64,000 nucleotides of DNA, taken from positions 1 to 64,000 of the forward strand of contig LGRX02034276.1 in the NCBI GenBank assembly GCA_001247695.2, in the 5' to 3' direction. Under the pieces are notes generated by a model. It was not told where the DNA came from, ran no database searches, and was given only the letters and a program-made list of their open reading frames with translations. Below are positions 1 to 64,000 of the stretch, in pieces. Within the stretch, counting starts at the first letter, position 1. Each line of letters opens with the position of its first letter. The DNA comes from Cymbomonas tetramitiformis (lineage: Eukaryota; Chlorophyta; Pyramimonadophyceae; Pyramimonadales; Pyramimonadaceae). Both the position numbers and the translations under genes were made by a program.

Positions 1-300
1 GGCTCAGACAGCGAGATGACACACCATCGGCTCACCCGAACACAGCGCGCCACTCACATGAGTAGGCGGCCAAACGCGAACAGACAGGATCTGCAGTCGC
101 AGCTTCTTTACAACAAAGAGCCAAGCCTTAAATTCAAGGACTGAGACACTCTGACCCCAAGCGTGCGGGAAAGAGACGATCAAGTAGGTACCCAGCACCA
201 CAAAACTGAAACACAGCGCCCCCCTACCCGGCGAAGCTGAGGCCCAGCGAACCCGCGTGTCCTCGCGTCAGGGGTGATGCATGCTGTCTGTCCCCCAGAC

Positions 301-388
301 GTCAGGGAGTGAGGCACGCCGAGCCCCGCCTGGCGTCAGGGAGTGAGGCACGCCGAGCCCCGCCTGGCATCAGGAAGTGAGGCGCGCA
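301..388. repeat. 34-bp tandem repeat, about 2.6 copies
   Basis: Units starting GTCAGGGAGTGAGGC begin at 301 and 335, with a diverged third at 369. It lies downstream of the FN3 exon on the minus strand, so it is probably intronic. Confidence 0.8.
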
Positions 389-462
389 TGGCCGGTAGTA
401 CTCAAGGACTGCGGGGGGAATGAAGTGGAATGAAGGCGCAGTAGTAGTGGCAAGGCTCTCAC

Positions 463-997
463 CTCAATCTCATAGAGGTGGCCAGGAGGGCTCCCAGCTG
501 CTGCCGGCGCACTCCACTGCAGCACGACGCTTGTGGGGGTGACCCCTGCTAGCCCATCACCTCTACCAGCCCCGTCAACCATCAAGGCGCAGGATCCCAC
601 CAAGAAACGAGACTTGGGCAGTGATCCTAGCGGCTCAACGAGAGGGGCCGCTCACCAAACGGTTCGTCTGCCTTGGACCAGGCGAAGCGACAGGCTGGAG
701 GCAGACAGAACTTTACAGAAACAGACAAAGCACCACAACCTGGCTCAGGGAGGGCCGGAGGCAGGCTGCAGCTGGTGCAGCAAGGGCAAAGGAGCGGTTG
801 GACGCACCTGTGCAATACGCCCCTTCAGGTACACCGGGCACTTTGCCCTGTCCAAGGATTTTCTTCTTCATTGCCCGCAGAAGCTGCTGCCGGTGCAGCC
901 CACTCGCAACTCCCAGCTCCACCTCCAGAGCATCCGTGCGCACGAGCATGGGGAAGTCAAACGCCGTCACCGCGTTCGCCCGGAACGCCTCCGCATA
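463..997 (-). CDS. SAM domain + fibronectin type III protein, two internal exons (partial gene)
   Basis: Two minus-strand exons join cleanly. The first (997-808) opens after acceptor GTGCAG and closes at donor CAG|GTGCGT in phase 1. The second (545-463) opens after GCTAGCAG in the matching phase and closes at GAG|GTGAGA. The first encodes YAEAFRANAVTAFDFPMLV, then LEVELGV and LHRQQLLRAMKKKILG, the helical pattern and GH/LH-R-ILRAIKK ending of a sterile alpha motif (a protein- or RNA-interaction module). Across the junction, VPEG...VTPTSVVLQWSAP...YEIE is the start of a fibronectin type III domain (beta strands A-C with the conserved Trp). The rest of the FN3 domain and both gene ends are not recognisable here. 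It is probably an intracellular scaffold or signalling protein; the function is not determinable. The exon-intron fit and domain matches make a real gene likely. Confidence 0.72.
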
Positions 998-1407
998 CTG
1001 CACCGGACACCCGCCGGGCAGCGCGTGAACCAGAGCTAGCGGCAGAGCCCCAAGCACTGCGCCGGACACCCGCGGGGCAGCGCGTGAACCAGAGCTAGCG
1101 GCAGAGCCCCAAGCACTGCGCCGGACACCCGCCGGGCAGCGCGTGAACCAGAGCTAGCGGCAGAGCCCCAAGCACTGCGCCGGACACCCGCGGGGCAGCG
1201 CGTGAACCGGAAACTGGCCGAGCCCCAAGCACTGCGCCGGACACCCGGGCAATAGCGTGAACAGAGCGCGGCAGAGCCCCAAGCACTGCGCCGGACACCC
1301 GCCGGGCAGCGCGTGAACCAGAGCTAGCGGCAGAGCCCCAAGCACTGCGCCGGACACCCGCGGGGCAGCGCGTGAACCAGAGCTAGCGGCAGAGCCCCAA
1401 GCACTGC
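998..1407. repeat. 59-bp minisatellite, 7 copies, abutting the SAM exon
   Basis: Units of 59 bp (two are 57 and 54 bp) begin at 997, 1056, 1115, 1174, 1231, 1285 and 1344 and end near 1407. On the minus strand each carries a CCGGCGCAG-type 3' splice-site-like end, and the last copy provides the acceptor of the SAM exon. ORFs across it are periodic artefacts. Confidence 0.9.
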
Positions 1408-1611
1408 GGAACTATCTCAGTTGCACTGATGGAAACTATCTCAGTTATCGGTATGCGTACAGAAGGCCAACTCTCGAGCCCTGTGGACGCTATCGACGCT
1501 TCAAGGCCGGCAGTATGCCTGGAAGGGACGGCAACACTTGTTATCAGATAGCCAAAACAGGAGTGCGAACTTGCGCGATGACAGTGGCGTCGGCCATCTC
1601 TGATCCGTGGT

Positions 1612-1922
1612 CTGAGGAACAGCCAGCCTCCGGTCCGTTTTCCGGGGGGCAGCCTCTGGTCCGTTCCGGGGGCAGCCTCTGGGTCCGTTTTCCGGGGAGC
1701 AGCCTCGAGGTCAGTTTTCCGGGGGGCAGCCTCTGGTCCGTTTTCCGGGGGCAGCCTCAGGTCCGTTTTCAGGGGGCAGCCTCGGGTCCGTTTCCCTCGA
1801 GGGCAGCCTCGGGTCCGTTTTCCTTAGGGGCAGCCTCTGGTCCGTTTTCGAGGGGCAGCCTCGGGTCCGTTCCGAGGGCAGCCTCTGGTCCGTTTTCCGG
1901 GGGGCAGCCTCTGGTCCGTGGG
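1612..1922. repeat. Minisatellite, about 27-bp unit, roughly 11 copies
   Basis: Degenerate units of the form GGGCAGCCTCTGGTCCGTTT plus a G-rich tail run head to tail. The long ORFs here on both strands (Ser/Gly/Pro-rich) are products of the repeat and are not called as genes. Confidence 0.85.
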
Positions 1923-3701
1923 AGGCCCAGGGTCGCAACGGGGGAGATCCTCAGATACCTTCGGGAAGACTGTTACGCCACGATAACAGAGAAACCAGCG
2001 GGAGTGATCGAAATCGAGAGAAAAGGAGGATTGGCACAACAATCACCTGGGGCAGCTGCAGGCCGTGTTTGATCCAGCGCTCCACAGAACCCGTGGTCAT
2101 GAGATCCGCGAGATATTTCTAAATCAGCAAAGAGATATTCCAAACGACCCAGGAGGTCAGCCGAAGTCTTGGCGGAGGCGGCGGGACAAATCGAAGTTTG
2201 TATGGACTATACATAAGGGTTTTCCGAGAAGGGCCCACGGCCTACGTGAGAACGAAGCTGAGATGTGCAAGCTCGAGCGGCCCTGATTTGATATTGATGC
2301 CCTGCTGTCTCGGGCAAGATATGAATAACCCGGATCGAGGCTTGCGTCAAACTGTTGACGTGATTATCTGGAGAGGAGCTGGCAGCGGTCGTATACCTCA
2401 AACTCCTTCGTATCTACGCTGAGGTCATGATCAGGGGAGTCCACCGCACCGAAGAACTGCTGCACGCTGTGCAATACCTCCCACAAAGCTAACCACAACC
2501 TTCAGTTCTAGTGAGGTCCCGGGCCGCTTGGAAGTCCTGATCAAGAAACGTTCTTGCATGCCGTGGCAACATGGCGTATTCGCGTAGATTGACTCAGCGT
2601 TCACGACGCCACTTGACCGCGCACCCATGACAGGCTGAAAAACGTTAGGGAAAACTATGTATTCGCGGGGTAACGTTGCAGATTTGTCGCAGCGCTGTAA
2701 GATTAGCCTCGACCAGGCCCAGGGACAAGGAAGGAAGTTTCACAGGATTGGCGAACATCGAAAAAAGCCTTCTTCCTGAGAATTTATACAGAATATCAAG
2801 AAACCACACCATGAAACGCAGTAGTGATTCTTGCAGAGAAATACGATACCTTTCATTGAGCTCGGCGGCGGACGAGTATTCCGACCCGCCCAAATCTTGT
2901 AAGAACTGCGGAATACAGCACCGACTTCCTCACGACTCAGAAAACGAAGGCGAATCATCGACACGGAGGGTTCTCTTGCCAGAGTATGGGGGCTATAACG
3001 AGCTGTCGCGACGAAATATTACAGACAAGGTTACCTTGATAGCTTCTTCTCGCTCGACCTGGCCGTCTGCATCCTGGTCCACGGAGTTGAAGAACTCGGA
3101 GAGCTGATTCCGTTGTGCCTGCATTGCAGTTTGCAAACCAAATATAATGCGATACAAAATATGACTGGCGAGCTACCGTATAGAAGACAACGAGATTCGA
3201 CAGCAGCCTGCGATTTGATGCCTGTAACTTACCAAGCTGTCAGGTTTCCTCGAATACGAGGCTGCTACGTCCTCTTGCGCTCGAAAAGCGCATAGTGATA
3301 TTATACAGAAATAATATTTGAGAAGTTGAGCTGTTTGAGAAAACATTGAAATAGAAGCGATGAATCTCTAGCTTCGGGACTTCAAGGACACGGGACAAGA
3401 CTAAGCGAGTATCCGCAATTTTGAGTTCCTGGGCACAAGTAAAGAGGAGGAGACGTAACACCAGCAGTTACGCTTCAGTTTCGGTTTCTAAGGATGTGCA
3501 CGCCACACGGTAACTCAAACGCTAACTTTGTGAGGGGAATAAATCCCTGAGCCTCCTCCTATTCTCTTGTTAATAATAATAAAATCTCCTATTCTCTTTT
3601 TCATCTACCTCGAGGACCCTCGCCTGCAAAACTGCAACCAAAGACGGGAGAGAGTCGCCTTCCCACGCCAGCACCCAGCGCAGCGCAGGTTCCCTTCGCT
3701 C
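1923..3701. other. No recognisable gene
   Basis: Mixed-composition sequence. The longest frame (2676-3107, plus, 143 codons) has no recognisable domain and no splice or start context to support it. Nothing further supported. Confidence 0.5.
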
Positions 3702-3737
3702 GTCGCGTCGTCCGCAGTCGAGTGCGGACGACGCGAC
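3702..3737. repeat. Perfect 15-bp hairpin
   Basis: GTCGCGTCGTCCGCA at 3702-3716 is followed after a 6-base loop by its exact reverse complement at 3723-3737. No poly-T tail or gene end adjoins it. Confidence 0.85.
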
Positions 3738-4150
3738 TCGCGTGGCCTGAGCTGACGGTGCGATCTTCAAATCTAATTCGTGCAGCAGACGAAATATATA
3801 AATAAGGGACCGAATAAGAAACTTTTTGGATCTTCGGCCGTCAGATGGTCCCCAACATTATTGGCAAAAATGGTCGAATATATGAACCGTCCATTTGCAT
3901 TTTCCGATTTGACGACATGACGAGCCCAATCATCATCAAAGCGGCAATCGCAACGATTATCAATGACGAAATTCCGATCCGACGATCGTATTTCGCATAT
4001 AAAGTTTTCATTGTCACATTCACATTGTCGATTGTGTCACCATCAGCGCCGAGTCCGGGAGTTCCTCTCTCCACTACTGTAAGCTATGGGGATTAAGTGC
4101 CGGCCACGGGGAGAAAAATGCGAATCGGCAGGGGAGAAATTCAAGGGCGC

Positions 4151-4303
4151 CGAAGGCGCCCTTGTTCAAGGAAGGAAAAAGGGGAGAAAAAAGGGGGGAA
4201 AAGGGGAAGAAAAAGGGGAGAAAAAAAGGGGAAAGAAAAAGGGGGAGAGAAAGGGGCGAGGAAAGGGGAAGGGGAGAAAAAGGAGAAAGGGAAGGGGGAG
4301 ACG
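4151..4303 (+). repeat. Polypurine (G/A) tract
   Basis: About 150 bases that are almost purely A and G on the plus strand. Lys/Arg/Gly-rich ORFs crossing it are low-complexity artefacts. Such tracts can form triplex DNA. Confidence 0.85.
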
Positions 4304-4438
4304 TACAGAGTCTGACTCTCGCTCTCGTCTCTTGCTGTTGGATGTTGGGATGTTGCACGTCGACGTGACGATGGCGTCTCACGTCACGTCTGTTCAACTA
4401 TCTCGTGTGTGCCTCGTCTGCTGGTGATCTGGTCTGAC
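4299..4438. repeat. Dispersed 140-bp repeat, copy 1
   Basis: Starts AGACGTACAGAGTCTGACTC. A near-identical copy lies at 42357-42497, directly beyond the 3' LTR of element D. Thus this repeat adjoins TE DNA at both sites. Confidence 0.85.
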
Positions 4439-4451
4439 GTTACTCTGGGGG

Positions 4452-4527
4452 CCAGAGCCTTCGGATCGGCTATATTTATATGTTATGACTTAGGGTTTGT
4501 AACTGTCATGGAGTCCGAAGGCTCTGG
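4452..4527. repeat. 76-bp inverted-repeat element
   Basis: CCAGAGCCTTCGGA (4452-4465) is repeated in exact inverted form at 4514-4527. It follows the 140-bp repeat, as does the hairpin element at 42504-42675. Confidence 0.7.
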
Positions 4528-4529
4528 AC

Positions 4530-5075
4530 TTTTATGTCACGCCCCGAAAAAAGGTTGTTCAAATGGCCTAAAAAATTCAGGGTTCCTTTAGACATGTATT
4601 CTAAGGTATACACAAGTGTTACTTTTTGGATTCGTGCTTTACTTTCCCTTTTATTGGCCACGAAAGTCGCAGAATTACAGAGAAACCAACAGAAAAAACC
4701 GTGGTCAAGAATATTTGATACAAATTAACATAACTTTTGCAATACTCAATTATTTCAACCATTCAAATCGCAAAGCAAAATAGTTTTTATCAAGGAACCG
4801 TTATAAGACAACAATATTATTGAAAGTGATGTCATTCCCACCCTACCAATGTCATTATATAAATGAAGTAAGGGTCCGCTCTCACATGTATATGTCAATC
4901 GCTTGGAGATAACTTATGATCCCATCTAGGCACTTTGTCTACGCCGTGTATTACGGTACTTTCCACCTTGTCCTTCACTAGCCTTTGGAATGTCACTCTG
5001 CCGCTTCTTCGTCTTGATACCCTTTGGTTGTGCCCTGCAATTATCGCATTTCAAATTACACGTAATAACATATTA
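4530..5075. other. No recognisable gene; flank of element A
   Basis: AT-rich sequence without a supported ORF. Its last five bases (5071-5075, TATTA) are the target duplication of element A. Confidence 0.55.
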
Positions 5076-5311
5076 TGCTGGACTTTAGGTTCAGGGTTAT
5101 TATTATGGGCTCTGATAGCCCCTAGCCTGACCCGTCTCTGATCGGAACCGTGACTCCGCTAGTAGCTAGGATGACAGTACAGTAGTACTGTACTGTCAGT
5201 CATCACTTCGTATTATCCGGGTTTCCGAGATGCATGATAAAAGCACTCGGCCGGACTGATTATGGGAGCTTAGCCAGTTTGTTTTACCCGAGCGGAACAC
5301 CTGTTCTCGCA
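5076..5311 (+). repeat. 5' LTR of element A
   Basis: 236 bp, TG...CA ends. It contains a perfect hairpin formed by ACAGTACAGTA and TACTGTACTGT near 5175-5200, a feature shared in kind with the B/D and C LTRs. Confidence 0.93.
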
Positions 5312-5327
5312 GGTTATGCGCGTCACC
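5312..5327 (+). promoter_or_regulatory. Primer-binding site of A (degenerate half-tRNA type)
   Basis: GGTTATGCGCGTCACC directly follows the LTR. It is a diverged form of the D-element site GGTTATGGGCCCACC, which is complementary to the anticodon arm of initiator tRNA-Met rather than to a tRNA 3' end. Confidence 0.55.
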
Positions 5328-7081
5328 ACTTCCCTAGTAATTCTGATGGCACAGCGCCGAGCTGTTGCCATGATTGGCTAAGTTTTGACACAGAGATGGG
5401 GTGGGCGCCCCCTTAGACAGTGGTTTTCTCTCCGCAGTATGGCCTATTTTGAAGTGGAGATCAGTTTTTTCGGCATTTATTCGGCAGAGTATCGTCGCTG
5501 AGTATGGTTATACTTTACGTTCCGTTTGATCAGCGGGCAGGACACTCCGCGTTTTGTGGGTCGCTCCCACGATTAGCCACTCGGCTCATGACCTGCTTGA
5601 TTATGTTGTTGCTTGCTGAGGCTCCTGCAGGAAATGGCCGCTGCGAGATTGTCCATTACTGTCGCACCGCTAGCCCGCAATCCCATCTCACCGTCATTTT
5701 AGAAATGGACACAACGCCTAGACCACGTACACGCGCTAGAGCGCGCAAGTTAGCGACTATTTTCGATGATGTTGGGGCACTGAATTCGGCTACCCCTACA
5801 ACGCCGCATTTGGCTTCGGCTGACGAATCGGCTGCGGCTGCAACGCTCGTTCAGCGATTACGGAAGGATTCTTTCGATGTTCAATGTGCGAAGACAGCAG
5901 CCACTAAAGTTCTGGGGGACAAAACAGCGAAATTTCATGGCAATGAATCGTCGGCTTCGGACATTTTTTCGCAGCTGGTTTCCGAGATTCAGCAGCTTTT
6001 CGCGCTGCAGTCGCAGGCACTTGCACACCTGTTTGAGCTGTCTGCTGCCAATGTCCCTGTCATGACTGCTGCAAATGAGCTGTTGTATTCTGTGTTGTTG
6101 CTGCTGACTGCGCCAGGGTCTCCTGCCCGTAATTGGGTGGAGGCTTCTGGGGCCGATGTTCCTGCTGACGGCAAACGTGCCACCCTCGAGGTGGTGCGTA
6201 TGCTCGCTGATGATTCAACTCCGTTCGAGTCTCTGACTGAGCTGCTTGACGTGAGAATTTCAGATGAAAGTGACCCTGACTCCGGCATTCGTCTTTTTAA
6301 CAGTTGTCTTCGGGATGCGCAGCGTCTGCAGGCGCTGCCCGAAGACGCTGTTAAAAGGCAATTCCTCTCTGCCCTGTCTGGACCGGCTTACGCCACGTTG
6401 GTTGACTCGTTTGCTCGAGCTGACCAGCGTGCGGCTGTGAGTCTGCTCACCCTGCAGGCGCGCGTGCGCGAGCAGTACCGCTGCGGGCGGCTCTCGGGCA
6501 AGCGCACTGCGGGGCGCCCCGTGTCCGTAGCATCTTGCACCACTGACACTGGCCTGGCTTCGGCCATCGAGCGGCTCAGTTCTCAGTTGGTCAAGTTGCA
6601 GCGGGATGTGGATTCCCTTAAGAAGGGTGGCTCCAAGCCACCTCATGGGAAACACACTCCGCGCGGCTTCCACCGACCTGGAGTGCAACCGCTTGCTCAT
6701 TCCGCCTCTTCGGAGGTGGCTTTTGACAAGCGGTCTGGCATGTTTGTCCCAACGTGCAGGCACGAGAAGTGCCGCGCCGTTGGGTCGAAGCATTGGCTGA
6801 GTGAGTGTCCTCACAAGGACACTCACCCGATGTCCATTTCGGCGTCCTACTGCCAAGCCGTCGAGTCTTATGACTCCGACGTGCTTGCCCTTCGTTTTCA
6901 GCGGTACTATGACGCTGGGGATGAGGGGTCCATGGAGCACTTGTGTGCTCTTGTGGGGCAACCTGAAATCTGTGAGCTGTCTGCGCATTCCTTTGCTCCG
7001 GAGCCTACGGCTCTGCAGCAGTTCAAGGATGCTGCTGCCTCTGCTGGGACTGCACCTGCTGAGCATCTTTCCATTGGCCGT

Positions 7082-7324
7082 TGCGAGGAAGACAGATACG
7101 CTGTCCGGCTAAGCTCCCTAGGAAACAAACTGATAATCATATAACTTGTGTCTGGCCGAAGCTCTATGCTCTCGGAAACCCAGACAGTGAAACGATGACT
7201 GTACTACTGTACTGTACTGCTGTACAGTACAGTGCTAGGATGTCACGGACACGAGACGGAAGCAGGGTCAGGCTAGGGGCTAGTCAGAGCCCATAATAAC
7301 TAAGCCTAAACCCGAAGTCCAGCA
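7082..7324 (-). repeat. 3' LTR of element B
   Basis: 243 bp. On the minus strand it runs TGCTGGACTTCGGG...CTCGCA and is preceded by the purine-rich ACGGGTGGTG. Confidence 0.93.
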
Positions 7325-7509
7325 CACCACCCGTGGGTGTGACTACCTAGCAAGGCAGGTACAGGGTATACAGCCACGTGATAACAAACAAACACCTACG
7401 TGCAACTCGGTGGAAACCGATCACTTCTAGCTGGGTGCCGGGGTCTTGACCCGGTCATCCCACTACTGGGCTAAAGCTAATCAAGCTGCCAGGATGATTG
7501 ACTAGAAAC

Positions 7510-9684
7510 TCAGCCACTTTGAAGCTGGTCAGCAGAGCTGAGTTCAGCGGTTGGGATGTAAACACAGAGTAACCCCGAAGTGAATTGCAGACTGTCCTTT
7601 TGAAATTGAGCACCACCAGGCCCAAGTGGGCAAGGCGGTTCCACAGCAGAAAGTAAATTAACTGAAGAACCCATACAAGCAGATTCCCATGGTGGTTTGA
7701 ACATTGAAGAAAGAGATAAAAGAACTCGATCGTCAGGCGGCCAATCACGGATGTCCAGAGAGCCAAGTGGCGGATCCGAAGCAAAGATGCCTCCAGTAGA
7801 CCGATGGACGGTGACTCCGGGCTCAACCAGGCCCCTGTCACCACCGCCCACGGCAACCAGAGATGCCGTAGCACTGGCCAGTAGAGAACAACAGAGCATC
7901 GAGGACATTAACGCACACCGGAGAAAACTCGGCGGCGCCCGCGGACGGTACATCGGAGCTGCTAGTGGCGATGCCCCCCTGTCAGAGTCATGCTCAAGAG
8001 TGCCGAAGGAGTCAAAAGCCACTTGCTGCCCGCCGTCAGAGTCATTGTCAGAGCCTTGGTCGTTGTCAGAGATTTCAGAGCCAATGTCAGAAGCCTCAAT
8101 CGTCATGCCAGCAAACAGCGGAGCCGGTGCAGAGTCGCCAAGCTGGAGCGATGGGACAGAACCAGGCAAGCCGAGAGAGCCAGGGACAGCCACTGGTGGG
8201 TCATGAGCCGTAGGCACACCACCAGCCACGAGTGCAGAGGGATCCCGAACCGCAGGCGGTGGCGGAATCGAACCCCGTGCACCCGAGTGGAATGTGGCTA
8301 GAGGAAAGTGAGCCACGCCGTCATCGTCATCCGCCGCATCCTGAGCGGAAGCCGCCGCATCCTGAAAGTGCCGCAGAGACGTGGGCTCAGCCGTCACAAA
8401 AGAATGTGCCGACAGCTCGCACACCTCTGGGCGACCCTCCATCGTGCAGAGCGACTCGAAGGCGTGCTCATCCCCCGCGTCATAGAAACGCTGGAAACGA
8501 ACAGCCAAGCAGTCAGTCTCGTAGTCTTCAACCGCACTACAATAGTGGGCAGAGTGAAGACCGCCGTTGGGGCATTCAGCATGCCAGTGCTTCAAACCAC
8601 TCTTGGCACACACCGCATTCTGGCAGTGAGGCACGAAGGCACCACTCTTCTTGTCAAATGAGACAGGAGGAGCGGTGCCAAGCGGTTTAACACCAGCACG
8701 ATGATGCTTAGCAGCAGAGCGGGTAAGGTGCTTGCCCGCAGGCGGAGGCCCTTCCCGCTTCTGCCGCTTCAGGTCACGAATGTCCTGTTGCATGCGCTCC
8801 AGCTGCTTCTGCAGACTGGACAACGCCGCAGCCAGGTCAGACGCGCCATCGCCGAACGACAGAGCAGAGACAGGGGCGTCAGAGACTCTCAGGCCGTGGC
8901 GGAATTGCTCCCGCACACGAGCCTGAATAGTCAGGAGAGACACGCCCTGCCGCTGGTCAGCCCGAGCCAGAGAGTTAGCCAAATCACGGTATAGCCACGA
9001 ATCGCCGAGAGCCTTCAGAAACCGCCGCTTCACCGCGTCCTCCGGCAAGTTGTGGGAACGCTGAACGTCCCTCAACAGTCCATTGAACTCGCGGATGCCA
9101 CGGTCAGGATCCTTGCTGCTGGGGATGCGGACCGCCAGCAGCAACTCAAAAGAGTCAAAGGGTTCCGAACGTTCCTGGAGCATGCGCACCACCTCAAGGG
9201 CAGCGCGCTTGCCATCTCCAGGAACGTCGGACCCAGAGGCCTCAAGCCAGTCACGGGCAGGCGAGCCAGGGCGAGCCAGAAATGTCAGAGCCGAAAGCAA
9301 CAACTCATTCGCCTCATGTCTAGCCTCAACCGCCATGTCAGTCAAGTCAAACAGGGGAGCAAACGCCGATGACTGAAGCACGAACTGTGCGCGCAACTCA
9401 TGCATTAACTGTGAAAAAATGTCCACTGCGTCTGCCTCTGTCCCTGCAAAGCGCTCCGATTTGTCGCCAAGAATCTTTGTGGCAACGGTTTTGGCAACCT
9501 TCCTGTCGAAATTGTCACGAGCCAGCTGCTTACACTTGTCCAATATTTCCCTCGCAGCTGCGGTGGTCGGAGCTGGCAGCTGTGGGGTGTGTGGCGTCGC
9601 AGAATGTTGCGCACCCACATCATCGAAGATAGTTTCTAATCTACGGACGCGAGACCGCGTCATGTTGTTCGTTGTGGTAACCAT
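7510..9684 (-). CDS. Intact gag polyprotein of element B (724 aa)
   Basis: An upstream in-frame ATG at 9786 exists, but 9684 is chosen because MVTTTN...RRLETIFDDVGA is where similarity to the A and D gags begins. Domains by eye: N-terminal capsid-like region (residues 1-280, with EASGSDVPGDGKRA and SLARADQR); a coiled-coil stretch around 282-308 (SSLQKQLERMQQDIRDLK); a zinc knuckle CX4CX6HX4C at C354, C359, H366, C371; the motif CELSAHSF; an acidic Asp/Ser-rich linker; a hydrophobic segment at about 590-609; then VGGGDRGLVEPG and the ending SADQLQSG. No DTG/DSG protease motif and no RT are seen. The membrane segment is unexpected in a gag and is conserved in A, C and D. The protein very probably functions in particle assembly with enzymes supplied by another element. 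Confidence 0.9.
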   Translation of the reverse strand: MVTTTNNMTRSRVRRLETIFDDVGAQHSATPHTPQLPAPTTAAAREILDKCKQLARDNFDRKVAKTVATKILGDKSERFAGTEADAVDIFSQLMHELRAQFVLQSSAFAPLFDLTDMAVEARHEANELLLSALTFLARPGSPARDWLEASGSDVPGDGKRAALEVVRMLQERSEPFDSFELLLAVRIPSSKDPDRGIREFNGLLRDVQRSHNLPEDAVKRRFLKALGDSWLYRDLANSLARADQRQGVSLLTIQARVREQFRHGLRVSDAPVSALSFGDGASDLAAALSSLQKQLERMQQDIRDLKRQKREGPPPAGKHLTRSAAKHHRAGVKPLGTAPPVSFDKKSGAFVPHCQNAVCAKSGLKHWHAECPNGGLHSAHYCSAVEDYETDCLAVRFQRFYDAGDEHAFESLCTMEGRPEVCELSAHSFVTAEPTSLRHFQDAAASAQDAADDDDGVAHFPLATFHSGARGSIPPPPAVRDPSALVAGGVPTAHDPPVAVPGSLGLPGSVPSLQLGDSAPAPLFAGMTIEASDIGSEISDNDQGSDNDSDGGQQVAFDSFGTLEHDSDRGASPLAAPMYRPRAPPSFLRCALMSSMLCCSLLASATASLVAVGGGDRGLVEPGVTVHRSTGGIFASDPPLGSLDIRDWPPDDRVLLSLSSMFKPPWESACMGSSVNLLSAVEPPCPLGPGGAQFQKDSLQFTSGLLCVYIPTAELSSADQLQSG

Positions 9685-10106
9685 GATAGAGAGAGACAGG
9701 GGAGAAGGTTGAGCTAAACAGGGAGATGGTGGAATAACGCTTACAGCGGCCAGATAGTTTGTAGAAGCCTCAGTTGTACCGATCAAAATTCACAGGTCGT
9801 GAGCGGAACCATGAGAGCGGCCAAAATTTGTTACGTGTGGAACGACCTCGCCGGAGCCAGCGGCGCACGAAACAGATTAACTCTCGCTGCGACGATGCTT
9901 CCGTAAAATAAAAATAATCCGTCACGAACTGATCTCCTGCGCAGCGAAGGCGAGCACAATGCGTGCCGCCATCACTGCCAAGTCAAAAGGCCATACCGTA
10001 AGAGTAATTCACCACCGCCCAAGTGGGCGCTCAACCCCTCCTACGTCCTACTTAGCCGAACATGGCAACAGCAAGGCGCTGTGCCATCATCAGAATCACC
10101 GGAAAG

Positions 10107-10124
10107 CCGGTGCGGCCTATAACC
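10107..10124 (-). promoter_or_regulatory. Primer-binding site of B (degenerate)
   Basis: On the minus strand GGTTATAGGCCGCACCGG follows the 5' LTR. Compared with D, the GGGCCCACCACGC part of the half-tRNA site plus some following bases is deleted. B may therefore have lost efficient priming after or during its last cycle. Confidence 0.55.
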
Positions 10125-10367
10125 TGCGAGGAAGACAGATACGCTGTCCGGCTAAGCTCCCTAGGAAACAAACTGATAATCATATAACTTGTGTCTGGCC
10201 GAAGCTCTATGCTCTCGGAAACCCAGACAGTGAAACGATGACTGTACTACTGTACTGTACTGCTGTACAGTACAGTGCTAGGATGTCACGGACACGAGAC
10301 GGAAGCAGGGTCAGGCTAGGGGCTAGTCAGAGCCCATAATAACTAAGCCTAAACCCGAAGTCCAGCA
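10125..10367 (-). repeat. 5' LTR of element B
   Basis: 243 bp, identical by eye to 7082-7324. It carries the (TACTG)/(CAGTA) inverted repeat seen in the family. Confidence 0.93.
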
Positions 10368-11355
10368 GCCGTGTTGCATTTGCTGAGGTCAGCGGTCCGC
10401 TTGCTGGTGGTGTCGCTGAGCCGGCTGCCAGCAAGCAACTGCTGCCGAAGGCCTCTGCACCCGTGCATGGTAAGCCGATTGACTTGCATGGGGTCAACAG
10501 TGCCGCCTTCGTGCCGCCGTCTGCCTCTCTGGCTCTCGGCCCGATGGCTTCTGCTGACAACTCATTCAAAACATTCAACACTGTCCACCCTGACTGGCTT
10601 GACATTGACCCTGAGCCTGTTGAAGTGTGTGACTCCGATGACGATGGAGAGGGCTCCAACTACCCTCCTGATGTCTGCCTGACTGAAGTTGAAGGGGGTG
10701 CACCGCCGGCGGCTGCGGCATTTCGGCGGTTCGGAGTCCCCAGAGGCTCCAGGCCATTTGGCATCGGGGAATTTGCGCTCACTCTTTTCATGGTGGCTAC
10801 ATTTCTGTTCAGTGCTACGGCGATGCCGACACTCGTGGTCGGCGGTGGTGTCAGGGGCCTGGTTGAGCCCGGAGCCACCTACGGCTACGGTGCGGTTCAT
10901 CCCGGTGGTGCATTACTGGATTCCTTTTGCCCGTCCGTGATTGCTACTGGTTCGTCAATGCCGCCGCGGGATGTGGAACCGTTCTTTTCTCAATCGACCT
11001 CAGCGGCTCTGCAATTTGAAAGTCTTGCCACTCCACTCCGGGATCCGCCTGACCCACTTGGGTCTGGTGGTGTCAACACTTATGATGTTTCATCTCAACT
11101 TACTTCGGATGTTTTCCTGCCTTGGAATCCGTCTGCTGAACTCGGCTCTGCCGACCAGCTTCACAGTGGCTAGAGTCTGCTTGTTTCAATCCCTGGAGGT
11201 GTGATTAGCCTTAGCCGCAGTGGTGGGTTGTGCCGGGACAAGTCCCCGGGCACCCAGCTAGAAGTATATCTGTTTCCAGTGAATGCTGTTTGTTATCTGC
11301 TTACTTAGCTCCGCTTGCCTAGCCCTATTAGCTACGGTCACAGCTCCGGGTGGTG

Positions 11356-11591
11356 TGCTGGACTTTAGGTTCAGGGTTATTATTATGGGCTCTGATAGCC
11401 CCTAGCCTGACCCGTCTCTGATCGGAACCGTGACTCCGCTAGTAGCTAGGATGACAGTACAGTAGTACTGTACTGTCAGTCATCACTTCGTATTATCCGG
11501 GTTTCCGAGATGCATGATAAAAGCACTCGGCCGGACTGATTATGGGAGCTTAGCCAGTTTGTTTTACCCGAGCGGAACACCTGTTCTCGCA
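11356..11591 (+). repeat. 3' LTR of element A
   Basis: 236 bp, identical by eye to 5076-5311 and preceded by CTCCGGGTGGTG. Confidence 0.93.
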
Positions 11592-12060
11592 TATTATTAT
11601 CATGCGACACGCTATATATGCAGCTCAGGTGCTCCTACTAAACTTCCTAAACTGGAATATCAACACCACGAAAAACTCGGAGCGCACCCTGCTTACTCAA
11701 CATATTATTATCATGCAACACGCTATATATGCAGCTCAGGTGCTCCTACTAAACTTCCTAAACTGGAATATCAAACACCAGCTGGGCACCACCACCAGCA
11801 CTCCAGCATATTATTATCATGCAACACGCTATATATGCAGCTCAGGTGCTCCTACTAAACTTCCTAAACTGGAATGTCAAAACCACAAAAACCCGGAGCG
11901 CACCCTGCTTACTCAACATATTATTATCATGCAACACGCTATATATGCAAATCAGGTGCTTCTACTAAACCTGCTATAAACCTGGAATATCAACACCACG
12001 AAAAACCCGGAGCGCACCCTGCTTACTCAACATATTATTATCATCCTCGAATATGGAATA
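11592..12060. repeat. About 110-bp satellite, 4-5 copies
   Basis: Units beginning ATATTATTATCATGC start at 11591, 11702, 11808, 11918 and 12032 (periods 111, 106, 110, 114), each with CTATATATGCAGCTCAGGTG. Element A inserted at the start of the first unit. The repeated Tyr-rich ORFs are artefacts of the periodicity. Confidence 0.88.
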
Positions 12061-12170
12061 ACCGCAAAAAACCCGGAGCGATCGCATTCAGCATAATATC
12101 ATTTTCATTATTGAATACATTATATATATTCTCACACCACTCACTCTGGGAAGCCTACAAACAACATATG

Positions 12171-12380
12171 TGCTGGATGTGACACACCGACAGTAAAGAC
12201 TGTCACCTGTCACTTCCTATAGTAGGCTGGGTGACCGTCACCAGTAGACGGGAAACACCCGTTAGTATTTATGTGTATCTCTTTTATCAATCTGAGACTT
12301 TTACCGTTCTGATATCGAAACCCTTAACTCAGGGTTTATTCCCCATTATCCGATATATACACCCGACTATATATCTGACA
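12171..12380 (+). repeat. 5' LTR of element C
   Basis: 210 bp, with a short hairpin GACAGT...ACTGTC near its start. It is followed by GGTTTGACCCCAC, a possible degenerate version of the family's half-tRNA primer site. Confidence 0.92.
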
Positions 12381-12766
12381 GGTTTGACCCCACTTACGTT
12401 TTATTTAGCCACTGCGACACCGCGAGGATGATTGGCTAAAGCCGGACGCTTGGGATGGAGTGAGGCGCTCCGCGCGTGGGAGTGCCGGCGGTCGCGGGTA
12501 TGGCCTAAGTTTTGTGGGTTGATTTACGGCTGGCTGTAGGCCTTTGAGGGCATCTTTTCTACGGGATTTAACGTTGGATTGGTTTACGCATCCTGGTTGG
12601 TCACCACACCGTTTCGTATCGGCCGCCATCTACCACACGACTTCTCGGAATTTCTGTTCTCGCACGGCAGCCGTATCGGCGACCCACCACATTTCTTGGC
12701 CGCCCAAGACTACCGCATTTTTTCCACGTCTTCTTGCCTCACTCCACCCCTGTAGTCTTCTTCATC

Positions 12767-14728
12767 ATGGTTGCTTCTACTAGATCAACGGCTAGCATGG
12801 CGCATCGCCGCCGCACATTAAGCACGATCTTTGACTCCGTTGCTGCCAGGCATGCCAACACGCCCGCGACCCCGACAGCGGCGCAGCCGGCCGCTATTTC
12901 GGCGGGTGCTACATTTTTGGCATCGGTACGCACCTTACAACGGGAGCACTTCGACATGAAAGTAGCGAAGCACGTCCAACGCAAGTTGTTCGACGGCAAG
13001 GAGGGAAGATTTTCCGGTGCGGAGCCCCACGCGGCGGCCATCTTCACGAGGATGGTCTCTGCCCTGCAGGCGGCATTCGTCACTGAGGACACCGGTTTCC
13101 TCCCGCTCTTCACGCTGGACGACGCTACTTTGGCCGTCCGCGTGGAGGCCAACAATTTGTTGTTCTCCACGATCGAGCTGCTGATCGACCCCTCGTCGCC
13201 CGCAGCGGACTGGTTGGACTCGTCCAGCGCCAGCTTCCCAGCAGACGGTAAGCGTGTCCTACTCGAGTTCGCCCGTCGGATGATCCCGGTCGGGGACCCC
13301 TTCCAGGGGCAAGCGGACATGTTTGCCGTCCGCATCGTTGCGGGCGTGGACCCTCATGGACCCATTGAGGACTTCAACGCCGCGCTCAAAGCTGCTAGGA
13401 CCAGGTCGACGCTCCAGGACGAGGACGTGAAGTCCCTTTTCATCAAAGCCCTCGACGCCACCTTCTACCAACCGGTGGTGTCCCGTTTGCTCCTTCACGA
13501 CCAGCGGGCCGCCCACGACCTACTCACCATTCAGCAGTGGGTGCGGGGGTGCTACGGCGAGCACGTGCGGGCGGGCACCGCCACCGCATCGGCGCACCGG
13601 TACTCCCACGGCACGCATTTCATGGAGAAGGACGTTGATGGGTCGGGTGCGGCGAGCGAGATCGCGGACTTGCGGACAATGGTGCTCGACTTGAAGAGGC
13701 AATTGGCCACCTTCCTCGTCACCGCCGAGTCCGAACCGTCTCCGCGGGGATTTACCCCTCGCGCGGACAAACCGGACCGCCGGGTCAAGACCCGTTTCGC
13801 AGCCTCGCCCCTCCCCAAAGGGGGGAATTGGTCTCAGTCCGTCTCGCGGAAGGTGGCCTTCCACCGCGAAAGCGGTGCAACAATCCCGTACTGCCAAAAT
13901 CAGGTATGTGCTAAGGGGAAGGCGAGGCACTGGCACCGGGACTGCCCGAACGGGGGCAGGACCGGACTTTCGGCCTTCGCCTTCGCCGAAGAGGCCGAAA
14001 ACTCCGTGTTGGCCGCGAAGTTCCAACACGCCATCGACAACAGCGACCCCGTGGAGTTCGACGCCCTCTGCATGCTTGCGGGCGGGAAGCCGGAGGTCTT
14101 CACCGATCTCTCCGCGTGCTCGTTCTGCGAGGAGGACGGTGAGGTCCTCGTGTCCGCCGTCGCCGAGTTCTCTGAGATGGCGCACGCGGCTGGAGCTTCC
14201 ACGTTCAACATCAACACCTTCACTGCCGACATGCCGGTGGTGTCGGAGCCACCCGCGCACTCCCCGCCCGCGTCGGTTGAGTCCGAGGAGGATTGGACCG
14301 GTCCGCCAAACCCCTTCTGCCCTCCCGTCACCCGCACGTTTGCCGACTTCATTGAGGGCACGGGGATTGCATTGGTGCCCGACGAGCCGGCCGCGAGCAT
14401 GAACTTGCTCTCCGCGGTTGAGGCGCCGGAGCGCGTGATCGACTACGAGCCCGCGGCTTACGCCACGAGCGACGACGACGACGGAGATGCCTCGGTGACA
14501 CCGCCGCGGCCACGGTACGGCTGCGGGAGCGGCATTCCGAAGTTCGGAAGGTCTCTCCTCACTTCCTCCTTGGTGTGCGCACTCTTTGTAATTTGTGCCG
14601 CCGCCGCGCCGCATGCCGTTGCCGGTGTCGGAGGTGCCGATGCGCGCACATGCACGGGTCCACCGGTCGGTGGTGCTCCGTGGACTACCGACCGCAGCAG
14701 TCCCGGCTACGGGGACTTCGCCAACTGA
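12767..14728 (+). CDS. gag of element C (653 aa as read; probably 3'-truncated by a frameshift)
   Basis: ATG 12767 aligns MVAS...RRRTLSTIFD with the starts of the other gags. Conserved points: SSSASFPADGKR, the knuckle C-QNQV-C-AKGKAR-H-WHRD-C (CX4CX6HX4C), DLSACSF, and a C-terminal hydrophobic segment (SLVCALFVICAAAAP) followed by a Gly-rich stretch. Codons are strongly GC-rich at third positions, unlike A and B. The frame stops at 14728, but a second frame (to 15071) stays open and ends at the position where the A and B gags end (before GGTGGCTAG, as CAGTGGCTAG in A). A single-nucleotide indel between about 14630 and 14725 is therefore likely; the joined length would be near 767 residues. 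Confidence 0.82.
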   Translation: MVASTRSTASMAHRRRTLSTIFDSVAARHANTPATPTAAQPAAISAGATFLASVRTLQREHFDMKVAKHVQRKLFDGKEGRFSGAEPHAAAIFTRMVSALQAAFVTEDTGFLPLFTLDDATLAVRVEANNLLFSTIELLIDPSSPAADWLDSSSASFPADGKRVLLEFARRMIPVGDPFQGQADMFAVRIVAGVDPHGPIEDFNAALKAARTRSTLQDEDVKSLFIKALDATFYQPVVSRLLLHDQRAAHDLLTIQQWVRGCYGEHVRAGTATASAHRYSHGTHFMEKDVDGSGAASEIADLRTMVLDLKRQLATFLVTAESEPSPRGFTPRADKPDRRVKTRFAASPLPKGGNWSQSVSRKVAFHRESGATIPYCQNQVCAKGKARHWHRDCPNGGRTGLSAFAFAEEAENSVLAAKFQHAIDNSDPVEFDALCMLAGGKPEVFTDLSACSFCEEDGEVLVSAVAEFSEMAHAAGASTFNINTFTADMPVVSEPPAHSPPASVESEEDWTGPPNPFCPPVTRTFADFIEGTGIALVPDEPAASMNLLSAVEAPERVIDYEPAAYATSDDDDGDASVTPPRPRYGCGSGIPKFGRSLLTSSLVCALFVICAAAAPHAVAGVGGADARTCTGPPVGGAPWTTDRSSPGYGDFAN

Positions 14729-15071
14729 GGCGGTTCATGACGTGCCGTGTGCGATTCCGCCTCGTCGCCAACGGCGGGAGCAACGGAGGCAGGGCCTCTA
14801 CATGGCTCCGATGCCGTGGCATCCCGGACCGCCACCGCCTGCCGAGTTGTTTGTGGACGGCCCTCCGCTGTCGCCGGCTTCATCTTCAGATGACGAGGCT
14901 CCACCGTCGGGCAGCACTTGGCAGCATCCCGATGCGGTGCAGCCTCCCGTGATCGAGAACCCGTCAATTTCTTCTACGAATGATTCATCACCAGCCCCGG
15001 GGGCCGGCAACTGCTTCACAGTCACGCTGCTCCGAGCCGGGCAGACAGCTCCGAAGACCACTGGTGGCTAG
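14725..15071 (+). pseudogene. Frameshifted C-terminus of the element C gag
   Basis: Open in frame 0 (the reading extends back to about 14595), Pro/Ser-rich, ending APKTTGG and stop at 15071, about 250 bp before the 3' LTR. Its stop context corresponds to the ends of the A and B gags. The region upstream of 14725 overlaps the main frame. Confidence 0.6.
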
Positions 15072-15323
15072 AGTTAGTCACGCCGTGCCTGCCTGGGAGT
15101 TAGCTGTAGTATAGCCTCCTAGATGTGCAGAAGGGCTCTCTGAATTTGAGCTGTGTTTAGGGTTTTAGCAAAGTAACAGCAGTATCTGACAATCTTGCTG
15201 TGACCTGGGACCGCCCTGACCAAGAGTACAGGCCCCCAGTTGTGCTACAGTTTCCTCCTGAAGTTGAGTAGGGAGTTTGTTTGCTTCGTTCACTACTAGC
15301 TCCGGTCACCACCCTAGGTGGTG

Positions 15324-15533
15324 TGCTGGATGTGACACACCGACAGTAAAGACTGTCACCTGTCACTTCCTATAGTAGGCTGGGTGACCGTCACCAGTAG
15401 ACGGGAAACACCCGTTAGTATTTATGTGTATCTCTTTTATCAATCTGAGACTTTTACCGTTCTGATATCGAAACCCTTAACTCAGGGTTTATTCCCCATT
15501 ATCCGATATATACACCCGACTATATATCTGACA
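15324..15533 (+). repeat. 3' LTR of element C
   Basis: 210 bp, identical by eye to the 5' LTR; preceded by CCTAGGTGGTG (polypurine-like). Confidence 0.92.
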
Positions 15534-15538
15534 ATATG

Positions 15539-15924
15539 TCACATATGTTCAACAGTTGTGCCTGGCCTCATATTATTCCTAAACTTGGTAGGCAGCAAGG
15601 ATGCTTTTGAACAGTTTTCATGCATTGTGATTAAGTGAACTCACCTTAGAAGTGGTTTAGACACTTTGAAGTGGAATGAACATATCTATTGAGGTGTGTA
15701 CTAAGATAAATACCACTCAATAAACCACCATTCCATAGTCTTAGCTCCGCTTGAACTTCGGTATCATAGTTATCGTGCCTTATGATCCTTCCTTTTTAGG
15801 TCTGCCAAACCCGACAGATGTTAAAAGCAGTTAGGAACACTTGACACCTATGTTGCTTTCGAAGGGGTTGTCCGCAACTTTCAAAGTGACCCTAGATCCG
15901 CGGCCGCCTAGGATCCTGCACCGA
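15539..15924. other. No gene; contains a stack of rare-cutter sites
   Basis: No supported ORF. At 15895-15918 the SacII (CCGCGG), NotI (GCGGCCGC), AvrII (CCTAGG) and BamHI (GGATCC) motifs overlap within about 24 bases, as in a cloning adaptor. Confidence 0.55.
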
Positions 15925-16470
15925 TCTGCATATTTTTACACTAGCGTGTACGCATATCTATGCTGAAAGAAACTCCGTAACATACCGTAAAAAACGGCCA
16001 ACTACATCACACAACATCACCGATATTGTTTGCGGGGCTTCAAGAGGGCTCTCTCACCTTTTAAACGCGCCCATCATCAGCCGTCCCCGAGCATCCAACT
16101 GTCAACTACAGACCTGCGGAGTTCACGTTTTCAGCAATGGTTTCGCAGCGAAACCCAAACCTAAACGCCAAAAAACGGCCCAATACATCACAGCACATCA
16201 CCGGTATTGTGTGCGGGACTTCAAGAGGGCTGTCTCACCTTTCAAACGCGCCCATCCTCAAGCGTCCCCGAGCATCCAGCTAGCATCTACACACCTGCGG
16301 AGTTCACGTTTTCAGCGAATGTATTGCAGCAAAACCTGAAACTGGACGTCAAAAACGGCCAAGTTCATCACAGAACATCACCGATATTGTTTGCGGGACT
16401 TCAAGAGGGCCTTCTTACCTTTCAAACGCGCCCATCATCAAGCGTCCCCGAGCATCCAGCTAGCATCTAC
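15925..16470. repeat. 180-bp satellite, left block (about 3 units)
   Basis: Units aligned on TCTACACACCTGCGGAGTTC lie near 16105, 16286 and 16466, period 180-181. An older, poorly conserved unit precedes them. The array continues at 27675 after the F/G insertion. The length is in the range typical of plant centromeric or nucleosomal satellites. Confidence 0.82.
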
Positions 16471-16761
16471 TGTTACGGATCGAAAGATGACAGACGCCCG
16501 CAGTCGCGATGTTGGTACGTCGTCGTCGATGTCACACGCATGGTCGATCATCGATCTGTAACAGTCCGATCTGTACGAGTACCACTGAAATGCGCGAAAG
16601 GATCATCATCCTCCGCGTAGCTCAGTTGGTTAGAGCGTCGCACTAGAGAAGCGAACGTCACGGGTTCAAATCCCGTCGTGGAGCACTTTCGCCCCATGAC
16701 GATATATGATTTGACCCGGCTCGTACAGTGAAAATCCCCGCACCGATTTCCAACCCTAACA
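16471..16761 (+). repeat. 5' LTR of element F
   Basis: 291 bp, TG...CA. Contains the tRNA-like sequence at 16611-16683. Confidence 0.92.
16611..16683 (+). tRNA. tRNA-like cloverleaf inside the F 5' LTR (loop triplet AGA)
   Basis: Folds as a class I tRNA: acceptor CTCCGCG/CGTGGAG (7 pairs, one G-T), D stem GCTC/GAGC, anticodon stem TCGCA/AGCGA (four pairs plus an A-A mismatch next to the loop), loop CTAGAGA, 5-base variable loop, and T stem ACGGG/CCCGT with TTCAAAT. Box A TAGCTCAGTTGG and box B GGTTCAAATCC fit internal Pol III promoters. The anticodon AGA would read Ser UCU, but serine tRNAs have a long variable arm, so this is unlikely to be a working tRNA-Ser. Only TTT follows, so termination is weak. 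Confidence 0.65.
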
Positions 16762-16762
16762 T

Positions 16763-16779
16763 TGGTATCGAAGCGACGG
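16763..16779 (+). promoter_or_regulatory. Primer-binding site of element F
   Basis: TGGTATCGAAGCGACGG begins two bases after the LTR; TGGTATC matches the complement of the initiator tRNA-Met 3' end, the usual plant LTR primer. Confidence 0.75.
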
Positions 16780-16857
16780 TTCGGAAACCGCCTCAGATGT
16801 AACGGCATAAGGCACACGATGTGACCTACGCTAAGATCGCGTATGCTCGGGCACGGT

Positions 16858-17471
16858 TGTCAGGGTTATGACCGATGACATATGTGTCATACATGTCATA
16901 CGTATCATACCTGTCATCCATGTCATGTCATGTCATATATTATTATGACAGTCGGTCGTGTCATATATTATTATGACAGTCGACAGTATGGTCGATCATG
17001 ACTGTACAGGTCGAGTCGCGTCATACATTTATGACAGTCGTCAGTACGGTCGACTATGACATGTACAGTCGTACCATTTGTCATTCACTCACCTTGAGTG
17101 ACACCTGTCATTGAGAGGCCAGGTTGTGGCATCGAGATGACAAAGCAAGATGAAGTCTTGAAGAACCGGAAGTGTTCGGAGAAAACTCATCTTCGCTTCT
17201 AGCATGTTCTGAACAAGCATGCGAGTATCATATGGCTTATTCGTTCAGCCGATACTGATTGTTCAACCAATGCCTTGGGTTCACAACCCAATTGTGGTGG
17301 CATCTATGAGATGCGGGGCATTGCGTAAAATGAGGTAGCGTTGGGCTACAGCAGTCACTTCTGAAGAAGCACTGCACTCATATCCACACATACGCTGCGT
17401 GAGCTATTAACGTTCCATAATAGCCTCGCTATATATCATATATCATATCGCTTCCAAGCGAACCCTTACGA
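16858..17471 (+). repeat. 5' LTR of element G
   Basis: 614 bp. Its first 200 bp are packed with TGTCAT/ATGACA motifs, including two tandem copies of a 25-bp unit GTCATATATTATTATGACAG (16930-16985), probably U3 regulatory repeats. Confidence 0.9.
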
Positions 17472-20400
17472 GAGTGGTATTCTAATCGTCCACGCGACGA
17501 ACGAGAACCTAAGTGTGCAGTGCAGCAAATAGAGATATATTGTATTTTTGTGTGTGCAACAGGTTCGCGGATCGCGTATACATACAGGCGCTCGCAATCG
17601 CACATATAAGATATATACCGCATAACTACACTCGCTGCGGAATAAACAGCGGACGAAGTGCGTGGGAGATACCGTCGCTAACACTTACGCTCGCATAATC
17701 ACCGTCAAAGTATAACAGCGCGAAGAGGTGTGCATACAGCATACAAATCGCATACATACGCTGCTATCATTCGCAAAATTGCACTATATGCGACATACTG
17801 ACGCGCAGATGAACAAATCGTCATCAGTGTATGTTCCGTACACGAAATGGCATTCATATCATATGCCATACATACCTGCGACAGAGATATGTTCACTATT
17901 TGCAGCGCGCACATCAGCGACTTTGATAAATCGCTACTCGCACTAATTTTCAGTGCAGTATACGCATCAAAATCTCGTCATTTCAAATGGTTGCAAAAAT
18001 CACTCATTTTGCTTGACAGGATATACATACACCTGCTAGATTCATCATGAACAGACGATGCGCGATGATGGTATACATATATGCAGCATGCTACTTAAAT
18101 CTGTGATGCTTACACATAAGAGATGATGTTTATCCATGCACTGGCAAATTTACATACAAGTTTGCAATCATATAGGTGTGCATCATATGCTGTGTGTGTA
18201 GCCACACACACACACATATAAGTAGACGAAATCAGATAAATATGGACGCTGTGCAATCACATGTCTGTGTACTATATGTTGTGTGTGTAGCTGAATCTGT
18301 GATATCACACACACACATGCACACTTGCAGCATATACTATCCATCGCATGCAGCGAGATGTACCATGCATTATTATACCATGCAACTATACCATGCAGCA
18401 GATTCCAATGTTCTGATGACCACACAAATACTTTTGATCATCAGCATTATACTTATCAGCAGCACAGTGATCTGTGCACAACATGTGTGTGCAGATCAGC
18501 ACACACACACATACACTCATTTCACTTACAGCAATCATTAATACACAGTGCATATACTTCTATATCATGCACCGTCTTATGCTGAATGATTGCAATGTTG
18601 TAAATGTTATATACTTTATTATACTGTACAGAGCATAAGCATATTGCAGTGAATGCTTCCTATATTAGAATCCATGTTGCAAAGGGTGCCTGACAGTAAT
18701 CATAACACCATAATTAGTTTGTCGTGCCCTGGTGGAGCCGAGATGCTCTCCAGGTAACACGTACATTCTATGGTGGATTACTTGAAGGAATGCTCACCTG
18801 AGCTTCATGTGAAATTTATCAGCAACTCATATCGTAATGAGATTATCATGGAATTACAACAATCCCTAAACTATATATATCATGTTAGATATAATCAGTA
18901 CGTGGTATGCTGACAATCTGCATGATAAGCTGTTAGGATATTGTGATATCCATAAAGATCTTGCAAAGTGTGTGTAAGTAAACACACACACACACACAAT
19001 AGTACTAATCAGCAGTACTATACACTGCACAAACACTAGCATTCATGTTGACAATACACTGACTCCAAGTGTAATGATTAAGTATTGTATCAATACATAA
19101 TACATAGATCCCACTTCCAAACACATGTGCGTGGAAGTGTCAGCGATGGCGATACATAAGGGAACAGGATCAAACAACATGCTGAAGGGCTGGATGGAGA
19201 TATCTCCAGACCCGAAGGCAGTATACAGTGCTCAAATAACAGCTGGTCACTGTTGAGCACTGTCCATGCGTCTCACTCACATATCATCGCTGGAGCAACA
19301 TCAATATCTACATTGCATTCTGACAGTTGATACAGATGATCACTTCACATGCATGTACCAACTCAGATCAGCAACCACACATGAATTGACAAAAGGTGGT
19401 TGTGGACGTACATACACACAAACATTGTGTTGTGTAAAAACTGTTTAGATTATATCTAGCAGTGTCCAGATGTATTTGAACATAGAGATATCACTTGATA
19501 TACTCGTTGTATACATCCAAATATATCTTAGGATCTGACACAACTGTGAATCCATTTACAGTTGATATATCTTAAATATCACCAGAGAGTGCATTTGCCT
19601 CCATGGGTTTAAATCAGTAAAACCCAGAAATGTGATCAACCTTAGATGTTGATATGCAGTATAATTCACTTTTATCCCATGAAATTTGTCATGTGCAATG
19701 GTGAAGTGATTTGCAGTACTTCTGTACTTTGCAGTCCACACACACAGAGATATGTATATATATATATATATACATATAGCCAAAAACGGCCAAAATAGGT
19801 AAAATCCGTTTGCGATAGATTTGAAAATTGAAAATCGGACCCTATTTTATTTGATAATATGATTTTATACCTATTTAGGTATGAGAAAATCATAATGACA
19901 CATGTCATATCTCGTGTAACACCCTAGATATTAGGTGTGTAATATATAGGGGTAAACATATTGGCTGTAACACTAAATCGGTCAAAATGCTGTACGTGTA
20001 ATCTTTTGCAAATTCGGGATTGATTTTTTTTGCTATAATGGATATTTATCTATCAAATACCAATCCCTGAAAGACATAACACGTGTAACACCCTGTAACA
20101 CCCTAATATTTGAATGTGTGTGTCAGGGGTATAACGTACCCTCTGAAAATCACTTAACATTCACTTAGGTATTGAATGCAGTTTTGCTTAAAAATCTTGG
20201 CAAAATAGTTATACTGCTTATTTTTTTACCTGTATTAGGGTTACTGATATCAAGTAACACCCTAAACACTGTATTGGGTAATAGGGCCACTGTAACCACA
20301 CATGCCCTAAAATGCCGCCATTATTTGGAAAAACTTCGTTTTTTTGGCATTATTATATCATGCTAAATCATCGTAGACATGATAATACTATGGGCAACAA

Positions 20401-21723
20401 CCCTAAAACTGTAGGGCAACAACCCAAAAACTGCAGGGCTACAACCCAAGGACTGTAGGGCTGCAACCCTAAAACTGTAACAGCTGCTTCCTATAAGGAC
20501 TGCAAGCTATAAGCTATAAGCTATAAGGTATATAAATAACTGACTGCCTATGTTTTCACACTTCCTCAAGGGGGGAAGAAGGTGGATAGGATTCACACAT
20601 ATCCGTTTCATATTCCGATCTGGTGATTTTTGATGGATTGCTTTTGATAAAATCACTGCATCCACAAATAACGTTGAAATCTGTACAACGTTAAATCCAC
20701 CATCACTAATAAAGTGTAAACTCAGATGGGAAACTATATTCCAATGACTATAAGTTGACTTTTGTTCAGCATTTACATTCTCGAGTAAGTTTGGAATGCT
20801 GAATATATACATAACATATAACCTGATACCATGCTTAATTGCATTTCCTGGATCAGAAGATGATAGTTATATAATGTATATATATATATATCCCACCTGA
20901 TGCACTTTGGCACTATAGCCGTACATAAGAGTGGAAAGGACAAGTGCATCGCTGTAAGACTGGTTGATATAGTCCCAGTGTTGAAGGCAGAATTTGGCAC
21001 CCGAATAACAGCTGATAACTGTTGGTGACCACCATGCAAAACCTTCCAAGCGTAACTCTTTTGTCCTGAGATGCAAGTGAATTGTTCATAAATGTTGACA
21101 TCACATAAAAGCATTCTGATAAAAACCCTATATATTCATATGAGATGTCGTCCCTACAATGACATGCGGGTTTTTGAATCGTCGAAATAAGTATAACTCC
21201 GATGAATTCATTAGTACAGAATAAGCTGTTGAGATTATTCTTCGGCTGGATTGCAATCATTCACAATCCCTGTACATTCCGGTGACAAAATATTGCACTG
21301 GACTGATCACCACATTGGTATAATCTGTGATATATAAGTCACCAGAGAAAGCATTGCAATCAGCACAATGTTGTCTAGACTCACAAAGATGAGTAACATA
21401 TATTATCAGATGTAATAAACAGAGGCACAATGTGACCTACGCTAAAATCGCGTATGCTTGGGCACTGTATTGTGACCTGCGCTAATATCGTGTATGCATG
21501 GACACAACATGACTCGTGCCAATGACGTGGACATGTTTTATGCCACGACTTCACATCTGAAATCAATAAATCACTCAGAGAGAAGGTATTGACATTGGTG
21601 TAGCGCCATTATACATATAGTCATGAGGATTTTTAAGAAGACATAGTCTCTCCGATATTGACAAACATGGTACATATATATATATATATCCATGCTCTCT
21701 GATCATATATTGATATCCCACAG
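17472..21723. other. Internal region of G, no supported gene
   Basis: AT-rich, with (CA)n/(TG)n runs near 18200, 18310, 18500 and 18990, (TA)n near 19757 and 20880, and repeated GTAACACCCT at 19915-20105. At 21421-21545, GTGACCTACGCTAAAATCGCGTATGC resembles F internal sequence. Only short random ORFs. Confidence 0.6.
20392..20479. repeat. 22-bp tandem repeat, 4 copies
   Basis: Four units of the form GGGCNACAACCCNAAAACTG in a row. The related 21-22-bp motif GGGCTGCAACCCGAGAACTG recurs at 21831-21890 and 25490-25590 and inverted at 56655-56710 and 62250-62310. Confidence 0.85.
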
Positions 21724-22829
21724 CATACGATGATGGTAATAGCAAGCCACTTCGCCGCTGGAGGGTAGTGTTGTATATACACAGCACATGCTTGGGTACT
21801 ATATGACCCACGCTGATGACGTGAATTCGGGCTGCATCCCAAGAACTGCAATGCACCTTCGGTGCAAGGGGCTGCAACCCGAGAACTGCTATCCAGCTTC
21901 ATAGTAAGCTATCACGTCATCACATAGAGGTCGGACCTCTGTTGTATTTAAACGGCGCTTGACAACCGCCTAGCAATACACTTCCTTGAGGGGGGAAGAT
22001 GGTAAGCTAAAAATACAACTAAAAACCAAATAAATAATAAAGACAAATAATAAAATAAAACAATTAAGTTGCATCATCGTTTTTGTTTTGGTAAGCCTGA
22101 CTATATACAGTCAAACCATGCAGAACTCCATGAAAGTTGACACATACATCAACCATGACATTCATATGAGCTTGATTTTGAAGACCTAGACATTATATAC
22201 ATCCAGTCTAGCATATATCCAGACTAGAATTGTATATTGACACGGTGCAAGCACTATGGCCTCTGCCACCGATGATCATTGAAAAGGGCAACCATTTTTG
22301 ATATTTCATACATATCATCTGATTGGATCATTAAAGGTGTCAAGATTATTCAATGCAATATGCAGGCCACGGCCTGAGTACAACACCTAGAAAGGTCAAA
22401 GCCACTGAGCTGACCAATGCAGCATAAATGCTAGCTGCCTTGAAGGCTATACAATAAGCCTATTGCCCTTATGTCTTGATATGTATCCGTGTATTGGCAT
22501 CTCTTTGAGGTAATTATGCCTACTGAATGAGCCATACCAACCATCTTGTCTTCATTGATCATTACATATCTGATCATATCGCCATTGAGCAAAGCCTATT
22601 CTGTGAGATTATATATCACGAGACATTTCATTAGTGCACATTAAACAATTAAAGTGCAACAAAGATCATCAGCTCTGCATCATACCAAAAGGTTGAGTTG
22701 TTGTCAATTGATTTTTTAGACACCATTTCTCAGAGGTCTATTCATCATAAAAGACTGAGTCTGTGCAATCATGGCTATTCAGCCTCCGACATAGCTGCAT
22801 AGCTATTTAGCTTATGGTCCCAACCGTTG

Positions 22830-22960
22830 TTAAGCAGCCTCTACGCTTTATGGCTGAAAAGTGGCAAGCAATCTCTTCGGTCATTCTTGGGCATAGAGCA
22901 ATCAAGCACAGCCAATCCAGGATGTTTATCCCAAAATTCTCTATGAATTATTCATATCTG
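22830..22960 (+). pseudogene. Decayed Ty3/gypsy reverse-transcriptase scrap (arm 1)
   Basis: A plus-strand reading of RSFLGI at about 22880 and, in another frame, RMFIPKFS shows the remains of the RT/RNase H connecting region that is better preserved at 59136-59420. Confidence 0.5.
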
Positions 22961-23102
22961 CTATGTGTCATATGAAACAACCAATATACCATCCTATGAT
23001 GAAAGTCATCTCCTTCAGTGGTGATTTTGCATAATAACTTTCTTGCTGTTTATTTTCTTTTCATGCTGCAGGTCTGCTGCATCCCTGTGTGATTCGTCCT
23101 AG

Positions 23103-23309
23103 ATGAAAGAACAAGACAAGTTGAAGCCAGTTTTGCTTTTGGATGAAGAAAGCTCAGAAGAAGAAGTTACCAGCAAGTTTCGTAGCCGGTACAACGTTCC
23201 GGATGAAAAAGTAGCAAAGAGGCGCTTGCAGAATAAGAAAAACGCTGAGCGTGATGCCAAAAGACGTAAGAAACAATGTCCAGAGTGGATGTTGGACAGT
23301 CAATGGTAG
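23103..23309 (+). CDS. Small basic ORF of unknown function (68 aa), unique to arm 1
   Basis: MKEQDKLKPVLLLDEESSEE followed by a basic stretch (KVAKRRLQNKKNAERDAKRR) and PEWMLDSQW, looking like coding rather than random sequence. It follows a CTGCAG|GT-like junction and may be an exon. The matching part of arm 2 is replaced by other DNA. No domain is recognised; the basic region could be a nuclear localisation or DNA/RNA-binding patch. Confidence 0.35.
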   Translation: MKEQDKLKPVLLLDEESSEEEVTSKFRSRYNVPDEKVAKRRLQNKKNAERDAKRRKKQCPEWMLDSQW

Positions 23310-23599
23310 CTTTAGCTATAAAAGTACATTAGATTCAGATTCTGAACATTTTAGTGGACTTGAATGCACTCAAATTTGCACTGAGTTGCAATTGTCCAAA
23401 GTTTTCACTCTGACATCATTGCTTATTGTGGAATAGCATACAATGGTATAAACCATCCACATATAGATGCCACTCCGTTCTATAGATTGACACCACATTT
23501 GTAATTTCATAACATTTTGGCACATAAGACAAGCATGCTTCATTAAGAAATGAAAACTCTTTGAAAGTTCATTCTGGAATGTTTAGAAATTTGTTGCCT

Positions 23600-23668
23600 C
23601 ATCCATTAGGCCACGAAGTCTTGGAAAACCCGCAATCTGCATACGGTCTCCAAGCACAGTTCATCCTC
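23600..23668 (-). other. Permuted tRNA-Arg-like fragment, decayed (arm 1)
   Basis: On the minus strand GCAGATTGCGGG (3' half) precedes ACTTCGTGGCCTAATGGATG (5' half), the same inverted order as at 58600-58680, but most of the T loop is lost. Confidence 0.4.
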
Positions 23669-24566
23669 ATTCTGGAAAGTGACAGAAATTTTATAGTCAT
23701 AAAACAAGTCACAATTCTATCGGATTGAAATGACACATTCATCATTCATACTTCTTTATCATAACAAGTCTCTGAATAGTGTTTGCCCAAAAATAAAATG
23801 GGCACCATTGAGATAAGTGATCATGTGCTGAAGAATATACACATATCACTAGGCAATGCCATGTTCTATTCATAATGAAATGACATGTCAGCCATCCATC
23901 AACTACGAAAATATAACTCGTAGTAATTTGTTGTCATTACGGACACTTCTTGATTGACTCTCCATTAGCTTCGATACCAAAGTTAACTTCGGTACCATCA
24001 CTGATTTCTTTGTTCATCATGACAATCATTTTCCAGAACCATTGTCTAAAATTGGGTACACTATATTGACCCTAAACTGACAAAGTATGTGAGCTGCAAC
24101 CCAACGACTGCATTTGACATCATCTGGCATTTGCCACATTCAAAAACGTCAGGCATATTGCCAATATGACGTAGAGAGAATCAATGTTCAGATTGACATT
24201 GTTACCTCTAAAGCATTCGATGAGTAATCTCAGTCTGATTCTCTATCAAATCATTATTCACATAACATAATGATTGAATAACGTCCTCCATTACCATCTG
24301 ATTGGTTTGATACATCTCTCATTTTTGCGAGGGGAAGGAAGAGTATAGATTCATTCATTTTCATACAGCTGCCACACCTTACATTATTGTGATTTGCTTG
24401 GAAAATTAAAAATCTTATCAAAAGTTCCAGCATCTGTGTATAGCAGCCATAAAGTTGATGACACGGTACATCATGCCGATTGAAACATCAAATGAAGTCT
24501 TATTTGACTTATTGACACATGAAGTTCATTATGAAGAAATCATAGATGCATATTTCTCCGGCTCTA

Positions 24567-25097
24567 TCATAGTATATGAAGGGCACTGACATAGGAGAAC
24601 GATGGTTTTTCAAATGTGAATAAGCTATATTGTAAGCTTAAGACCATCACTTTGACGTCAACAGCCTGAGATGCTGATTGTCGAAATTCAAGAGTTGAAG
24701 GATTCATTGAATCAACCTTGATACATGTGTTTTGATTCATAAATTGTTGATCCATGATTTCTAAATCTAGAGAAGCTGGCACACAAGTTGTTGCCAATGT
24801 CTTCAGGAAAGCATCTGAGCAAAGGATTGCCAGTTGTGCCATTAAACATCGAATTCCATGAACAGCAAAGCCGAGTGAGTAAATCAGCCACTCTAGCTAA
24901 TTGCCCGTCATTCCTTCCAGGATCATGACAAGAGACAATTCATCAAAGTCATACATCAATGCATAAGTCACATGCATGGTTGCACAGTTTGTATCCGAAT
25001 GCCATTCCCTCAAAGTTAAGCATCTTGACAGTAATTCTGGCCAACCATAAGCCTTCCTGTCTTCGGATATCTTGAGCATTCTCATTTCCAGTTCCAT
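24567..25097 (-). pseudogene. Decayed coding pair conserved in both arms (arm 1 copy)
   Basis: Two short frames: 25097-24897 (MELEMRMLKISEDRKA...) and 24842-24567 (MAQLAIL...VLSLQYSLFTF...SYVSAL). Both have clear counterparts at 57036-57245 and 57301-57582 in arm 2. Conservation at the peptide level between diverged copies suggests a former protein. No family recognised. Confidence 0.45.
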
Positions 25098-26571
25098 TAT
25101 GGACTAGGAAGCATCATGACTGTGCCTCGCCAGGACACTAACCCTCAAAGCCGCACACTTGAGGCGAGCCTTATGAGACAGTGACCTTTGGCTTGTGGGG
25201 CGTCAACCCCTTATCAAATCCTGATCACTTGTTAACACCTGGATAAATTTATCATGATGCAACTTAAGTGGGATTATAAGTTCCACATAATCATATTGTC
25301 TACGTATGCTGAAGGCATAACTACCGCATATGGTTACAATAGGTCGCAGCTTCTATAACATTGTGGCTTCTAAGTCAAAAGCTGATAGCCAATGACTTTT
25401 TGCCAAAAAATTGCCGACCATATAAAAATCAGGCCATGGAAACATGTACCCAAGAGGTTTTCGTCCATCGGTCACATATATATATCAGGGCTTCATCCCA
25501 AGAACTGCAGGGCTGCATCCCAAGAACTGCGATGCATCTTCGGTGCAATGGGCTGCAACCCGAGAACTGCAGGGTTATATCCCTAACATTTTTTACCCTG
25601 CATCAAATTGATATGACAGGAGCAGGAATTGATCCTTCCTTGCTAAGGTGTAGTGAGCCTTGTATAAATCATACCCTTACACAGATACGCATATGCGGGT
25701 ACCAATATCTGTAAAAAAAACTGCTAAATGCTACCTTTGCCAAAACCGTGGTTTGTCATCGGATTCTTGGCCAGTCATCCGAAGCTACCGGAGATATTGA
25801 CTGAGGTAGAAGGAGTTGTGATCCTAAGTTGTGCTTGACAAACATAACTAAATAAATTTCACATTAGTACGTGGCGAATCCATTCTCACTCATCGCGATA
25901 GATGTTCGTCAAAGCGTGCGTACTGGACAAAAATATTGAGGAGTTGAGCAGACCGGTTAAGGATTTTAAATCCAATTCCGTTAAGCAGGGCCACTCCGTT
26001 TGCATTAAAACAAGCCCCTTTGTTCGTTTATTATCGAAATCGGGCTCCCCATCACCGCCTAGGATCCTCCAAAGTTGCTTAAGGAGGGGAGGAAGAGTTG
26101 GGTGCACTATATTAGGCCGAGAATCGTTCGAATATAATTCGTTATAATCGTGGGATCATCGATCGCTCAAAGGCGACGACGGCTAGCGCAAATAATCCGA
26201 AACGTAGACTTCGGATGCTTTGAATCGTCTAGCACATACATGATAACGTGTGGATCAATCAGTAATCCAGCGTAGGATTGTATCGCGAAAACGCTCTTCA
26301 TTGAACCTTGGAACGTCACTCAACGATACGATTTCCGGAAAGGTGGGCTGCATCCTAAGGCCTGTATGGCTAAATGCCTAAGGTGAGGGACTAAAGTGGA
26401 CTCAGTTCCCCCCAATAACCTAAAAACACCATGAGGGACGCCTCAAATCGGTGTAAGAAGACTGGTACCAGCAAGAAGCGACAACAACAGAGACATTAAA
26501 GACATATACAAAGGTATGCCCTACAAAGGTATGCCCGTTGTGAGGACACAACTCTCTTAAGAGGGGAGATC

Positions 26572-27185
26572 TGTCAGGGTTATGACCGATGACATATGTG
26601 TCATACATGTCATACGTATCATACCTGTCATCCATGTCATGTCATGTCATATATTATTATGACAGTCGGTCGTGTCATATATTATTATGACAGTCGACAG
26701 TATGGTCGATCATGACTGTACAGGTCGAGTCGCGTCATACATTTATGACAGTCGTCAGTACGGTCGACTATGACATGTACAGTCATACCATTTGTCATTC
26801 ACTCACCTTGAGTGACACCTGTCATCGAGAGGCCAGGTTGTGGCATCGAGATGACAAAGCAAGATGAAGTCTTGAAGAACCGAAAGTGTTCGGAGAAAAC
26901 TCATCTTCGCTTCTAGCATGTTCTGAACAAGCATGCGAGTATCATATGGCTTATTCGTTCAGCCGATACTGATTGTTCAACCAATGCCTTGGGTTCACAA
27001 CCCAATTGTGGTGGCATCTATGAGATGCGGGGCATTGCGTAAAATGAGGTAGCGTTGGGCTACAGCAGTCACTTCTGAAGAAGCACTGCACTCATATCCA
27101 CACATACGCTGCGTGAGCTATTAACGTTCCATAATAGCCTCGCTATATATCATATATCATATCGCTTCCAAGCGAACCCTTAAGA
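26572..27185 (+). repeat. 3' LTR of element G
   Basis: 614 bp, starts TGTCAGGG and ends AACCCTTAAGA, followed by the duplication ACGGT. Preceded by the polypurine tract AAGAGGGGAGATC. Confidence 0.9.
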
Positions 27186-27382
27186 ACGGTGATGTGACCT
27201 GCGCTACGATCGCGTATGCACGGGCACGATGTGACCCGCGCTGATGACGTGGACACATTCCACACAACCCCCGGTACGAGCGGACAAGGTTGGCTGCCAC
27301 GTCATCACATCTGAGGTCGGACCTCTGAAAAGTAACTCGACACGAATGTCGTGAGGTCACGACACTTTAAAGAGGGGAGATA

Positions 27383-27674
27383 TGTTACGGATCGAAAGAT
27401 GACAGACGCCCGCAGTCGCGATGTTGGTACGTCGTCGTCGATGTCACACGCATGGTCGATCATCGATCTGTAACAGTCCGATTTGTACGAGTACCACTGA
27501 AATGCGCGAAAGGATCATCATCCTCCGCGTAGCTCAGTTGGTTAGAGCGTCGCACTAGAGAAGCGAACGTCACGGGTTCAAATCCCGTCGTGGAGCACTT
27601 TCGCCCATGACGATATATATGATTTGACCCGGCTCGTACAGTGAAAATCCCCGCACCGATTTCCAACCCTAACA
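27383..27674 (+). repeat. 3' LTR of element F
   Basis: 292 bp, preceded by AAAGAGGGGAGATA. Confidence 0.92.
27523..27595 (+). tRNA. tRNA-like cloverleaf inside the F 3' LTR
   Basis: Same sequence as 16611-16683 over its full length, including the A-A mismatch and AGA loop. Its duplication follows from LTR replication. Confidence 0.65.
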
Positions 27675-28040
27675 TCTACACACCTGCGGAGTTCACGTTC
27701 TCAGCGAATGTATTGCAGCGAAACCTGAAACTGGACGTCAAAAACGGCCAAGTTCATCACAGAACATCACCGATATTGTTTGCGGGACTTCAAGAGGGCC
27801 TTCTTACCTGTCGAACGCGCCCATCCTAAAGCGTCCCCGAGCATCCAGCTAGCATCTACACACCTGCGGAGTTCACGTTCTCAGCGAATGTATTGCAGCG
27901 AAACCTGAAACTGGACGTCAAAAACGGCCAAGTTCATCACAGAACATCACCGATATTGTTTGCGGGACTTCAAGAGGGCCTTCTTACCTGTCGAACGCGC
28001 CCATCCTCAAGCGTCCCCGAGCATCCAGCTAGCATCTATA
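27675..28040. repeat. 180-bp satellite, right block (two units)
   Basis: Units begin at 27675 and 27855 and end near 28035 with period exactly 180. Continuation of the left block at 15925-16470. Confidence 0.88.
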
Positions 28041-28398
28041 GAGCAGCGCGGTTCACGTTTTCATCAAATGCTTTCGTCCTACCGCCCTCGTTTGAAGGGT
28101 TCTTCCTGGGCTTGTAATGCACGATATGGCCTAACCGAAGGAAATATGGGTTTTCAGTATGACTTGGGACAATAAATTCGTGGATATCGCTTCTGGAGGC
28201 AACAACATTATGCAAACTGCGATAGCTAAGCACCAGTCTGACGCCTTGAAACCGCAGTAGAAAAGAGATGGCGAAAATGAAGAGAGGTTTTGAGCTTTTG
28301 GCATAAAAGACCGGAGTCTCTGAGCTTCTAAAATGTAACAAACCTCGATGCTCGAATCATCGATCCTCGATCGCCGCGGCTCAGAGACTCCGGTTCCG
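28041..28398. other. No recognisable gene
   Basis: Sequence between the satellite and the assembly gap; nothing supported. Confidence 0.5.
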
Positions 28399-28528
28399 NN
28401 NNNNNNNNNNNNNNNNNNNNNNNNNNNNNNNNNNNNNNNNNNNNNNNNNNNNNNNNNNNNNNNNNNNNNNNNNNNNNNNNNNNNNNNNNNNNNNNNNNNN
28501 NNNNNNNNNNNNNNNNNNNNNNNNNNNN
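28399..28528. other. Assembly gap (130 N)
   Basis: Runs of N hide the first few bases and the target site of element D's 5' LTR. Confidence 0.99.
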
Positions 28529-28767
28529 TGACTTCGGGTTTAGGCTTAGTTATTATGGGCTCTGACTAGCCCCTAGCCTGACCCTGCTTCCGTCTCGTGT
28601 CCGTGACATCCTAGCACTGTACTGTACAGTAGTACAGTACAGTAGTACAGTCATCGTTTCACTGTCTGGGTTTCCGAGAGCATAAAGCTTCGGCCAGACA
28701 CAAGTTATAGGATTATCAGTTTGTCTCCTAGCGAGCTTAGCCGGACAGCGTATCTGTCTTCCTCGCA
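28529..28767 (+). repeat. 5' LTR of element D (start truncated by gap)
   Basis: 239 of 243 bp, ends CTCGCA at 28767. Confidence 0.9.
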
Positions 28768-28786
28768 GGTTATGGGCCCACCACGC
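28768..28786 (+). promoter_or_regulatory. Half-tRNA primer-binding site of element D
   Basis: GGTTATGGGCCCACCACGC directly follows the LTR. It is the exact reverse complement of 19 nt of the anticodon stem-loop of plant initiator tRNA-Met (GCGTGGTGGGCCCATAACC). Drosophila copia starts its primer site with the same GGTTATGGGCCCA and is primed by a tRNA-iMet cleaved in the anticodon arm. The usual TGGTATCAGAGC 3'-end site is absent here. The CACCACGC end fits plant-type rather than insect-type tRNA-iMet. Confidence 0.85.
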
Positions 28787-31116
28787 AGTGGAAGCGGTAG
28801 GCCGCACCGGCTTTCCGGTGATTCTGATGATGGCGCAGCGCCTTGCTGTTGCCATGTTCGGCTAAGTAGGACGTAGGAGGGGTTGAGCGCCCACTTGGGC
28901 GGTGGTGAATTGCTCTTACGGTATGGCCTTTTGACTTGGCAGTGATGGCGGCACGCATTGTGCTCGCCTTCGCTGCGCAGGAGATCAGTTAGTGACGGAT
29001 TATTTTTTTATTTTGCGGAAGCATCGTCGCAGCGAGAGTTAATCTGTTTCGTGCGCCGCTGGCTCCGGCGAGGTCGTTCCACACGTGACTGATTTTGGCC
29101 GCTCTCATGGTTTCGCTTACGACCTGTGAATTTTGATCTGTCAGCTGAGACTTCTACAAACCATCTGGCCGCTGTAAGCGTTTTTCCACCATCTCCCTGT
29201 TTAGCTCAACCTTCTCCCCTGTCTCTCCATCATGGTTACAACAACAAATAGATCGATGCGGTCTCGCGTCCGTAGATTAGAAACGATTTTTGATGACGTC
29301 GGTGCGCAGCACGCTGCGACTCCACACACGCCGCAGCTGCCGGCACCGACCACCGCAGCTGCAAGAGAGATTTTGGACAAATGTAAGCAGTTGGCTCGTG
29401 ACAGTTTCGACAGGAAAATTGCCAAGACCGTTGCCACTAAGATTCTAGGCGACAAATCGGAGCGCTTTGCGGGAACAGAGGCAGACGCTGTGGACATTTT
29501 TTCACAATTAATGCATGAGCTTCGCACGCAGTTTGTGCTCCAGTCATCGGCGTTTGCTCCCCTGTTTGACTTAACTGACATGGCAGTTGAGGCCAGGCAT
29601 GAGGCAAATGAGCTGTTGCTCTCGGCTCTGACATTTCTGGCTCGCCCTGGCTCGCCTGCCCGTGACTGGCTTGAGGCCTCTGGGTCCGACGTTCCTGGAG
29701 ATGGCAAGCGCGCTGCCCTTGAGGTGGTGCGCATGCTCCAGGAGCGTTCGGAACCCTTTGACTCTTTTGAGTTGCTGCTGGCGGTCCGCATCCCCAGCAG
29801 CAAAGATCCTGACCGTGGCATCCGCGAGTTCAATGGCCTGTTGAGGGACGTTCAGCGTTCCCACAACTTGCCAGAGGACGCGGTGAAGCGGCAGTTTCTA
29901 AAGGCTCTCGGCGATTCGTGGCTGTACCGTGATTTGGCTAACTCTCTGGCTCGAGCTGACCAGCGGCAGGGCGTGTCTCTCCTGACTATTCAGGCTCGTG
30001 TGCGGGAGCAGTTCCGCCACGGCCTGAAAGTCTCTGACGCCCCTGTCTCTGCTCTGTCATTCGGCGATGGCGCGTCTGACCTGGCTGCGGCGTTGTCCAG
30101 TCTGCAGAAGCAGCTGGAGCGCATGCAACAGGACATTCGTGACCTAAAGCGGCAGAAGCGGGAAGGGCCTCCGCCTGCGGGCAAGCACCTTACCCGCTCT
30201 GCTGCCAAGCTTCATCGTGCTGGTGTTAAGCCGCTTGGCACCGCTCCTCCTGTCTCGTTTGACAAGAAGAGTGGTGCCTTCGTGCCCCACTGCCAGAATG
30301 CGGTGTGTGCCAAAAGTGGTTTGAAGCACTGGCATGCTGAATGCCCCAACGGCGGTCTTCACTCTGCCCACTATTGTAGTGCGGTTGAAGACTACGAGAC
30401 TGACTGCCTGGCTGTTCGTTTCCAGCGTTTCTATGACGCGGGGGATGAGCACGCCTTCGAGTCGCTCTGCACGATGGAGGGTCGTCCAGAGGTGTGCGAG
30501 CTGTCGGCGCATTCTTTTGTGACGGCTGAGCCCACGTCTCTGCGGCACTTCCAGGATGCGGCGGCTTCCGCTCAGGATGCGGCAGCTGACGATGACGGCG
30601 TGGCTCACTTTCCTCTAGCCACATTCCACTCGGGTGCACGGGGTTCGATTCCGCCACCGCCTGCGGTTCGGGGTCCCTCTGCGCTCGTGGCTGGTGGTGT
30701 GCCTGCGGCTCATGACCCACCAGTGGCTGTCCCTGGCTCTCTCGGCTTGCCTGGTTCTGTCCCATCGCTCCAGCTTGGCGACTCTGCACCGGCTCCGCTG
30801 TTTACTGGCATGAGGATTGAGGCTTCGGACATTGGCTCTGAAATCTCTGACAACGACCAAGGCTCTGACAATGACTCTGACGGCGGGCAGCAAGTGGCTT
30901 TTGACTCCTTCGGCGCTCTTGAGCATGAATCTGACAGGGGGGCATCGCCACTAGCAGCTCCGATGTACCGTCCGCGGGCGCCGTCGAGTTTTCTCCGGTG
31001 TGCGTTGATGTCCTCGATGCTCTGCTGTTCTCTACTGGCCAGTGCTACGGCATCTCTGGTTGCCGTGGGCGGTGGTGACAGGGGCCTGGTTGAGCCCGGA
31101 GTCACCGTCCATCGGT

Positions 31117-31626
31117 CTAGCTCCCATCTGTAGCCATGTGCCTCTCATCCAACGAGAACAGGTCCATGCGGCCTGTCATAATGCCAGTGTTCGAGAAGTT
31201 TGCGGGATTATCCCACATATTTCCGTGGTATCTCTTCGTTTTGCTCCAAAGCAACCGTGACAACTCCCGCTCGGTCCGGGCCTCCATGCTCACTCCCGAA
31301 GAAATCAAGCCTAGGTGTGTCATGTCACGGAATGATGTGTATGACAAGCCCCCCATGTCCGGGGAGTTAAGTATCGTGGCAAACACTCCTCCGCTATGGC
31401 CAGCTCTCCCATACAACTCCCCCAACGTGAGGTGGCCATGCGCCCCTAGGAAAGCCTGCAACGATGGCTTAGTCTTTATCCCCTTGGTCTGCAACCCTAT
31501 AAAATTGAGTAGAGTACAATCCTTCCCCTTGTACCAGTGAGGGTTTACGTTAATGTAATGTGAGCTCCTGCGGAGGCCCTCCCCTGCCTCCCTAATGTAC
31601 TCTGGGTAACGCCTGCACTTCTTCAT
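31117..31626 (-). pseudogene. Unidentified coding fragment between gag D and the left TIR (169 aa)
   Basis: Open frame MKKCRRYPEYIREAGEG... with HWYKGKDCTLLNFIGLQ, SLQAFLGAHGHLTLGELYG and SRLLWSKTKRYHGNMWDN. It looks like real protein, but no family is recognised. Its stop codon is formed by the gag sequence at the insertion boundary (CTA at 31117-31119), so it is cut off there and was once longer. It occupies the 534 bp between the gag breakpoint and the left TIR and could be a captured exon or the remains of another transposon. Confidence 0.5.
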
Positions 31627-31653
31627 TGATGGGATGCGGTTCTCTTTGTTGTC

Positions 31654-31680
31654 AACACACTATTCGATGAAAATGATATT
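31654..31680 (+). repeat. Left TIR
   Basis: 27 bp, starts AACACACTATTCG, exact inverted match to 41611-41637; similarity continues imperfectly inward for about 8 bases. Confidence 0.85.
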
Positions 31681-31926
31681 ATCATATGTCATTTTTGGAT
31701 TTATATATATTTCAAAAAAATCAGGGTTTAGTGATATTTATGCGCGAAATAGGGATACATAAAGGCAACACGGTAGAAAAGTGCAGTATGCGTACAATGA
31801 AAACACCGAAATATGCATACATGTATCATTCTTTATTCAAATGTTTACGAGTAGAGTACTTTTCACCCTATACCGTCGAGGCATGACTGATACTATCAGT
31901 CAGGGCGGTCGACAAATCCTACTATT

Positions 31927-34900
31927 TTATTCATCATTCTCATCTTCCTCATCTGCATCATTCTCTTCTTCCTCAGAATCGGCAGTGGCCGCTTCCTTGC
32001 CCTTCGCCGTCGGTTCGCTCTTCTGTTTTGGCTTCGTCTCGGCGTCCTGATCGGGCTCGTTGTCGAAATTGATCAGCCGTTGCTGCGCAGAGCTGACCAT
32101 GAACTGGTCGTGGTCGAAGCCGATCGCGTTCATACCACACCTCATGGCGGCCATGGACGTCGAGCCGACGCCGCAGCAAGCGTCGAGAATCCAGTTGAGT
32201 GGATGGCCGTTCTCATCCATCTTGCCCGGATTGTCACCGAGCATGTGGCACTGGATCAGCTCCATCAACAGAGCTTGGGGTTTCTGATGGTTATTCACGG
32301 CTTTGTTGTCGCGTTTGAACATCTGGTGCACAACCGGGAAGCCGCGCAAAAGTGACGCGCGGCTCACACGTTCACCTTCTCCAGTATCAAAGTTGAACAT
32401 CCACTCCGGCTTTTTAGTAGACTCCCCCTGGGCATCGCTCTTTACATGGTACCCCAGGACGCCACATTCAACGTCATTGTAGCGCACGGTCCTGTTGGGG
32501 TTCATGTTCACGTTCTGCTTGTGCCAGAAGAACCGCTCCGCGCGGCCGGAGCAGTAATTGTCAATCACCTCCAGGAAATCGCTTTGTTGGACGAAACCGC
32601 AAAAGATAGCGATAGTCCATGCCGGGGCGGTGGTCTTGGCGTTGAAAGACTCCAGGAACGGTTGCACCTCCTCCTTGGTCATCGCGTCGGGAGTCTTCTC
32701 CTTGTCAAGGGCGTAATTGCAGTCGATGATCGTCCCCGTGAAGGGCAGCCTCGGGACGTCCTTCATATCGCTCATGCTGCCCTTGACGATCTTCCAACGA
32801 GGGAACATCGGCACGTTCGTCTCATGTGTGGGCTCGTCCTCCTCAAGGCCTGCCTCTCCTGGAACCTTAAGCTCCGGCCCCTCGGTCCGCGCCTCCCGAT
32901 AGAGTTTGATGTCGACTTTCACCTCGACCTGTTGCAAGCCTAGGATGTGCCCCGCGCGTGGCGCCTGCGCTTCTTGGAGATTCGCCCGCGCGTTCTCGAC
33001 GTAATTCAAGATCGCGTGCGGAACTTCCCCAGACCCCCCCCGGCGCGCTCCCCCCTGAGTTGAAGGTAAGCAGCCGATCAACGACTCGATTTTCTCTTGG
33101 GAGCTCCAGTAGGGGGTGAACTCGGCCTTGAATGCGTCCCAGGTTTGCAATCCCGCCGCGGACACCAAGTGCTTCTGCACCATGCGTTCCTTCTTGAACT
33201 GGCTTATCATCAGGCCCCCCTCTTTTACTGACAACTCCTTCTGAATAATCAGGCGCAGATACGTGTCCACCTTGTCGAACTCCGCCTCCCCCGCCAAGCC
33301 GCCCAAGTTAATCCAGAACGTCATACCCATGGATTTGGCATTGTGGAGAAACTGAGCTTCTTCCACCAAAATGCCTGCCCCTTTAGACGAGCCCGCTCCG
33401 TGGTCCCCGCCTCCTCGTTGCACCTCGTCTTCCATCTGCAAGTAAAAAAAACATTTTTAGAATGTCTTAAAATATAGAAAAGGATGCTTTGGGGGGGTAA
33501 ACACTGTTTGAAGCAAAAGTAAAAAGTAATTTACCTGTCGGTTGGAGGTGCCTTTTTTGCCAGCTTTCTTGGCGGGTCCCTTAGCGGGCGAAGATGAGGC
33601 CTTGCGCTTTTTGGTCTTCGAAGCCAAAGGGTTTTTCATGCCCTTCAGGTCAAACCTTCTGTAAGCCTCCATGATCTTAACGCAGAGGTCCCACGTCTGC
33701 GGCCGGAAATTGGCAATTGTCCAGTGCATGAAGTAGTGGTTGATTTGCACGCCGCCGAACACAGAATGCTTGGACATCGCTACTTCCTTCACATGCGTCT
33801 CCATCGACTGGTTCAAGTGAGACATTACGGGGTACCAACTTGTGACCCGATCGAGGTGAGCGTTGATGTCATCCTCCAGCGTCTTCACCGTCACGTCTAC
33901 CTCAGGGAGGGTCTCAAGGTCTCCCTCGCGCTCAGACGTCTCCACATCCTCGATGTACTGGAATCCCTTGGGATATTTCTCGATATCCGGGACTGCAAAT
34001 CCATGCTCTGATTCGAACTCCGCCATTTTTTGCACCAGCCCTCCGACCTCGTAATACCCAGGTTGATAAGAGGTACCCTCTTCGGTGTCCTCGGGGACAC
34101 CGGCGACGAACTCGGAGATCAACGCATCTCGGTAAACCTTGTACACGACCCCATTCTTTTCGAAAAGGGTCGAACGAAGCCCTTGCATGAACTGAGTGTG
34201 GTCTTTGCCTTTCGTCTTCTGGTCGATTTGGTTCTGCATCTCGCCTAAGAACCGAATCATGTCAGGCGTGAGACCGATGTAGATCTTGCTCTCGAAGAAC
34301 TGGAAAGCTATCTCCAACGGGATTTCCTCGTGACACTCGTCGGTGGCTTGATAACAGTGCTGGTGCCCAAAAACCTTGCCTCTGTATTTTCCCGCGAGAG
34401 CTTTTTTTATGGAGAATTCGGCACGGGTTTTGACATCGTCGATCGCAACAAGACCCGCATTGAAAGGGGCCCACGGGTTCTCCTTCCTGCTGTTCTTGAT
34501 CTCGTTCACCCAGCCCCTCTCTTGATCCCGGCAGGCCTCGTACCCCGTCGCGTGGTACAGGCATCCAATGGGGAGACGAAACACACTCCCTTGCTCAGCC
34601 GCCTCGTCGGTCGACATCGGGTTCGGCCACCGGTGCTCCATCTCGATTTGCCTGCACAGCTTTGCTTTCTCCTCAAAATCCATCTTTGCTGCATGCTCCA
34701 CTGTTAGCTTAGCGTGCCACCCATGTGCAGCCACCTCGGCTGCCTTCCTTGCCTCAGATGGGGTGGCCACTTGAGACATATCCACATTGGCGCCCGCTCC
34801 AGTAAAAGCTCTGGAGCCACTAGGTCCTTGAAGGGCGCGTTCGGCAGCACGCTGCACATCCGTTCTCCTGGCAGCCTGGGACAAGACGAAACTGTTCATT

Positions 34901-36045
34901 AGCTAATGAAAGCCTTCCGCCCCGGTCAGGGCTCAGGGCGCGCGGTTCGAGGCGGAAGGCGTTCATTAGCTAATGAACGCCTTCCGCCCCGGTCAGGGCT
35001 CAGGGCGCGCGGTTCGAGGCGGAAGGCGTTCATTAGCTAATGAACGCCTTCCGCCCCGGTCAGGGCTCAGGGCGCGCGGTTCGAGGCGGAAGGCGTTCAT
35101 TAGCTAATGAACGCTTTCCGCCCCGGTCCAGGCGCAGGGCGCGCGTTTCGGGGCCGAAAGCGTTCATTAGCTAATGAACACTTTCCGCCCCGGTCCAGGC
35201 GCAGGGCGCGCGTTTCGGGGCCGAAAGCGTTCATTAGCTAATGAACGCTTTCCGCCCCGGTCAGGGCTCAGGGCGCGCGGTTCGAGGCCGAAAGCGTTCA
35301 TTAGCTAATGAACGCTTTCCGCCCCGGTCAGGGCTCAGGGCGCGCGGTTCGGGGCCGAAAGCGTTCATTAGCTAATGAACGCTTTCCGCCCCAGTTTAGG
35401 CTCAGGGCGCGCGTTTCGAGGCCGAAAGCGTTCATTAGCTAATGAACGCTTTCCGCCCCGGTCCAGGCGCAGGGCATGAAAGGGACGTACCGAAGCCTCT
35501 ACAAATGGTATCTCGCCAGCAAGTCCGAGGTCATCGATCACTGCCGCTGGTCTCCTGCTTTGCCAGAAAGGAGCTGTAATCGACGCTTTCCACGCCTGGT
35601 TTACATAGCTCGCTAGATAGAATTCTTTGCTTTTATTTTCGTCTGCTGCTCTAGTTTTCAAACTTTGAAAAGCCAACAGCCGATTTGTGTGCTTTGGAAG
35701 GCTCAAGGCTTCCTCAAAGTTTGCGCTGTCTAATTCGATCACAGTAAGCTTTCTGTTTCTGTACGCGACGAAATACAGAATTGGAGTCTCGTTCTCAATG
35801 ATACTGTACGCTACGCGTTTCTCAGGAACGAGGCTACCCCCGGTTACAGTCGAAGAGGTAAATTTAGGAAAACTAAAAATTATTTCTTCATTTTCCTCGG
35901 AAGGGTCCTCAGAGTGAATCAGTAATTGCAGACTGTCCGAAGGATCGTCGGCTTCAAGGGTTCTAACAATGCTCCACTTGTTACCAAGATAGAGCTGGAA
36001 AATATGTTGAGCCCTCAGTGCTTGAAATGTTTCGAGTGTCGCCAT
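31927..36045 (-). CDS. Transposon-borne three-exon gene with DNA N4/N6-methyltransferase-like C-terminal domain
   Basis: Exons 36045-35491, 34875-33535 and 33435-31927, all in phase 0: donors TCG|GTACGT and CAG|GTAAAT, acceptors GTCCCAG and CTTGCAG. Start MATLETFQ; about 1,134 residues. Exon 1 (185 aa) and exon 2 (447 aa, with a Lys-rich tail) match nothing I know. Exon 3 (502 aa) holds, in order, a DPPY-like motif IIDCNY (about residue 870), AIFCGF, then KPQALL and LDACCGVGSTSMAAMRCG with GFDHD (about 1049), the SAM-binding FxGxG region, and a Glu/Asp-rich tail. The order DPPY before FxGxG is that of beta-class amino-methyltransferases. The catalytic DPPY has become DCNY, so DNA methylation is doubtful; binding is possible. 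Intron 1 (35490-34876) is almost wholly the palindrome array. An unspliced reading could start at ATG 34899 inside the first palindrome. Confidence 0.75.
34895..35446. repeat. Palindrome array 1: nine TTCATTAGCTAATGAA at 67-bp spacing
   Basis: The 16-bp palindrome starts at 34895, 34962, 35029, 35096, 35163, 35230, 35297, 35364 and 35431, exactly 67 bp apart. The 51-bp spacers are GC-rich with complementary ends: CGCCTTCC/GGAAGGCG in the first units, CGCTTTCC/GAAAGCG in later ones. In early units the full inverted repeat reaches 38 bp. It fills intron 1 of the minus-strand gene. Confidence 0.95.
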
Positions 36046-36369
36046 TGCGAAATGAGAGAAATTGGCTGTCAACTGTGAAAGGGGTGTGTGTGAATGAACT
36101 TTGAAAAAGTGATGTAACTTTAGCACAATAATAAAAGTCATTTCTGGCGGCTAAAAATGACATGTCGAATATCGATGTCAATTTTAATCAAAAATGACAT
36201 GCGCTGTCGCTTTTTGATTCGGTCTGTTCAGATCAAGGATATGATTTTAAGATATCCTGGTGTCATTTGCGCTGAAATCGAGGATCGATCGATTCAGTAA
36301 GATAGAAATTCTTGGTTGACTCGCAAGTCTATATCATTTTTAGAACGTAAAAAACGGCTTCATAAGCTA
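36046..36369. promoter_or_regulatory. Divergent promoter region between the two transposon genes
   Basis: About 320 AT-rich bases between MTase-like ATG 36045 and transposase ATG 36370, the only space for both 5' regions. Repeated AAAAATGACAT (near 36155 and 36189) on one strand. Function inferred from position. Confidence 0.4.
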
Positions 36370-36506
36370 ATGACGGCTAATTTTGACGAAAATATGTTTT
36401 CTATTCCTTTCGATGAAGGTTGCGAGATTATCTGCAAACCGTGCCCGGGAATAGTTATTGAAGATTCCATGGAAATAGGGGCTGACTTTTTCAATCATGA
36501 GCCAAT

Positions 36507-37587
36507 TGCCTATTCTAAAAATATTACGGTGGGTATACCCACCGTAATGCGAAACTGTGCATGCTCGTACCGACCGCGCAAGTAGGTTGCGGGGGTCAAC
36601 CCTATGATTTTTCTGTGTCCCAAGAGGTTGATTAAAGGCTGGAAAAGTTAATTTGCACGACTCCGATAAGTTTTGGCCACCTGCCACACCCTTGAAGTTG
36701 GAGAAATTACGGTGGGTAGGAATTATCCCTTACGGTGGGTATACACAATTAACGGTATTTGTAGACTCCTGGAGCTTGGTATAATATCGAGACACTTATT
36801 TGTTCGTTATTTACTTTGATTTTGGTATATAACCGACGTACCTTAGGGTACACATGAGCTGCCACCTGGCGGACCTCCATATATCGCACGTTCAAAATCA
36901 GGTAGCATGCAGACCAAAAAGATATTATTCACACTGTATTACAGGTGCACCTCTGTTATTTCCTAAACTACGGCGCTGCCTTCCTTGGCGATTACCTCGA
37001 GGCCGGGCTCTCTCAACTGGGTCCTGGTTCTCGACTAAGACTAAAGCTCAACTCGCGGGGTTTGTAGAAGGAGCGGTCACGTCAGAGGAGGGCGTTTGGG
37101 GCGGATCCCCCACCAAATATTCAAAACCAAAGTCCTCGCCCTTCTCAGAGTTATCTCCATCCAATTCAAACCATCAAACGTGATCCCGTATCGTTTTCCC
37201 GAGAGGGCTTCGCCGCGTCATAGGACGTCACCACCGCTTCGAGATGGTGTTGTAAGGGGTCCTCGCAAATATCTTAAAATTTGAATAGCCCATTCCCGCT
37301 TCCGCAAGCCCCGGCGGGCACGAGCAGCGTGCGAGCTACCAAAAGCTCATTGAAGCTCATTGCTTTTAGGGTTTCTGAGTTTGGGTTTCACTTTTCTCGC
37401 TGATGAGCCATTTCTGGCGCATGTGAAGGCTCCATAGAGGTTCATTGAAGTGTCTAGAACAAGTTGGTCACTGGTGACATGCCGTGATTCGCAGCCAATC
37501 AGCGGGAATTATTAGTACCCTTCGGGTGGGTATACCCACCGTAAGCACCTCTTACGGTGGGTATACCCACCCTTCGTAGAATAGGCA
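36507..37587. mobile_element. Short TIR element, copy 1 (nested in the transposase gene)
   Basis: Ends TGCCTATTCTA (36507) and TAGAATAGGCA (37587) in inverted orientation, each followed inward by the palindrome core GGTGGGTATACCCACC (36524-36547; two copies at 37525-37570). The interior has no ORF of note. The target duplication is unclear here. Shares ends with copy 2 at 60177-61225 but not the interior. Confidence 0.7.
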
Positions 37588-38123
37588 GCACAGCCCCCAA
37601 GCGCGAATACGCAATTGGTTCTTTGAACGCGCCTGACGTGTAGATCGGAAGTTAGCTCTAATTCTTCACGTTTCGGGTCACGCGCTTTGCGCGAAATTGA
37701 CTTACAAGAGATAAAAAGCAGACTTGATACAGAATTTTCAGAGACAAGTTTGGACTTGAGGAATGAAGACCCTCTTGTTTGTTTAAATGGTGAAGTGAAC
37801 AAGCAGATTGTCGTGCGCAAACCGTACGAATCCGACATACGCAAGAAACAATATACGGGCGTAATTAGTATTAAGCAGCGACGTTTGCAGGCGACAAGTA
37901 TATCAATGGCGAAACAATTAAGTGCAATTGCAAGTCGCACTGCCGTCTCATCTTTCTCATCCGCAGATATTCAGTCTTTTCATGAAAATATTTTCAAGAT
38001 GTCGCAAAAAGATAGAAAGGAATACTTCATCAAAGACTTGCTAAAACAATTTTCGATCTCGAGGACAAGTTCGACTTCAAATACTTTTTGGGCAAGAAGC
38101 AGTGTATGTTTTTTTTGAACTCG

Positions 38124-38688
38124 TTCATTAGCTAATGAACGGCCTCCGCCAAAGCGCGACTCACACAGACACTTTGGCTGCGGAACCGTTCATTAGCTAA
38201 TGAACGGCCTCTCGGCCAAAGCGCGACTCACAATTAGACACTTTGGCTGCGGGAACCGTTCATTAGCTAATGAACGGCCTCTGGCCAAAGCGCGACTCAC
38301 AATTAGACACTTTGGCTGCGGGAACCGTTCATTAGCTAATGAACGGCCTCTGGCCAAAGCGCGACTCACACATAGACACTTTGGCTGCAGGAACCGTTCA
38401 TTAGCCAATGAACGGCCTCTGGCCAAAGCGCGACGCACTTATAGACACTTTGGCTGCGGGAACCGTTCATTAGCTAATGAACGGCCTCTGGCCAAAGCGC
38501 GACTCACACATAGACACTTTGGCTGCGGGAACCGTTCATTAGCTAATGAGCGGCCTCTGGCCAAAGCGCGACTCGCACATAGACACTTTGGCTACGGGAA
38601 CCGTTCATTAGCTAATGAACGGCCGCTAGCCAAAGCGCGACTCGCACATAGACACTTTGGCTACGGGAACCGTTCATTAGCTAATGAA
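38124..38688. repeat. Palindrome array 2: nine TTCATTAGCTAATGAA at about 69-bp spacing
   Basis: Palindromes start at 38124, 38189, 38259, 38328, 38397, 38466, 38535, 38604 and 38673 (spacing 65, 70, then 69). Those at 38397 and 38535 have one substitution each. Arms extend to CCGTTCATTAGCTAATGAAC plus GG. Spacers are unlike those of array 1 but also contain an inverted pair GCCAAAG/CTTTGGC. The array lies in the intron before exon 39070 of the transposase gene. Confidence 0.95.
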
Positions 38689-38808
38689 CGGCCTCTGGTC
38701 AAAGCGAAATTTTTCTTGGACCTTGTGATAGATTGTGTAATCTTGTTCATCACAGGAATGTGGAATATTGTATCATAAATTTCTAAATAAATTTCATAAA
38801 GTACATTC

Positions 38809-38880
38809 GCGACGTTGGTCGAGTTGGTACGGCGCTAGGCTATGAACCTCGCACTCGTGGGTTCGATTCCCACTGAGGGT
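38809..38880 (+). other. tRNA pseudogene or tRNA-derived SINE head
   Basis: Box A TTGGTCGAGTTGG and box B GGTTCGATTCC are at normal tRNA spacing. D stem GTCG/CGGC and T stem GTGGG/CCCAC are good, the anticodon loop CTATGAA has a 4/5 stem, but the acceptor ends do not pair. The unrelated tail to about 39025 could be a SINE body. Confidence 0.5.
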
Positions 38881-41610
38881 CTAGGTTGCGCAGATTTAAG
38901 GCGTGGTGTGGAGAGTGCTGACGAGCATGCGACGGCCGTCCCGCCTGCAGACGTGCAGTGTTGGGGGTGTCTCCCAAGCGTCTTAAATTGGCATGACCTA
39001 CCAAACCCCTTATGCATTTTCTAGATAATGTGTTATTAATTTTTGAGTGACGGTTTTTTTTTGTAACAGGTGTGCTTTAAGTTCTACTATATGGCTTACG
39101 GCATCAGCTACGGGTATCTTCTCGACTGTCGGACACGCGTGCTCGAGGGCCGACACACGTTTGTTCATGGATTGACGTACGAGGAGGACAACCGCAAGAT
39201 TTCTCTGAAACGCGAGTCGGTCGTCGCCTGGCTCAAGAAATACGCCGACGAATACGGACAACACCAACCTGACCAAGAACTGATTCATCTTTCGGATGGA
39301 TTGACCATCGAAGAGCTGTGGGACGAGTACAACGAGGGCTTGCAAGAGAATGAGGAGAGGAAAAAATGCTCTCTCAGTTACATCTACAAAATATTTGACG
39401 AAGATTGCAGGAAGTGGCTCAAGATTCCATCGACGAACCGATTTTCTCAGTGCGATGTTTGCGCGTCCTTCAAGTTATTGAAGGAAGGCTTAACCAAATC
39501 TCAAAAAGGTGAATATTCAAGAATAGCTTTGTGATGTGTTTATATGCTTATGTAATTTGTTCACTGACCCAAATTTGTGTATCTTGCACAGCGCAATACA
39601 ACGGGCCTCTCAACAAACATCATGCAATCGCACGAGCGGAGCGCCAGAAGTACTACAAACATGGTCGTAAAGCGAATATGACCAAGAGCATTACCATGAA
39701 CAAAACTTGGCATAAGTATGCCTCGGTGATCATCGATGGCATGACGCAGTTGACCACCCGACTGCCACACTTTCGACGTATCCCTAAACATCTGGACTCT
39801 AAGGACTTCCTTGACGTGCACAACATGGGGAGCATGATCGAGAACGTGGGCCGCTTTATGGATTTCAACTACGCCAACTTCAAGGACGATGCGAACTTCC
39901 TTGTCAACGTTTTGCACCGGGATATCCTCCGCATTCAAGAGCATCGACGCAACGGGGACGGGGAAAATTCATACCCGATGCCGGAAGTATTGTATGTACA
40001 GCTTGACAATGTGAGCACCAACAAGAGCCCAAGTTGATGTTGGCATACGCAGCTTGGCTGGTGCACACGGACGTCTTTCGCAAGGTGAAACTCAACTTTC
40101 TGTTGGTGGGACATACGCACGAGAACATTGACCAGATGTGTTCACGCTTCTCCGTGCGTCTACGACGCAAGCAAGCTTGGACGCTCGACGAGATGATAGA
40201 GGTCGCACAAGAATGCTTTACGGATGGTGTAACGTGCGAGTACACCGAGAAGATCTTCGACTTCAGCTCTTGGTTTGATGGTCACGTCTTCGATTGCCAC
40301 AATATTTTGGCACAGCAGGCTTTCAAGTTCAAGAAGAACGAGCACGGCGAAGTGGGCATGCAGTACAAACAGTATTCCATTTCACCCAAATGGTTACCCG
40401 AGACTCCATTGCCAAAGCTTGCTTCTACACCCCCTGTCGCGGGGCCTGGATACATCAAGCCGATTCCTTTTACCGAAGAAGGCATCGAAAAGTTTGAGCA
40501 TACCTTACAGGCGTTGAAGGACATTTTGGGCACAAAGCTCACGGACGTGCACGAAAAGTTTTGGCGCGAGGATGTCATCGAGAAATAGCGCCACCTAACT
40601 GCTGGTGGAGAATGTCAAGCGCCCGCGATACCCTTCCAGCATCCCGAGAAAATCGCCATCGAGCGCAATGCCACCTTGGTTCGACTGATAGAGGCGCCTG
40701 CGTTGGCGATAGAAGCTGCCGGGGCTGCCGCCGTCCCCGCTATACCGGTGCGCATCCAACGCCGAATTGATCGAGCGCCGATAGAAGTGTACAACGGTAA
40801 ACGGAAACACCAAGGTCGAGCCCAAAAGCGAGCAGAGCAGTACGTGGACAACGCCCAGTGGGAGGTCACCTACGGCCAGATGACAGTCGGCAGCTTTGCA
40901 GTGGCTCTCGCGGTGGAATCTGAAAACGACAAGTTCGCTTTCCGCGTACAACTGAGGCGAAGCGAATGGTCGGATCCGTTGTACTTGGTGAAGGTGGAGG
41001 CGCGCTATCCGTCAACTCAACAACTGCTATATCGCTATTTCCAACCCAAAAAGCACACCGACACCAAGAAGAAGCACCTCGGCAAGCAGCTTGCGAGTCA
41101 CCCAGGAGCTTTCGCAGCGCCACCGGGCACCGACCGTCTACCGAGACTTTCGATAAGAATGAAATAGTGCTGGCATGGAATGTGGATGCGAAAGACCCCG
41201 AACGGAGTATACCGAACGAGCAATACGCGCAGATAGTCGTCGCTTTGCTTGCACAACAATCCAAACGCACGCGCAAGGACCTAGGTGACTTGAATGAATC
41301 GGATGATTCCGATGAAGACGAAGCTTTTGATAATTGCGTAGCGGTAGCGGTAGCACCTGAAGTGGACGCGTAAAGCAAGACGAAAAAAACATGTAAATAA
41401 TATGTGTATAACGTGTATATAGATTCTGAGTCAAAAGTTCTTTGTGTTTTCACTCCTCCTAGATTTCGAAAAAGTGCATTTGACCTCAATTTTGTACCAT
41501 AAAAACCATTAAATCTAATGCACAACCTGCACTTGCATGTTCTTGACTGTTAAAATGCGGCTTTTTAAGCCTATCATGATGTAAATAAGGCAATATCATT
41601 TTCACATGAG

Positions 41611-41637
41611 AATATCATTTTCATCGAATAGTGTGTT
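41611..41637 (-). repeat. Right TIR
   Basis: 27 bp, ends CGAATAGTGTGTT, exact inverted match to 31654-31680. Confidence 0.85.
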
Positions 41638-42113
41638 CTACTGGAGGTCTCTTTGCTTCGGATCCGCCACTTGGCTCTCTGGACATCCGTGATTGGCCGC
41701 CTGACGATCGAGTTCTTTCATCTCTTTCTTCAATGTTCGAACCGCCATGGGAATCTGCTTGTATGGTTTCTTCAGTTGATTTACTTTCTGCTGTGGAACC
41801 GCCTTGCCCACTTGGGCCTGGTGGTGCTCAATTTCGAACAGACAGTTTACAATTCACTTCGGGATTACTCTGTATCTACATCCCAACCGCTGAACTCAGC
41901 TCTGCTGACCAGCTTCAAAGTGGCTGAGTTTTCTTGTCAATCATCCTGGCAGCTTGATTAGCTTTAGCCCAGTAGTGGGATGACCGGGTCAAGACCCCGG
42001 CACCCAGCTAGAAGTGATCGGTTTCCACCGAGTTGCACGTAGGTGTTTGTTTATTATCACGTGGCTGTATACCCTGTACCTGCCTTGCTAGGTAGTCACA
42101 CCCACGGGTGGTG

Positions 42114-42356
42114 TGCTGGACTTCGGGTTTAGGCTTAGTTATTATGGGCTCTGACTAGCCCCTAGCCTGACCCTGCTTCCGTCTCGTGTCCGTGACATCC
42201 TAGCACTGTACTGTACAGTAGTACAGTACAGTAGTACAGTCATCGTTTCACTGTCTGGGTTTCCGAGAGCATAAAGCTTCGGCCAGACACAAGTTATAGG
42301 ATTATCAGTTTGTCTCCTAGCGAGCTTAGCCGGACAGCGTATCTGTCTTCCTCGCA
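42114..42356 (+). repeat. 3' LTR of element D
   Basis: 243 bp, TGCTGGACTTCGGG...CTCGCA, preceded by CACGGGTGGTG. Confidence 0.93.
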
Positions 42357-42497
42357 AGACGTACAGAGTCTGACTCTCGCTCTCGTCTCTTGCTGTTGGA
42401 TGTTGGGATGTCGCACGTCGACGTGACGATGACGTCTCACGTCACGTCTGTTCAACTATCTCGTGTGTGTCTCGTCTGCTGGTGATCTGGTCTGACG
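42357..42497. repeat. Dispersed 140-bp repeat, copy 2
   Basis: Near-identical to 4299-4438; element D inserted at its first base. Confidence 0.85.
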
Positions 42498-42503
42498 CTG
42501 ACG

Positions 42504-42675
42504 TACTCTGGCTGAGACCACGAGCCTCCGGACGCGATTTTTTCACTTTTTTAAGGATTTTTTATTTTTCTGTATTACACCGGAGGTTACGAGCTGCTTT
42601 CCATTGTTGTCTGTCGAGAATCGCGCGATCGGCCGCGCAGCGGCCGAAGCTCGTAACCTCTGGCAAGCCAGAGTA
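42504..42675. repeat. 172-bp hairpin (MITE-like) element
   Basis: TACTCTGGCT at 42504 and AGCCAGAGTA ending 42675 are inverted. Inside are further inverted pairs CCTCCGG/CCGGAGG and GGTTACGAGCT/AGCTCGTAACC. Confidence 0.65.
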
Positions 42676-43539
42676 GGTCTGACGTGAGGTGAGCGGAACT
42701 CCAAGACCACCCCAACGCAACAAACTCAAAACGAAGGAAACTCCTCTGAAGGTTCTACTTTCAACTGTTGGACTTGCTTCTGAGACATTTCAGACCTACA
42801 ATACTGACAATCTTGGGCTCTACCTGAAAAGGAACAACACCACTTTCCCTGATTCTGTGCCACCTCTCAGCTGTGCAAATAAATTCGGGATAAAACGAAA
42901 ATGGCACCCGGAGATTTTGCTATGAGATGCCCGTGTTGTAAGAACCCCTGGCAGCTACCAGCGTCCGAGCTGCCCCAAGGTCACAACTCCCCGAACGTGA
43001 CCTGCGGTTCAAAGCTTTTCTCCTTGCAGTGTTCCACCAGCTCGTTTGAAAAAAGTGGTAATCTAAACGCGCTCTACAAAAGATAGCTGTGGGCGCAAAA
43101 AATACATAACCTCACACACTTGAAGTCAGTTCATTAGGTTTGCAACCTCCACTGTGCACTTTCTCTTACTCTCAACAGCTGTTAGGAGTGAGATGTGATT
43201 TTGGCTCCGGTTTCGCGGTGATCTGTGATCTGTGTAGTGACAGCGCTTGAACCAACATCGACCAGTCCGGTGTCACTCACGATGCATGCGCACGACTCTG
43301 CACCATATAGAACGTGGCCAGTGCTGTGATTTATGGTGATTGAATATTTAAAAAGATGATTTACTTGAGCGCTGTCTTCCAAAGATTGTCAGGGCTTTCA
43401 ACTGCACTGGTGTGTCAGGTATTTCAAGGTACGATTGTGACAATTGCTCCTGCGTAGGTCGAGAAGATGTGCTCAATGACTCGGAGGGAGGATGAAGGAG
43501 TGCCTACGGTGTGTGTGTGCTGATGTTGTAAGCGAACAG
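42676..43539. other. No recognised gene; upstream of the M13 peptidase
   Basis: Short frames such as 42901-43086 (Cys-rich start MAPGDFAMRCPCCKNPW) have no supporting context. Promoter elements of the peptidase are expected here but none is distinctive. Confidence 0.5.
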
Positions 43540-43610
43540 GTACAGCTCCCCCGCCACCACCACCAGATTCCACTTGCGATGACTGCACAAAGTCAGCGAC
43601 GGAGTGGGAA

Positions 43611-46600
43611 ATGCGGAAAGGCATCTTCCCAGAGAACATGGAGCTTCAGGCAGACCCTGGCGCGAACTTCTATGAATACGCGAACGGTGGTTGGATTAAG
43701 AATAATCCAATCCCACCCGAATACAGGTGTTCGAGTTTCTGAAGCGTTCACACACATTCGTTGTTTCATGGACAACTGTCATGTTGTAACGTTTTCACTC
43801 TCTCAGTTTGGATCCTTTCATTCAATTGATCATCCTGCGGTTTGCAAAAGTCTTATTGTTATCGTAGCAAGACCGAACTCAAGAATGACGCCTATACTGA
43901 TTCGCCCATTAGTTCACCTTTCGAGTACCAAAACTGCTGAACATAGGGAAGATGAGCATGTTCACAGCTGTTTCGCGAACTTGCACTTCTATCATATTGA
44001 CGTTGAGTCTCCTTCTTTTCGCGTACGCCTCGGAATGAAGAGCTTGAGAAATTTGCGTGGGCGGCGCCCGACCCATGAAGAGTAGTGGAGTGCATGTTTC
44101 ATCTCGTGGGGTAACGAATGCATGTCTCATCAACCGATACGATGGTGCTGTCGCCGTCATGTATCGTAGGAGATTCAACAGGATCACACGAGTGGGTGGA
44201 TACTTGCTTTGATGCACAGTGCTTGGGGAGCATTCCATCAACTGGCGGATCAGAATCTGACGATAACCAAAAGTATTGTGGAAGAGGCTGCCGTCGCCAG
44301 CGACGATGACATCGCTAAGATCGTGAGGCTTCGGGGTTTTTCTCTCGTTTCGCGAACCCAGCTTCCTTGCTGGCTGACTCTTAAGGAACAGACCTTGGCT
44401 GTATTGCGCCACGACTGGCACGAGTTCTACGCCCCGTGGTGTCAAGTTTCATCATCCCTGCGAACTTCGCTGGCATAAGATGATAACCCGACTTTGCACG
44501 GACTTCTCCCAGTTCGACCCACCTGGAGACGATGTCACTTGCTCACTTGATGGGTAAAGCAGAGTACAGCAGCATAATCGTAAATCAACTGAGATTTGAA
44601 AGCTGTTTGGAAGGCCCTTGATAGCACTCCTCTCTCCCAATGGCGCTTTGCTGACCTGGACAAGGTGTCCACTCTGCCTTGCTGTTACTCACCTGATCAC
44701 CTCGGGATGGGGACCTTCCCGACTAGGTTGGTGACCTATGGACCTGCGGTATGGACACCGAGGCAATCAACGCCGCCGGCTGCACTCCGATCGCAGATCT
44801 CCTGTCCAGCATCAATGAGTTGCTCACGACACATAGTGACCCGAGCCAGGTCACACGTGTGGTGGCAACGCTTCACGCCCAGGGGGTGTCTGCCCTTTTC
44901 GGTCTATCCGATGCCCCAGGTTCGGACCCCACAGCTCGCAGCAGCATCTCTGACGACGACGGCTGCAGCATGTGTTGCATCAGCCGCAATTCTGACATAG
45001 CCGCAGAAAGAACAGGAAAAACCGGCAAATCTTCGGAGTGCGAGATGTGCGGCCCTCCAGCCTTGCGTTCATATGTTTGACCTGGATTCTGCAGCGGCAT
45101 ATCCGCTATAGATTGCAGTGCTGACACAGCTGCATTCCAGGCAGTGTGGGTTGCACTTTTGACCTAACCAGCTGCTCTCTGAGTCGGCACCGGTGCGGCG
45201 CCTCCGGTTATGTGTACAGATGCGAAGAACAGCTTGCACAGCATCGCGCAGCTGCACCAGGGGGGGCTCGGATTGCCGGACCGGGACTACTACTTCGACG
45301 AGGACAAGGCCGAGACCCGCGCCAAGTACATCGAACATGTTGCGCGCATGCTCGCTATGCTTCCAAAACTCAATCAAATCGATGCGGCCGAGCTCACCAA
45401 AGGTGTGCTGGTGTGCTTCATTTGTGTTGAGTGCGAAGAGCCAAGGTCCACATCCCTGTCTTGCATTTGGCGAATTTGATGACTATCTGCCTTCCACCGT
45501 ACTAATCTCCATGGAACCATATTTTTGTACGCAACCGCCCTGCCTGACGTCCCAGCACCCGGAGCACGCTCTACCATTCATGTGGGCACGTGGAGCGATA
45601 TGCCATGCGTGAAGAAGATGCTCCAAGCGACATATAATCTTTATGAAAACCCTGCTTCGAGACGCATATCGGCATCGCAGAACTTGGAGGGCAGTGCAAG
45701 ATTGCACACATCACTCTCGGAGGGAGAGAGGGTAAAGGCGGTGGGAGCCTTCATGTCGGAGGAGCTTTGTTGTTCCTTTCCTTCTTTTGTTTCCTTCCCT
45801 TGGTCGGTGGCACTGAAAGAGAGGAGATCCAGGAAGGGGGACTGATGGGGTTGAAAGAGAGGAGATCCAGGAAGGGGGGCTGATGGGGTTGGGGCAACTT
45901 GCAGTGGCGGGGGACGTGATGGCTTTTGAGACGGCTTTAGCGGAGCTGCATCTGACCCGCACCGCGCGACGTGATCCAGATTTGACGTACAATATAAGGA
46001 CACTGGCAGAGGTTGGCGAGGAGGCTCCCGGCGCTGTCAGGTGTGGGAGTTACAACATACCTTGTACATGCACAGATTCAAATTCTAAGTGGAAACCTGA
46101 TCTGGACAGACTTGAAACAGGCACACCACATACTAGGCACGGTAAAAGGGCACGTAAGCCTTGCTATCATACACACCAATCCAATGGGGGAATGCTATTT
46201 TCCTTATTTATTTTCCTGTGGCTGGCGCCTTGTCATCCATCTCTCCTATTGTCGCCGGTGTCAGTCGTCATCGCCAGTGTCATCCATCGCTCTATATTGT
46301 TGCATTCTTGCCATCCACCCCCTTGAGCCCTAGTAATGCCATTACTTAGTACACCATTACTTCACAAAACCCAATTAATAACTGAGCATCGATGCTTCAT
46401 GATTTATCCCATATTTAGTAGCATGATAACACAGCGATTCTGATATTTAGCAACTGCGAGCTTGAGGAGCCGGATGGCTGGAGGGCCAATCAACTGGCAT
46501 CTTAGCGAGTGGAGGGCCAATCAACTGGCATCTTAACGAGTGGAGGGGTATTCAGGTGGGCAGAGTACTTTTCGGAGGTCGGGAAGGCGGAGCCTGGACC

Positions 46601-49600
46601 TCTGAATCTGGATTGCCCGGCATTTTTCACCGGCATGTGCCGGCTGGTGGCTGACCTCCCAGCTGCGACCCTGTGCGCGTACCTGCAGTGGAATGTGATC
46701 AATCATTATGCCGCGTATCTCTGGGAGGAGGTGGACCGCGCAGATTTCGAGTTCTTCCAAAAGTTCCTCAGTGGGCAGGCGAGTCCTCGGGGACCTCCCC
46801 GGCCTGGAGATGGGAGTCTTAGGCCCCCCCCAGCACTCCCATGCACGCACGGCACGACGTCGAGATTTTCTCTTCTCCTACTCTCGAGAGCGAGCAAGCG
46901 CGCGCGGGCCTCGGAGCCTTCGACAAAGATCGCCTCAGAGCGCGAGCCGCGGAGCCACCGACAAAGATCGCCTCAGACAACGCTCTGGCTCGGGCACGCT
47001 AGTGCCTCCGCATTTGGCATTCAGTCACAATTGATACGATGCAGGCACTCGATGACAGCCAATTTCGCACGACTCTCACGAACTCTGCCTTATTCTGTAT
47101 CTCCCAGCACACGTGGAGAATGAGGACCCCGTTACCATGCAATGCATGGGTACGCTTGGACGATGGAGGATAAAATGCACGGTGCGCACCCGCGCGATGC
47201 TGACATACGGAGTTGGGGGGGGCACCAGGCGGAGATGAAGCCGCGGTGGAAGCGCGTGCTCTCAGTGATGAACGGCCAGATTGGGGAGGCGGTGGGCCAG
47301 CTCTACGTGGCGAAATGTTTTCCCCCGGAGAGTAAGACGAAGTGCCTCAAAATCGTCAATGCAGTGCGTGAAGTGCTGGAGCGGCGTCTCACGGAGGTGG
47401 CATGGATGGGGGACACCACGCGAGTGGAGGCGCTGAAGAAGATGGCTGCCTTCGGGGTCAAGATTGGATACCCGGATAAATGGGTGGACTACTCCACGCT
47501 GCAGGTGCCTCGTCACTGAGTAAGGTCGCAGCTGGTGAAGAGGGCGGGTGATAGGAAGGGGCCGGCAGGAGGGGAACCCGCCACGAAACCGGAATGCAAC
47601 CGCTGATTATTTATGGCAAGTGTAAAAACTAATCAGATTTTGAATATAGAATCCTGGATTTATCCGAGATGGGCCTTTGATTACAACCACCAGCACATTA
47701 TGCAATTCGCTATATATGTACCAACGGGTCCTGGGATGATGGTGGGCTGGCTTTTGTTGGCCGATCTCATGCCGTTCAATGTGTGGCACGGCCATTTATT
47801 GGAACGTCCCATCCTCTCGCACGGGAGAGGGAATACAGATTGCTTCAGGACTCAGGATCACGCCAAGCTTTGTACTCCTGTAGAATATTCGTATGTGATG
47901 ACAAGTCAGAGGTTTCTTTTGCAAGGGTTGGTTCCAGCCGGGGGATGCAGGCAAGGGGCTGCGAGGAGATGCCATTGGCGAGAGGGTATGCGAGGAAATA
48001 CTATTGGCGTGAAGCGCTGGCGAGAGTGTGAGCATTGGTGAGACGGGCTCGCAGAAGGGATATTGTTGGGCTGATGAGAGGTATTATCGGGGATAAGCCG
48101 GGGGGGATATGATAGTGCGATGGGGAAATGGTGGTGTTGGTTACAGCTGGACCGTAATGGATACGGTGCCAACGTGCGGCGGTGCGAGGCGTTTGACTTC
48201 CAGCGCATGCTCGCCCGCTTGGATGTCCCCGTGGACCGCAGTCGATGGCTGATGGCCCCCCAAGTCGTCAACGCGTACTATCATCCAATGCTCAATGAAA
48301 TCGTGTTTCCCGCGGCCATTCTTCAGTACCCCTTCTTCGACCCGAGATCAGATGACGCCGTCAACTTTGGGGCCATGGGGGTCGTGGTGGGGCACGAAAT
48401 GACCCATGGGTATTGTCTCCGCCGCCAGTCCATGGTGCCTTGCGCACGCGCCCTTGACCTAGCCGCACTTTCACCTAGCTGCAGTGCATCTACCCGATTT
48501 CACTGTTTCCGCGAAGGCGCTCTTTGAGGTCGCTCGCCTGGCCGGTCACCAGAACAAGCGAGAGGCATGATACCTCGGCATCAGATGTCGTGGCGCCGTG
48601 GGTGTCATGACTGAACCTGCATTTGCCCATCATTATTGTCAATATCGTCCCAAAAAATAAAGAAGCTAATAAATAAATCAGAAAACCTTTTCAGGTTTTG
48701 TGGCTTTCGTCGGAGGGAGCCGAGCCCTCGTAAGAAGCTAAAACGAGAGAGAGAGAGAGAGAGAGAAAACGATATTCCTGCGGGGTGTGGAGTTTTGCCC
48801 CTCCGGCGTCTTTTCTTTTTCAATGCCCTTTAACCCTCTTCTTTCTCACTCCTTTTGCCCTCTTGCTCCCCATCGCATTCCTGCCCTTGAAACCCTCTTG
48901 GTTCTTTTGACCAGTGGGAAGCGTTGGAGGTGGCAATGGGAGGGAGTTGGAGGCAGGTACGATGACAAGGGGCGCAAGTATGACTTCGAGGGCAACTTGC
49001 GGGACTGGTGGGGGGAAGCTGACGCCGCTGAGTTCAAGAAGCGTGCGCAGGTCATCGTAGACCAGGTGCGCAGTATGACAGGGGATGCACACCTGACCGG
49101 TTCCCCCAGCAGCGTCATACCACGGAGTTTGGCGGACCGGGAAATGTAGCAGTGCCTTCCTCGCCGAGACATGGGGAAGGCAGAGCTTGAACCAGCATAC
49201 AAGCATGTGCGAGGGCGCCCTCGCTGGTCATCCGAGTCGGATAGTACCCTGGAAGGGGGACTTCATTGTCTGTTGAAGATAAGGTGCGTGCGATGATGCC
49301 GAGGGGGAGCCACCTGACGGGGGGGGTTGTTTCCAGGCCAGCAAGCATTTGGTGCACGGGAAGCCGCTGAACGGGGAGCTGACGCAAGGGGAGAACATAG
49401 CAGATCTCGGGGGGCTCAAGCTGGCGTATGCAGCCTTCCAGCATGCCCAGGCCAAAGAGGGGGATGCCTCAACCCCGGACCCTTCGGGTTTCACCCCTGA
49501 GCAGCGCTTTTTCCTTGGCTATGCACAGCTGTGGCGCCAGAACATCACCAAGGAGCGCGCATTACAGGTGAAACCCGCAAGCCCCCACCCACAAGCTATG

Positions 49601-50114
49601 CGGATGTAGCTCGGAACACGACTCAGAAAACCAGGAAGGCAACGTGGCTGCATCCAAGCCCCCTGAAGATCCCGAAAGAAAGCCATTGTAAAGGAAATGT
49701 GCGCTTTGGTGTGTACATGCGGGATGCGGGGTGCCTATCCATCCTTCGGATGCGAGCTCACTCCGCCCGTGTGCTGTGGTATCCTTGAGCCAGGGGGTAC
49801 GGTAGCTGTCCTGAGCAGATTCGTGTGTATGCGAAGTATACCGAAGCAAACTGTTGGGGTTTCCCGCTTTGAACAATTTGATGCCATACGCTGTTCTTAG
49901 AGGATGTTCGTCTGGGAGGTGAAGCGGTGGTGTTAAGGGGGTGTTTGAGGGGACAATGGAAAATGCGCAGTTGGTAACGATCGACCCGCATGGTCCTGCA
50001 GACCTCCGTGTGAATCAGCCTCTGAGAAATATGACGGAGTTTCACCAAGCATTCACGGTGAAAAAGGGCTCTGCGATGTGGATGCCGAAGGATGAGCAGG
50101 TGGATATTTGGTAG
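43611..50114 (+). CDS. M13 family zinc metalloendopeptidase (neprilysin/PepO type), 11 exons
   Basis: Exons: (43540) 43611-43726, 44220-44322, 44727-44919, 45220-45402, 45905-46040, 46556-46778, 47229-47504, 48147-48409, 48957-49065, 49337-49567, 49971-50114; all junction phases agree. Intron 6 uses a GC donor (CAG|GCGAGT). From ATG 43611 the protein has about 658 residues, normal for PepO-like members. An exon could precede, since the frame stays open to 43540 after an ACAG acceptor. Hallmarks: N-terminal FYEYANGGWIKNNPIP; GGLGLPDRDYYF; QWNVINHYAAYL; MAPQVVNAYYHP and NEIVFPAAILQYPFF; zinc motif VVVGHEMTHG (HExxH) closing exon 8; third ligand GENIADLGG in exon 10; DPHGPADLRVNQPLRN with substrate-binding Arg; C-terminal VDIW. 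No signal peptide or membrane anchor is visible, so it is probably soluble unless a 5' exon supplies one. All catalytic residues are present. Introns carry short duplications (45810-45885, 46470-46545) and a (GA)n run at 48748. Confidence 0.93.
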
Positions 50115-51574
50115 GACAAATTTGCTACGTTGCAAGTTCTCTACGGCTACAGCAAGAATTTTGCATTCACGCTTGTACTGTGCGATGCCAAATGCACATT
50201 GAGAAGCCATGTAAGCATGCAAAGCTCCCAGAAAGAAAGTTGGTGACACTGTCATCGACGTCGCATGTGTGGGCTGGAACAAAAGAATTATACACAAACG
50301 ACGAAGCCTGCACCTGCGCCTGGCGGGTCGCGGATCGTGGTCGTGGTGATATTACGATTAGTAATCGTAAACTTCAGATTTTCGAGAACACCAAATCGAA
50401 CAGACAGAGGAAGGGAGAGTAACGTAGACAACATATTGTATGCCCGTGTTCGTGTAACAAAAAATGTAAAATTGCTTTGTGTCATGTGTGTTCGACGACA
50501 CCACGTAAAATGGACGGAAACCGACACCACGAAAATTAGTGCTGGTAGGGCGTACCAATGGGTCTGGGGGGTGGGGGTGGAGTCCTCCCAGTGGGGGTAT
50601 GGGAGGTTAAAGTCTTGAAAACATCCGGAATCTTTAAAATCGACGCTGATGTGGGATGTGGGGGGAGCCTTCCCACTGGGCGAAGTCTTAAAAACATCCG
50701 GAATGGGTGCGCAGTCTGTGAAACACGTTTCACAAAAAAATGTGGTAATGGGGGGCGTGCTGGGATTTGGGAATTACAGGATGTAGTCGTGTAGTTATGT
50801 AGTCTTTACAAAAATATCGTAATATATACTCTACAATGGGGGGTCTGAATCTGACGAGAAGGAGCACCCAAAAAACAAATGGCACCTATGACTTCCCGGC
50901 GAAATGGCCCGATTAAGAGTCAGTTGTCAACGCCTTTTTCATCGTTTTGACCAGTCGAAAAGCGGTTGCTGACTGTGCCGCGCGACAAGTGATCGCATTG
51001 GTCATACGTGGCACCGAATGGCATCGTCCGGTGAACATTTTTTGTTTTCAAACTTCATAAAAAACGTTTTAAAAGCGCACAGGTACCTGGGCACCTGGCA
51101 TAGGTTTGTTCGCCGACGGCGCTGGAGTCGCAGTCAAACTCGCCGCGTATTTTTCAATGTGCTTCCGGGGTATGCGGAAACGGGAATGAAAAGGTTTCCC
51201 ACATAGAAGTTGTAAATGACTCGATGAATGTTGTTTCTAACACCTTTACAAACGTTTCGTGATGTTGGGGAATTTCAGCTTTGCCGTGCGTCGGCAACTA
51301 TTATCTCTGTAAGTGGCTTACTTACAGGTGGCCGTGCAGACATAAATTTAGCACAAGGTAGGGTGAATTAGGCTTTACTGCTCTAGGCTCCATAGTTCTT
51401 CACCAAAGTTGGTGAGAAGCGTGTTTGACCTGTTTGGAAGGCTTGGAAGTATTCCTTTTATGGGGGCAGTGCGCCCCGAGAAGATTTCTCTGGCGGGACT
51501 GATCAAGTCCTCGGGTTTCAACACCCCTGCTCCCCCCTCTAACTCTTGTGTGCTCTAACGTTTGCAGATGGGCA
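50115..51574. other. No recognised gene
   Basis: Downstream of the peptidase. Contains two diverged G-rich direct repeats around AACATCCGGAAT (50560-50640 and 50655-50705) and the first copy of the 180-bp duplication at 50866. Confidence 0.5.
50866..51043. repeat. Direct repeat, copy 1 of 2
   Basis: GAGCACCCAAAAAACAAATG through GAACATTT recurs at 51575-51757, where it continues into the gag pseudogene. Copy 1 lacks the gag. Suggests a partial duplication at the 3' edge of the gag fragment. Confidence 0.8.
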
Positions 51575-51757
51575 TCGGGAGCACCCAAAAAAACCAATGG
51601 CACCTATGACTTCCCGCGAAATGACCCGATTAAGAGTCAGTTGTCAACGCCGTTTTCATCGGTTTGGCAAGACGAAAAACGGTTGCTGACTGTGCTGCGC
51701 GGCAAGTGATCGCATTGGTCATATGTGGCACCGAATGGCGTCGTCCGATGAACATTT
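51575..51757. repeat. Direct repeat, copy 2 of 2
   Basis: Matches 50866-51043 with scattered differences. It directly adjoins the point where the gag pseudogene loses homology to the family. Confidence 0.8.
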
Positions 51758-53050
51758 GCCCGCTGGAAGCGAGCGGCGAAGACGGAGTTCTCGATGTCCT
51801 CGCTGGAAAAGGATTGTGCCGATACGCCCCCTTTCCCGCCGTTGGGGCAGTCCCTATGCCAGTGGCGTGCGCGCTGCTTCGCGCACGCCGCATTCTGACA
51901 ATATGGTATAGTGTTGCCCGTGCCCCGATGGAAGGCCACCTTCTTGGAGATGCCCTGCGGCCACTGGGCAGGGGCTCAGCAACGAACCTTTGCTTCATCC
52001 TGCGGTCCGACTTCTCCGCACGCCGCGTGAATCCGCGAGGGGAAGCCGAAGACTCGTCGGAGTCGGTGTTAAAGGCGGCCCATTCGCGTTTGAGGTCGAG
52101 GACCATGGTGCGCAAGTCGGAGAGGGCGGTGTCGTCCGTCGCGCCCGCGGTGTCCTCGTGGTCCCGGTTCATGAAGTGTCGGCCATGAAAACGCGCAGCG
52201 GAAGCGAAGCCGGTGTCGCCGCCCGCCTTGGAATGTGCGGCGTAGCATTCCCGCACCCATTGCTGGATGGTCAGGAGGTCGTGCGCTGCCCGCTAGTCGT
52301 GAAGCAGCAGCCTCGACACCGCCGGCTGGTAGAAGGTGCGGTCCAGCGCCTGGATGAATACGGACTTGGCGTCCTCCTCGTCCCATGTAGACCTCGTCCG
52401 CGCGGCTTTGAGGGCGGTGTTGAAGTCACTGATGGCGTCATGCGGGTCCACATTCGCAATCACGCGGAACCCCAAGCATATCGGAGGTTCCCTGGAATGG
52501 GGCGTCCGAATGCAGCAGCTTGTGGGCATCTGGGCAAACTCCAACAGAACCCGCTTCCCATCCGACGGGAAAGTGGAGCTGGGGCTGTCCATCCAGTCAG
52601 CCGCGGGCGACGTAGGGTGGACGAGGAGCTCGAGGGGGGGGGATATAGCAAAGCGTCGGCCTCCTCGCGCGGACGGCAAGGGTGGCGCCGTCCAAGGTGG
52701 AGGGGAGCGAAAGCGGGATCCTCGGTGACGAAATATGACCGTTACGCCGACACCAGTCGCGTGAAGAGAGCCGAGGCATGCTTGGGACCCATTTCCAGAA
52801 AATCTGTTCTCCTTCGTCTCGAAGAGCTTGCGAGGTACAGCTTTGGCCACTTTCACGTGGAAGTGGTCCTTCTGGAGCGAGCGTGCGGACAACCGCCAGG
52901 AAGATGGCTCCCGCCGAGTTGGCCGGTGGCGCAGGAGCCACATGCGTTTGCGGTGTAACAGCATGTCGTGCGGCCGCGTTGTCAAAGATAGTAGCTAGGG
53001 AGCGTCGCTGCGACGCCGTACTTGATGTCGATATAGTCGTAAGAAACCAT
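51758..53050 (-). pseudogene. gag pseudogene H (element C type), truncated and frameshifted
   Basis: Minus strand. Start near ATG 53050 with a frameshift at once, then in successive frames RRSLATIFDNAAARHA, FHVKVAKAVPRKLFETKENR, PAADWMDSPSSTFPSDGKRV, NVDPHDAISDFNTALKAART, FYQPAVSRLLLHD, DLRTMVLDLKREWAAF and the knuckle C-QNAA-C-AKQRAR-H-WHRD-C. Closest to the C gag. Homology ends at 51757, within the region after the knuckle. The 5' leader (GTATTGGCCGCC...CCACACGACT) also resembles the C leader, but no LTR is recognised on either side. An old fragment. Confidence 0.82.
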
Positions 53051-53541
53051 TGAGAGAAAGGACTGGAGGGGCGGAGTGAGGCAACAGAAAGCGAGGGCGG
53101 TAGTAGTGAGGGGCGGCCAAGAGGTGTGGATGGTCGTCGTAAGAGCAGGCCGCGAAAACGCAAATGTCTGGAGAGTCGTGTGGTAGTGGCGGCCAATACG
53201 TGTTAGGTTGAGCCCAGGCAGCCCTCCCGAGAGTCTCGGTGTAGGCCCCTGGCTAGACCCCTAGTCCGATCTGACTCGGGTACCGCTGTCCGTGTGTGTC
53301 ACTGTAGTGTCACATGCCGTTAGGTTCCGTTCGAGACTTTCGCCTAGGTTATAGATTTCAGTATCTGATATCTACTCACACTTTATATATATTCTGAATA
53401 CAGTTAACCAATATCGGCTCACTCCGAATATACCGGTTTAGGTATATTCACTAATACGCAAGGGACGGTATCGATAGTTCGATATCCCGATATATCGATA
53501 TATCGATATATCGAAAATATCGTTCTCATCACAGCTTTTAG
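53051..53541. other. Leader of gag H, then AT-rich sequence with a CGATAT microsatellite
   Basis: CGATAT/ATATCG repeats at 53488-53522 form a self-complementary run. No LTR or gene seen. Confidence 0.5.
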
Positions 53542-54121
53542 GACATCCTGTAAAGATGCTGAAGCTGCAGACGTTGTCAAAAGGGCGAAGCGAAAGGCAG
53601 AGAAGGCAGCTGAGGAAAAGGCAGAAGGTATTACTGATATACGTATTTCGTTTTGTTTTTCGACTTGTGCGTGAACGAACATGTGTTGCATGCCCTTTCA
53701 GTTGACATCATAATTGCTAACAACACGTGCGTGTATTCGTAATGCAGCTACTGGCGACTTTGAGTGGAAGGATGGTGCCACCGTCAAGCGCAAGGCGGCC
53801 TGCTGGAAGTGCTACATGTGCAGGTACTCTGACACCCATCCTGAAAAGATCGAGGACGTCTACTGCAAGATTTGCGGCCCCGACTTTACTCTCGCTGTTT
53901 CTGGAAATACTTCGAACGTGCGCAGCCACCTCGCCCACGTCCACACGGATGTCTTCTGCGAAATGCTTTCATCGACGGCGAGATGCGGTGCTGGCGGCGA
54001 CGGCAGTGGTCCTGGATCCTTCTGGCACGACCCCCGAGTCTCAGCATGTCAGCAAACAGATATCACCGCTGCCATGTTGCCCCCAGTTCCCAACGAGCGA
54101 CGCGATGCTCTGCACAGGCTG
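53542..54121 (+). CDS. BED-type zinc-finger exons, probably from a hAT-like transposase (partial)
   Basis: Two exons in matching phase: 53542-53627 (after TTTTAG, to GAAG|GTATTA; Ala/Lys-rich KRAKRKAEKAAEEKAE) and 53748-54121 (after AATGCAG, to GCTG|GTGAGT). The second has FEWKDGATVKRKAACWKCY, then VYCKICGPDFTLAVSGNTSN and VRSHLAHVHTDVF: the C-x2-C...H-x-x-x-H pattern with NTSNVRSHL typical of BED fingers, DNA-binding modules of hAT transposases and domesticated relatives. No catalytic domain follows within 2 kb, and the 5' end is unclear (an in-frame start is not seen). Either a transposase remnant or a host gene whose other exons are unrecognised. Confidence 0.6.
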
Positions 54122-54850
54122 GTGAGTTCAACATAATCATCTGTTTGGACTAGCTTGTTTTATTTATGTAGCCTGTTGTAGCTTACCTGTTGTTTCGGTG
54201 TTCGCATGTTACGGTATCCAGCTTTCTTACTTCTCGGTGTGCTGACGTTGGTTGCAGATTTCACTTTGGATTGTCCGTCGAAAACGGGCTTTTTCCAGGA
54301 AAAAAGGTTTTCGAGGAATAGAAAAGTGCTAAATGGGGAATAGAAATTATGTCCATTTCTGGGGAATATATTGTATGTCACACGCACATGCGTCTAGTAT
54401 CACCGTTTGTAATATTTCCCCCCCACCCCACCTGTTGACTTGGCTATTGCAAACATGAGGAAGCCTCCGAAAAAGTAAAGCAGGGTGTGCCTTTCTTGCG
54501 ACAACGGCGGGTGCCGTTGTACTATTGAACACACTGATGGTATGCCTTTTACTGTCCTCTATTCAAGAAAGAGGACATGGTAAAAGATTCTCCATCAAAA
54601 ATGAAAGGTGCGTTGCCCTTGCTTTCCACTCCCTTGTACAGTTGTGTGTGAAACTCTTGCGCTTTTTTCGATATCAAATCTTTCGCTTCTTCAGAGTAGA
54701 AAAAACATACCACGCTTCCACATCTCCTAAACTACGGTCAAAACCGGGGTATTTATCACATTTATCACACAGGGCATTAACACAACATAACTTTCCATAT
54801 ACATTCTAGATAATAAGTGTTAGATGCAACTTTTTTTGCGCAAGCAAGAT
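54122..54850. other. No recognised gene
   Basis: Nothing supported; would hold further exons if the BED gene continues. Confidence 0.45.
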
Positions 54851-54966
54851 TACGGGGCTTTCGTTGAACCAGGTACGGGGCTTTCATTGAACTAGATACG
54901 TGGCTTTCGTTGAACCAGATGATACGGGGCTTTCAGTGAACCAGGTATGTGGCCTTCATTGAACTG
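54851..54966. repeat. 23-26-bp tandem repeat, 5 copies
   Basis: Units TACGGGGCTTTCGTTGAACC and variants in a row. Confidence 0.85.
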
Positions 54967-55231
54967 TCAGATACGTAATTCTACGAGTTCCTGACCACGA
55001 TACCGAGTGTGCAGGCAATTCTGCTTAAATTAGAAAGGGTTGGAAGCAAGATCCGTTCGGAATCTAGGATGCTGGACGGTTCTTGTGAGGGGGGTAATGG
55101 GCGTGATTCGAGCCAGCCAACTCGACTCACGCCCAACAGGCAGGGACGCATCCTGCACAGCATGAACATATCACGCATATCATATAAGCATAATAAACAC
55201 ATACTGACCGTTTGGCAGTGCAATTTCACCT

Positions 55232-55274
55232 CTAGCGGAAACGCGGGTGTCAACCGCGTCCACGTTTCCGCTAG
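55232..55274. repeat. 12-bp hairpin
   Basis: CTAGCGGAAACG at 55232-55243 and its exact complement at 55263-55274. Confidence 0.7.
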
Positions 55275-55678
55275 GCGTTTCTTCCCTCATTCGCGCGCTC
55301 GTTTGCAAGAGAGCCTGGGCAACGGATGAGGGAAGCGTTAGCAAAAATAGTATTTCGTATGCGTTGTTTTCCCTAAACAAATTGCACAAACTGAACGGTC
55401 AACCACACATCTCGTTGTGGGATGACGCGTTCATTTGGCGGAAGCGGGTGGAATTTAAGGAATTTGAAACCCGCAATAGTTGCGCTATGGGTTTTCATTC
55501 TTTGCGAAACGGGTACCCACATACTAAGTAGGAATGTGTGATAATATTTTGAAGCAAAAGATTACTCAGATTAGTATACAATCTTAGAGATCTTTATTTC
55601 GCTGGACAGGGGCACACTCCCGGAGAGAAAGCCTTCCGCCTTTAGTTAAATTTGCATATTTAACAAATCAGACAGTAA

Positions 55679-55929
55679 GTATTTTCTTTAAGTATTTTCA
55701 GACGTGTTCCCAAAAGTAACAAAAAACCGTTCAATCGCCCGATCGAACGGCGATCGAACGGTTTTTGGGTACTTTGGGAACACGTCTGAAAATACTTAGT
55801 GTTGTCTCGCGTGTTGTCACCAAGCCTAAACTCACGATCTCACTCCCAAAGTGACCAAAAACCATTCGATTGGCAATCGAACGTTTTTTGGTCACTTTAA
55901 ACACGTCTGAAAATACTTAAAGAAAATAC
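55679..55929. mobile_element. Hairpin MITE, 251 bp
   Basis: GTATTTTCTTTAAGTATTTT at the left is exactly inverted at the right end, continuing through CAGACGTGTT; an internal long hairpin occupies 55690-55797. CAGACAG occurs just outside both ends (55669-55675, three bases from the left TIR; 55930-55936), a probable target duplication. Non-coding. Confidence 0.75.
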
Positions 55930-57035
55930 CAGACAGGTCTTTGCAACCAAGCCGACTTCAGTTACGTACGGTTTACGCCCTCCCGAATCTGGAATTCACG
56001 GCCGTGAATATTAAATTCACGCCGTCTTCCGAGATTTACGTTACGGATAGATAGATTACGTTACGGAGAGATAGATATTGCGCTTGCCGATCGACTTTCG
56101 ACCTAATGGGTACTTGTTTTGTTTCCACGGCCGTATATAGTGCATCCACCCCTTCCTCCCCTCGAAGAGCTACTTCCGAGGTTCACAGGCAGAATGGAGA
56201 GCCCTTTTCGAATAAGGCTTGTTTTTAATGCAAACGGAGATGGCCCTGCTTACGAGATATCGGAGGGTCTTTATAAGTCCACTTTAAATCCTCACTCGAC
56301 TGCCAAACTCCTTTTTCGGTCCGGTACGCGCGCACTGACGAACATTTCATCGGGTGGATTCGTCAACGTACTAATGTGAATTCGTTTAGTTATGTATGTC
56401 AATCATAACTCAGGATCACAACTCCGTCTACCTCAGCATTCCGGTAGCTGCGGAATCTGGCCATAAAACCCGAATGACAAACCACGGTCTGGCAAAGGCA
56501 GCATAACAGTTTTTATTCATCCACAGATATGGTACCCGCATGTATGCGTATCTGTGCAAGGGTATGATTTGTACAAGGCTCACTACACCTCAGCAAGGAA
56601 GGATCAATTCCCGCTCCTGTCATATATATCAATTTGATGCAGGGTAAAAATGTTAGGGATGTAACCCTGCAGTTCTTGGGATGCAGCCCTGCAGTTCTTG
56701 GGATGCAGCCCTGATTATTATTTGGTCGACAATCATTGGCTAAAGTTATCGGCTATCAGCTTATTGACTCAGAAGCCACAATGTTATAGAAGCTACGACC
56801 TATCGTGACCATATGCGGCAGTTATGCCTTCAGCATACGTAGACAATATGACTGTGTGGAACTTATAATCCCACTTAAGTTGCATCATGATAAATTCATC
56901 CATGTCTTAACAAGTGTTCAGGATTTGATAAGGGGTTGACGCCCCACCGGCCAAAGGTCACTGTCTCGTAAGGCTCGCCTCAAGTGTGCGGCTTCGAGGT
57001 GCAGCGTTCAGGCGAGACACAGGCATGATGCTTCC

Positions 57036-57582
57036 TTGACCACAATGGAGCTGGAAATGAGAATGCTCAAGATATCCGAAGACAGGAAGGCTTTTTGTTG
57101 GCCAGAGTTGCTGTCTAGATGCTTAATCTCGATGGGGTTGCATTCGGATACAAACTGTGCAACCATACATGTGACTTATGCATTGGTGTATGACTTTGGT
57201 GAATTGTCTCTTGTCATGAATCTGGAAGGAATGACGGGCAAATAGCTAGAGCGGCAGATCTTACTCACTCGGCTCTGCTGTTATGGAATTCGATGCTTGA
57301 ATGGCACAACTGGCAATCCTTTGGCTTAGATGCTTCCCTTCAGACACTGGCAACAACTTGTACGCCAGCTTCTCTAGATTTGGGGAAAAACCATGGATTA
57401 ACAATTCATCAATCAAAACACATGTTACCAAGGCTGATTCAACGAATCTTTCAGCTCTTGAAATCCAACAATCAGCATCTCAGGCTGTCGACGTCAAAGG
57501 AATAGTCTTAAGCTTACAATATAGCTTATTCACATTTAAAAAACCATCGTTCTCCTACGTCAGTGCCCTTCAAATAATATGA
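57036..57582 (+). pseudogene. Decayed coding pair, arm 2 copy
   Basis: Frames 57036-57245 (MTTMELEMRMLKISEDRKA...) and 57301-57582 (MAQLAIL...ALEIQQSASQAVDVKGIV...FSYVSAL) match 25097-24567 of arm 1. Family unknown. Confidence 0.45.
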
Positions 57583-58599
57583 TAGAGCTGGAGAAATATG
57601 CATCTATGATTTTTTAAATGATGAACTTCATGTGTCAGTAAGTCAAATAAAGACTTCATTTGATGCTTCAATCGGGATGATGTACCGTGTCATCAAACTT
57701 TATGACTGTTATACACAGATGCTGGAACTTTTCATAAGATTTCTATATTTAATCTTTCAAGTAAAATCATTGTGATGTAAACCAATTTTTTTGGCAGCTG
57801 TATGAAGAATGAATGAATCTATACTCCTTCCTCCCCCTTTAAAAAGAGGTGTATCAAACCAATCAGATGGTGATGGAGAATGCCATTCAATTATTATGTC
57901 ATGTGAAAAATGGTTTGATAGAAAATCAGACTGAGATTACTCATCGAATCAAGTGCTTTCGAGGAAACAATGTCAATATGAACACCGATTCTCTCAACGT
58001 CGTACCGGCAACATGCCTGACGCTTTTGAATGTGGTGAATGCCAGATGTTGTCAAATGCCAATGTCAATTCACTATGATTCAATATGCAGTTTTTGGGTT
58101 GCAGCCCACATACATTGTTGGTTCAGGGTCACAATAGTGTGCCCAACTTAGACAATGTTTCTGGATAATCATTATCATAATGAAAAACGAAACCAGTGAT
58201 ACAGATGGTACCGAAGCTAATGGAGATTCAATCATGAATATAAATATCAATTCTCTATTGTCGTAAACGGCTCACAGATTCAGTGTTTGCAGTGATAACA
58301 ACTTACTACGAGCTGTATTTTCGTCCTTGATGAATGACTGGTATGTCATTTCATTGTGACTAGAACATGGCATCGCCTAGTGATATGTGTATATATGAAT
58401 CTTCTTCAGTACATGATCACTTATCTCAATGGTGCTCATTTTATTTTTGGGCATACACTATTCAGAGACTTGTCATGGTAAAGAAGTATGAATGATGAAT
58501 GTGTCATTTCAATGCCGACAGAATTGTGACTTGTTGATGACTATTTGCCACTAATTTAAAGTTTCTGTAACTTTCCAGAATGAGAATGAACTGCGCTTG

Positions 58600-58680
58600 G
58601 AAACCATCTGCAGATTGCGGGTTCGAGTCCCGCCATGGCTTTTCCCAAGGCTTCGTGGCCTAATGGACGAGGCGACAAAT
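58600..58680 (+). other. Permuted tRNA-Arg-like sequence (3' half before 5' half)
   Basis: A T arm GCGGGTTCGAGTCCCGC (58617-58633), preceded by CATCTGCAGATT, comes before GGCTTCGTGGCCTAATGGAC plus GAGGC (58649-58673), an acceptor/D-arm half with D stem GCCT/AGGC. The halves are separated by about 9 bases. Both resemble tRNA-Arg, in reversed order as in permuted tRNA genes. The acceptor ends pair poorly (GGCTTCG with CATGGCT), so it is likely a relic. Confidence 0.45.
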
Positions 58681-59135
58681 TTCTAAACATTCCAGAATGA
58701 GCTTTCAAAGAGTCATAATTCCTCAATGAAGCATGCGTGTCTTATGTGCCAAAATGATATGAAACCACAAGTATGATGTCAATCTATATGTGGATGATGT
58801 ATACCATTGTATGCTATTCCACAAATAAGTAGTGATGTCAGAATAAAACTTTGGACAATTGCAACTCAGTACAAACCCGAGTGCATTCAAGTCCACTTGT
58901 ATGCTTAGAATCTGAATCTAATGTACTTTCTATATGCACAGGATAAAATATTTTTTCTATGCGATTCTGGATTCAGGAACTAGAGTCAATGAAAAACTCC
59001 TGTCCTATTTCAGACAATGAAACCTTTATTCCCTTCGGTGCAATACCTTATCTTAAGGAATAGTCATTTTCAATACAAGTTTCAATCGATTTTCTCAAAT
59101 CTGTCACCTTTATCGATGATCAGACTGGTCAATGT

Positions 59136-59420
59136 TTACAGCATGACCCACTTCCCCTTGCTGAAGGAGATGATTCCCTTTTTAGGGTCATAGGGCGATA
59201 TGTTGGCTGTTTTCATATGACACATGGAATACATGAGTGGCTCGGCGATTTTTGAGAATTTCGGGATAAATCTCCTGAATTGGCCGACTATTCCCAAGAA
59301 TGACCGAAGGTTAGACTTGCCATCTTTAGCCATGCGGCGTAGAGGCTGCTTGCCAACAGTTGGGCCATAAGCTGGATAGCTATGATAGCTATATCGGAGG
59401 CTGAATGGCCATAACTGCAC
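59136..59420 (-). pseudogene. Ty3/gypsy reverse-transcriptase remnant (RT/RNase H connection)
   Basis: LRRMAKDGKSNLRSFLGIVG followed by QFRRFIPKFSKIAEPL is the conserved segment after the RT palm domain of Ty3/gypsy pol, where FLGL-NYYRRFI-NFS-IA-PL is typical. No other pol parts are open around it. It gives the arms an LTR-retrotransposon origin. Confidence 0.72.
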
Positions 59421-60176
59421 GGACTCTGTCTTCCATGATGGATAGACTTCTGAGATGTGATGTCCGATAAATCAATGCAACAGACAAACAACTCAACCTT
59501 AGAAGGTCGGATGAAGAGCTGATGATCGCTGCTGCTCTGAAAGAACTGGCAAATGAGAGCAGAGTGTCTCTATAAAGAGTAGAAACAAATATGCACTGTA
59601 TATTTTTGATGTGCATTACCGAAATGCCTCGTGATATAATAATTTCACAGAATAGGCATTGCTTATTGGCGGTATGATTAGATATGTAATGACCAATGAA
59701 AAATAGGATGACCAGTATGGCTTATTCAACAGGCATGACTACCTCAAAGAGATGCCACTACTCGGATACATTTCAAGACATAAGGGCAATAGACTTACAG
59801 TAAACACTCGATTTTAAGAAAACAGGAATTTTAGATCAGATTAGCAACTTTCTTATTTATATAGAGATCTTAAATATGGAGTGTTATGTGTTAAATATTA
59901 TGAAGAAATCAAAAAAGCTGGCTACTTTCTTATTGGCGGGTTTTCTTATTACCGAGTGATTACTGTATTATGTAGCCTTCAAAGGCAGCTAGCATTTATG
60001 CTGCATTGGTCTGCTCGGTGGCTTTGACCTAGGTGTTGTACTCAGGCCGTAGCCTGCATATTGCATTGAGTACTCTTGACACCTTTAATGATCCAATCAG
60101 ATGATATGTATGAAATATCAAGAATGGTTGCCCTTTTTCGGTGATCATCGGTGGCAGAGGCTATAGTGCCTATTCT

Positions 60177-61225
60177 TGGCAAATTATGGTGGGTATACCC
60201 ACCGTAAGAGCAATTTTAAATGGGTCATAACACATGCATAACTCGAACAAGGGCATGATACCCATGCCCGGGGATGATTATTACGAGGCCTTTCGTGCGA
60301 AGATAGCTTAAAATAGCGGACTCCATAGGTTTTGATATGTGAAAACGCTTTGTCAAGTTGGAAAATTGACTGGTGGGTAACCTAAAGTGCTTACGGTGGG
60401 TTTACCCAAGACATCAATATGGGTAGATGCACACAGCACATATGCATGTCTCCGTGTGGCATATTATTATAAAATAAGCTTCATATGCATATTGAGACTT
60501 CACATTTTACCCCATACATATCGGAGGCTTGTACAATTCATTTCGCGCAGCTAGCGATCCACCAAGGGTAAGATGTCTATTTAGCAATACTATTTCCCTA
60601 GTGCACCACACTAATTAACCCCCTGAGTGTACCCCACCATCTCGGGCGAAGTTCGATGCCAACCGACCCATGGCGTTAATACAAAGTCAAACACATTCCG
60701 ACGGATGTATTTTACCACCCACGACCCCATCTCACTATTCCCACTCACCCTTAAGCCAGCCGCCCCACGCCACCCTCACACTCAGTCCCCAGCCCTAAAT
60801 CGGACACCTCCTGTGGCCACCCCCTGAGTGCACCCCACCATCTCGGGCGAAGTTCGATGCCAACCGACCCATGGCGTTAATACAAAGTCAAACACATCCC
60901 GACGGATGTATTTTACCACCCACGACCCCATCCCACCATTCCCACTCACCCTTAAGCCAGCCGCCCCACGCCACCCTCACACTCAGCCCCCAGCCTTGAA
61001 CTTAGTACCTACCCTAGACTTCGAGTGGACGGCGGCATGATGTTTGAGGGCTTCTAGGGGCTGGGGTTGAGTTTTGGCGCTTTGCCCGGCTCTAGTCGAC
61101 ACTTTTAATCGGGGTAACGACCTCCGGGCCCGCGCGATACGCGTTAAACGCGAAAAGTTTAGGGTTGGGTAGCCCACCGTAAAGCCGCGTTACGGTGGGT
61201 ATACCCACCTTGCCAAGAATAGGCA
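60177..61225. mobile_element. Short TIR element, copy 2
   Basis: Ends TGCCTATTCTTGGCAA and its inverse TTGCCAAGAATAGGCA, each followed by the palindrome core GGTGGGTATACCCACC. ATAG flanks both sides (60173-60176, 61226-61229). Arm 1 has the empty site near 22254 (GCACTATGGCC), confirming insertion. The interior includes a 201-bp tandem duplication. Confidence 0.88.
60624..60994. repeat. 201-bp tandem duplication
   Basis: TGAGTGTACCCCACCATCTC at 60624 recurs at 60825 and both units run nearly identically; Pro/His-rich ORFs are artefacts. Confidence 0.88.
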
Positions 61226-61427
61226 ATAGTGCTTGCACCGAATCAATATACAATTCTAGTCTGGATACATGCTAGACCAGATGTATACAAATGTCTAGGT
61301 CTTCGAAATCAGGCTCATATGTACGCCATGGCTGATGACCTTAGAAATGTCCGATACATATGTGTGTTAACTTCATGGAGCTCTGCATGGTTTGACTGTA
61401 TATAGTCACAATTACCAAAACAATCAA

Positions 61428-62041
61428 CAGTGTCGACAACGGATCCGGATTCGTTGCTCCGGATCCAGACACAAATCAGAATCCGACCTATCGAATCCTC
61501 AATTTAAGCGGCTTCGAAAGATACAGATACGGGCAGATCCTGAAATTCTACTGGATTCGAAGCATCGAATCCTGATCCGTAAAAAATCCGTCAATTCCGA
61601 CGATTCTGCGAATCCAAACCTGCCAAGTAAAAATTTGAACCCACATCCTTTAGGGTGTTTGCCAATATGGCCCTGCTTTCCCAGATGTGCTAAGAGGATA
61701 ATTCCGTGACATTTGCCCACATTTTGATTAGTTTATATCCCTTGACAATCGAAATTCATATCACAATTAATAATTTGACATTTGACTTTTCGATCGGCAG
61801 CATGGAATATAACGGATCCACGGAGACTAATCCAGACATTTTCTGGATTTTCGAGTACGGATACATTGACAATCCTGAAATTTCGTGTATCCGTTCGAAC
61901 GAAGCCTGATTTTCGTTGGCTCCGACAGGTACAGATACGAACGGATTCAAACAAATTGCTGGATCCGAAGCGTCGAAGCCTGAAAGATTTCTGGATCCGT
62001 CCTACGAATTCGGATTGGACCCGGATCCGTTGTCGACACTG
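61428..62041. mobile_element. Non-autonomous hAT-type element, 614 bp
   Basis: TIR CAGTGTCGACAACGGATCCG at 61428 is inverted at 62041, with 8-bp duplications ACAATCAA at 61420-61427 and 62042-62049. Arm 1 shows the uninterrupted site near 22080. The interior is built of diverged repeats around GATTCGAAGC and ACAGATACG; no transposase. CAGTG termini and 8-bp duplications fit the hAT superfamily. Confidence 0.9.
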
Positions 62042-62454
62042 ACAATCAACGATGATGCAACTTACTTGTTTTATTATTTGTCTTGTCTTTATTAGTTATT
62101 TGGGTTTTAGTTGTATTTTTTTAGCTTGTCACCTTCCCCCCTCAAGGAAGTGAAAATTGCTAAGCGGTTGTCAGGCGCCGTTTAAATACAACAGAGGTCC
62201 GACCTCAGATGTGATGACGTGGTAGCTAGCTTACGATGAAGCTGGATAGCAGTTCTCGGGATGCAGCCCATTGCACCGAAGGTGCATCGCAGTTCTTTGG
62301 ATGCAGCCCGAATTCACGTCATCAGCGTGGGCCCATAGTGCCCATGTATGTGCTGTACAAAATACAACACTACCCTCCAGCGGCGAAATGGTTTGCTATT
62401 ACCATCATCGTATGCTAAGCGTGGACTAGATTATTGATTAAGCGCTGTAGAGAT

Positions 62455-62920
62455 AACGGAATGGAGCAATCTCAACGGCATATTGAAGGTAAGGGTCCCA
62501 CCTAGCATATTTTCTATTGCAAGTAGTCATGAAAGTTGTGTAGAGGGTCCAAACGTAGAGGGCTGATAGGGTATGTCCGCAGATGCGGCATTAACCCCAA
62601 CGAGCGAGAACGAGCACCCCAACCTCCATAGTTAACGGAATCGAGCAATCTCAACGGCATATTGAAGGTAAGGGTCCCACCTAACATATTTTCTATTGCA
62701 AGTAGTCATGAAAGTTGTGTAGAGGTCGCGAACGTTGAGGGCTGATAGGGTATGTTGGCAGAATGGAGCATGGCCACCCTAAACGAGATTGAGTCCCCAA
62801 GGCTCTATAGTTAGTCAAATCGAGCAAGCTCAACGGCATATTGAAGGTAAAGGTCCTCCCTAGCATATTTTCTATTGCGAGTAGTCATGAAAGTTGTGTA
62901 GAGGTCGCCAACGTTGAGCC
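62455..62920. repeat. About 180-bp tandem repeat, 2.6 copies
   Basis: Units from AACGGAATGGAGCAATCTCA start at 62455, 62634 and about 62813; each includes AGTAGTCATGAAAGTTGTG. Different in sequence from the 180-bp satellite at 15.9-28.0 kb. The last unit runs into the next ORF. Confidence 0.85.
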
Positions 62921-62954
62921 GGTGGTGGATTGCTGGAGCTGTAAAGTGCAGAAG

Positions 62955-63311
62955 ATGTCGTTTCCGAGTGGATCTAAGTTCGCAAGATTCATTCATCTGG
63001 CAGCTGGAGGTACTCGGGAGGATCAGCAAGCGGATATGGATACCCCGATCACCGTGTTGAATGGTGTGGGGAAGAAGACTGGTCCCAAGCTGATTGAGCT
63101 TGGGTTGGCGATTGTAGGCAAGTTGGCTGAGTTGACAGATACGGACATGCAAACATATTTTTGCAAGATGATCGTGGAAGGGGTGCGGCGTGTCAACTTG
63201 TGGAAGTTGCGTGATAATGCTCGCGAATTATTGGCTACTGGTGTTCCTGATGTGGATCCTGAGAGTGAAGACGATCGTGACGTTGAGGAGTTACCGTGTC
63301 TACTTTATTGA
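62955..63311 (+). CDS. Small ORF with a helix-hairpin-helix-like motif (118 aa)
   Basis: ATG 62955 (MSFPSGSKFARFIHLAAGG); the frame is open further upstream into the tandem repeat, so this start is a guess. TPITVLNGVGKKTGPKLIEL followed by GLAIVGKLAEL resembles the HhH pattern L-x-G-V/I-G-x-x-x-A/G-x-x-L, a non-specific DNA-binding fold. An acidic end DPESEDDRDVEELPCLLY follows. No other domain; it could be a fragment of a transposon protein or a small host gene. Confidence 0.5.
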   Translation: MSFPSGSKFARFIHLAAGGTREDQQADMDTPITVLNGVGKKTGPKLIELGLAIVGKLAELTDTDMQTYFCKMIVEGVRRVNLWKLRDNARELLATGVPDVDPESEDDRDVEELPCLLY

Positions 63312-63568
63312 TTTTAAATGTAAATAATTATGGAGGAAAAAATCGTCTTTTGAAACGTAAATAGGCTTTAAAATTAAATAATTCCTCCCGGATAGGTTGC
63401 GAAAAAAAAATAAGGTAAATAATTAAATATTGTGCCATACACATCATTACAACAAATTTAAACAACAAAGTATTAAATATATAATTCCGATCTCGCCCCT
63501 CAGCGCGAAAACAAACAAAGTGACAAAATAACTGGAAACTGGTCACTCTCTTCACCTACACGGCAGGT
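63312..63568. other. AT-rich spacer, no gene seen
   Basis: Low-complexity A/T sequence between two plus-strand frames. Confidence 0.5.
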
Positions 63569-64000
63569 ATGGCTGGCGGCTCGGGACACGAGGGAGAGCT
63601 TTGTTTAATCTGCAATTTTCTTCCGACAGAATGCCGATGTGGCAAAACAACGCTCGGGGATATGGCCAAGAAGCGCAGGTCACTCGAGAGGCTTCAACAG
63701 GCCTCCCTCCTCAGCTTTGGTGTCAAGCGAGGGGTTCCGGCAGCATCAGTGAACTCAGACCCGACCGTTCTCCGACCCGTCTCGGCACGTCCTAAGCGCA
63801 GTGCAAGAGAAAGATTCCTAGGAATAGGAGAACGAGTTTTAAGACAAGTTCTCAAGAAGGGCGCTGGACGCACGTTAAAACACACCGCGTTCGTGCATCG
63901 TTCAACCCCCCTGCAGAGATGCGACGTCGACCTAGGTGCGAGTCTGGTGGCTGAGCGCGACTACGAAACAGACCCTAGAAGGTGGGTTAATGACTTTTTG
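63569..64000 (+). CDS. ORF running off the window, Cys-rich N-terminus (144+ aa)
   Basis: ATG 63569 (MAGGSGHEGELCLICNFLPT) opens a frame with no stop to base 64000. The N-terminus C-LI-C-NFLPTE-C-R-C-GK could bind zinc. A basic stretch follows (DMAKKRRSLERLQQ; ARPKRSARERF), then KKGAGRTLKHTAFVHRS. CGGCAG|GT just before the ATG could instead be a splice acceptor. Composition rises in GC relative to the spacer. No family recognised; Cys cluster plus basic patches suggest a nucleic-acid-binding protein. Confidence 0.5.
   Translation, partial: MAGGSGHEGELCLICNFLPTECRCGKTTLGDMAKKRRSLERLQQASLLSFGVKRGVPAASVNSDPTVLRPVSARPKRSARERFLGIGERVLRQVLKKGAGRTLKHTAFVHRSTPLQRCDVDLGASLVAERDYETDPRRWVNDFL

Follow-up and report, generated by a model that had tools for sequence, protein, structure and literature searches.

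The genome of the green alga Cymbomonas tetramitiformis contains a high-copy family of DNA transposons with terminal inverted repeats (TIRs), in which arrays of a short palindrome occupy predicted introns of two divergent genes, and these arrays are a conserved feature of the family. The palindrome is conserved among the copies and the spacer is not. Judging from sequence, the arrays are somewhat more probably than otherwise cis-regulatory, providing operator-like sites for a dimeric, sequence-specific and probably element-encoded protein that would regulate both genes.

Results

Transposon copies in the window and in the genome

The window is a stretch of 64,000 nucleotides (positions 1 to 64,000 of contig LGRX02034276.1). 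The transposon copy in it extends from 31654 to 41637, as defined by its TIR arms (31654-31688 and 41603-41637; repeat sequence AACACACTATTCGATGAAAATGATATT) and by identical termini in three other copies, L086, L087 and L122. These three are flanked by the 4-bp target site duplications (TSDs) ACAG, GGTG and GCAG, respectively, giving a 4-bp TSD in three of the four copies with both ends read. A matching 4-bp TSD was not found at the ends of the window copy, which carries an additional 534 bp at the left end. It further includes a nested 1.08-kb insertion with TTACGGTGGGTATACCCACC-type ends (36508..37586) that is absent from L086, L087 and L122, and the 2.7 kb separating the two arrays in the window is therefore inflated.

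An exact pattern search for the junction between array 1 and the adjoining exon gave 685 occurrences genome-wide, and the exact palindrome occurs 11151 times. At least 8613 of the palindromes (77%) have the flanks of array 1 or 2, this being a minimum as up to 23% were unclassified by flank. With a mean of 8.2 palindromes per array 1 (253 in 31 copies), the 685 junctions would account for the genomic copies of array-1 type. Copy counts may take in allelic copies. A genome-wide satellite unrelated to the element, which would have undone the original prediction, was thus rejected.

Genes surrounding the arrays

The first gene, on the reverse strand, encodes a methyltransferase (MTase)-like protein. 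Exon 1 (35491..36045) is predicted as an open frame of 185 codons leading to a phase-0 donor, GTACGT, which was recovered from 26 of the 31 copies, a number of the loci being incomplete. The predicted intron 1 (34876..35490; 615 nt; phase-0 donor and acceptor) is almost filled by array 1, and its final stretch before the acceptor does not vary among the 31 copies by construction, since it belongs to the search pattern. The intronic location of array 1 is predicted from splice signals and the reading frame. A search with exons 1-2 gave three annotated homologues, none of which has a spliced exon 1-exon 2 model, and all three are without exon 1 (7994 candidates scored, limited to 0.55-1.75 times 1134 aa).

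Exon 2 (33535..34875) is followed by exon 3 (31927..33435), to which Pfam and Foldseek assign a domain resembling β-class N6-adenine/N4-cytosine DNA MTases. The match to Pfam N6_N4_Mtase (E 1.8e-5) scores 25.3 bits, under the cut-off of 26.7, and the structural model (mean pLDDT 54.8) matches M.BceJIV and CcrM in Foldseek with E ~1e-8. An active β-class DNA MTase is expected to have a DPPY-type catalytic motif. Motif IV in the window is a degenerate DCNY, and most aligned rows covering the site have DCNY, DGNY or DCVY; the MTase-like protein thus lacks the DPPY-type motif of an active enzyme. The modelled β-class-like fold would suit a DNA-binding protein.

The second gene, on the forward strand, encodes a putative DDE-type transposase with a DUF7869 domain. 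Its intron at 38103..39069 includes array 2 and a tRNA-like segment, and the exons 3' of array 2 (39070..41373) encode the domain (PF25273; E 1.4e-34 for 40007-40588 and 2.3e-6 for 39513-40037). This gene is damaged in the window copy by frameshifts in these exons and by an altered donor site; a canonical donor is present in 19 other loci. No literature on DUF7869 was found in a search mostly outside subscription journals.

Structure of the arrays

Array 1 (34895..35446) consists of nine perfect 16-bp palindromes with a period of exactly 67 bp, and array 2 (38124..38688) of nine palindromes, seven of them perfect, at intervals of 65, 70 and then six times 69 bp. Both arrays are thus as originally described from the window. 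Together they include 18 copies of TTCATTAGCTAATGAA, 16 exact and two with a single substitution, and the window contains 20 matches to it at up to 3 mismatches, compared with a mean of 0.23 in shuffled sequence. The block common to both arrays is actually 20 bp long (CGTTCATTAGCTAATGAACG). Sense-to-sense alignment of the spacers of array 1 with those of array 2 gave p = 0.02 globally and p = 0.46 locally, suggesting no clear relation, in keeping with the earlier observation that it is the palindrome that is shared.

A single degenerate palindrome, TTCATAAGCTAATGAC, with 2 mismatches, lies at 36359..36374 in the shared divergent promoter region. The same site was found in 18 of 31 copies; seven others gave an array copy only and six gave none. 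The non-coding block around it is 73-75% identical to that of a divergent family (L142 and L143).

Other origins for the repeats were also considered. As a coding repeat, 69 bp being three times a 23-residue peptide, array 2 gave no match at E <= 10 among 7996 scored candidates, in a search where repeats are filterable. Matches to Rfam miRNA families over the arrays were below the gathering scores and were judged to be hairpin artefacts. No relatives were found in the viral contigs or prokaryote genomes searched, and a single exact 16-mer in each of 70 viral contigs was attributed to chance.

Conservation of the palindrome

Array 1 is present in 31/31 sampled junction copies, with 4-13 palindromes each, and of 24 loci sampled for array 2, 22 have it, the window being included in both sets; the loci were sampled via the array-1 junction, which favours copies having array 1. 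The arrays are therefore found in further copies of the element, as the original prediction would have it. The numbers of palindromes in the two arrays are uncorrelated and were equal in only 3 of 20 copies with both counted, and hence the 'nine + nine' arrangement is a coincidence of the window copy. Of the mirrored layout proposed earlier, placement in predicted introns of two divergent genes stands, and equal unit number as a matter of design does not.

To assess variation in array 1, 200 units with a length of exactly 67 bp were taken from the 31 copies, and each cell was compared with the majority base of its column. In the palindrome, 15 of 3200 cells deviate (0.47%), as compared with 692/6600 (10.5%) at non-CpG and 181/3200 (5.7%) at CpG positions of the spacer; detection of palindromes at up to 4 mismatches introduces a slight bias toward conserved ones. 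Variants private to one copy, used as a proxy for mutation after insertion, are similarly frequent in the palindrome (7/3188), non-CpG spacer (18/6647) and non-CpG exon 2 (21/10191). The palindrome is conserved and yet has private variants as often as the spacer does, indicating that constraint acts on the propagating lineages. In a McDonald-Kreitman-like table, private and shared variants number 7 and 3 in the palindrome and 22 and 45 in the spacer (Fisher p = 0.035; with the threshold set at 3 or 5 loci, p = 0.018 and 0.028, respectively).

For array 2, deviation amounts to 0.36% in the palindrome versus 3.9% in the spacer. The corresponding private/shared numbers are 4/2 and 21/23, a contrast that is not significant (p = 0.67), and this counts against an operator role.

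A second family with a different palindrome

In the divergent family, represented by two loci, the MTase-like protein is 55-57% identical to that of the first family. Arrays are located in the same two introns with a spacing of mostly 66-68 bp, and are built on another palindrome, GTATCATTRGCYAATGATAC, that is common to both arrays, the spacers of which are unrelated. Among 23 sites from the two loci, the outer 16 of the 20 bases show 4 substitutions in 368. The centre is variable (AGCT, GGCC, AGCC or GGCT), a point against the operator reading. In the promoter block of this family, the right half of the degenerate site is AATGATAC, matching the family-2 arrays. As the site differs in both arrays together and the spacers are independent, a trans-acting reader is indicated.

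Discussion

From the conservation and family specificity of the palindromes, we infer binding by a protein, its probable identity and a regulatory outcome. Each 16-20 bp palindrome would be bound by a dimeric protein that recognizes a specific DNA sequence, the MTase-like protein and the transposase being the most likely candidates. No DNA-binding domain was identified, and the binder could instead be a host factor. With about 4-13 sites in an intron of each of the two divergent genes and one weaker site in the shared promoter, the bound protein may set expression of both genes jointly, with the arrays serving as an intronic enhancer or silencer that acts in both directions. Alternatively, they may form a titration array that makes expression responsive to element copy number. 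Neither 67 nor 69 bp corresponds to a whole number of helical turns, which does not favour operators.

The main rival is a role in RNA, which we regard as possible but less probable: each unit would form a hairpin of ~67 nt in the pre-mRNA, and the introns would be rods of tandem hairpins drawing the splice sites together or a source of small RNAs. Hairpins were obtained from 25/25 folded units (16 from the window and 9 from L142), the intron RNAs fold far better than shuffled sequences (z = -20.7 and -11.4; 0/20 shuffles each), and in C. elegans splicing has been linked to intronic palindromic minisatellites in the part of the study available (PMC4039745). In three of four arrays, base pairing continues past the palindrome into the ungapped outer arms of the spacer (p = 0.00035, 0.003 and 0.036), array 2 of the first family being the exception (p = 0.51); such inverted repeats are not needed by a simple protein site and weigh against the operator reading. 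However, the sequence of the 16-bp core is itself fixed beyond mere pairing, stem changes outside it are mostly uncompensated, and folding of the spacer alone is unremarkable in several units. Stem deviations on the sense strand of array 1 comprise 275 G.U versus 48 A.C by cells (hand tally), 218 of the G.U cells coming from two pairs, but by pairs the numbers are 13 and 10 (hand tally), with no clear strand bias. The stronger bias suggested by alifold was discounted, as the structure it chooses favours G.U, and strand bias was dropped as evidence because the tallies above, which use a strand-neutral geometry, come to only 13 versus 10 pairs.

It is unlikely that the palindrome serves transposition rather than gene control, by loading or sequestering transposase at internal positions or by marking the DNA. 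Multiple internal binding sites for transposase are common among DDE-type transposons, and conservation in propagated lineages that is absent from private variants would fit, but the sites lie ~3 kb from the element ends, are intronic rather than subterminal, include one at the shared promoter, and resemble the TIR only weakly by eye. Even less probable are functionless minisatellites expanded in introns, whose symmetry would be maintained by repair of quasi-palindromes or cruciforms. Units arranged as tandem inverted repeats may grow in number and correct themselves, array copy numbers range widely (4-13) and independently of each other, and the non-significant array-2 contrast is consistent with this; against it, the border of conservation is sharp, recent mutation is equal in palindrome and spacer, one palindrome is common to two arrays that differ in their spacers, and the divergent family keeps the same layout.

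Returning to operator-like sites, a more specific model can be put forward tentatively, namely a two-gene circuit in which family-specific intronic palindromic operators evolve in step with a reader encoded by the element. That reader, which may be a DNA methyltransferase with altered catalysis, would measure element dose and restrain or time transposition. Regulation of a eukaryotic DNA transposon via intronic operator arrays would be unusual, if true. As the sites are numerous, exactly defined, paired and change together between families, direct tests are possible of cis-trans co-evolution, of copy-number sensing and of what the transposon-borne MTase-like protein does, and the ~685 junction copies within one genome supply natural variants. 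The earlier interpretation is, overall, partly supported.

Comparison with known systems

A literature search, mostly outside subscription journals, found no described equivalent of this layout. Neither arrays of palindromes in introns nor an MTase-like partner gene are known from Sola transposons. The element resembles Sola-type DNA transposons in its TIRs and 4-bp TSDs, the latter given for Sola2 in the accessible text (PMC3627910), the comparison covering these two features. KDZ elements (Kyakuja, Dileera, Zisupton) are likewise DNA transposons, and some have a DNA-modification gene adjoining the transposase gene, among them fungal ones with TET/JBP genes, according to the portion of the source available (PMC12730594); the companion gene in the algal element is MTase-like instead. 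Chlamydomonas is reported to harbour Zisupton and Kyakuja in the available part of another paper (PMC8226300). Membership in KDZ was rejected because the TSD of the element is 4 bp and those of KDZ are 7-8 bp, as given in the same KDZ excerpt (PMC12730594).

CeRep25B of C. elegans likewise consists of tandem palindromic units that are mostly intronic and linked to splicing decisions (PMC4039745, accessible part). It differs in its 24-bp unit, and that part of the paper describes neither a transposon context nor paired arrays. Introners, in the portions of the literature available, are repeated sequences that make up introns, with a green alga among the organisms concerned. They are dispersed across host genes, whereas the arrays were seen here in one kind of element only. 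Viral and plasmid arrays such as the EBNA1 family of repeats and iterons consist of tandem dyad sites of 16-20 bp, which a dimer encoded by the element itself recognizes, and serve replication or maintenance; the algal arrays differ from them in being intronic, in belonging to a transposon, and in having a reader that is putative.

Palindrome arrays in the window and the genes that carry them

Both intronic arrays proposed for the two divergent transposon genes were found in the window, each with nine palindromes. Array 1 (34895-35446) consists of nine perfect copies of TTCATTAGCTAATGAA with a period of exactly 67 bp. Array 2 (38124-38688) includes nine copies spaced by 65, 70, and then six times 69 bp, and two of these carry a single substitution. 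With up to three mismatches allowed, the palindrome gave 20 matches in the window, as compared with a mean of 0.23 in shuffled sequence. A degenerate copy is located at 36359, between the two genes.

The MTase-like gene is predicted on the minus strand with three exons, and array 1 takes up almost the whole of its predicted intron 1 (615 nt). The encoded protein matches C. tetramitiformis proteins, and the last exon has relatives among the beta-class DNA N6-adenine/N4-cytosine methyltransferases, with a Pfam match slightly under the cut-off. A Foldseek search with a model of mean pLDDT 54.8 retrieved M.BceJIV and CcrM at E ~1e-8. Beta-class DNA methyltransferases are expected to have a DPPY motif, in place of which most of the aligned sequences covering this position have DCNY, DGNY, or DCVY. 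Exon 1 was absent from three annotated homologues (866-894 aa; query, exons 1-2), none of which begins before the acceptor region. In the annotated Cymbomonas protein P0017 (CYMTET_20758), an N-terminal part similar by eye to the C-terminus of the transposase is followed by the MTase-like domain, which makes up the remainder; P0017 is perhaps a rearranged copy.

The transposase gene (DUF7869) lies on the plus strand and is damaged in the window copy. The donor pattern preceding array 2 was matched in 20 of 24 loci, being canonical in 19 and altered in the window. The segment 3' of array 2 (38689-38897) contains a tRNA-like stretch (38816-38873; Rfam tRNA 28.1 bits, gathering 29). It is missing at the corresponding place in L086, another locus of the same transposon family (family 1), and hence is perhaps a SINE-like insertion.

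The transposon and its insertion site

The TIR ends of the element are at 31654 and 41637. The same ends were found in three further family 1 loci, L086, L087, and L122, with 4-bp duplications ACAG, GGTG, and GCAG, respectively, whereas the window copy lacks such a duplication; its outer junctions have CTA alone in common. The window copy also has 534 extra bases on the left (31120-31653), which are missing from the uninserted repeat copy; this stretch carries a minus-strand open frame of ~180 aa that extends to the TIR. The transposon was inserted into a retroelement-like repeat, the uninterrupted copy of which is at 7081-9914. The repeat copies at 7081-9914 and ~28530-31119 are in opposite orientations, and one of them represents the uninserted transposon target.

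A nested insertion of 1.08 kb (36508-37586) in the shared promoter of the window copy is bounded by palindromic TTACGGTGGGTATACCCACCGTAA-type ends. Similar ends ~1 kb apart occur at 60167-60207 and 61163-61227; thus, the insertion probably belongs to a MITE-like family. Elsewhere in the window, a tRNA-Ser (aga) was called twice, at 16611-17068 and 26589-27596, each time with the same tandem repeats (unit GTCATGTCATATATTATTATGACAGTCG), which suggests a duplicated segment or element pair.

Genome-wide distribution of the arrays

In the 851.7-Mb assembly, which includes the window on contig C24185, the palindrome 16-mer occurs 11,151 times, as compared with 5 occurrences of the reversed-sequence control. 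Array-1 or array-2 flanks accompany at least 8,613 of the 11,151 exact copies (77%), a lower bound calculated as 4,755 A2-type plus half of 7,716 A1-type sides. The junction of array 1 with exon 2 gave 685 matches at ≤3 mismatches and none for the control. Thirty exact junction matches were sampled; as the search pattern includes half a palindrome, array-less or old copies are under-sampled.

The original check asked whether other copies carry both arrays with equal unit counts, and this was supported in part. Array 1 was present in all 31 sampled copies, the window included, with 4-13 palindromes, some arrays being truncated at contig ends. Array 2 was detected in 22 of 24 loci, the exceptions being L134 and L139, where the fixed 1.8-kb stretch searched may have overlooked it. 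The mirrored copy number did not hold: among 20 copies for which counts of the two arrays were available (two zeros left out), the counts were equal in 3 and uncorrelated overall (rho = -0.14, p = 0.57).

Conservation of the palindrome

The 253 array-1 palindromes contained 25 substitutions in a total of 4,048 bases. Across the 200 units with a length of exactly 67 bp, 0.47% of palindrome positions differed from the majority, as compared with 10.5% of non-CpG and 5.7% of CpG spacer positions. Private variants, which occur in a single copy, did not differ in frequency (7/3,188 in the palindrome and 18/6,647 in the non-CpG spacer; Fisher p = 0.83); at non-CpG exon-2 sites, they numbered 21/10,191 in 28 copies, L093, L094, and L117 (29%, 30%, and 15% exon-2 difference) being omitted. 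Counted as distinct variants, private/shared numbers in array 1 were 7/3 in the palindrome and 22/45 in the spacer (p = 0.035; p = 0.018 and 0.028 with thresholds of 3 and 5 loci). Equal private and rare shared variants indicate that the palindrome mutates freely in new copies and that spreading lineages did not retain the changes. In array 2, the contrast in level was present (palindrome 0.36%, spacer 3.9%) but that in private/shared variants was not significant (p = 0.67). Exon differences were spread evenly across codon positions, as expected for mostly neutral copies.

Hairpins formed between palindromes in all 25 folded units, the intron RNA folded strongly, and ungapped arm complementarity exceeded that of shuffles in three of four arrays. 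However, stem changes outside the core were mostly uncompensated in family 1. By hand tally, sense-strand cells showed 275 G.U against 48 A.C, 218 of the former coming from two pairs; tallied by pairs, there was hardly any excess (13 against 10). Hairpin structure may matter, the core sequence weighing more.

A divergent family with a different palindrome

A genome search with protein P0014, in which 98 of 2,896 candidates were scored, gave six matches at 87-100% identity; the other scored candidates, including the L086 copy, were at ~56-58%. Two of the six listed loci of this family 2 were read, L142 (5 kb of C17208) and L143 (a cut stretch of C11736). The L142 proteins are 25% (exon 1), 50% (exon 2), and 64% (transposase) identical to those of the window.

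The family 2 palindrome is GTATCATT(A/G)GC(T/C)AATGATAC. L142 has six copies between exons 1 and 2 and five in the transposase intron, and L143 has six and six. Of 19 neighbour distances, 13 are 66-68 bp, three are 59 bp, and one each is 115, 122, and 123 bp. Across the 23 sites, 4 substitutions were counted in the outer 16 bases. At the centre, array 1 has AGCT at 10 of its 12 sites and array 2 has GGCC at 6 of its 11; the remaining centres are AGCC, GGCT, or AGCT, and a switch of the centre is perhaps under way (L143 270-620, L142). The spacers appear unrelated to family 1 and to one another. Hence, the families differ by symmetric palindrome changes that the two arrays have in common, with period and location in the intron largely retained. 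The non-coding promoter block that surrounds the degenerate site has 73-75% identity across families (E 6e-6 and 7e-5), and the right half of the family 2 promoter site is AATGATAC, as in the arrays of that family.

Proposed function and comparison with known systems

The core is sharp-bordered, long kept, symmetric, and repeated; it is common to two arrays with unrelated surroundings and differs as a pair between families. From this conservation, we propose that a dimeric protein reads the palindrome, the MTase-like protein and the transposase being candidate readers. That sites lie within an intron of each gene, with one more in the promoter that the genes share, suggests that they control expression, whereby binding at the arrays would regulate both genes. 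Repeats carried by transposons, arrays of dimer sites, and palindromic minisatellites in introns are already known separately; the listings of the open-access literature searches gave no two-gene DNA transposon with intronic arrays that are paired and matched within a family.
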